Part shown: positions 1 through 33,968 of the stretch, one piece after another | Layout of the letters: the number at the start of each line of letters is the position of its first letter | Numbering within the stretch: the first letter of the stretch is position 1 | NCBI GenBank assembly: GCA_902778375.1 | Contig: CACYXJ010000044.1 | Span: 1 to 33,968, forward strand | Length of the DNA: 33,968 nucleotides | Direction: 5' to 3' | Origin: an uncultured Erysipelotrichaceae bacterium | GTDB taxonomy: Bacteria; Bacillota_I; Bacilli_A; Erysipelotrichales; Erysipelotrichaceae | Program-made: the position numbers and the translations under genes | Notes under the pieces: generated by a model | Told to the model about the DNA's origin: nothing | What the model saw: only the letters and a program-made list of their open reading frames with translations | Database searches by the model: none

Positions 1-2
1 TC

Positions 3-149
3 ATTCCCAAACAGGCCCGGGACCTCTTTGATATCAAACCGGGTGATACCATTCTGCTGCTCGGCGATCCCAGCCGCGGCATTGCCATTCCTCCCAAGGG
101 AACATTTGATCATGTTTTCGATGCTGTATTCGCGGAGAAGAAGAAATGA
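3..149 (+). CDS. AbrB/SpoVT-like DNA-binding protein, C-terminal fragment
   Basis: The reading frame is open from the window edge to a TGA at 147-149, giving 48 residues; the start lies outside the window. The fragment contains IPKQARDLFDIKPGDTILLL followed by a short Gly/Pro-rich strand, which matches the end of an AbrB/SpoVT swapped-hairpin DNA-binding domain (typically R-x-x-[FL]-x-[IL]-x-x-G-D-x-[IL]). Such proteins are small dimeric transcription regulators. The stop overlaps the next start as ATGA, so it is probably co-transcribed and translationally coupled with the glycosyltransferase. Family assignment rests on about half a domain, so the gene cannot be named. Confidence 0.75.
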   Translation: MPKQARDLFDIKPGDTILLLGDPSRGIAIPPKGTFDHVFDAVFAEKKK

Positions 150-1534
150 AAAAGATCGCCATGTTCTGCATCCCGGCATACGGACATACCAATCCGATGC
201 TGCCGGTAGCGGCCGAACTTGTCCGCCGCGGTCATTCGGTACGCTTCTATTCATTCGATGAATTCGCTGAAAAGATCAGCAACACAGGGGCGCAGTTCAT
301 CAGCTGCGACCGGTTTCTTCCGGCCTTGAATGAAGAAGAGGAAAAGGGCATCAGGAACGTTTCGTCAACCGAGATGACGATCCAGGACCTGCGCATCACT
401 GCCGCCATGGACGCTTTTCTGAAAGAGGAACTGACGGCGTTTGAGCCGGACGTGATCTATACCGATTCCGTCTGCTTCTGGGGCAAGCTGAACGCCATGA
501 AGTATCAGATCCCGATGGTCGTTTCCACCAGCACATTTGCCTTTAACGCGCTTTCCTCCCGCTATATGAAGAATTCGCCGGCGGAAATCATGGACCTGGT
601 ATTCGGCCTTGGGAAAATCAACAAGGAGATGAAGAAACTGGAACCGTACGGCTATCATGTGAAAAACGTGCTGTCGCTGATCCAGAATGACAATGATACG
701 GATACCATTGTCTATACGACCAGACGTTTTCAGCCCTATGCCGAGAGTTTCTCGGATCATTATGAATTTGTCGGACCGTCCGTCTTCTCAGATGAAGAGC
801 CGGTAAAGGAGAAGGAACGTCCGCTTGTCTATATTTCCATGGGAACCGTCATCAACGACCGTCCTGACTTTTATCACAAGTGCATGGAAGCACTGAAGGA
901 CATGGACATCGATGTCATCATTTCCTGCGGCCGGGCGGTGGATATCGCAAGTCTGGGAACGATTCCGGCCAATGTCAGTGTCTTTCCCTATGTTGACCAG
1001 CTGGCAGTTCTTGCCAAGGCCGATGCCTTCATCAGCCACTGCGGCATGAATTCCGTTTCCGAAAGCCTCTATATGGCGACACCGCTGGTGCTGTATCCCC
1101 AGACCAATGAACAGAAGGCAGTGGCGAAACGCGCTGCCGAACTGGGAACCGGCATTCTGCTGGAAGACGATTCAGCGGAAGGAATCCGCACCGCGGTCAG
1201 AAAGATCCTGGCAGAACCGTCCTACCGGAAAGCGGCAGAGGAAGCATGTGAAGACTTCCGGCAGCGGGACAGCAGGAAAGCGGCGGCGGATTTCATCGAA
1301 CAGGCACCGCATCAGGGAAACGGCCGCGATCTTCCTGCTGAACTGCAGAAAACAATGGGACTTTATCAGCTTCTTTACTGGCTGACCGTCATCGCCCTGA
1401 TCCTTGTTCTGTGGCTGGTGTGCCATATTCCTTATGCCTGGATCCTCGGCCTGCTTGCAAACTTTGTCTGGCCGCCGCTTGGCCGGAAACTGGAAGAAAA
1501 TGCCTGGAAGAAGCTGACAGAAAAGAAAGAATAA
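146..1534 (+). CDS. MGT/YjiC-like UDP-glycosyltransferase with C-terminal membrane anchor
   Basis: This 462-residue protein resembles macrolide-type (GT1, GT-B fold) glycosyltransferases, which move a sugar from a UDP-sugar to a small or lipid acceptor. The N-terminus (MKKIAMFCIPAYGHTNPMLP) is the usual first strand and loop with a catalytic-type His. The donor-site segment near residues 295-330 has SHCGMNSVSESL followed by P-L-V-L-Y-P-Q-T-N-E-Q, as in the family. The family is usually about 400 residues. Here an extra tail (about 405-462) holds one or two hydrophobic segments and a basic end, suggesting a membrane tether. It overlaps the upstream AbrB-like gene by ATGA. The acceptor cannot be told from sequence; a glycolipid or envelope substrate is an inference. 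Confidence 0.85.
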   Translation: MKKIAMFCIPAYGHTNPMLPVAAELVRRGHSVRFYSFDEFAEKISNTGAQFISCDRFLPALNEEEEKGIRNVSSTEMTIQDLRITAAMDAFLKEELTAFEPDVIYTDSVCFWGKLNAMKYQIPMVVSTSTFAFNALSSRYMKNSPAEIMDLVFGLGKINKEMKKLEPYGYHVKNVLSLIQNDNDTDTIVYTTRRFQPYAESFSDHYEFVGPSVFSDEEPVKEKERPLVYISMGTVINDRPDFYHKCMEALKDMDIDVIISCGRAVDIASLGTIPANVSVFPYVDQLAVLAKADAFISHCGMNSVSESLYMATPLVLYPQTNEQKAVAKRAAELGTGILLEDDSAEGIRTAVRKILAEPSYRKAAEEACEDFRQRDSRKAAADFIEQAPHQGNGRDLPAELQKTMGLYQLLYWLTVIALILVLWLVCHIPYAWILGLLANFVWPPLGRKLEENAWKKLTEKKE

Positions 1535-1586
1535 ACAAGTTTTGAAAGAAACTGTAGGAAGTGCAACAGTTTACGGTTTTATGCGT

Positions 1587-1592
1587 TATAAT
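1587..1592 (+). promoter_or_regulatory. Promoter -10 of the membrane-protein gene
   Basis: A perfect TATAAT lies 40 bases before the ATG at 1633. No good -35 is found at 16-18 bases upstream, so activity would depend on the -10 and possibly an activator. An AGAGG SD follows near 1620. Confidence 0.5.
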
Positions 1593-1632
1593 AGTGAATG
1601 ATAAAAACCTGTAAGGTTTAGAGGTAAGAGTT

Positions 1633-2427
1633 ATGGAATACATTGACCGTAAGGATACACATCTGAAGTTTCACCGTCTGATGCAGTTTCTCGGCTGGCC
1701 GCTGCTGATCATTGCCAACGGTGCTATGATTGCGACTTGCATCAGCAGCATCTTCAAGTTCGCGCTGCCGTGGCCGATCGATTTCCTCACCCAGACACAG
1801 CAGTTCGTGACAACTCTTTCCAAGGGCAGTATCACACCGCTTCTGACATCAGTGATCCTGATCATCCTTGCCCTGATATTCCTGGTACTGGAATTCTATA
1901 CATGGATGGGTTCTTTCAAGTGGCGCAAATACAGCTACCGCAGCTGGCTGATCACTCTGTTCTTTACTTTCCTGGTCGCTGCCGCACTGGCAGTGGGTGC
2001 TGAATTCTTCCTTATCCGCGGCGACAATCTGGGTCTCATTCTCGGTGCCCAGGTTACTTCCGCAGTCCTGAAGGCAAGGATCATCCTCGGTCTGCGCATC
2101 ATGCTGATCATGGCGCTGCTGATCGTGGCATTCTTCATTTATCTGAATGTCCTGTACTATTTCAAGCGCAGAAAGCTCTACCGCTCCGAAGACTGGTATG
2201 AAGAAGATGAGAATGTGCCGGAATACGGCAAACCGGAAGTCACTTCCTCCATCCAGCCGCTGCCGGAAACACCGAAGCCCGCTGCACCGGCATCTTCCCA
2301 GCCGGAACTTGTCATGCCGGAATCCAAGCCGCAGACTCCGCCGGAAGAAATCAAGCTTGAAATGCCGGATCCGGTCGTTCCCGACCGTTCCGCACCGGCC
2401 AACTTCATCGAAGCCGACAAAGAGTAA
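1633..2427 (+). CDS. Four-TM membrane protein with Pro/Glu-rich cytoplasmic tail (unknown function)
   Basis: I do not recognise this 264-residue protein. It has four clear hydrophobic segments (about residues 20-43, 68-90, 104-127 and 152-176). A short basic stretch (FKRRK) follows the last one, then a tail of about 85 residues rich in Pro, Glu and Ser (PEV, PETPKP and MPES-type repeats). The positive-inside rule places the tail in the cytoplasm. The tail looks disordered and could be a docking region. It has its own promoter and terminator, so it is probably monocistronic. No catalytic motif is visible. Confidence 0.75.
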   Translation: MEYIDRKDTHLKFHRLMQFLGWPLLIIANGAMIATCISSIFKFALPWPIDFLTQTQQFVTTLSKGSITPLLTSVILIILALIFLVLEFYTWMGSFKWRKYSYRSWLITLFFTFLVAAALAVGAEFFLIRGDNLGLILGAQVTSAVLKARIILGLRIMLIMALLIVAFFIYLNVLYYFKRRKLYRSEDWYEEDENVPEYGKPEVTSSIQPLPETPKPAAPASSQPELVMPESKPQTPPEEIKLEMPDPVVPDRSAPANFIEADKE

Positions 2428-2452
2428 TCTGTTATACAGTCTTAAAATATGG

Positions 2453-2482
2453 ACCGCAGACTCTGGCAGCCTGCGGTTTTTT
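2453..2482 (+). terminator. Intrinsic terminator after the membrane-protein gene
   Basis: ACCGCAG pairs with CTGCGGT across an 11-base loop and is followed by six T. It lies between two convergent genes. Confidence 0.85.
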
Positions 2483-2509
2483 ATATGTGCCGGAAAAGAA
2501 AAACCCGGA

Positions 2510-3025
2510 TCATTCTTCCGGGTCGGATTCCGCCTTGTTTTCAAAATAGCGTTCGAGATACATCTTGTGGGCAATGGTGATGATGACGTTGCGGGCCATC
2601 TGTTCCAGTTCCGTTCCGGTCTTCAGTTCAACACTGAGCTGGGGACCGTTGAAGGAGGAAAGGACATCCTGGAGAAGGGCACGGAAACGGTCATAGACCT
2701 CTTCGGTACTGGTGCCGGTGCGGTTGACGTCATCGATCAGTACCCGTACATGATCGATCGATATGACTGTCTTGGTCAGGGCGATCATCAGCAGCATCGC
2801 GATCTGGTCACGGGTATAGCGCTTCTTGTTGACGCGGTCGATCAGTTTCTGCTTGGCGTAGTTGGAAATCATCGAAGGCGTCACGCTCATCTCCGGGAAT
2901 TCATCCAGGAAGGAATTCATATATTTGGCTACCTGGTCGAGATAAAGACCGACATCGGGAATCTCGTGATAGGCAGGAAGCCGGAAGCCCTGCAGGGCTT
3001 CATGGATCTGACTGTTTTCGTTCAT
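2510..3025 (-). CDS. DUF1836 family protein, putative transcription regulator
   Basis: The 171-residue product has the DUF1836 layout: an N-terminal motif F-R-L-P-x-Y-x-E-I-P-D-V-G-L-Y-L-D-Q, a helical centre with MISNYAKQKLI (MerR/HTH-like, 'Y-x-K-x-x-L-I'), and R-Y-T-R-D-Q-I-A. The family is predicted to bind DNA but is poorly studied. The start is uncertain. The frame is open to an ATG at 3070 (AAGGG six bases upstream), but codons 3026-3070 encode a Tyr-rich stretch that is really a near-consensus promoter. I chose the ATG at 3025 because family N-termini look like MNENSQ and the promoter would begin transcription almost exactly there. It is divergent from the hemolysin III gene, with direct repeats between them. 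Confidence 0.82.
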   Translation of the reverse strand: MNENSQIHEALQGFRLPAYHEIPDVGLYLDQVAKYMNSFLDEFPEMSVTPSMISNYAKQKLIDRVNKKRYTRDQIAMLLMIALTKTVISIDHVRVLIDDVNRTGTSTEEVYDRFRALLQDVLSSFNGPQLSVELKTGTELEQMARNVIITIAHKMYLERYFENKAESDPEE

Positions 3026-3031
3026 GCCTCC

Positions 3032-3060
3032 ATTATAGTAGGGATAATAATAAGCGTCAA
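3032..3060 (-). promoter_or_regulatory. Promoter for the DUF1836 gene (possibly leaderless)
   Basis: On the minus strand TTGACG (3060-3055), a 17-base spacer and TATAAT (3037-3032) form a near-perfect promoter. The expected +1 is about 3025, the A of an ATG. A GGAGG lies only one base before that ATG, too close to act as a normal SD. Confidence 0.75.
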
Positions 3061-3079
3061 ACGTATACATCAACAACCC

Positions 3080-3108
3080 TTGACAGGTTATTGAAAAACC
3101 GATAGACT
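3080..3108 (+). promoter_or_regulatory. Promoter for the hemolysin III gene
   Basis: Consensus TTGACA (3080-3085), a 17-base spacer and TAGACT (3103-3108). The expected +1 is near 3115, which excludes the GTG at 3113 as start and supports the ATG at 3170. Confidence 0.75.
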
Positions 3109-3142
3109 TTAAGTGTCAAAGGTTTATGAAAAACCGATGAGA
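3086..3142 (+). repeat. Two direct repeats over the hemolysin III promoter (operator candidate)
   Basis: TGAAAAACCGAT occurs at 3092-3103 and again at 3127-3138, 35 bases apart. Each copy is preceded by GGTT plus two or three bases, so each is also a small GGTT...AACC inverted repeat. The first fills the -35/-10 spacer; the second lies just downstream of the expected transcription start. This is where a repressor would bind. Confidence 0.6.
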
Positions 3143-3169
3143 AGATTAAAGAAATCCGGAGGTGTATAT

Positions 3170-3877
3170 ATGACAGTAATCAAAAACACGAATACAGTCA
3201 GTGACATGCTGCGGACAGCCGGCGAATTCCGGCTCAAGGACCGCTGGAGCGCGATCACTCACCTGATCGGCTTTCTGGCATCGATCGTCGCCATGCCGCT
3301 GCTGATGCTGAGAGGATATCTCTGGCAGAACTCCACGGCAGCCATGGTGTCCTATATGATCTACATGCTGAGCATGATCCTGCTTTACGGGGCATCTGCT
3401 TCCTACCATTCCTTCAATATCAGCGAGAAGGCGAATCTGATCCTGAAGAAGATCGATCATCTTTCCATCTTCATTCTGATTGCCGGAACCTATACGCCGG
3501 TATGTGTGATCGCTCTTGCCGGCATGAAAGGCTGGATCCTTCTGGCGGCTGTCTGGAGCATTGCCGTCATCGGCATCGTCTTCAAGCTGTTCTTCGTGAC
3601 CTGCCCGAAATGGGTATCGTCCGTGATCTATACAGCGATGGGCTGGGTATGCATCTTCTGCCTGCCGCAGCTTCTGCAGTCGCTTTCCGCCGGTGCTTTC
3701 TTCTGGCTGCTGGCCGGCGGCATCATGTATTCCGTCGGTGCCGTGTTCTATGCAATCAAGCCGAAATGGCTGAGCCATCCCGGCTTCGGCAATCATGAAG
3801 TATTCCATTGCTTCGTACTGGCAGGAAGTCTCTGTCACTTCATCGTTGTCTGCGGTTTTCTGACAATGCTCGGCTGA
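3170..3877 (+). CDS. trhA: Hemolysin III / TrhA (PAQR-like) membrane protein
   Basis: This 235-residue polytopic membrane protein has the signatures of the hemolysin III/YqfA/TrhA branch of the PAQR superfamily: D-R-W-S-A-I-T-H-L-I-G in the first segment, SASYHSF, D-H-L-S-I-F-I-L-I-A-G-T-Y-T-P-V, and a C-terminal H-E-V-F-H-C-F. The conserved Ser/His/Asp/His residues form a metal site in PAQR hydrolases. About seven hydrophobic segments are visible. Bacterial members are linked to membrane energetics or lipid homeostasis; haemolysis is a heterologous phenotype. The start at 3170 is set by GGAGG seven bases upstream; a longer frame from GTG 3113 begins at or before the expected +1. Confidence 0.9.
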   Translation: MTVIKNTNTVSDMLRTAGEFRLKDRWSAITHLIGFLASIVAMPLLMLRGYLWQNSTAAMVSYMIYMLSMILLYGASASYHSFNISEKANLILKKIDHLSIFILIAGTYTPVCVIALAGMKGWILLAAVWSIAVIGIVFKLFFVTCPKWVSSVIYTAMGWVCIFCLPQLLQSLSAGAFFWLLAGGIMYSVGAVFYAIKPKWLSHPGFGNHEVFHCFVLAGSLCHFIVVCGFLTMLG

Positions 3878-3900
3878 GGACAGAAAAGAAATGCAAATGA

Positions 3901-3928
3901 AAAAACCGAAGATGATCTTCGGTTTTTT
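3901..3928. terminator. Bidirectional intrinsic terminator
   Basis: AAAAACCGAAGAT and its near-perfect inverted copy form a stem with A-run and T-run flanks, so it can end both the hemolysin III gene (+) and the peptide gene at 3962 (-). Confidence 0.85.
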
Positions 3929-3961
3929 ACTGTTTGTAACAGAGCGGACCGGTGTGCAGGT

Positions 3962-4204
3962 TTACCACTGAAAACCGCAGTCCTTGCAGCGGTAATGCTT
4001 GACCGTTGTCTTACGTGCCTCGACATATTCAGATCCGAGGAATTCGAGATTCTCCGATCCGCACATGTAACATCTGGCCGGTCTGTGTCTTTCGGCTGCG
4101 TGGCCGCCGCCGCTGCCTTCTTTGCCATCGCCTCCGGATACATTGTTGAGTTCGTCGAGTGTGACTTTGATGACTTTACGTTCTTTTTCTTTTTCCTCAG
4201 GCAT
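3962..4204 (-). CDS. Small peptide with double-glycine leader and C-terminal zinc ribbon
   Basis: The 80-residue product starts at an ATG with AAAGGAG eight bases upstream. Residues 1-25 are charged and end in V-T-L-D-E-L-N-N-V-S-G-G. This fits the leader consensus of class II bacteriocins and ComC/BlpC-type peptides, which C39-peptidase ABC exporters cut after the Gly-Gly. After a Gly/Lys-rich linker, the C-terminus has two CxxC pairs (C45/C48 and C73/C76, the second as C-K-D-C-G), typical of a zinc ribbon. No C39 exporter, immunity gene or modifying enzyme is in the window. It could be an exported metal-binding peptide, an orphan RiPP-like precursor, or a cytoplasmic zinc-ribbon protein whose leader likeness is chance. 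The frame continues upstream to 4315 but has no SD there. Confidence 0.75.
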   Translation of the reverse strand: MPEEKEKERKVIKVTLDELNNVSGGDGKEGSGGGHAAERHRPARCYMCGSENLEFLGSEYVEARKTTVKHYRCKDCGFQW

Positions 4205-4280
4205 TATTCGTTCTCCTTTCAACCACAGGCGCTGCTGTTTCTCTAAAAAGGCAAAGCATGTTTTTTCAGACTGCATTTCT

Positions 4281-4310
4281 ATTATCAATATCATATATTT
4301 CTCACGTAAA
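4281..4310 (-). promoter_or_regulatory. Promoter of the double-glycine peptide gene
   Basis: On the minus strand TTTACG (4310-4305), an 18-base spacer and GATAAT (4286-4281). This gives a 5' UTR of roughly 70 bases. The match is moderate. Confidence 0.5.
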
Positions 4311-4375
4311 CACAATCCTTTTACATGAACTTCCGGATTTGCATTGATAATAAAATAATTGAACTTTTTCAGCGC

Positions 4376-4404
4376 TTGAGAAACTGATTTCAGAGCACTA
4401 ATAT
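4376..4404 (+). promoter_or_regulatory. Promoter of the coiled-coil protein gene
   Basis: TTGAGA (4376-4381), a 17-base spacer and TAATAT (4399-4404). The -10 covers the upstream in-frame ATG at 4403, so translation must begin later, at 4454. The stretch 4205-4453 otherwise holds only divergent promoter sequence. Confidence 0.65.
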
Positions 4405-4453
4405 GGATTGGGGTTATTCATATGACCCGACAGAATATCAAAGGAGAAAGAAA

Positions 4454-5185
4454 ATGAATTTTGAAGAGAGAGTAGCAAAGCAGCAGGCCAAGCTGGCTGA
4501 ACTCAAGGCCAGACTGAATGAATCAATGGATGTTGCCAGGGAAGCTTATCAGTACAACAAGAACGAGAGAGAAGAAAAGCTGAACGAGATCAACGCCAAG
4601 GTTGAAGACTTCAACAAGGAAGTTGAAAGAAAGGTCACAAACAGCATCGCAGATGCCAAGTCCGATGCCAGAGTCACAGCTCAGCTGGTCAAGGATGACA
4701 TTGCTGATATGGAAGACAGAATCGATGACAAGATCGAAGCAAAGGCTGACAAGATCGGCGAAACATTCGACAAGATCGATGCCAGAGCTGAAGCCAACCG
4801 TTTCGAAAGAGAAGCAATCCATGACGAAGCAGTCGAAATGCTGCAGGCCAGAGCTGATGACCAGCGGGCAACAGTCGAAGGCAACGTCAATGCCGTTGAA
4901 GAAAACTTCCGTCTTGCCAAGGAACGTTATAACAGCAAACTGAACAGCTCCCGTCTCAAGGTTCAGATGCACCAGGAAGAACTGAAGAGAAGAATCGACA
5001 ACACAAAGACAGAACTGGACATGGCTGCTGAAGAACAGCTGATCAATGATCTGCTTGATTATGCCGATGACTGCGAACTGATGGCCTATGCCTATGCAGT
5101 GGAAGCTGAAATGGCTGTTCTCGATGCCTGCGACGTTCTTACCGACTACACGGAAAAACTGAACAAGCTGATTGAAAACAACTGA
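4454..5185 (+). CDS. Highly charged, all-helical coiled-coil protein (unknown function)
   Basis: The start is the ATG after AAAGGAG (about seven bases). The 243-residue product has no signal peptide, no Gly/Pro-rich loops and almost no aromatic residues in its centre. Nearly the whole chain is a Lys/Glu/Asp/Ala pattern that reads as long amphipathic helices (for example R-I-D-D-K-I-E-A-K-A-D-K-I), like phasin-type or apolipoprotein-like helical bundles. The last 45 residues are different: acidic, Ala/Tyr-rich and amphipathic (ELMAYAYAVEAEMAVLDACD). A structural or organelle/membrane-surface role is possible but unproven. It has its own promoter and a strong terminator, so it is monocistronic. 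Confidence 0.8.
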   Translation: MNFEERVAKQQAKLAELKARLNESMDVAREAYQYNKNEREEKLNEINAKVEDFNKEVERKVTNSIADAKSDARVTAQLVKDDIADMEDRIDDKIEAKADKIGETFDKIDARAEANRFEREAIHDEAVEMLQARADDQRATVEGNVNAVEENFRLAKERYNSKLNSSRLKVQMHQEELKRRIDNTKTELDMAAEEQLINDLLDYADDCELMAYAYAVEAEMAVLDACDVLTDYTEKLNKLIENN

Positions 5186-5218
5186 TCATAATAAGTATCA
5201 GAACTGTTTATGATAAAT

Positions 5219-5250
5219 ACACCGGTCTGTAAAAGGACCGGTGTGTTTTT
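5219..5250 (+). terminator. Intrinsic terminator after the coiled-coil gene
   Basis: ACACCGGTC pairs with GACCGGTGT over an eight-base loop, followed by GTTTTT. Confidence 0.9.
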
Positions 5251-5313
5251 ATCCGGTATCATGTTTCTATTGTCATCGGGAAAGAAGTGATACAATGCAC
5301 AGGGGAGAAATCT

Positions 5314-6030
5314 ATGAGAGGACTGGGTACACTGATCAACATGGCGGCAATTATCGCCGGCGGACTGCTGGGACTGTTCTTCGGCAGTTTCCTGAAAGAA
5401 AGATACCGTGATTCCCTGATCAAGGCCAACGGTGCCGCGGTGCTGTTTGTCGGCATCTCCGGCACATTGCAGAAAATGATCAGGATCAACGGCGGAGTTG
5501 TCGAAATGGAAGGGGCGATGATGATGGTCGCATCCCTGGCTGCCGGTGTCGTGATCGGTGAATTCATCAATATCGAAGACCGGCTGGAACAGTTCGGTGA
5601 ATGGCTCAAGCAGAAATCCGGAAGTTCCTCCGATGCCGAATTCGTCAACGGCTTCGTTACTGCTTCCCTGACAGTCTGCATCGGTGCCATGGCGATCGTC
5701 GGTGCCATCCAGGACGGCATGACCGGCGACTATACGACCCTGGCTGTCAAGGCGATCCTCGACTTTCTGATCATCATGGTCATGACTGCCTCGATGGGCA
5801 AAGGCTGTATCTTCTCCGCCATTCCCGTCGGCATCCTGCAGGGCGGTGTCACATTGCTGGCCATCGCGTTTTCCTCCGGCATGCCGCAGAGTGCCGTTGA
5901 TGCCCTGTCGCTGGTCGGCAATGTGCTGATCTTCTGTGTCGGCGTCAATCTGATCTGGCCGAAGACCTTCCGGGTGGCGAACATGCTGCCGGCGGTAGTG
6001 ATCGCGGTCATCTGGTCATTCTTTGTGTAA
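5314..6030 (+). CDS. DUF554 family membrane protein
   Basis: This 238-residue, very hydrophobic protein matches the DUF554 (YdfK-like) family. The N-terminal GLGTLINMAAIIAGGLLGL is followed by a short K-E-R-Y loop, a segment with F-V-N-G-F-V-T-A-S-L-T-V-C-I-G-A-M-A-I-V-G-A-I-Q-D-G near the middle, and a hydrophobic C-terminus ending V-V-I-A-V-I-W-S-F-F-V. About seven membrane segments are likely. The substrate is unknown for the family. The start at 5314 has GGGGAG five bases before it; the in-frame GTG at 5287 has no SD. A TACAAT at 5291-5296 may be its -10. The next gene follows through a hairpin that could terminate this transcript. Confidence 0.85.
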   Translation: MRGLGTLINMAAIIAGGLLGLFFGSFLKERYRDSLIKANGAAVLFVGISGTLQKMIRINGGVVEMEGAMMMVASLAAGVVIGEFINIEDRLEQFGEWLKQKSGSSSDAEFVNGFVTASLTVCIGAMAIVGAIQDGMTGDYTTLAVKAILDFLIIMVMTASMGKGCIFSAIPVGILQGGVTLLAIAFSSGMPQSAVDALSLVGNVLIFCVGVNLIWPKTFRVANMLPAVVIAVIWSFFV

Positions 6031-6058
6031 AGTACATGACCGTGTACAGGAATAACGG

Positions 6059-6093
6059 CCTCCCATGTCTATATTCATGACAGGGAGGTTTTT
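6059..6093 (+). terminator. Terminator-like hairpin that also holds the SD of the next gene
   Basis: C6059-C6069 (one bulged A) pairs with G6079-G6088, ten base pairs, and is followed by five T. The descending arm contains GGGAGG, the only SD for the ATG at 6096. The element can act as terminator, as translational lock, or as both. Confidence 0.7.
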
Positions 6094-6095
6094 AT

Positions 6096-6347
6096 ATGGA
6101 TAAAACAACGATCGTCCGCCAGGCTCTCAGGACCTATGTCAGAAGCCAACTGCAGCATCCCGGCAACACGCTTTCGCCGCAGCAGTGGCTGACACTGCTC
6201 AACTGTTACATCCGCCGTCAGGATGCGGAGGAATGCGCGGATCTTGCCGGCATCAGACCGCTGGAGGCTGAGATGTGGTATACCCGTTTTGCCATGGCGG
6301 TGATTTCCTATGCTGTCCGTCTGACCCGCATCAAATATGCCGCCTGA
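6096..6347 (+). CDS. Small hypothetical helical protein
   Basis: I do not recognise this 83-residue protein. It is Arg-rich, without signal peptide or cysteine pair motif, and predicted from pattern to be mostly helical (V-R-Q-A-L-R-T-Y-V-R, then L-S-P-Q-Q-W-L-T-L-L-N-C-Y-I-R-R). The middle (A-E-E-C-A-D-L-A-G-I-R-P-L-E-A-E) resembles a compact helix-turn-helix but this is weak. SD GGGAGG is seven bases before the ATG and codon use resembles the neighbours, so I think it is real. It may be expressed by read-through from the DUF554 gene, controlled by the SD hairpin. Confidence 0.55.
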   Translation: MDKTTIVRQALRTYVRSQLQHPGNTLSPQQWLTLLNCYIRRQDAEECADLAGIRPLEAEMWYTRFAMAVISYAVRLTRIKYAA

Positions 6348-6350
6348 CAG

Positions 6351-6379
6351 TTTCAAAATCTTACCAACAGTGGCATAAT
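6351..6379 (+). promoter_or_regulatory. Weak promoter before the nucleoside phosphorylase gene
   Basis: TTTCAA (6351-6356), a 17-base spacer and CATAAT (6374-6379), directly after the preceding stop. Moderate match only. Confidence 0.4.
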
Positions 6380-6417
6380 TTCCTTAGAAGATTAATGATC
6401 AGACTAAAGGAGAAATC

Positions 6418-7746
6418 ATGCGGTTTGTAGATATGATCGAGCGGAAAGCCGACGGCTTTTCCCTGTCAAAAGAAGAAATCAATGAAATGGTATCCGGCTA
6501 TGTCAACGGAACCATTCCCGATTATCAGATGAGTGCCATGTGCATGGCCATCCTGCAGAAAGGCATGACCGATCAGGAAACGGCAGATCTGACCATGGCG
6601 ATGATGCACAGCGGCGAAATCGTCGATCTTTCGTCATTGCCGGGCATCAAGGTCGACAAGCACAGCACCGGCGGCGTCGGCGATACGACGACACTTGTTG
6701 TTGCTCCGCTGGTAGCAGCCTGCGGCGGCACGGTAGCGAAGATGAGCGGCAGGGGACTTGGCCATACCGGCGGTACCCTGGACAAGCTGGAATCCATTCC
6801 CGGCACAAAGGTCGAGATCCCGATGAAGGAATTTATATCAATCGTCAGGGAGAACGGCTGTGCTGTCATCGGCCAGAGCGCCAACATCGTGCCGGCCGAC
6901 AAGAAGATCTACGCTCTGCGCGATGTCACCGCGACCGTGCGGTCCATTCCGCTGATCGCATCTTCGATCATGTCCAAGAAGCTGGCCAGCGGTTCTGATG
7001 CCATTGTCCTGGATGTCAAGACCGGCAGCGGCGCCTTCATGCGCACTTATGACGAAGCGGAAAAACTGGCGGAACTCATGGTATCCATCGGCAAGCTGAC
7101 CGGACGCAGGGTTCATGCCCTGATCACCGATATGAACCAGCCGCTCGGCATGGCAGTCGGCAATGTCCTGGAAGTACAGGAAGCGGTCGAACTGCTCAGC
7201 GGCATGATCAGCGAAGACGATCCGCTTTACCGGGTATGCATGCTGCTGGGAAGCCACATGCTGATGCTCGGCGGCATTGCTTCAACAAAGGAAGAAGCGG
7301 AGAGCAGACTCAGACAGGCAGTCTGCGACGGCTCGGGACTGCGCGTACTCAGGAACATGTTCAGACTGCAGCACGGAGCAAGCGAATATATCGATCCGGT
7401 AAAGATCAGGGAACTGATCCGGGTCAGAAGGACAGTCGATGTAACCGCCGAAAAGGACGGCTATGTTACGGCCATGAATGCCGAAAAGATCGGTACTGCC
7501 GCCCAGATGCTGGGTGCCGGCAGAGCGAAGAAGGACGATGATATCGATCCCTGTGTCGGACTGGTCATGAAGGTCAGATGCGGAGACTATGTACATGCCG
7601 GTGATCCGTTGTGCCGGATGTATATCGACAGCGAGAAGAATTCCGTAGACAGTATCCGTACCTTCAAGGAAGCAATCTCGATCAGCGATGAGAAGAAACC
7701 GATCACGCCGATGGTCTACCGCACCATTACCGAAGATGATGTCTGA
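6418..7746 (+). CDS. pdp: Pyrimidine-nucleoside phosphorylase
   Basis: This 442-residue enzyme cleaves uridine, deoxyuridine and thymidine with phosphate to the base and (deoxy)ribose-1-phosphate in cytoplasmic pyrimidine salvage. The N-terminal helical domain starts M-R-F-V-D-M-I-E-R-K-A-D-G. The phosphate-binding loop is K-V-D-K-H-S-T-G-G-V-G-D (about residues 78-89). The family signature S-G-R-G-L-G-H-T-G-G-T-L-D-K-L-E follows near 110-125, and the SIMSKKLASG motif near 185. A C-terminal beta domain of biotinyl-like fold ends the chain. The length equals Bacillus Pdp. The distinction from thymidine phosphorylase (deoA) cannot be made with certainty by eye. SD AAAGGAG precedes the ATG. The ComB-like gene follows at 26 bases and probably shares the transcript. 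Confidence 0.93.
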   Translation: MRFVDMIERKADGFSLSKEEINEMVSGYVNGTIPDYQMSAMCMAILQKGMTDQETADLTMAMMHSGEIVDLSSLPGIKVDKHSTGGVGDTTTLVVAPLVAACGGTVAKMSGRGLGHTGGTLDKLESIPGTKVEIPMKEFISIVRENGCAVIGQSANIVPADKKIYALRDVTATVRSIPLIASSIMSKKLASGSDAIVLDVKTGSGAFMRTYDEAEKLAELMVSIGKLTGRRVHALITDMNQPLGMAVGNVLEVQEAVELLSGMISEDDPLYRVCMLLGSHMLMLGGIASTKEEAESRLRQAVCDGSGLRVLRNMFRLQHGASEYIDPVKIRELIRVRRTVDVTAEKDGYVTAMNAEKIGTAAQMLGAGRAKKDDDIDPCVGLVMKVRCGDYVHAGDPLCRMYIDSEKNSVDSIRTFKEAISISDEKKPITPMVYRTITEDDV

Positions 7747-7772
7747 TCATCCAGACAGAAAGGAAACAGGAT

Positions 7773-8465
7773 ATGGAAATTGAGATCCTGCATCTTCTGG
7801 AAGGCGCAAAGCAGGCGAAAGGTCTGACGGTCGTCATCGATGTTTTCCGGGCATTCAGCTGTGAATGCTACATGTATGAAGCCGGAGCTGACAAGGTCAT
7901 CGCTGTCGGCACCCTGGAGAAGACATTCGAACTGAAAGAGCAGCATCCTGACTGGATCCTGGCAGGGGAAAGAAACGGCATCATGGTCGAAGGCTTCGAC
8001 TACGGCAATTCCCCGGCCGGTTTCGAACATGCCCCGCTTGCCGGCAAGACAGTCGTCCATACGACCAGTGCCGGTGTGCAGGGACTGGCGGCTGTTACAT
8101 GTGCTGATGAGATCCTGACCGGAGCTCTGGTCAATGCCGCTGCGATTGCCCGTTATATCAAAAAGAAAAACCCGGAACATGTATCCCTGGTGGCAATGGG
8201 GTGGAACGGTGTCAAACAAACCGAAGAGGATGAACTGTGCGCCGAATACATCGCGTCACTGCTGAAAGAGGAACCGCTAAGGGATATTGAAGACAGAGCA
8301 CTGCAGCTGCGGTATCAGGAAGGAAAGAAGTTCTTCGATTTCAAGCAGAAGGATGTCTTTCCCGAGCGTGACTTCTGGCTCTCGATCAGGCATGATGTCT
8401 TCGATCATGTGATCAGGGTCATACCGGAAGACGGAATGTACGAAACCGAATGGATCAAGGCATGA
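7773..8465 (+). CDS. comB: 2-phosphosulfolactate phosphatase (ComB) family protein
   Basis: The 230-residue product has the ComB pattern: V-V-I-D-V-F-R-A-F-S near residue 20, A-G-E-R-N-G near 65, D-Y-G-N-S-P and V-V-H-T-T-S-A-G-V-Q-G in the middle, and E-D-E-L-C-A-E-Y-I near 152. ComB is a Mg-dependent phosphatase that dephosphorylates 2-phosphosulfolactate in coenzyme M synthesis. Many bacteria without coenzyme M have homologues whose true substrate is unknown, and I infer that applies here. It follows the phosphorylase gene with SD AAAGGAAA and ends at a terminator, so the pair is likely an operon. The ComB name here is for the family and is unrelated to competence. Confidence 0.88.
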   Translation: MEIEILHLLEGAKQAKGLTVVIDVFRAFSCECYMYEAGADKVIAVGTLEKTFELKEQHPDWILAGERNGIMVEGFDYGNSPAGFEHAPLAGKTVVHTTSAGVQGLAAVTCADEILTGALVNAAAIARYIKKKNPEHVSLVAMGWNGVKQTEEDELCAEYIASLLKEEPLRDIEDRALQLRYQEGKKFFDFKQKDVFPERDFWLSIRHDVFDHVIRVIPEDGMYETEWIKA

Positions 8466-8466
8466 A

Positions 8467-8495
8467 AAAACAGATCAGAAGATCTGTTTTCTTTC
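8467..8495. terminator. Bidirectional intrinsic terminator
   Basis: AAAACAGATC / GATCTGTTTT with a four-base loop and T-rich flanks on both strands. It separates the comB-like gene (+) and the acidic-protein gene (-), whose stop is at 8498. Confidence 0.85.
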
Positions 8496-8497
8496 TG

Positions 8498-9424
8498 TTA
8501 TTCGTTGTTGACCAGCTTGTCTTCGGCAATTGCCGTGAAGGCGATGGTCGGCAGTTCGTGGTCTTCCTGATCGTTGGGATCATAGAGGGCGGAGCGTTCT
8601 TTCAGGCTCTGCAGCAGTTCGCCGATCGGTTCGTCTTCTTCATCCAGCGGTACGTCACCGAGATTCATCTGCATGGTGTTCTCGATGTCTTCCATCGTCT
8701 GGTCGAATTCCTCCAGCTGCGGCTGGTAGTCAAGGAAGTCAGTGGAATCCGGTACTGCCGGCATCACCGGTTCTTCGGTTTCTTCCGGTTCAGCGATGAC
8801 TTCCGGTTCATCGATGACCTCCGGTTCATCGAACGGGAAGGGTTCTTCAGTTTCTTCCGGTTCTTCGAACAGGATCGGTTCGTCGACTTCGTCCGGATCG
8901 ATATTCTGGATATCGGTGAACGGCTTGTCTTCCAGTGCTCTTGCGGCTTCTTCCTGTTCCTGGGAATAAATACGGCCGCCGATCACATCTTCCTTCTGTT
9001 CGATTTCCCTTGCGGCTTCATCGACCTCGGAGAGGATGATGCTGTCCATATAGCTGTCGAGATCGAAATCGTCGATGACCGGTTCTTCTTCAGCAGGCAG
9101 CCATTCTGCTTCACTCTGTTTCCTGATCTGATAGGCAGGAAATCTGGCAACGGAAACATCGCCGTCATCTTCGAAGAAGTAGACATGACGTACAGCATTG
9201 CCGCTGCTGTCTCTTTCTTCACTCAGGAAGCGGCATTCGCGTTCGCTGCCGTCTTCGCTTCTGTATAAGGCTTCTTCACCGACAAACACGACATCCGGAT
9301 CGTCGGAAGCAAGCCAGGCACGCCAGTCGACAAATTCGCTGGCCCGTTTTGATACGATGGATCTGATGAATGCTTCCAGCTGGCGGCTGGAGCAGTTCCG
9401 CAGTCTTTCATAGTTACTGGACAT
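8498..9424 (-). CDS. Acidic repeat-containing protein (unknown function)
   Basis: This 308-residue protein starts at an ATG with GGGAGG nine bases upstream. Residues 1-105 look folded (W-R-A-W-L, V-Y-F-F-E-D-D-G-D-V, R-F-P-A-Y-Q-I). From about residue 110 on it is extremely acidic. The region about 190-245 has tandem short repeats of the type E-P-E-V-I-D / E-E-P-E-E-T-E-E-P, and the tail (D-E-E-D-E-P-I-G-E-L-L) is acidic and helical. No membrane segment or signal peptide is visible. I cannot name a family. It is transcribed away from rplS and ends at a shared terminator. The repeats are low-complexity and could expand or shrink between strains. Confidence 0.75.
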   Translation of the reverse strand: MSSNYERLRNCSSRQLEAFIRSIVSKRASEFVDWRAWLASDDPDVVFVGEEALYRSEDGSERECRFLSEERDSSGNAVRHVYFFEDDGDVSVARFPAYQIRKQSEAEWLPAEEEPVIDDFDLDSYMDSIILSEVDEAAREIEQKEDVIGGRIYSQEQEEAARALEDKPFTDIQNIDPDEVDEPILFEEPEETEEPFPFDEPEVIDEPEVIAEPEETEEPVMPAVPDSTDFLDYQPQLEEFDQTMEDIENTMQMNLGDVPLDEEDEPIGELLQSLKERSALYDPNDQEDHELPTIAFTAIAEDKLVNNE

Positions 9425-9507
9425 GTTAAAAACCTCCCGTATACCTTATATACACCTGTTATTATTACATAACCAGGCCTTTAAAGCGAATTGTTTTCGG
9501 TTTTTTA

Positions 9508-9536
9508 TTGTCTGTGCTGTTTTTTTATGGTATTAT
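9508..9536 (+). promoter_or_regulatory. rplS promoter
   Basis: TTGTCT (9508-9513), a 17-base spacer and TATTAT (9531-9536). Transcription would begin near 9543, leaving a leader of about 75 bases. Confidence 0.7.
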
Positions 9537-9540
9537 CTAC

Positions 9541-9617
9541 GAGCGCGATTGCGCATCACTGTTCCGCTGACGGTAACGTGAATGAACAGCTGATCATTCG
9601 GTAAAAGGAGACATAAG
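9541..9617 (+). promoter_or_regulatory. Structured rplS leader (candidate L19 leader)
   Basis: The leader can form GCGC-GATT-GCGC (9543-9554), then CTGTTC (9559-9564) pairing with GAACAG (9584-9589), ahead of the SD AAAGGAG. Bacillota often carry an autoregulatory L19 leader here. I see hairpins of suitable position and size but cannot confirm the family consensus. The rest of 9425-9530 holds an inverted repeat at 9455-9477 (CCTGTTAT / ATAACCAGG, one bulge) upstream of the divergent acidic-protein gene, and nothing else clear. Confidence 0.45.
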
Positions 9618-9971
9618 ATGAATTTAAGTTTAGTCGACAAGATCACAAAGGAACAGTTACGCAGTGACATTCCGGAATTCAAGGTCGGTGACACCCTCAA
9701 GGTTCACGTCCGTATCCGTGAAGGCAACAAGTCCCGTATCCAGGTATTCGAAGGTGTCTGTGTAGACCGTTCGAACGGCGGCATCGGCGCTTCCTTCACA
9801 GTCCGCAAGATGTCCAGCGGTATCGGCGTCCAGAGAACATTCCCGGTACATTCTCCGGTCATTGACAAGATCGAAGTAGTACGTCACGGTAAAGTCCGCA
9901 GAGCAAAGCTGACTTATCTGAAGGGTCTGTCCGCGAAGAACGCACGTATCAAGGAAGACCGCAGAAAGTAA
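9618..9971 (+). CDS. rplS: 50S ribosomal protein L19
   Basis: The 117-residue protein matches bacterial L19 throughout: the basic N-terminal helix, then [41 protein letters not shown] and [11 protein letters not shown]19 sits at the 30S-50S interface. Length and ends are as expected. SD AAAAGGAG is nine bases before the ATG. It has its own promoter and terminator and so is monocistronic, placed just upstream of the lepB-rbgA cluster as in many Bacillota. Confidence 0.98.
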
Positions 9972-9981
9972 GTTTCCGAAA

Positions 9982-10010
9982 AGAGGAAGGGTATGCTTCC
10001 TCTTTTTCTT
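9982..10010 (+). terminator. rplS terminator
   Basis: AGAGGAAG / CTTCCTCT with a six-base loop followed by TTTTCTTT. It overlaps the likely -35 region of the lepB promoter. Confidence 0.88.
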
Positions 10011-10015
10011 TGCGG

Positions 10016-10024
10016 TGGTATAAT
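10016..10024 (+). promoter_or_regulatory. Extended -10 promoter of lepB-rbgA-rnhB
   Basis: TGGTATAAT is a perfect extended -10 (TGnTATAAT) with no recognisable -35. The upstream side is the U-tail of the rplS terminator. Confidence 0.6.
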
Positions 10025-10050
10025 GGTTCACAGATTCGGAAAGGAACGCG

Positions 10051-10806
10051 ATGAACAGATACGAAGACAGATCCGCTTCGGAAGAGACGGAAGATCTTGG
10101 TTTTCTCAGCACCCAGGTGTATGAAACACTGACCTCGGGGAAAGAGGAACCGAAGGCGCCGATGTCAGAGACACAGGTTCTTGAGACGATGACACGCCGC
10201 GGCGAAGAAGCCAAAGAAGCTCCGAAAGAAGCGGAAGAAACCGAAGAGGAAGAAGAAACAAGCTGGACCGAAACCGCAGCCGGTGAAGTGCTGCTCTTTT
10301 TCCGTGATCTCGGCATCTGCATGGCGCTGGTCCTGATCATGATCAATTTCGTGATCCGTCCCATCCAGGTCAGGGGAAGTTCGATGTATCCGACCCTGCA
10401 GAACGGCAGTCTCGGCGTTTCCAATCTGCTTGGCTACAATCTCGACGGTATCAAGCGTTTCGATATCGTGATCGTATATCTGGAAGACAAGAAGGAATAT
10501 CTCGTCAAGCGGGTCGTCGGCCTGCCCAACGAGACCGTCGCCTATATCGGCGGCAAGCTGTATGTCAACGGCGAGATGATGGAGGAAGACTTCCTCGATC
10601 AGAACTACCGCGATTCCTATGAAGGAAGCTTCATGGAGGATGTCGCTCCGGTGACGCTCGGCAGCGACGAATACTTCTGTCTGGGAGACAACCGTCCCCA
10701 TTCCACCGATTCCCGTTACTACGGACCGTTTGCCGGCGATAAGATCCTGTCCAAGGGCGTGTTTATCTTTTACCCGTTCTCGGCCGTCGGAGTGGAAACA
10801 TGGTAA
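10051..10806 (+). CDS. lepB: Signal peptidase I with long acidic N-terminal tail
   Basis: Type I signal peptidase removes signal peptides from exported proteins at the outer face of the membrane. This 251-residue protein has the Ser-Lys dyad: S111 in G-S-S-M-Y-P-T-L and K153 in E-Y-L-V-K-R-V-V-G-L-P-N-E. It also has box E G-D-N-R-P-H-S-T-D-S-R-Y-Y-G-P. A single membrane segment (about 82-102) precedes the catalytic domain. Unusually, a cytoplasmic tail of about 80 acidic residues comes first, with a duplicated T-Q-V-x-E-T-x-T motif at residues 21-28 and 41-48. SD AAAGGAA precedes the ATG. The stop overlaps rbgA by seven bases. Confidence 0.94.
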   Translation: MNRYEDRSASEETEDLGFLSTQVYETLTSGKEEPKAPMSETQVLETMTRRGEEAKEAPKEAEETEEEEETSWTETAAGEVLLFFRDLGICMALVLIMINFVIRPIQVRGSSMYPTLQNGSLGVSNLLGYNLDGIKRFDIVIVYLEDKKEYLVKRVVGLPNETVAYIGGKLYVNGEMMEEDFLDQNYRDSYEGSFMEDVAPVTLGSDEYFCLGDNRPHSTDSRYYGPFAGDKILSKGVFIFYPFSAVGVETW

Positions 10807-11681
10807 AGATCCAGTGGTATCCCGGGCATATGGAAAAAGCCCGGCGGGAGATGACAGAACGGCTCAAGGCGGTCGATCTTGTCATCGAACTGCGCGATGC
10901 CAGAATTCCCGAAGCTTCCCGCAACCCTTTATTAAATATGATGGCGAAGGACAAGCCGCGGCTGATCCTTCTGACCAAGACCGATATGGCTGATCCGGCT
11001 GTGACCGAACAGTGGGTCAGATATCTCAAACAGCAGGAAAACACATCCTGCATCGCCCTCGACCTGATGCGCGACAATCACTGCGGCCGCAAGATCATCA
11101 GGGAAGCGCTGCAGATGATGCAGGAAAAGAGAAACAAACAGATTGCCAGAGGCATCCGTCCCCGGGCTGTCCGGGCAATGGCGGCCGGCATTCCCAATGT
11201 CGGCAAATCGACGATGATCAACCGCGTTGCCGGCAAGAACAGCCTCAAGGCAGCCGACAAGCCGGGCGTGACAAGAAGCCTGACATGGCTTCATGCCGAC
11301 AAGGATCTCGACCTGCTCGATACCCCGGGCGTGCTGTGGCCGAAGTTTGACGACGAAAAGACCGGTACGCTGCTGGCGGCAGTGGGATCGGTCAATGACG
11401 ATATCCTCGACCGCAAGATGCTGGCAATGGATACGGTCCGCATGATCCAGGAACTGTATCCCGGACTGCTGGAGGAAATCTATGAAGCTGAAGAAGGCGT
11501 CAATCCCAACGGCATGCTGAAGGCGATCGCCGCCAGGCGCAACCTGGTAAGGGAGAACGGCGAAGCCGACACAAAAAGGGCGGCCGAACTGTTTCTGACC
11601 GAACTGCGCCACGGCAAACTGGGAAGGATCACACTGGAGAGGCCTGATGAAGAAGAAAGCGGCGAAGACCTGCACGAATGA
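10800..11681 (+). CDS. rbgA: Ribosome biogenesis GTPase YlqF/RbgA
   Basis: This 293-residue circularly permuted GTPase acts late in 50S assembly. The N-terminus I-Q-W-Y-P-G-H-M-x-K-A is diagnostic. Motifs appear in permuted order: G4 T-K-T-D near residue 60, then G1 G-I-P-N-V-G-K-S-T near 136, then G3 D-T-P-G near 177. A helical C-terminal domain of about 100 residues follows. Length is normal. It overlaps lepB by seven bases and rnhB by 35, so the three form a tightly coupled operon. No good SD is needed if translation is coupled. Confidence 0.96.
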   Translation: MVKIQWYPGHMEKARREMTERLKAVDLVIELRDARIPEASRNPLLNMMAKDKPRLILLTKTDMADPAVTEQWVRYLKQQENTSCIALDLMRDNHCGRKIIREALQMMQEKRNKQIARGIRPRAVRAMAAGIPNVGKSTMINRVAGKNSLKAADKPGVTRSLTWLHADKDLDLLDTPGVLWPKFDDEKTGTLLAAVGSVNDDILDRKMLAMDTVRMIQELYPGLLEEIYEAEEGVNPNGMLKAIAARRNLVRENGEADTKRAAELFLTELRHGKLGRITLERPDEEESGEDLHE

Positions 11682-12294
11682 ATTCGAGAATATATACTGG
11701 CCGAAAGGAATGTCAGTGCTTGGCATCGATGAAGCCGGAAGGGGACCGCTTGCCGGTCCTTTGACTGTTGCCGGCGTCATCTTTCCCATCGGCTATGAAA
11801 ATCCCGCCATCTACGACTCCAAGACACTGAGCGAAAAGAAGCGGGAGGAACTGTTTGAGATTATCAGGGAAGATGCGGAGTGGTTCGAGATCCTGATCGT
11901 TTCCGAAAAGGAGATCGATACCTATGACATCTACCATGCCGATCAGATGGCAATGGCCCGCATCGCCGAAGAGGCACCGGCCGAGGTCGTCATTACCGAC
12001 GCCATGCCGGTGGAACTGGAAGATCAGAACAAAACCGTCCATCATCCCGTCAAGGGCGACCAGAAATCGATCAATGTCGCCGCCGCTTCGATCCTTGCCA
12101 AGGTGACAAGGGACCGGATGATGAAGGAATATGACAAGCTGTATCCCGGCTACGGTTTCGCCGCCAACAAAGGCTACGGAACCAGACAGCATATGGAGGC
12201 CATACAGAAACTGGGCATCACGCCGATCCACCGCCGCTCGTTCGCGCCGGTGCGGGCCCAGCAGCAGATACTCGATCTTTTCGGGGAATCATAA
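11647..12294 (+). CDS. rnhB: Ribonuclease HII
   Basis: RNase HII cleaves RNA in RNA-DNA hybrids and at single ribonucleotides in DNA. The 215-residue protein has G-I-D-E-A-G-R-G-P-L-A-G-P with catalytic D28 and E29, D118 in V-I-T-D-A-M, and D138 in K-G-D-Q-K-S. The S-I-N-V-A-A-A-S-I-L-A-K-V-T-R-D block and a C-terminal H-R-R-S-F follow. I kept the first ATG (GAGAGG just upstream, inside rbgA). An ATG at codon 22 would give a shorter N-terminus but its purine-rich SD is too close. Confidence 0.96.
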   Translation: MKKKAAKTCTNEFENIYWPKGMSVLGIDEAGRGPLAGPLTVAGVIFPIGYENPAIYDSKTLSEKKREELFEIIREDAEWFEILIVSEKEIDTYDIYHADQMAMARIAEEAPAEVVITDAMPVELEDQNKTVHHPVKGDQKSINVAAASILAKVTRDRMMKEYDKLYPGYGFAANKGYGTRQHMEAIQKLGITPIHRRSFAPVRAQQQILDLFGES

Positions 12295-12299
12295 GCAAC

Positions 12300-12329
12300 A
12301 CCCTCTATCTTAATGATGGAGGGTTTATT
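12300..12329 (+). promoter_or_regulatory. Hairpin enclosing the dprA SD
   Basis: A12300-C12309 pairs with G12315-T12324 (ten pairs including one T-G wobble, loop TTAAT), then TTTATT leads to the ATG. The SD GGAGGG is entirely in the descending arm. It lies just after the rnhB stop and may be a weak terminator as well as a translational lock. Confidence 0.65.
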
Positions 12330-13085
12330 ATGACGGAAAGGGAAAAACTGGCAGCCTATGCCTGGATGTTCAGCGGTGACTGGACCCGGATCGCGGAGGC
12401 GGAGAAGAATCATCTTGTTCCGGATGCGGTACGGATCACGGAACAGTACATCACCTGTCTGGACGAAGACTATCCGAGGCAGTTTTGCGCCCTGCGCTAT
12501 CCGCCCTGGGTCATTTTTTACCGCGGTGATCTTTCCTTGCTGAAAAGGAGAATGATCTCGATCGTCGGCTCGCGCGACCTGCAGCCGTACGGCGCATACG
12601 GCACCCGCTGGTGCGCTGATCTTTTGAAACAGGAGTTCGTCCTGGTCTCGGGTCTGGCGAAAGGGGCGGACGGTCTGGTGCACCGCCGTGCCCTGGAAGG
12701 AGGAAAGACGATCGGCATCATCGGCTCAGGCTTTTCCCGAAGATATCCTTACTGCAACAAAGACCTGTATCAGACCATGGAACAGGATCATCTTGTGCTC
12801 AGCGAGTATCCGTTTCATACCGGAATCAGAAGGCATCACTTTGCCTGGCGCAACCGTCTGATCGCTGCTCTTGGCGAAGCTCTGATCGTGACCCAGGCAA
12901 GAATCCGCAGCGGTACGATGCTGACGGTCAACGAAGCGGCAAGCCTGGCGAAAGACATCTACGTGCTGCCGTGGCAGATCCATGATCCGTGGGGTGAAGG
13001 CTGCTCGAAACTGATCAGCGAAGGCGCGATGATTCTCTGGCAGGAAGAACAGCTGAAAGATATTATGCGAAATAGTTTGTATTGA
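12330..13085 (+). CDS. dprA: DNA-processing protein DprA (short form)
   Basis: DprA binds incoming single-stranded DNA and loads RecA during natural transformation. The 251-residue protein has the Rossmann-like core: I-S-I-V-G-S-R-D-L-Q-P-Y-G near residue 75, S-G-L-A-K-G-A-D-G-L-V-H near 108, I-G-I-I-G-S-G-F near 128, L-S-E-Y-P near 155, and A-R-I-R-S-G-T-M-L-T-V-N-E-A near 190. The N-terminal helical part is short and there is no C-terminal winged helix, so it is shorter than Bacillus DprA (about 297). No other competence gene is in the window. The SD sits in a hairpin. Its stop overlaps the topA promoter. Confidence 0.93.
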   Translation: MTEREKLAAYAWMFSGDWTRIAEAEKNHLVPDAVRITEQYITCLDEDYPRQFCALRYPPWVIFYRGDLSLLKRRMISIVGSRDLQPYGAYGTRWCADLLKQEFVLVSGLAKGADGLVHRRALEGGKTIGIIGSGFSRRYPYCNKDLYQTMEQDHLVLSEYPFHTGIRRHHFAWRNRLIAALGEALIVTQARIRSGTMLTVNEAASLAKDIYVLPWQIHDPWGEGCSKLISEGAMILWQEEQLKDIMRNSLY

Positions 13086-13110
13086 AAGATCGGAAATTTT
13101 ACGCTATTCT
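13082..13110 (+). promoter_or_regulatory. topA promoter
   Basis: TTGAAA (13082-13087), a 17-base spacer and TATTCT (13105-13110), beginning at the dprA stop codon. SD AGGAG precedes the ATG at 13144. Confidence 0.65.
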
Positions 13111-13143
13111 TTGGAATTGTAATTTTTCCTACAGGAGTGATTT

Positions 13144-15171
<2,028 letters not shown>

Positions 15172-15199
15172 AGCGGACGACCCGCAAGAGCAGCAAGGC

Positions 15200-16498
15200 A
15201 TGAAGAAAGCAATTGTGATCGGGGCCGGTCTGGCCGGGTGCGAAGCCGCCTGGCAGCTGGCGGAAAGAGGCATTTCCGTACAGCTCATCGAAATGAAACC
15301 CGAGAAAAAAACGCCGGCACATCACAGTGACGATTTCGCCGAACTGGTATGCTCCAATTCCCTGCGTTCCAACGCATTGACGAATGCTGTCGGACTGCTC
15401 AAGGAAGAGATGCGCCAGATCGGCTCTTTGATCATGACAGCCGCCGACGCCAATCAGGTGCCGGCCGGCAGCGCCCTGGCAGTGGACCGCAACCGCTTTG
15501 CCCGGATGATCACCGAAAAGATCCGCTCGCATCCGCTGATCGAAGTCGTCGCGAAAGAATGCGGCAGCATCCCGGCAGAACCGTGTGTCATCGCCACCGG
15601 ACCTCTGACATCCGATGTCCTGACCAAGGCGATCGCGCAGCTTTCCGGCGAGGAGTACTGCTACTTCTACGATGCCGCGGCACCGATCGTCACCTGTGAA
15701 TCGATCGATATGGAAAAAGCCTACCGCAAGTCCCGCTATGACAAAGGGGAAGCGGACTATATCAACTGCCCGATGGACAGGGAACAGTTCGATGCCTTCT
15801 ATGAGGCGCTGATCAGCGCCGAGACAGCCGAACTTCACAGCTTCGAAAAGGAAGTCTATTTCGAAGGCTGCATGCCGTTTGAGGAAATGGCAAGAAGAGG
15901 CAGGAATACTTTGCTGTTCGGACCGATGAAACCGGTCGGTCTCGAGCAGGAAGGAAAGAAGCGTCCCTATGCCGTCGTCCAGCTGCGGCAGGACAATGCC
16001 GAAGCGACACTGTACAACATCGTCGGTTTCCAGACCCATCTCAAATGGGGCGAACAGAAGCGCATCCTGCAGATGATACCGGGGCTGGAACACTGCGAGA
16101 TCGTCCGGTACGGCGTCATGCACCGGAACACATTCATCAATTCACCGAAGTGTCTGAGGGAGACCTACCAGTGGAAGGACCGCGACGACCTGTTCTTCGC
16201 CGGCCAGATGACCGGTGTCGAAGGCTATGTCGAATCGGCTGCTTCCGGCATGCTGGCGGGAATCAACCTCGCCCATGTCCTCAACGGTGAAGAACCGGTC
16301 ATGCCCGGTGTGAAAACGATGATAGGGGCGATGTCGCATTACATCGCGACTGCCGATCCGAACCATTTCCAGCCGATGAATGCCAACTTCGGCATCATGT
16401 TCCTGGAAGGCAGGTTCAACAAGAAAGACCGCAAGAACCAGTACGCGCCGCAGTCGCTGGCAGTCATTAAGGAGCTGAAGGATGGCGGACAGCTTTGA
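15200..16498 (+). CDS. trmFO: tRNA (uracil-54-C5)-methyltransferase TrmFO (folate/FAD-dependent)
   Basis: TrmFO makes ribothymidine at tRNA position 54 using methylenetetrahydrofolate and FAD. The 432-residue protein begins with the FAD dinucleotide fold [16 protein letters not shown], followed by the family hallmark [20 protein letters not shown]. It has F-Y-D-A-A-A-P-I-V near residue 155, Y-I-N-C-P-M near 190, and [16 protein letters not shown] near 335. It lies in the classical topA-trmFO-xerC order. The start overlaps the ancestral topA stop, and the end overlaps xerC by 17 bases. Confidence 0.97.
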
Positions 16499-17411
16499 GC
16501 GTTCCCTTGACCGTTTTCTCGATCATATCCGTCTCTCCCGGACCGGAAGCAGCGATACCGAAGACGCCTACCGGCGCGATATCGAACGCTTCCTGGAATA
16601 TCTGCGGGATAACAGGATCAGCAGCTTCGAGAAAGTCGGCAAGGAAGATATCAGCGATTATGTCATGAAACTGCGCTCCGGTGAGATCGGCGGCGTGCCG
16701 CTGTCCAACAGCAGCTATGCCCGCGCGCTTTCCTCGCTGAAGTCGTTTTACCGCTACCTCAACCGCTCGGAAGGCGTCAGTGCCAATCCGGTGCGGATGT
16801 TCAAGGGTGTTTCCTCGCGCCGCAAGCTGCCGGAGTTTCTCACGTTCGAGCAGATGGAGACACTGCTTGACTGGTTCGATCTGGATGATCCGGCCCAGAT
16901 CCGCGACCGCTGCATGATCGAAGTCATGTATGCCTGCGGCCTGCGTGTGTCCGAGTGTGCGTCGTTGCTGCTGGACAAGATCAATCTGAACGAGCGGTAT
17001 CTGATCGTCCTCGGCAAGGAAAGCAAGGAGCGGATGATTCCTTTCTATCCCCGCTGTGAACAGCTGATCCGTCTGTATCTGGAAGAAAGCAGACCGCTGT
17101 TCATGGCCGGTCAGGAAGAGCATGGATTTCTGTTCGTCAACCGCCGGGGAAAGCCGATCAGTGCCCGCAGTATCCAGATGCTGTGCGAAAAAAGCGGTGA
17201 GGCGGCAGGCCTGGCAGTGCATGTCCATCCGCATATGATCCGCCACTCCTTTGCCACCCATCTTCTCGACAATGGGGCGGATCTGAGGATCGTGCAGGAA
17301 CTGCTCGGTCACGAGAATCTTTCCACCACCCAGATCTATACCCATGTCACCCAGGACAGACTGCAGAAAGCAGTGGATCTGGCCCATCCGCATTCCCGGC
17401 GCAATCAGTGA
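16482..17411 (+). CDS. xerC: Tyrosine recombinase XerC/XerD
   Basis: The 309-residue recombinase resolves chromosome dimers at dif. The N-terminal core-binding domain spans about residues 1-95. The catalytic set is present: R155 (C-G-L-R-V-S-E), a Lys at about 179-182 (G-K-E-S-K), H251 and R254 ([12 protein letters not shown]), H277 (L-G-H-E-N-L) and Y286 (Q-I-Y-T-H-V). The position after trmFO corresponds to Bacillus codV/xerC, which is why I chose xerC over xerD; sequence alone does not settle it. The heat-shock protease genes hslVU and codY that often follow are absent, replaced by the pyr operon. Confidence 0.92.
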
Positions 17412-17418
17412 AAAAGCA

Positions 17419-17446
17419 TTGCATTTGCATGCGTCTATGATAGAAT
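17419..17446 (+). promoter_or_regulatory. pyr operon promoter
   Basis: TTGCAT (17419-17424), a 16-base spacer and TAGAAT (17441-17446), with TGA just before the -10 making an extended -10. Transcription would begin near 17453. Confidence 0.6.
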
Positions 17447-17470
17447 TCAGAAAGAAAAAAGGAGATGCCG

Positions 17471-17614
17471 ATGAGACACGACACAGGATGCTTCTTAAAA
17501 GTGAACAACACCCTGGTACAGAACGACGGTATCTCTGTTTTATTTCCTGATATGAAAAGCAACAGCATTCCTTCACTTAGGACTGCTGTCTTTTTTTCGG
17601 AGGTCACAGAATGA
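17471..17614 (+). CDS. Putative pyr leader peptide (47 residues)
   Basis: This ORF begins at an ATG with AAAGGAG six bases upstream (another ATG at 17465 is too close to the SD). It ends in TGA at 17612-17614, overlapping the pyrC ATG by ATGA. The product has no recognisable fold, and its sequence is shaped by the RNA elements it crosses: the U-rich stretch gives V-L-F-P and the terminator tail gives V-F-F-S. Position, length and function-by-context parallel the 44-residue PyrL of E. coli, whose translation controls attenuation upstream of pyrBI. Codons are less typical than in neighbouring genes (TTA, AGA, AGG, CTT). It is probably regulatory rather than a working protein. Confidence 0.6.
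   Translation: MRHDTGCFLKVNNTLVQNDGISVLFPDMKSNSIPSLRTAVFFSEVTE
17518..17547 (+). promoter_or_regulatory. Pause-type hairpin and U-rich stretch in the pyr leader
   Basis: ACAGA (17518-17522) pairs with TCTGT (17534-17538), loop of 11 bases, immediately followed by TTTATTT. In the E. coli pyrBI leader a hairpin plus U-rich run makes polymerase pause when UTP is low. Here the same order is seen about 20 bases before the terminator. The stem is short. Confidence 0.45.
17562..17597 (+). terminator. pyr attenuator (intrinsic terminator inside the leader ORF)
   Basis: ACAGCA (17562-17567) pairs with TGCTGT (17584-17589). One mismatch and TCC/GGA continue the stem to an eight-base loop. C plus seven T follow (17590-17597), and then directly the pyrC SD CGGAGG. 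A strong terminator before, not after, the operon implies attenuation. Confidence 0.8.
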
Positions 17615-18884
17615 AGACACTGATCAAGAACGGCATTGTCCTCTATGAAGGAGAAATGCGGAAACTGGATATCCTCTTCGATGAAAGCGGCATCCTGAAG
17701 GTCGCGGAAAAGATCGAAGAAGAAGCGGAAGTGATCGACGCGGCAGGCCTGGCAGTCCTGCCGGGACTGATTGATGTGCATGTCCATTTCCGCGAGCCGG
17801 GATACGAACAGAAGGAAACGCTGAAGACCGGATCGATGGCGGCTGCCCACGGTGGCTTTACGACCGTCTGTCCGATGCCCAATCTCAAACCGTTCCCGGA
17901 CGATCCGGAAACGATGAAGACATATCTTACGAAGATCGAAGAAGACTGCGTTGTCAATGTCCTTCCCTACGGAACGATCAGCGACGAGGAAAAGGGCCGT
18001 CAGGTTTCCGATATGGAAGGCATGAAGAAACTCGGTGTCAGATGGTTCTCGGATGATGGCGTCGGTGTCGCCGATGAAAGCGTCATGGAAGAAGCACTGC
18101 GGAAGGCGAAGGAACTGGATGTGCTGATTGCCTGCCATACCGAAGACATGAATTACCGCAAACCCGGTGCCAGTGTTCACGCTTCCGGATACGCGGAGGA
18201 AAACGGCTGGACCGGTATTCCTTCCGAATGCGAAAGCGAACAGCTTAAGCGCGATCTTGTACTGGCGGAAAAGACCGGTGCCCGTTACCATGCCTGTCAT
18301 ATCTCGGCGATTCCATCCGTGGAAGCGATACGGGAAGCGAAAAAGAACGGGGCGGATGTCAGCGGCGAAGTGACAGCCCATCATCTTCTGCTGGAAGACA
18401 GGGATGTCAAAGGACCCAACTGGAAAATGAATCCGCCGCTGCGCAGTCATGAAGACCGGATGTGCCTGATCGAAGCGCTGGAGGAAGGCACGCTTGACTT
18501 CATCGCCAGCGACCATGCCCCGCATACGAAACAGGACAAGGACAAACCGATGGCGGATGCCGCCTTCGGCATCGTCTCGCTGGAGACAAGCTTCGCCTTG
18601 CTGTATACGGAATTTGTCTATAAGCAGAAACGCTGGACCTTGCCGCAGCTCGTCAGCTGGATGGCGAAGAAGCCGGCGGAACGTTTTGCCATGACGGGAA
18701 AAGGCGAGATCAGGGAAGGATATGACAGTGACCTGATTCTTGTCGATCTTGATAATGAACACCGCGTTGACGCTTCCGCATTCTTCTCGAAGGGGAAGAA
18801 CACGCCGTTCGACGGCTGGAGCGTGCGGGCGAAAGTCATGCGCACGATCGTCAACGGAAAGACGGTCTATGTTACGGAGGAAGC

Positions 18885-18888
<4 letters not shown>
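17611..18888 (+). CDS. pyrC: Dihydroorotase
   Basis: Dihydroorotase closes carbamoyl-aspartate to dihydroorotate, the third step of UMP synthesis. The 425-residue protein is of the type I (Bacillus-like) class. It has D-V-H-V-H-F-R-E-P-G near residue 58 with the first two zinc His, G-F-T-T-V-C-P-M-P-N near 90, a His metal ligand in A-C-H-I-S-type context near 230 (Y-H-A-C-H-I-S), and D-F-I-A-S-D-H-A-P-H with the metal Asp near 305. GGAGG is seven bases before the ATG. The start overlaps the leader peptide stop, and the end overlaps pyrK by ATGA. Confidence 0.97.
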
Positions 18889-21220
<2,332 letters not shown>

Positions 21221-21234
<14 letters not shown>

Positions 21235-21883
21235 GAAGGAATTTACCCATTTCATGCTTGCCTGCAACGCTCTCAAGTTCGGTGATTTCACCCTGAAGAG
21301 CGGCCGCAAGTCACCGTTTTTCATGAATGCCGGCGCTTATGTCACCGGCGGCCAGCTCCATGATCTTGCCTGCTATTACGCAAAGGCGATCCATGACAAT
21401 TTCGGACTCGACTTCGATGTTCTCTTCGGACCGGCCTACAAGGGCATCCCGCTGGCAGTGGCAACCGCCATGGCCATCCACGAACTCTATGGCAAGGAAG
21501 TGCGCTACTGCTGCAACCGCAAGGAAGTCAAGGACCACGGCGATACCGGCATCCTGCTGGGTTCAAAACTGCAGGACGGCGACAGGATCATCATGATCGA
21601 AGATGTCACGACCAGCGGCAAGTCGATGGAAGAGACCGTGCCGATCGTCAGAAGCCAGGCAAACGTCGAGATCAAGGGCCTGATCGTTTCCCTCAACCGC
21701 AACGAAAAAGGCAAAGGCGATATCACAGCCCTTCAGGAAGTGTCCGAACTGTACGGCTTTCCGACGGCTGCCATCGTTTCCATGCCGGAAGTCGTGGAGA
21801 TACTGAAGGAAGAAAACATGCTCGATGACGAGCTGCTCGGACGCATCAACGCTTATTATGAGCAGTACGGCGCCAGAGCATAA
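21221..21883 (+). CDS. pyrE: Orotate phosphoribosyltransferase
   Basis: PyrE joins orotate with PRPP to form OMP, feeding PyrF. The 220-residue protein has F-T-L-K-S-G-R-K-S-P-F-F near residue 25, L-F-G-P-A-Y-K-G-I-P-L-A near 70, and the PRPP-binding motif I-I-M-I-E-D-V-T-T-S-G-K-S near 126-138. The start is the ATG seven bases after AAAGGAG. The upstream in-frame TTG at 21203 includes this SD and is unlikely. pyrF-before-pyrE is a reaction-reversed order but common. A terminator follows. Confidence 0.96.
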
Positions 21884-21910
21884 TTAGAACTGATCGAATC
21901 CGTTCATGCA

Positions 21911-21931
21911 AAGCTGCTGCGGCAGCTTTTT
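21911..21931 (+). terminator. pyr operon terminator
   Basis: AAGCTGC / GCAGCTT with loop TGCG, continuing into a T run. Confidence 0.85.
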
Positions 21932-21934
21932 CAG

Positions 21935-21964
21935 TTGACCGTCAGGTATGACAGTGAACATAAT
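21935..21964 (+). promoter_or_regulatory. Promoter of the PepSY lipoprotein gene
   Basis: TTGACC (21935-21940), an 18-base spacer and CATAAT (21959-21964), starting immediately after the pyr terminator. Confidence 0.65.
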
Positions 21965-21990
21965 TAAGAGGATCAGCGGGGTGACATGCA

Positions 21991-22599
21991 ATGAAAAAGA
22001 TAATCATTACAATGGCGTCTGTCATGTTTCTTATGATTTCCGGATGCGGTTCCGGACAGATGGATACCGGAAGTACAGACAACAGTACGGCAGCAGAAAC
22101 CGCGGCGGATAAGACAGGCGGGCAGCAGGAACAGACAGCAGATAATGAAATCAGCGAGGAAGAAGCTCTCAGGATCGCTCTTGAGGCTGCGGGGCTGAAG
22201 GAAAGCGATGTGAAGATCACCAAACGGGAATTCGATGTTGACCACGGCATCGCAAAATATGAATTCGAATTCTGGCACAATGATGAAAAGTATGAATTCG
22301 AAATCGATACTGCCGGAGTGATCCTCTCCCGCAGCAAAGAATACACCGTGCCGGCAGATACGGCGGCAGCGGAAAAAACGCCGGAAGGATTCATCAGCCG
22401 GGAAGAGGCGCTTGCCATCGCCCTGAAACATGCCGGTGTCAGCGAAAATGACATATTCAAGGTGGAAATCAAGCTGGACAATGAACATGGCAGGGACGAA
22501 TACGATATCGAATTCCATGCCGGCGGCAAGGAATACAGCTATGATATCAATGCCCAAAGCGGCGAAATCACAGGCTTTGAATCGGAGATCGATGACTGA
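21991..22599 (+). CDS. Lipoprotein with two PepSY domains
   Basis: The 202-residue product has a short signal peptide with lipobox M-I-S-G-C (C19 is the lipidated residue), then a Ser/Thr/Glu/Gln-rich linker to about residue 48. Two similar units follow: E-E-E-A-L-R-I-A-L-E-A-A-G-L ... K-Y-E-F-E-I-D (about 50-110) and R-E-E-A-L-A-I-A-L-K-H-A-G-V ... E-Y-S-Y-D-I-N (about 132-200). Both are classic PepSY (inhibitor-like) domains. It would sit on the outer face of the membrane. PepSY proteins can inhibit proteases or act as sensors; no partner is in the window. SD GGGGTG precedes the ATG, and a terminator follows. Confidence 0.9.
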   Translation: MKKIIITMASVMFLMISGCGSGQMDTGSTDNSTAAETAADKTGGQQEQTADNEISEEEALRIALEAAGLKESDVKITKREFDVDHGIAKYEFEFWHNDEKYEFEIDTAGVILSRSKEYTVPADTAAAEKTPEGFISREEALAIALKHAGVSENDIFKVEIKLDNEHGRDEYDIEFHAGGKEYSYDINAQSGEITGFESEIDD

Positions 22600-22608
22600 G
22601 CGGACCAG

Positions 22609-22632
22609 GGATGACAAACGTCATCCTTTTTT
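22609..22632 (+). terminator. Terminator after the PepSY lipoprotein gene
   Basis: GGATGAC / GTCATCC with loop AAAC and six T. Confidence 0.9.
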
Positions 22633-22634
22633 GG

Positions 22635-22664
22635 TTGACGGCGGGAAAGAAAGGGAATGATAAT
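22635..22664 (+). promoter_or_regulatory. Promoter of the DAC-like gene
   Basis: TTGACG (22635-22640), an 18-base spacer and GATAAT (22659-22664). It supports a start at 22698 rather than the open upstream codons from 22611. Confidence 0.65.
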
Positions 22665-22697
22665 GAAGATGTAAAATGCCTGAAGGGGGAAATGATC

Positions 22698-24038
22698 ATG
22701 AATTTCTGGGAACAGCTGATCGACGGCGGGGGAACCCGGGAAGACTTGTATTTTAAGACCCGCGATCTGTACGGGAATCTTTTGAAGCACCTGTACAACG
22801 ACCCGCGCAATATACCTGATTTCCGCATTCACTTTTCCGATGACAGCCGGACAGTGGAAGAAGGAATCGAGAAGGGCTACTGCATCTCCACCGTGTCCAT
22901 GCGGTCGAACAAGATCACATATTCGATCGTCAAGGATGTCGCCGAACTCGAAAACTTCGAGAATTCCTATAACTGGTTCTACGAAGACGTGTTTGTCGTG
23001 TTCGATTTTCTTGAAGATTCCATTTCGCCGCTGCTGTTCATCACCCGTGCCTTCTGGGAGGACCTCTTTCGCCAGTATGACGTGCTGGGCCTGCGCAAGG
23101 TACGTATCTCGCACATGTACGAGACACTGATCTCATCCGGCGTATCGCAGTATTTCCACGGCTTCTATCAGCTCGATATCAGTCTGATCCAGACCCTCTC
23201 GGCACTGACCTATGAAGGCGACTATATCAACTGTTCGATCCTGATTCCCCGCTATGACCACGGCACGGAAAGAAGGACGAAGAAGAACGGCGGCCTGGAT
23301 GTCGCACTCAAGGAACCCGTTCCGTTCGCTGTCAGCCATCTGCGCCAGGTCAGGAAACTGGTCGAGATGTCCGACAAGGATGTCGCCCTGGTCGTCAACC
23401 GTCAGGGAAAGATCTGCGGTCTTTCCTCCAGCAAGCCTGCCGCCTACGAATGCTATCTGCGGATGTGGGGACACCTGAGCTGGACGATCACCTACAACGA
23501 AAACAAGAAGCTGTCATATTACAATGCCGGCTATCATATCCATACCCGCTACAGCCATGACGTGGAGATCACCCGCAGCCTCGGCAATATCGGCGAGATG
23601 CTGACAAAGGAACAGAGCGCCAGGATCGAAGCGGTGATCCGTGCCGCCTCGACCCAGAGCCACGGGACGATCCTGATCATCGGTGTGAAGGAAGATGCGG
23701 AAAACGAGACCAAACGTCTGTGCGACGCCAGGAGCGCGACCGGCATCAGCACCATCAATCTCAGCGAGAAGATGCATCTGATCCGCTATCTGACATCGAT
23801 CGACGGCGCCCTGATCATGGATATTGACTGCCGCTGCGGCTGTATCGGCGCGATTCTCGACGGCGACTTCACGACCAAAGGCAATCCGGCCCGCGGCGCC
23901 CGCTTCAATTCGACAGTGCGTTATGTCAAAAGACGTTCGGAACTGGGACAGCATTTCGTCGGTATCGTTCTTTCCGAGGACGGCACGATCGACGCTGTCA
24001 GCGAAGACCGTATCGAACGCATCAATCTTTCCGAATAA
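22698..24038 (+). CDS. DisA_N/DAC-like nucleotide-binding domain protein
   Basis: The 446-residue protein has an N-terminal region of about 300 residues that I cannot assign. The C-terminal part (about 325-440) looks like a diadenylate cyclase (DAC, DisA_N) domain: H-G-T-I-L-I-I-G-V, D-G-A at 369-371, a hydrophobic turn with C-I-G-A-I-L-D-G, R-G-A-R-F-N-S at 399-405, and the strand I-V-L-S-E-D-G-T-I. In active cyclases D-G-A and R-H-R bind ATP; here the second motif is R402-F-N, so activity is uncertain. It could make c-di-AMP, bind it, or use another nucleotide. There is no transmembrane segment, unlike CdaA. SD AAGGGGG is eight bases before the chosen ATG; a second ATG six bases earlier is in frame. 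It stands alone between a terminator and the next promoter. Confidence 0.72.
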   Translation: MNFWEQLIDGGGTREDLYFKTRDLYGNLLKHLYNDPRNIPDFRIHFSDDSRTVEEGIEKGYCISTVSMRSNKITYSIVKDVAELENFENSYNWFYEDVFVVFDFLEDSISPLLFITRAFWEDLFRQYDVLGLRKVRISHMYETLISSGVSQYFHGFYQLDISLIQTLSALTYEGDYINCSILIPRYDHGTERRTKKNGGLDVALKEPVPFAVSHLRQVRKLVEMSDKDVALVVNRQGKICGLSSSKPAAYECYLRMWGHLSWTITYNENKKLSYYNAGYHIHTRYSHDVEITRSLGNIGEMLTKEQSARIEAVIRAASTQSHGTILIIGVKEDAENETKRLCDARSATGISTINLSEKMHLIRYLTSIDGALIMDIDCRCGCIGAILDGDFTTKGNPARGARFNSTVRYVKRRSELGQHFVGIVLSEDGTIDAVSEDRIERINLSE

Positions 24039-24137
24039 AACAGGCAGAAAAGGTTTAAAATAGAAGAGATCAGCATCTCCGGGATGACCCGGAAGGCTGA
24101 AGAAGCAACATTTATATGGCTGTCTGTCCGGCTGCTG

Positions 24138-24143
24138 TATAAT
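24138..24143 (+). promoter_or_regulatory. -10 element before the pRiA4b ORF-3-like gene
   Basis: A perfect TATAAT. It spans the in-frame ATG at 24142, so that ATG cannot be the start. No clear -35 is seen. The stretch 24039-24137 has no clear terminator, only CCGGG-ATGA-CCCGG without a T run. Confidence 0.5.
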
Positions 24144-24162
24144 GGAGCTCAGGAGGAAGATC

Positions 24163-24780
24163 ATGGAATACAGAAAATACCGCGTAAGCCTGCAGGTTTA
24201 TCCCGACCGGCTCTATCGTACCTTTTATATCCGCACCGATGTGACGCTGGATAAACTGGCTGAAGTCATTCTGAAACTGTTCCGTACGGACGAAACCCCT
24301 GCCTATGTGTTCTTCGATACGGAGCACAGTTATACGACAGACATGTTCGTGCACATGAACCCAAAGGGTGATTATCTGGATGCCCTGACCAACAATCCCG
24401 ATCTGAATGATGTCTGGGAAAACAAAAAACCGATGAATGCCTGCCGGCTGTCCGATATGGGGGACGAGTTCTGTTTTCTGTATGACGTGGATGAAGGCTA
24501 CAGATTTGTCTGCGAGGCATGCGGTGAACCCGTTGATGAAGACCGCGAAGATTATGTTTACGTAACAGAAGGCAAAGGGGCGGGCATCTTCGAAGATGAC
24601 GTGTACACACTGTGGTCCTATTTTGACGGCGGCGCCGATCCTGACATGAGCGAGGACGACGATGAAAAGGAATTCTACATGCCGGAGAATCTGGAACTGG
24701 AAAAACTCGGCGACTTCGAGAAACCGCTGGACCTTGAGGAAGAAACAGAGATTGCCGCAAGTGCTTTCGAAGAGGAATAA
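24163..24780 (+). CDS. pRiA4b ORF-3-like family protein
   Basis: The 205-residue product starts at the ATG after AGGAGG (six bases). Residues 1-125 resemble the plasmid pRiA4b ORF-3 domain: Y-R-V-S-L-Q ... I-R-T-D-V-T-L-D-K-L-A-E-V-I-L-K-L-F near the start and a later F-C-F-L-Y-D-V-D-E-G-Y-R-F (the family usually has Y-x-Y-D-F-G-D). A Cys pair (C-E-A-C near 125) and an acidic tail (E-D-D-D-E-K-E, then E-E-E) follow. The family is widespread next to mobile genes but its function is unknown; no mobile element is seen here. It is cytoplasmic and likely monocistronic. Confidence 0.72.
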   Translation: MEYRKYRVSLQVYPDRLYRTFYIRTDVTLDKLAEVILKLFRTDETPAYVFFDTEHSYTTDMFVHMNPKGDYLDALTNNPDLNDVWENKKPMNACRLSDMGDEFCFLYDVDEGYRFVCEACGEPVDEDREDYVYVTEGKGAGIFEDDVYTLWSYFDGGADPDMSEDDDEKEFYMPENLELEKLGDFEKPLDLEEETEIAASAFEEE

Positions 24781-24821
24781 AATCCGGCTGTAAAAATGCA
24801 GCTGCTGTCAAGTATTTTATC

Positions 24822-24851
24822 TTTACAGGAGATGACAGGGAGTGCTATAAT
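24822..24851 (+). promoter_or_regulatory. rpsB-tsf promoter
   Basis: TTTACA (24822-24827), an 18-base spacer and TATAAT (24846-24851), with TGC before the -10 (extended -10). A very strong promoter, as expected for ribosomal protein genes. Confidence 0.8.
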
Positions 24852-24857
24852 CCTTCT

Positions 24858-25024
24858 TGGCATCTCTTTTTTATGCGCGTTTTTACGCGCGCGATGCCCA
24901 ATACTCACACGGCGGATTCATCATCCCGTGCACGTGGTTCTAATAGACACTTCAGGTGTCTATGCGCGTGTTGATGATGTTCGAAACCGTGGCGGAAAAC
25001 AACGGAAAGAGAGGTTATGAAAAA
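24858..25024 (+). promoter_or_regulatory. Structured rpsB leader RNA
   Basis: The mRNA begins with a long 5' UTR of about 165 bases. GGCAT (24859-24863) pairs with ATGCC (24894-24898) around GCGCGT (24875-24880) / ACGCGC (24885-24890). Further on, ATAGACAC (24943-24950) and GTGTCTAT (24956-24963) form a perfect eight-base hairpin. The SD AGAGAGG is ten bases before the ATG. S2 autoregulates rpsB-tsf in other bacteria through its leader; this one may do so too. The segment 24781-24821 contains no gene. Confidence 0.55.
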
Positions 25025-26002
25025 ATGGCTGTTGTTTCAATGAGGAAAATGCTCGAAAACGGGGTACATTTCGGACACCAGACACGCAAGTGGAATCCGC
25101 AGATGAAACCCTACATCTACACTGCCAAGAACGGTGTCTACATTATCGATCTTGAAAAGACAAGAGAATGTCTGGAAAAGGCTTATGCCGAACTCAAGAA
25201 GATCACCGAAAACGGCGGCAAGGTTCTCTTCGTAGGTACGAAGAAGCAGGCGCAGGCCACGATCCTGGAAGAAGCACTCCGTTCCGGAAGCTTCTATGTC
25301 AACCAGAGATGGCTGGGCGGCACCATGACAAACTTCCGCACCATTCAGAAGTCCATCAAGAGACTGCTGGAAATCGAAGAGATGGAAAACAGCGGAACGA
25401 TCAACGTCTACACCAAGAAGGAACAGGCTAACCTGCTGAAAAAGAAGGACAGACTGGACAACTTCCTTGGCGGTATCAAGGAAATGAAGAAGCTTCCGGA
25501 TGCCGTATTCGTCGTTGACCCGCTCGAAGAACACAATGCAGTTGCCGAAGCAAGAAAGCTGGGTATCCCGGTATTCGCTCTGATCGACACAAATGCCGAT
25601 CCGAACTCCGTCGATTATCCGATTCCTTCCAATGACGACGCAGTGCGTTCCGTCAAACTGATGGTCAGCCTGATCGCCGACGCCATTGTCGAAGCAAAGG
25701 GCGGCGTTCTGGAAAATGCCTACCAGGAAGACCTGACAGACGGCGACATCACAATGGAAGATGTCATCATCAACGTCGAACAGCAGGCTGCTGAATACGA
25801 GCGCAAGAGAAGACAGAAGTATGAAGAGCGCCGTCAGCAGATGCAGCAGAGAAGATACAACGGCGAACGCCGTGTCTTCCGCAGAGACGCAAACAATGCC
25901 CGTCCGGCCCGCACAGAAGCTGCGCCGGCTGAGGTAAAGGAAGAAAAACCGGCTGAAGCTGCCGCACCGGCAGCAGCACCGGCTCAGGAGGAGAACGCAT
26001 AA
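25025..26002 (+). CDS. rpsB: 30S ribosomal protein S2 with C-terminal extension
   Basis: S2 sits on the 30S head-body junction. The N-terminus [25 protein letters not shown] is diagnostic. [23 protein letters not shown] and I-D-T-N-A-D-P follow in order. The core ends near residue 245. The protein goes on to 325 residues with an Arg/Gln-rich helix ([16 protein letters not shown]) and an Ala/Pro/Glu tail, longer than the usual 240-260. The frame is open upstream to 24956 through the leader hairpins, which is not coding. The stop overlaps tsf as TAATG. Confidence 0.97.
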
Positions 26003-26889
26003 TGGCTATTACAGCTGCACAGGTTAAGGAATTACGTGAACTGACAGGCGCCGGCATGATGGACTGCAAGAAGGCCCTGACCGAAACAGACGGCGATGTC
26101 AAGAAGGCAATCGACTGGCTGCGTGAAAACGGACTGGCCAAGGCTGCCAAGAAGGAAGGCCGTATCGCTGCTGAAGGTCTCTCCAGAATCCTGATCGACG
26201 GCAACCGTGCCGTTATGGTCGAGATCAACTCCGAGACCGACTTCGTTGCCAAGAACGAACAGTTCCTGGCTCTGCTTGGCGAAACCGCCCAGACACTGCT
26301 GAACGGCAATGCCAAAACAGTCGAAGAAGCACTGGCTCTGCCGTGCGCTGAAGGCACACTGAACGACGCATTCGTCAACGCAGTTGCCACCATCGGCGAA
26401 AAGATCACGCTGAGAAGATTCGAGATCGTCGACAAGAACGATGACGAGATCTTCGGTTCCTACACACATCAGGGCGGCAGAATCACTGCTGTCACAGTCG
26501 TCAAGGGAACAGATGATCCGCAGGTTGCCAAGAACATGGCCATGCAGGTTGCTTCCATGAACCCGACATACGTTTCCAGAAACGATATGCCGCAGGAAGT
26601 CATCGCTCATGAAAGAAGCGTACAGGAAGGCATCGTCGCCAACGATCCGAACCTTTCCGCAAAGCCTGACAAGGTCAAGGCCGGCATCGTCGAAGGCCGT
26701 CTCTCCAAGACACTGCAGGATATGTGCCTGGTCGACCAGGAATACTTCCTCGACAGCGACCTGAAGTGCGGACAGTATCTCAAGAACAACAACGCTGAAG
26801 TTGTCCGTTTCGTGAAATACACCGTAGGCGAAGGCATCGAGAAAAAGGAAGACAACTTCGCAGCAGAAGTTGCCGCCATGGCCAAATAA
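26002..26889 (+). CDS. tsf: Elongation factor Ts
   Basis: EF-Ts exchanges GDP on EF-Tu. The 295-residue protein starts with the UBA-like domain A-Q-V-K-E-L-R-E-L-T-G-A-G-M-M-D-C-K-K-A-L. It continues with A-A-K-K-E-G-R-I-A-A-E-G, and the core motif E-I-N-S-E-T-D-F-V-A-K-N near residue 75. Length is normal. It is directly downstream of rpsB with a one-base overlap and SD GGAGGAG inside the end of rpsB, so they are co-translated. Confidence 0.98.
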   Translation: MAITAAQVKELRELTGAGMMDCKKALTETDGDVKKAIDWLRENGLAKAAKKEGRIAAEGLSRILIDGNRAVMVEINSETDFVAKNEQFLALLGETAQTLLNGNAKTVEEALALPCAEGTLNDAFVNAVATIGEKITLRRFEIVDKNDDEIFGSYTHQGGRITAVTVVKGTDDPQVAKNMAMQVASMNPTYVSRNDMPQEVIAHERSVQEGIVANDPNLSAKPDKVKAGIVEGRLSKTLQDMCLVDQEYFLDSDLKCGQYLKNNNAEVVRFVKYTVGEGIEKKEDNFAAEVAAMAK

Positions 26890-26922
26890 GCATTTTCAAT
26901 AACAGAGAATCATAACAGAAAG

Positions 26923-26955
26923 ACTTCATATCAAAAAAAGATATGAAGTTTTTTA
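26923..26955 (+). terminator. rpsB-tsf terminator
   Basis: ACTTCATATC / GATATGAAGT, ten perfect pairs with an A7 loop, then six or more T. Confidence 0.93.
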
Positions 26956-26961
26956 TTTTGC

Positions 26962-26988
26962 CTAACATTCGGTTAGACATAACTAACC
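26962..26988 (+). promoter_or_regulatory. Palindromic operator candidate upstream of gpmA
   Basis: GGTTAG (26971-26976), six bases, CTAACC (26983-26988) form a perfect palindrome. A further CTAAC at 26962-26966 lies one spacing upstream, giving three half-sites. It resembles sites of DtxR-family metal regulators (TTAG...CTAA half-sites). It overlaps the likely -35 (TTAGAC 26973-26978 with TACCAT 26997-27002, or TTGCCT at 26958). Confidence 0.5.
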
Positions 26989-27033
26989 TCAAGTGATACC
27001 ATGCAGTCAGAAATGAATAACGGAGGTAATCAT

Positions 27034-27783
27034 ATGATGAAACTTGTGCTGATCCGTCACGGCGAAAGCGAATGGAACAAACTGAATCTCTTCACCGGAT
27101 GGACAGATGTGGATCTCAGTGAAAAAGGTCATGAAGAGGCGAAGAATGCCGGCAGACTGCTGAAGGAGCAGGGATTTGACTTCGATGTCTGCTATACTTC
27201 GATCCTGAAGCGGGCGATTCATACCCTGAATCACGTTCTTGATGAAATGGACCGTGTATGGCTGCCGGTAATCAAGGACTATCATCTCAACGAAAGACAC
27301 TACGGAGCCCTGCAGGGACTCAACAAAGCCGAGACAGCGGAAAAATACGGCGAGGAGCAGGTAAAGATCTGGCGCCGTTCCTTCGATGTCAAACCGCCGG
27401 CACTTGATCCCGAAGATGAAAGAGCACCGCAGAACCAGGCGATGTTCCGCACGGTACCGAAAGAGGAACTGCCGCTGAATGAATCGCTGGAAACGACGAT
27501 CGAACGTGTCGTCCCGTATTTCGAGAATGTGATCAAGGAAGATATGAAAGCGGGAAAGAGAGTGCTGATCGCCGCTCACGGCAATTCCCTCAGAGCCCTG
27601 GTCAAATACTTCGACAATCTTTCCGACGATGAGATCATCGGTGTCAACATTCCTACCGGTTCGCCGCTCGTCTATGAATTCGATGACAGTTTCAATGTCG
27701 TGAATCATTACTATCTCGGCATGAGCGAAGATGAACTGAAAGCGAAAATGGACGCTGTCGCAAAACAGGGAAGTGCCAAATAA
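27034..27783 (+). CDS. gpmA: 2,3-bisphosphoglycerate-dependent phosphoglycerate mutase
   Basis: This glycolytic enzyme interconverts 3- and 2-phosphoglycerate through a phospho-His. The 249-residue protein has [10 protein letters not shown] with the catalytic H9, then [11 protein letters not shown] near residue 22, [14 protein letters not shown] near 88, and the second His in [10 protein letters not shown] near 185. The start is the ATG seven bases after GGAGG; a second ATG follows at once, and the in-frame ATG at 27001 overlaps the promoter. It is monocistronic, with a possible metal-responsive operator. Confidence 0.95.
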
Positions 27784-27785
27784 AC

Positions 27786-27821
27786 AATAAAAAAGAGGCT
27801 GTATCAGAACGATACAGCCTC
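27786..27821 (-). terminator. Terminator of the GlsB-like gene
   Basis: GAGGCTGTATC / GATACAGCCTC, 11 perfect pairs with a five-base loop. The long T run lies on the minus-strand side, so it ends the minus-strand gene at 27837. On the plus strand only a weak CTTTC tail follows, so it may end gpmA less efficiently. Confidence 0.85.
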
Positions 27822-27836
27822 AGCTTTCTGCGCTGA

Positions 27837-28088
27837 TCAGAGATCCTTGCCGGTGAACTTGCGGTATGCCCAGACAAACAGGCAGCCGCCGACGACGGAA
27901 AGAATCACGGTCGCGATCGGTCCTCTTGCCGAGAAACCGAGCAGTCCTGCACCCAGACCGCCGACCATGCCGCCGATGATGCCGAGGAAGCAGTTGAAGA
28001 TCATATTGGAACTGTCCAACTTCATCAGCTGGGTGACGAGCCAGCCGCAGCCGGCACCGATGACGAGTGAAATCAGTAAGTTAATCAT
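27837..28088 (-). CDS. GlsB/YeaQ/YmgE-family small membrane protein
   Basis: The 83-residue product is almost entirely hydrophobic, with the Gly-rich repeated pattern of the transglycosylase-associated (GlsB/YeaQ) family: V-I-G-A-G-C-G-W-L-V, then G-I-I-G-G-M-V-G-G-L-G-A-G-L-L-G, then V-V-G-G-C-L. Three membrane segments are likely. The family is tied to envelope and general stress in other bacteria, with no known activity. AAAGGAGG is eight bases before the chosen ATG; an in-frame ATG two codons earlier is too close to it. Confidence 0.9.
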   Translation of the reverse strand: MINLLISLVIGAGCGWLVTQLMKLDSSNMIFNCFLGIIGGMVGGLGAGLLGFSARGPIATVILSVVGGCLFVWAYRKFTGKDL

Positions 28089-28117
28089 TTTCATATCCTC
28101 CTTTGGATTCCATACTT

Positions 28118-28145
28118 ATTATACATATAACTGACCGCGAGTCAA
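28118..28145 (-). promoter_or_regulatory. Promoter of the GlsB-like gene
   Basis: On the minus strand TTGACT (28145-28140), a 16-base spacer and TATAAT (28123-28118). The -35 overlaps the end of the upstream Ppx/GppA gene. Confidence 0.75.
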
Positions 28146-29023
28146 TACAAATTGTACGGTGTTTTCTGCAGGCAGTGCAGCAGGAAACCTTCACGGATAT
28201 TTGTCCGGCTGATCAGGATCGTTTCCGCTTCATAGATATCAGCGATTTCCAGGATCATATGGACACCCGGCAGAAACAGCGGCTGACGGGATTTCTTGAC
28301 GTTGTTCTTGACCGCGGCAACCGCGGCGGGATCTTCGTTCTTCACTCTGTCAAACATTTCCTTCAGCTGCGGTACACTGACGGTCAGGTCGCTTCCGTAG
28401 AGTTCATGCAGGACAAGACCGGCTGCCCGCATCGTGCCGCCGATACCGATGATTTCCCGGCAGGTCTTTTTGAGAGCGGGAAAATCGGTCTGTGCCTTGA
28501 CGAGTGCATTGCGGCATTCCGGAGTGTCCAGAGGCAGGTGATACAGCCTGACACAGCCGAGCGGGAAGCTCAGGGCTTCGACGCACATATCGTTATGGAA
28601 ACAGATCAGTTCGGTCGATCCGCCGCCGACATCGAAGGCGATGCCGTCTTCGTGATCCGGCCAGGAAAGGCGCATACCGCACCAGTCGTAATATGCTTCC
28701 TCATAACCGCTCAGGGGATGGATCTCGATGCCGTTGCCTTCCAGGGCAGCGACCAGTTCATCCTGGTTTTCGATGCGGCAGGGTTCGGTGATATCCGCGA
28801 AACGGTATCTGACTTCCATTTCGTCCATGACCCGGCTGTATAGCCTGAGCACAGTCGCAGCTTTTTCGATTCCTTCCCGGTCCATGATGCCGTCATGGAC
28901 ATGGTCGATGAGATGCGCCGGTTCGGAAATGTGCCTGATGCTGACAGGTTTTCCGTCCTGAATTTCATATACGAGAAGCACGATGGTGTTGGATCCGATA
29001 TCCACGATGCCGAAACGTTCCAT
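28142..29023 (-). CDS. Ppx/GppA phosphatase family protein (exopolyphosphatase-like)
   Basis: The 293-residue protein has the actin-like ATPase fold of the Ppx/GppA family: F-G-I-V-D-I-G-S-N-T at residues 4-13, a Glu-rich P-L-S-G-Y-E-E-A near 105, F-D-V-G-G-G-S-T-E-L near 130, and I-G-I-G-G-T near 193. It ends near I-S-R-T-N-I-R-E-G. This is the short form (about 300 residues) without the C-terminal HD-like domain of E. coli Ppx. Its substrate may be polyphosphate or pppGpp. AGGAGG is eight bases before the ATG. I found no clear promoter between it and divergent pyrH. Confidence 0.9.
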   Translation of the reverse strand: MERFGIVDIGSNTIVLLVYEIQDGKPVSIRHISEPAHLIDHVHDGIMDREGIEKAATVLRLYSRVMDEMEVRYRFADITEPCRIENQDELVAALEGNGIEIHPLSGYEEAYYDWCGMRLSWPDHEDGIAFDVGGGSTELICFHNDMCVEALSFPLGCVRLYHLPLDTPECRNALVKAQTDFPALKKTCREIIGIGGTMRAAGLVLHELYGSDLTVSVPQLKEMFDRVKNEDPAAVAAVKNNVKKSRQPLFLPGVHMILEIADIYEAETILISRTNIREGFLLHCLQKTPYNLY

Positions 29024-29129
29024 AAGTCATCCTCCTGCCTATCCATGATATGCAAAAGCAGGGAAAAAAGCCAGTGACATCGTCTGTCAGCGGCAGTGAT
29101 AAAATTACAATGAAAACCGGCAGAGTGTT

Positions 29130-29138
29130 TGTTATAAT
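29130..29138 (+). promoter_or_regulatory. Extended -10 promoter of pyrH-frr
   Basis: TGTTATAAT (TGnTATAAT) with no good -35. SD CGGAGG follows near 29154. Confidence 0.6.
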
Positions 29139-29168
29139 AGGAACAGTGAAAATCGGAGGCTTACGATC

Positions 29169-29882
29169 ATGTATAAACGTGTATTGCTGAAATTAAGCGG
29201 CGAAGCGCTTTCCGGCAGCGAAAAGAACTTTGATCCGGTCGTACTGCACAATCTGGCCATGGAGATCAAGGAAGCCCAGGAACTGGGGACGGAGATCGCT
29301 ATCGTTGTCGGCGGCGGTAATTTCATCCGCGGCAAGACAGTGTCGGAAATCGGTATCGACCGTGTCCAGGGCGACTATATGGGAATGCTGGCAACGATCA
29401 TCAACGCTCTCGCCATTCAGGCGGCTCTGGAAGCAGTCGGCGTCGACACAAGAGTACAGACATCCATCGACATGCCGAAAGTAGCGGAACCATTCATTGT
29501 CAGAAGAGCAGACAGGCATCTGGAAAAGGGACGTGTCGTCATCTTCGGCGGCGGAACGGGAAGCCCGTATTTCTCCACTGATACGACAGCAGCCCTGAGG
29601 GCAAGCGAAATCAAGGCGGAAGTGATCCTGATGGCGAAGAACGGCGTCGACGGCGTCTATTCGGCCGATCCGAAGAAGGATCCGAATGCAGTCAAGTATG
29701 ATCATCTGTCCTATATGGACGTTCTCAATGAAGGTCTGCAGGTCATGGACAGCACGGCAACCAGCATGTGCATGGACAACAATATCGAACTTGTCGTCTT
29801 CAATATGAACGAGAACGGCAATATCGTAAGAGCGATCAAAGGCGAAAAAATCGGAACAGTGGTTTCCGGGGAGGATAAATAA
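29169..29882 (+). CDS. pyrH: UMP kinase
   Basis: PyrH phosphorylates UMP to UDP and belongs to the amino-acid kinase fold. The 237-residue protein has [13 protein letters not shown] at the start, [10 protein letters not shown] near residue 46, the D-Y-M-G-M-L-A-T motif near 67, and [12 protein letters not shown] near 128-140. [15 protein letters not shown] follows. Length is normal. The stop overlaps frr as TAATG. It takes the UMP made by the pyr operon 8 kb away. Confidence 0.97.
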
Positions 29883-30430
29883 TGAGTTACGAAATCGTCG
29901 ATTCCAGCAGCAAGCGCATGGACAAAACAATTGAACATTTCCAGTCCGAACTGAATTCGGTCCGTACCGGCATGGCAAACGCCAATATGCTCAACAAGGT
30001 CAAGGTCAACTACTACGGTTCGCCGACACCGCTGAACCAGATTGCCGGCATTTCCGTCGTCGAAGGCCGCACCCTGGTCATCAAGCCGTATGACCCGAGT
30101 TCCCTGAAGGAAATCGAAAAGGCATGCAACCAGGCAGATCTCGGCATTGCCCCGCAGAACGACGGTGCCGTTGTCCGTCTGACCGTTCCCCAGCTGACCG
30201 GTGAAACCCGTAAGGAAATGACCAAGAAGGTTTCCAAGCTTGCCGAGGAAGCAAAGGTTCAGATCCGCAACATCCGCCGCGATGCCATGAGCGCCGTCAA
30301 GAAGGACGAGACGATGGACGAGGATGTCCAGAAGGACGCTGAAAAGGAAGTTCAGAAACTGACTGACAAATACGTCAGGAAGATCGAAGAGATGGCTGAC
30401 GCCAAGAGCAAGGAAGTTCTGAAAGTATAA
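29882..30430 (+). CDS. frr: Ribosome recycling factor
   Basis: RRF splits post-termination ribosomes with EF-G. The 182-residue protein has the family core: E-L-N-S-V-R-T-G-M-A-N near residue 20, V-N-Y-Y-G-S-P-T-P-L-N-Q near 40, I-K-P-Y-D-P-S near 65, P-Q-L-T-G-E-T-R-K-E near 102, and the C-terminal helix with V-R-K-I-E-E-M. It is translationally coupled to pyrH, as in most bacteria, and followed by a terminator. Confidence 0.98.
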   Translation: MSYEIVDSSSKRMDKTIEHFQSELNSVRTGMANANMLNKVKVNYYGSPTPLNQIAGISVVEGRTLVIKPYDPSSLKEIEKACNQADLGIAPQNDGAVVRLTVPQLTGETRKEMTKKVSKLAEEAKVQIRNIRRDAMSAVKKDETMDEDVQKDAEKEVQKLTDKYVRKIEEMADAKSKEVLKV

Positions 30431-30437
30431 GCATGAG

Positions 30438-30463
30438 GGAATGCCGCAGGGCATTCCTTTTTT
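30438..30463 (+). terminator. pyrH-frr terminator
   Basis: GGAATGCC / GGCATTCC with loop GCAG, followed by six T. Confidence 0.93.
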
Positions 30464-30522
30464 GATATCATACGGGTAGACCGCAGCAGACGCTGAGGGT
30501 AGAATGATACTGTTATAAAGAC

Positions 30523-33500
30523 ATGCTGAAACTTAAGAACATATGCAAGACATATATCACCGGCGACCTGAAGCAGACCGCGCTGAACAACGTTTCCCTG
30601 AACCTCAGGGAGAACGAGTTCGTGGCGATCCTCGGACCGTCGGGATCGGGCAAGACGACGATGCTGAACATCATCGGCGGTCTTGACCGCTATGACAGCG
30701 GCGATCTGATCATCAACGACATTTCGACCCGCGACTATACAGACCGTGACTGGGATTCCTACAGGAACCATACGGTCGGTTTTGTGTTTCAGTCATACAA
30801 CCTGATCCCGCATCAGACAATCCTTTCCAACGTCGAACTGGCACTGACGATCTCCGGCGTTTCCAAGGCCGAACGGACCAGAAGGGCAGCCGAAGCGCTG
30901 GAAAAGGTAGGTCTCGGCGATCAGCTGCACAAGAAGCCGAACCAGATGTCAGGCGGCCAGATGCAGCGTGTCGCGATTGCCAGAGCCCTGGTCAACGATC
31001 CCGATATCCTTCTCGCCGACGAACCGACCGGCGCCCTGGATACCGTGACTTCGGTACAGGTCATGGACCTGCTCAAGGAAGTCGCCAAGGACCGTCTGGT
31101 TGTCATGGTCACCCACAACCCGGAACTGGCCGAACAGTATGCCACCCGGATCGTCCGCCTCAAGGACGGTGTCATCATATCCGACAGCGATCCTCTGGAA
31201 GCGGAGGAAACGGAAACTGTCAGCCGCAACCTGGGCAAGGCTTCGATGTCATTGCTGACGGCGCTTTCGTTAAGTTTCAACAACCTGCGCACCAAGAAGG
31301 GCAGGACATTCCTTGTCGCCTTTGCCGGATCGATCGGCATCATTGGCATCGCCCTGATCCTTTCGCTTTCCAACGGCGTCAATGCCTATATCCGCAATAT
31401 CGAGGAGGAAACGATGTCGGAATATCCGGTGCAGATCACCGGCATGGCCCTCGATTTCACTTCCATGATCGCCCGGGGCAGCACCGACGCGGCGGACAGG
31501 GAAGAGGAACAGATCGAAAACAAGGCAAGGGAACTGCAGATGGTGACAAGGATGTTCGCCGGTTTCAACAACAACGATCTTGGTTCCCTGAAACGGTTCC
31601 TCGACAGTCCGGAAAGCCACATCATGGACTATGCCAAGGCAGTCGAATACAGCTACAGCGTCGAGCCGCAGATCTTCCAGATCTATCAGGGAAAGATCCG
31701 CAAGGTCAATCCCGACAATTCCTTTTCGTCGATCGGCATCGGTTCCTCCGGCTCTTCCAACAGCCTGATGGCGACCGCCATGAGCACCAATATCTTCTAT
31801 CCGATCCCGGAAAACGAGGATCTGTATAAAAACCAGTATGAAGTTCTGGAAGGCCGCTGGCCGGAAAAATACAATGAATGCATTGTCGTCCTGACCTCCT
31901 ACGGCGGTGTCAGTGATTTCGTGCTGTATGCCATGGGATTCCGCGATCCGGCCGAACTGGAACAGGTCATCCGTTCCTTTGCCGAGGAGACCTATGACGC
32001 CAAGACACATGAGCGCATGGTACTGGATTATGAAGAGTTCATGGATGTGACATTCCGGCTTGTCAGCAGTTCCGATTACTACTCCTATGACAGTGAATAC
32101 AAGGTCTGGGTCGACAAGCAGAACGACGAAGCCTATATGAAGAAGCTGGTTGAAGGCGGTGAGGAGATCCGTGTCGTCGGCGTCGTCAAGCCCAAGGAAG
32201 GGGCGACAGCCGCAATGCTGTATCCGGGTATCTGCTATCCCCAGGATCTGATCGCGCATGTCGTCAGCACCGCTTCCCGCAGCGACGTATACCAGGCGCA
32301 GCAGAAAGACAAAAAGACGAATATCTTCACCGGCAAAGCGTTCGACGATCCTTCCTCCAGCGGCTTCGACATGAGCAAGCTGTTCACCATCGATGCCGGG
32401 GCTTTCGAATCGGCATTTGATTTCGACGCGTCGAAACTGAATATCGATTTCTCCGATATCGACCTGGCTTCCGCCGTCGACATGTCCGGCTTCTCGATCG
32501 ACCTGCCGCCGATGGCGAATCTCGATATCGCCTCGCTGCTTGCCGGTGTCGAGATCCATACCGACATGAAGAAAGTAACCGAGACCGGTCAGAAGATCCT
32601 CGACGGTTTCATGGAATATACAAAGACGCTGGAACCTGAGCGCGACTACAGCAATCTGCTGACATCCTTTACCGAATACCTCAGTACCGACGAAGCAAGA
32701 CAGACGATCGCCGACAAGGTCAATGAGATCCTCGACGGCCGCCAGCTGATCGACATGGATACCCTGACGGCGCTGATCAATACCCTCAACCAGTCCTATA
32801 TGCAATGGCTGATCACGGAAGGAAAGACCGTCGATCCCACACAGCCGTTTGCCGACTTTGCGGAATTCCTGCAGACACCGCAGGCGCAGCAGCTGATCGA
32901 GGAAGGTCTCGGCACGCTGGCAGGGGATGTCGAGATCACGGAAGAGGACGCTGCCGCCCTGGCGGAGGCGATCTATGACGGCTATACCGGATATGCAAAG
33001 GAAAACAAAAAGCCCGATCCCTCGCTGCTGGCCGATACCTTCTCGGAATATCTGAACAAAAGCGAGACCCAGGAAATGGTGCGGAACGGCATCCTTGCCT
33101 CGATCACCAACCTTGATGAGATCCAGGCCAGACTGGCCGCCAATATTTCCGCCATGATGCAGGGTTATGCATCGCAGATGGAGACTGCCATTGCCGGCGG
33201 TGTGCAGAACATGATGAACCAGATGTCCTATGCCCTGGCCAGCACGATGACATCCAAGATGAGCCAGTTTTCCGGAGCACTGGCCGATGCGTTCCATGTC
33301 GATGCCGGCGCCTTCGAAAATGCCATCCAGGTGAATATGGACGAGGATTCCATGCGCGATCTGTTCATGTCGATGATGTCAACGGAGAAAGCGACCTATG
33401 ACGGCAACATGCGCAAGCTCGGGTATGCCGATCTCAGCGAACCGTATACCGTTTCGATCTATCCGCGTGATTTCGACGCCAAGGCGGAAGTGCTGCGTAT

Positions 33501-33968
33501 TCTGGATAACTACAACGATGATATGGAAAACAGCGGCCAGGAGGACAAGATCGTTTCCTATACCGATGTCGTCGGCACGCTGATGTCCTCAGTCACGACG
33601 ATCATCGATACCATATCCTATGTGCTGATCGCTTTTGTGGCGGTGTCACTGATCGTTTCTTCGATCATGATCGGCATCATCACCTATATCTCGGTTCTGG
33701 AACGGATCAAGGAAATCGGCATCCTGCGCGCCATCGGTGCTTCGAAGCGGAATATCTCCGACGTGTTCAATGCCGAAACATTCATCATCGGTCTGCTGGC
33801 CGGACTGCTGGGTGTCGGGGTGACGCTGGTACTGCTGGTGCCGATCAACGCCGTCATCCACAATGTCTCGGGCAATCCCAACATCAATGCTTTCCTGCCA
33901 TTTGAGGCAGGTGTCATTCTTGTCATCATCAGTGTCGTCCTTACCCTGATCGGCGGCCTGATCCCGGC
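30523..33968 (+). CDS. Fused ABC transporter ATPase/permease (MacB-like) with giant ectodomain, 3' end missing
   Basis: The frame runs from ATG 30523 off the window edge (1148 residues seen). The ATPase domain comes first: Walker A G-P-S-G-S-G-K-T-T at 38-46, signature M-S-G-G-Q near 142, and Walker B L-L-A-D-E-P-T-G near 165. A first membrane segment (about 262-282) is followed by a huge extracytoplasmic region (about 285-1020) rich in amphipathic helices. The FtsX-like permease segments then begin (about 1020-1060 and 1083-1110), with E-R-I-K-E-I-G-I-L-R-A-I-G-A-S between them, typical of MacB/FtsX permeases. MacB-type proteins act mechanically on periplasmic or surface partners rather than as simple channels. 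The start matches family N-termini (M-L-K-L-K-N-I-C-K-T-Y) but lacks a good SD. A TATAAA with TG upstream (30513-30518) lies just before it. Confidence 0.88.
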   Translation, partial: MLKLKNICKTYITGDLKQTALNNVSLNLRENEFVAILGPSGSGKTTMLNIIGGLDRYDSGDLIINDISTRDYTDRDWDSYRNHTVGFVFQSYNLIPHQTILSNVELALTISGVSKAERTRRAAEALEKVGLGDQLHKKPNQMSGGQMQRVAIARALVNDPDILLADEPTGALDTVTSVQVMDLLKEVAKDRLVVMVTHNPELAEQYATRIVRLKDGVIISDSDPLEAEETETVSRNLGKASMSLLTALSLSFNNLRTKKGRTFLVAFAGSIGIIGIALILSLSNGVNAYIRNIEEETMSEYPVQITGMALDFTSMIARGSTDAADREEEQIENKARELQMVTRMFAGFNNNDLGSLKRFLDSPESHIMDYAKAVEYSYSVEPQIFQIYQGKIRKVNPDNSFSSIGIGSSGSSNSLMATAMSTNIFYPIPENEDLYKNQYEVLEGRWPEKYNECIVVLTSYGGVSDFVLYAMGFRDPAELEQVIRSFAEETYDAKTHERMVLDYEEFMDVTFRLVSSSDYYSYDSEYKVWVDKQNDEAYMKKLVEGGEEIRVVGVVKPKEGATAAMLYPGICYPQDLIAHVVSTASRSDVYQAQQKDKKTNIFTGKAFDDPSSSGFDMSKLFTIDAGAFESAFDFDASKLNIDFSDIDLASAVDMSGFSIDLPPMANLDIASLLAGVEIHTDMKKVTETGQKILDGFMEYTKTLEPERDYSNLLTSFTEYLSTDEARQTIADKVNEILDGRQLIDMDTLTALINTLNQSYMQWLITEGKTVDPTQPFADFAEFLQTPQAQQLIEEGLGTLAGDVEITEEDAAALAEAIYDGYTGYAKENKKPDPSLLADTFSEYLNKSETQEMVRNGILASITNLDEIQARLAANISAMMQGYASQMETAIAGGVQNMMNQMSYALASTMTSKMSQFSGALADAFHVDAGAFENAIQVNMDEDSMRDLFMSMMSTEKATYDGNMRKLGYADLSEPYTVSIYPRDFDAKAEVLRILDNYNDDMENSGQEDKIVSYTDVVGTLMSSVTTIIDTISYVLIAFVAVSLIVSSIMIGIITYISVLERIKEIGILRAIGASKRNISDVFNAETFIIGLLAGLLGVGVTLVLLVPINAVIHNVSGNPNINAFLPFEAGVILVIISVVLTLIGGLIP

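Follow-up and report, generated by a model that had tools for sequence, protein, structure and literature searches.

Could a peptide that carries a zinc ribbon be exported behind a double-glycine leader, a route that RiPPs and class II bacteriocins are known to take? The question was raised by an open reading frame (ORF) of 80 residues in the window, the whole stretch of 33,968 nucleotides analysed here, which is contig C44 of a 2.4 Mb assembly (112 contigs, 92% complete). The ORF is located on the minus strand at positions 3962–4204 including the stop codon, is read from 4204 down to 3962, and translates into MPEEKEKERKVIKVTLDELNNVSGG followed by DGKEGSGGGHAAERHRPARCYMCGSENLEFLGSEYVEARKTTVKHYRCKDCGFQW and a stop, with the predicted cut after Gly25 between the two parts. 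A sequence-only reading of the window had described the gene, without its strand, as having a leader ending in L-D-E-L-N-N-V-S-G-G, four cysteines (C45, C48, C73 and C76) and histidines in the linker. In the translation the GG is found at residues 24–25, the cysteine positions are exact and the histidines are present. The leader covers residues 1–25 (4130–4204, minus strand), and the predicted mature peptide covers residues 26–80 (3965–4129, minus strand), where a Gly/His-rich linker is followed by the ribbon. The first predicted zinc knuckle is CYMCG (Cys45 and Cys48; 4058–4072, minus strand), which is invariant in A2 and A4, and the second, predicted from sequence comparison, is CKDCG (Cys73 and Cys76; 3974–3988, minus strand) followed by FQW. 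We put the probability that the product is an exported zinc-ribbon peptide at roughly 0.75, a figure that excludes its role.

An AGGAG Shine-Dalgarno sequence (4213–4217, minus strand) is located 8 nt 5′ of the ATG, and a weak promoter-like site, TTTACG-18-GATAAT (9/12; 4281–4310, minus strand), is present with no evidence of function. The stop codon lies about 30 bp short of a strong bidirectional intrinsic terminator (3900–3928) that is common to the window gene and a convergent haemolysin-III-family gene. As the sequence-only reading had noted, there is no transporter or modifying enzyme nearby: no C39 exporter was found on the window contig, and no modifying enzyme was found among the ORFs of bases 1–12,000 or in a Pfam scan of the flanking genes. 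The neighbours were rejected as partners, the haemolysin-III-family, DUF1836, DUF554 and coiled-coil proteins all being ordinary in the Pfam scan. A tblastn comparison of the seven neighbouring window proteins with the fetched loci returned no match for any of them, and thus no conserved context was seen for the window gene. The coiled-coil protein, encoded at 4454–5185 and divergent from the ribbon gene, is 243 residues long and has no Pfam match.

The core of the peptide is confidently predicted to be a zinc ribbon, in which a small beta hairpin bears the two CxxC knuckles. AlphaFold2 modelling of residues 26–80 together with 37 relatives resulted in a two-stranded hairpin with a mean pLDDT of 83; the pLDDT was about 95 from core residue 21 to the end at residue 55, and the linker was of low confidence. 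The structural neighbours of the model were the ribbons of NrdR, TFIIS and RPA12, an RNA polymerase I subunit, and the best match had a Z score of 4.6 over 40 residues at 2.1 Å, a modest value that is in line with the small size of the domain. The sequence profile matched ribbons of the RPB9/TFIIS class, such as 1qyp (E 5e-7). No curated Pfam zinc-ribbon family scored above its cut-off, and the best matches were sub-threshold.

Relatives of the window gene were found in its own genome. The best paralogue is full length and is encoded on contig C7 (E 8e-8). Profiles were chosen for the search because a regular-expression scan for GG leaders missed many true precursors and returned false ones. 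A profile of four paralogues recovered more GG-leader and ribbon ORFs in the own genome and in relatives and was followed by a profile of 27 sequences, bringing the small ORFs of this kind in the own genome to about a dozen, on C1, C7, C31, C50, C59, C89 and C90, with the C59 member being a profile match alone. A core-only profile was then built from the window core and 37 ribbon cores from other bacteria, with no leader included. At E ≤ 1 it gave 14 matches in the own genome: 11 were small ORFs, two were domains within large proteins and one was a spurious frame. All 11 small ORFs had a double-glycine-type leader, one of which reads NAG, and small ribbons and GG leaders thus go together in this genome. 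A chance fusion of a GG motif with CxxC pairs is ruled out by the paralogues and the core-only profile.

An orphan precursor with its exporter elsewhere had been one of the options in the sequence-only reading, which suggested a search of the genome for C39-peptidase ABC exporters and would have taken their absence as a refutation. Two exporters of this type (NHLM-type) are encoded on other contigs, at C4:1350 and C25:6473. The C4 pair scored above the curated cut-offs for TIGR03796 (924 vs 853 bits) and TIGR03797 (718 vs 709 bits) and has a HlyD-like gene, with a weak match to TIGR03794, on its 5′ side; the C25 pair matched the TIGR03796 and TIGR03797 models below cut-off. The genome also encodes the C-terminal part of a LanM on C1 at 24054–26888 (L121:54-2888; TIGR03897, 307.6 vs a cut-off of 304), followed by five precursor-like ORFs that have similar leaders, four of them with GG, and C-terminal cysteines. 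By sequence, this is a class II lanthipeptide array, and the two exporters therefore probably carry mixed cargo.

The exporter and the ribbon precursors occurred together across the organism's family. Strong full-length matches to the 27-sequence profile were present in 25 of 272 family genomes, and the NHLM C39 exporter was found in 22 of these 25 carriers vs 35 of the 272 genomes overall. Within genus g1 the exporter was present in 13/15 carriers vs 18/70 genomes, and within genus g3 in 9/9 carriers vs 14/36 genomes. The three carriers without an exporter are assemblies that are 70–85% complete. Fisher tests gave p-values from 1e-20 to 2e-5, which overstate the case since related genomes are counted as independent; the within-genus tests and the second lineage, f8, give safer support for the link. 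Thirteen exporter-bearing family genomes had no strong ribbon matches, which shows that ribbons are not the exporter's only cargo.

The leader and the core were also found to be exchanged between family members. A precursor in a sister genome (L028) carries the window leader, with 81% identity over 26 residues, before another ribbon, and one in a related genome (L024) carries a similar ribbon behind a different leader that ends in GS. The sequence-only reading had proposed looking for the same leader with a different core, which is what L028 provides, and had regarded homologues with the ribbon but no GG motif as an argument against a leader. The pattern L..EL..V followed by GG is conserved across otherwise diverged family sequences and fits the window peptide, with GS and GA as exceptions. 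These exceptions are compatible with a leader since the C39 domain LahT150 also accepts GA and GS in place of GG; this domain cleaves a wide variety of cores behind Nif11-type leaders, of which it requires no more than the last 13 residues (PMC6363468).

In f8, a family of the same class, a near-constant Nif11-like leader, MKKELLKGLSEEQIAKVKACK...ELTEEQL.AVSGG, precedes ribbon cores in tandem arrays, and the profiles of the window family and f8 aligned at 98.6% probability. Ribbon carriers made up 22 of the 146 f8 genomes, with a full-length C39 ABC protein in 19 of the 22 vs 20 of all 146. Lachnospiraceae likewise have arrays in which hypervariable ribbon cores follow a constant Nif11-type leader. 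A direct protein search of the contigs of the named genomes with the window peptide gave no relative; the same scan with the Nif11-leader alignment as query gave 222, hosted by rumen 'Erysipelotrichaceae' and Bacilli MAGs, Lachnospiraceae MAGs and Pseudobutyrivibrio sp. UBA3626. When the fetched loci were searched with a profile of the leader alone, 260 unique cores came up, of which 241 had two CxxC motifs; the sample is biased in favour of ribbons, as the query used to fetch the loci carried one. The mean identity was 72% for the leaders, 32% for the cores and 25% for the cores without their cysteines, and the most profile matches in any one genome were 32. The Nif11 model TIGR03798 (N11P) matched eight of nine f8 relatives (best E 5e-5; 20.8 bits for the first member vs a cut-off of 32.3) and the own-genome paralogue P0004 (22.5 bits, same cut-off). 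No match was listed for the window peptide, which is therefore not placed in the Nif11 family.

Among the Nif11-leader ribbon cores (loci L109–L236), 238 of 239 had an extra Cys within five residues after the GG, a possible modification or attachment site. This Cys gives some ground for a different reading, that the peptides are exported by a PCAT and stay anchored in the envelope or matrix, as proposed for MAM of Faecalibacterium duncaniae. MAM is a GG-leader protein that is not an obvious RiPP, is exported by a PCAT and occurs in leaderless form in both supernatant and envelope (PMC12184118). It differs from the window peptide in its predicted three-helix core and adjacent exporter, and no zinc ribbon is described for it (PMC12184118). 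Since the window peptide and most relatives in its own family lack the extra Cys, we consider envelope anchoring unlikely, though the best placed of the alternatives.

The arrays of relatives also place the ribbon precursors close to export genes. In L109 (= L159), L141, L145 (= L188) and L190, ribbon precursors are located about 10 kb or less from genes for a radical SAM/SPASM protein, a HlyD-like protein, a PCAT and a second ABC protein, and the radical SAM and HlyD-like genes of L145 have one ribbon precursor between them. The PCAT of L109 scored 825 bits, slightly below the TIGR03796 cut-off. The sequence-only reading had suggested a new kind of exported metal-binding peptide, and this fits a family, with conserved GG leader and predicted ribbon, that tracks the exporter and adjoins exporter genes in relatives.

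The same gene order suggests that the four cysteines could instead be substrates of a radical SAM/SPASM maturase, so that the ribbon-like pattern would be the precursor state of a thioether-bridged RiPP. The radical SAM gene sits between precursors and exporter in the f8 operons, a ribbon precursor in the own genome (L004 8100–8522) is directly followed by a radical SAM/SPASM gene (8545–9951), and the NHLM exporter is present in 15 of the 16 genomes that have this radical SAM subfamily. However, the subfamily was found in only 11 of the 25 ribbon-positive family genomes and was undetected in 11 that had both ribbon and exporter, so it is probably not needed for the ribbons. In three of four f8 loci the gene directly upstream of it encodes a short-core precursor without a ribbon (L109:4724-4936, L145:2044-2256 and L190:9640-9897), which is a better candidate. 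These precursors have the same Nif11 leader, cores such as CDNTKPKKKIIED and ACSNTSTKERPKFES, and the extra Cys after the GG, and are likely the true substrate of the adjoining enzyme. CPxCG knuckles and the predicted fold are moreover typical of zinc ribbons, and a thioether-bridged product appears a little less likely still than an envelope peptide. Similar short cores were also seen in L130, L139, L206 and L216.

The explanation that we prefer is a stand-alone 'orphan' double-glycine precursor with a core that would be a zinc ribbon of the TFIIS/NrdR type. The leader/core architecture, the family, the exporter link and the predicted fold rest on comparison, and from them we infer that the gene is expressed and that its 25-residue leader would be recognised by the C39 peptidase domain of an NHLM-type exporter, either that on C4 or the second pair on C25. 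The C39 domain would cut after Gly25, and the 55-residue cargo would cross the membrane unfolded. Outside the cell the four cysteines may bind one Zn2+, giving a stable hairpin of small size whose exposed surface is variable. The peptide would be exported unmodified with no need for a dedicated modifying enzyme, and one constant leader and one exporter could serve a library of hypervariable ribbon cores. Against this explanation, the exporter is not adjacent to the window gene, the window leader is short and not Nif11-like, and a ribbon able to fold in the cytosol would have to be prevented from doing so before export.

Since the leader is constant and the cores are hypervariable, interference or communication between bacteria is the most likely function. 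Among the possible roles a bacteriocin-like one would come first, at slightly less than an even chance, with signalling, envelope attachment and metal capture behind it. No immunity gene was recognised beside the window gene or the f8 arrays, and the latter disfavours a classical bacteriocin. A peptide for metal capture or zinc buffering, similar to a zincophore, would explain the four cysteines, the histidines in the linker and the fact that the cores have the metal site in common and little else. On the other hand, the array cores are hypervariable whereas a scavenger needs its site alone, and an unsystematic look around the arrays revealed no uptake system, which makes such a role improbable. 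Least probable is a cytosolic zinc-ribbon regulator, binding RNA polymerase or nucleic acid like TFIIS or NrdR and with a GG-like N-terminus that is not a leader: the nearest structural neighbours and the lack of an adjacent exporter would suit it, but GG and L..EL..V are conserved across diverged sequences, one leader is found on different cores, and the exporter is tracked in two separate lineages.

The exported zinc-ribbon peptide shares features with several known systems. TFIIS, RPB9 and NrdR have the predicted fold and the CPxCG knuckles, but these ribbons are domains that reside in the cytosol or nucleus and carry no export leader. Class II (unmodified) bacteriocins have a short LxxELxxVxGG leader and a core without recognised modification; they differ in that no immunity gene is recognised beside the window gene and f8 arrays. 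No class II bacteriocin core is known to be a zinc ribbon. Closest in export are the NHLP/N11P precursors (TIGR03793/TIGR03798) with NHLM export (TIGR03794, TIGR03796, TIGR03797), in which a Gly-Gly leader, paralogous expansion and diverse cores also occur and the same ABC export system is tracked (Haft, Basu, Mitchell 2010, PMC2887384). The f8 and Lachnospiraceae relatives have a Nif11-type leader as in N11P, in contrast to the short leader of the window member. The NHLP/N11P cores described are heterocyclised or lanthionine-bridged, whereas the ribbon family has a predicted pre-formed zinc ribbon and seems not to need a universal maturase. The one-enzyme-many-cores logic of Nif11-leader peptides is comparable to one leader and exporter with many ribbon cores. 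In the LahT/LahA system of Lachnospiraceae C6A11, one C39 exporter likewise serves many precursors with a conserved Nif11-type leader and diverse cores, but zinc is never mentioned and no zinc-ribbon core is described (PMC6363468).

No prior description of zinc-ribbon cores behind double-glycine leaders was found in Pfam, NCBIfam or the open-access literature, and the family is large and apparently not previously described. Genome annotation probably overlooks it, since most of the ORFs are shorter than 100 residues and no curated family scores above cut-off. We tentatively suggest, at rather less than even odds, an undescribed class of exported peptides in which hypervariable miniproteins are folded by zinc, gain their rigidity from metal and not from enzymatic crosslinks, share one leader and an NHLM exporter, and act as interbacterial effectors. 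By analogy with their fold relatives, such effectors might possibly target nucleic acids or RNA polymerase. If the cores of this widespread family are indeed ready-made zinc ribbons, bacteria in the rumen and similar habitats vary the peptides they export on a scaffold folded by metal, and a single exporter handles dozens of variants.

Some further genes were seen in and around the clusters. Inside a Lachnospiraceae array of ribbon precursors, L222:8627-9958 encodes a secreted lipoprotein with papain-like residues and a Lectin_like domain; it was rejected as a common partner, having no counterpart in the other loci. In the own genome, five paralogues (C1:42839, C7:8100, C47:1748, C1:83210 and one on C11, L122:7654-8076) consist of a longer leader, a module with the conserved pattern C.ATVE.GS.C....D..C and a ribbon, and a relative at L004:5540-5971 has the module without a ribbon. 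An M1-type metallopeptidase lipoprotein is encoded at L004:10070-11638, with the radical SAM gene on one side and the C7 cluster of GG-ribbon peptides on the other.

Follow-up and report, generated by a model that had tools for sequence, protein, structure and literature searches.

The window, a stretch of 33,968 nucleotides from contig CACYXJ010000044.1 of an uncultured Erysipelotrichaceae bacterium, contains a gene for a protein whose C-terminal part resembles diadenylate cyclases (DACs) but has R-F-N at the position of their R-H-R motif. The locus raises the question whether this protein synthesises c-di-AMP, makes another nucleotide or is an inactive sensor. Our best explanation, to which we give a probability of about 0.58, is that this member of the DACNH-DAC family is a soluble synthase of a nucleotide signal, encoded by a single gene, in which the active site has been remodelled; most simply, it would convert ATP to c-di-AMP. 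Table 1 gives an overview of the features of the locus.

Table 1. Features of the DACNH-DAC locus and its borders (positions refer to the window, residue numbers to the encoded protein)
Feature	Positions	Strand	Basis or remark
pyrE-like phosphoribosyltransferase gene, left border	21203..21883	+	name inferred from domain and operon
Terminator-like hairpin and T run closing the preceding gene	22607..22628	+	
Promoter-like TTGACG-18-GATAAT for the DAC gene	22635..22664	+	10/12 matches
Shine-Dalgarno AAGGGGG	22683..22689	+	8 nt 5' of ATG 22698; from sequence
DACNH-DAC protein gene	22698..24038	+	446 aa; ORF prediction, PF21750 and NF053872 matches, AF2 model
N-terminal domain, residues 1-157	22698..23168	+	without Pfam match; here restricted to the Erysipelotrichaceae clade; weakly GAF-like in predicted structure
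DACNH domain, residues 158-288	23169..23561	+	predicted fold nearest to DAC domains, without DGA/RHR
Y172-E173 of DACNH	23211..23216	+	E173 invariant, Y172 nearly so; alignments A3, A4
R219-K220 of DACNH	23352..23357	+	invariant pair; alignments A3, A4
DAC-fold catalytic-type domain, residues 289-446	23562..24035	+	Foldseek, VIA, 2fb5 profile match
DGA motif D369-G370-A371	23802..23810	+	D369 and G370 kept throughout the 69 sequences
L387-D388-G389	23856..23864	+	typical of the family; not seen in any of the 30 canonical DACs compared
R399-G-A-R402-F403-N404	23892..23909	+	family motif at the canonical RHR position
S426-E427-D428	23973..23981	+	equivalent of canonical SEE
rpsB, bordering the insertion site on the right	25028..26002	+	

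The gene had been predicted to begin with the ATG at 22698, and both the open reading frame and this start are borne out, a Shine-Dalgarno sequence lying at the appropriate place in front of it. A start at 22611, which would give a longer open reading frame, was ruled out because that ATG lies inside the terminator-like hairpin. Inspection by eye revealed an equivalent hairpin with a different but still pairing stem in three close relatives (L022, L023 and L024), which together with the window form the window clade. In all four members the hairpin and T run are followed by a TTGACGG and then a GATAATG block upstream of the gene (again by eye), and blocks of the ATTGACGG / GATAATG type are kept in 4/4 (window sequence: GTTGACGG). 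Promoter-like sites numbered 6 in the region compared to 3.6 expected. With terminator-like, promoter-like and Shine-Dalgarno signals of its own, the DAC gene looks like a separate transcription unit, as far as can be read from the DNA. The dN/dS values of 0.05-0.14 in nine pairs of relatives indicate purifying selection.

An AlphaFold2 model, built on an alignment of 69 family sequences with 21-83% identity to the window protein, reached a pLDDT of 89.9 and a pTM of 0.69. In a Foldseek comparison with the PDB the top 38 rows were all DACs (CdaM, CdaA/DacA, DisA; E 1.2e-5 to 1.1e-3), and the following row had an E value of 0.28. The 40 best rows of VIA-align were likewise all DACs, with Z scores of 10.9-13.0 over residues ~285-446, in most cases 300-446; the absence of a row from the VIA lists carries no weight. 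Furthermore, a profile built from the DAC-part sequences matched 2fb5 of B. cereus among the PDB sequences (E 0.009), in a register that places DGA on DGA, RGxRYN on LGTRHR and SED on SEE. PDB sequence searches with P0001 and with the A2 profile gave nothing useful, and the Pfam DAC model PF02457 did not match the window protein up to E 10; the same model matches 47 of the 69 family members at E <=0.01. Structure comparison and the 2fb5 alignment bear out the original prediction of a DAC-like C-terminal part, and the DAC fold of the modelled C-terminus is well supported. A better structural match to a non-DAC fold, named at the outset as the refuting outcome, was looked for, and only DACs stood in the top Foldseek and VIA rows. 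The protein shares the fold and the DGA motif with CdaA, CdaM, CdaS and DisA (PF02457). Unlike CdaA-type enzymes, it has no N-terminal transmembrane helices. Indeed, the predicted absence of a membrane anchor is confirmed by the highest 19-residue Kyte-Doolittle mean of 1.57, which overlaps a predicted beta strand. A Pfam scan of the window protein revealed neither a DisA nor a CdaA accessory domain.

The D-G-A motif is present at residues 369-371 as predicted, and R-F-N (residues 402-404) does occupy the R-H-R position. It is not an oddity of a single protein but a family signature: R-G-[AS]-R-[FYL]-N was found in 92/92 family loci from many phyla (RGARYN 47, RGARFN 23, RGSRYN 16, RGSRFN 5, RGARLN 1). 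These comprise the window, 7 plasmid, 80 genome and 4 viral-contig loci. The genome loci are the best 80 of 256 relatives and were found by a pattern around ILDG, not by RGxRxN, while the 4 viral loci are biased towards the motif, since one of the two search patterns was RG[AS]R[FY]NS. The constancy of ILDG in the 84 genome and viral loci is partly due to selection, as ILDG was part of the search pattern; LDG is kept in 7/7 plasmid loci, which were found by tblastn. In contrast to CdaA, CdaM, CdaS and DisA, the window family thus has R[FYL]N for RHR and, in addition, the invariant LDG and R399; all 30 canonical DACs that were fetched as PF02457 matches carry GxRHR. The columns of the DAC part that are invariant in the 69 sequences are G323, E337, D369, G370, G384, I386, L387, D388, G389, R399, G400, R402, N404 and Y409. 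Random decay of the RHR motif was ruled out, because the same replacement occurs at 92/92 loci and dN/dS is low. Neither the R-x-N motif nor a description of DACNH as a DAC fold was found in the literature search, whose reach did not extend to a census of DACs from 2023 (PMC10127676, a reference of PMC13092281) and a 2015 survey (PMC4678834).

The statement that the N-terminal 300 residues match nothing known holds, at the level of sequence, for residues 1 to ~155. It does not hold for residues 164-248, which match PF21750 (DACNH) with 36.7 bits (cut-off 27), the sole Pfam domain in the window protein. DACNH is matched in 69/69 family members, and besides the residues listed in Table 1 the positions E223, G241 and W262 are near-invariant in this domain. 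Residues 1-165 of the Erysipelotrichaceae proteins did not match the relatives in their N-terminal region. Residues 1-290 were also modelled alone (pLDDT 92.9, pTM 0.89). Foldseek gave no match to this model at E <=0.001. With VIA the 20 best rows were all DAC domains (Z 5.8-7.6), with 102-111 residues aligned at 3.1-4.0 A over model residues ~146-281 (19 of the 20 rows; one from 111), and the next rows were GAF domains (Z 4.5, residues ~8-135). GAF rows on residues 6-135 reached a Z score of 4.8 at best, which is weak. VIA scores of Z <8 may reflect merely a common arrangement; nevertheless, one family, the DACs, stands at the top of the list and DACNH is fused to a true DAC, which favours a real relation between DACNH and DAC. 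Sequence comparison by hhalign gave insignificant scores, namely 13.9 with a profile of canonical DACs and 18.5 with the DAC part of the family itself; the latter score was reached by 0/100 column shuffles, with only 25 columns aligned in a register unlike the structural ranges. A DACNH profile (A6) found no DAC among the PDB sequences. In Pfam, PF21750 is described as a "Probable sensor domain", whereas its model here resembles a DAC fold without the motifs. We hypothesise that DACNH may be a second, motif-less DAC fold in tandem with the catalytic one.

Within the window clade the DAC gene lies between pyrE and rpsB. Eight other genomes of the same genus have a pyrE-rpsB gap of 212-369 bp with no DAC gene between, and the gene order in L022 is pyrE-DAC-rpsB. 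According to this, the DAC gene came to this site as one unit, or disappeared as one unit from the others. A PepSY-domain lipoprotein-like gene (21991-22599) is found directly upstream of the DAC gene in the window; since pyrE is directly followed by the DAC gene in L022-L024, only the window genome of these four has it. A PRiA4_ORF3-like gene (24142-24780) separates the DAC gene from rpsB; L023 and L024 share this gene, and L022 lacks it. Compared to the products of pyrE, pyrF, rpsB and tsf, which are 89-97% identical between the window and L022-L024, the DAC protein with 78-83% identity evolves faster. Its distribution is patchy: the gene occurs in 9/35 other genomes of the genus and in 0/24 genomes from a different family within the order. 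A phage origin of the window gene was ruled out, as there was no match in 50,697 phage records and the gene is bordered by core genes; a search for viral fold matches of the protein gave none at E <=0.001.

Among the genomes of a named collection, MAGs of Erysipelotrichaceae and 'Solobacterium' are nearest to the host; several of them come from sheep or goat gut. The host is a rumen bacterium. In a quick tree of 69 rows the 29 Erysipelotrichaceae rows form one clade with a support of 99, and their common N-terminal domain, which they have in place of DACNG, could be aligned. A total of 31 Erysipelotrichaceae loci from 22 assemblies was obtained, with two copies in 9 of the 22 as counted from the accessions. 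In six two-copy assemblies one copy lies between an rpiR-type regulator gene and ftsH (6/6), and the other is located upstream of a 2-oxoacid-dehydrogenase-acyltransferase-like gene (6/6) and downstream of a trypsin-like gene (5/6; the contig of L048 ends there), sometimes with extra genes between. The two copy sets branch compatibly in the tree. No partner gene is conserved over the whole Erysipelotrichaceae clade. A phylum-wide sample searched with the NF053872 model yielded the window's own genome alone (1/295), which points to a blindness of the model or of the sampling to sister copies.

Some observations concern more remote loci. Distant DACNH-DAC relatives occur in four viral_contigs (IMG/VR) records (L102-L105), one of which (L103) also has a CD-NTase, so that such systems may travel on prophages. 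Three Priestia plasmids (L017, L019, L021) carry divergent DACNH-DAC genes without a DACNG match, and in L019 a nucleotidyltransferase gene adjoins the DAC gene on the opposite strand. In L085 five consecutive genes of cluster c11 on the minus strand form a putative paralogue array downstream of the DAC gene, and the gene of Eubacterium sp. 14-2 (L095, 9374-10732) is an outlier of the family with a very long branch of 2.11 changes per column.

A possible function is suggested by antiphage defence. DefensePredictor led to the validated system DS-2, which consists of a phospholipase, a cGAS-like enzyme and a DAC; mutation of two predicted catalytic residues of this DAC abolished defence, 15/30 DS-2 homologues lie near a CBASS, and the accessible part of the report gives no product for the DAC (PMC13092281). 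The model NF053872 (DS2_3_antiphage), whose link to the third gene of DS-2 we take from its name, comprises DACNH and, after it, a DAC domain remodelled in the same way as that of the window protein. It matches 69/69 family members at E <=0.01 and covers residues 140-434 of the window protein, but at 150 bits compared to an equivalog cut-off of 630. Also unlike DS-2, the window protein has no DACNG domain, which is present in L015, L020 and 35/69 family members, and its gene is neighboured by the genes for the PepSY protein and PRiA4_ORF3 and by rpsB, with neither CD-NTase nor patatin genes found. Patatin-nucleotidyltransferase-DAC clusters of a DS-2-like layout were found in L015, L020, L096 and L071. 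A home-made CD-NTase profile matched within the fetched flanks at 8/53 non-Erysipelotrichaceae loci versus 0/31 Erysipelotrichaceae loci (Fisher p 0.024, with loci that are not independent); both flanks reached at least 3 kb at 37/52 and 19/30 loci with a callable gene, respectively. In the 92%-complete window genome SMODS had no match. PADLOC gave no match, and a SAVED search showed no signal even in the controls, so that its negative outcome carries no weight. A role of the window gene as part of a CBASS was rejected. Thus, it is only through distant relatives that a defence or stress role of the window protein is suggested.

The host genome was predicted to deserve a check for another DAC, and one is present: a canonical CdaA-like protein (L001) is encoded beside what we take to be a YbbR-like gene. 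GdpP is encoded in the genome as well. The c-di-AMP riboswitch RF00379 was searched for and not found. The presence of CdaA and GdpP suggests canonical c-di-AMP turnover, and the host probably handles c-di-AMP through these two proteins.

How the protein could work as a synthase may be outlined as follows. The N-terminal domain, perhaps together with DACNH, would sense a signal. Since a DAC domain requires a second one facing it head to head (PMC8573169), the window protein would either dimerise or use DACNH as the partner, and the N-terminal domain may gate this pairing. Head to head with another DAC-fold domain, the DAC domain would condense two nucleoside triphosphates, with DGA, LDG, RGxR[FY]N and SxD taking the roles that DGA and RHR have in canonical enzymes, and the product would be c-di-AMP or a near relative. 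The activity, the gating by a signal and c-di-AMP or a close relative as product are inferred. Some other cyclases build a single active site from a pair of unequal domains. In the same way DACNH might pair head to head with the DAC domain, within or between chains, as a tandem asymmetric cyclase that, with RGxR[FY]N and LDG replacing RHR, produces a signal distinct from housekeeping c-di-AMP or controlled separately from it, in both CBASS-linked and stand-alone chromosomal forms; we regard this extension as possible but doubtful.

It counts against a synthase that the window protein has no Pfam DAC match and that the family is devoid of the RHR motif. DGA and RHR are described as common to all DACs studied and as required for activity, and replacement of RHR by AAA in CdaS abolished c-di-AMP synthesis (PMC4568413). 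The protein could be a catalytically dead DAC-fold sensor which binds c-di-AMP or ATP from the cell, the former made by CdaA, and relays this through its N-terminal domains. With the histidine and the second arginine of RHR gone, a canonical CdaA already in the genome and the lack of a partner gene conserved over the clade, such a sensor deserves consideration. But DG, LDG, R399, R402 and N404 do not vary even between strongly diverged proteins, which is the pattern of a catalytic site, and DS-2 defends only with the predicted catalytic residues of its DAC intact (PMC13092281). The invariant polar residues together with these mutants argue against an inactive sensor, which we consider unlikely. 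Rather than a dead copy, the protein probably represents a functional enzyme of nucleotide signalling from a branch that has received little study.

The remodelled triphosphate pocket could also give a different product, i.e. a mixed, pyrimidine-containing, linear or longer nucleotide. The whole family has the non-canonical R399, N404 and D388 invariant at or near the RHR position, and a canonical c-di-AMP synthase is encoded alongside, as is a CD-NTase in relatives. Nevertheless, the contacts reported for S. aureus DacA are those of D176/G177 to the ribose and of T207 to the phosphates (PMC6368335), so changes at such positions need not alter the base, and we judge a different product to be rather improbable. 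A convergent fold outside the DACs, which would agree with the missing Pfam DAC match of the window protein and with a weak hhalign score between the family DAC profile and the canonical one (P 0.048, probability 1.1), is very improbable in view of the Foldseek and VIA rows, the 2fb5 match in the right register and the PF02457 matches in most of the family.

The window protein belongs to a family that is known, though hardly characterised, and that truly differs from textbook DACs; within this family it falls in a stand-alone branch distinguished by its own N-terminal domain. A large DAC family that spans phyla, that is without RHR in all 92 loci examined and that includes one published defence case needing the predicted catalytic residues implies either a second solution for DAC catalysis or a different product. 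If DACNH is a second DAC fold, this would bear on how DAC domains are paired and switched on. In the Erysipelotrichaceae branch the system consists of one gene and is not coupled to CBASS, which allows the enzyme to be studied by itself.
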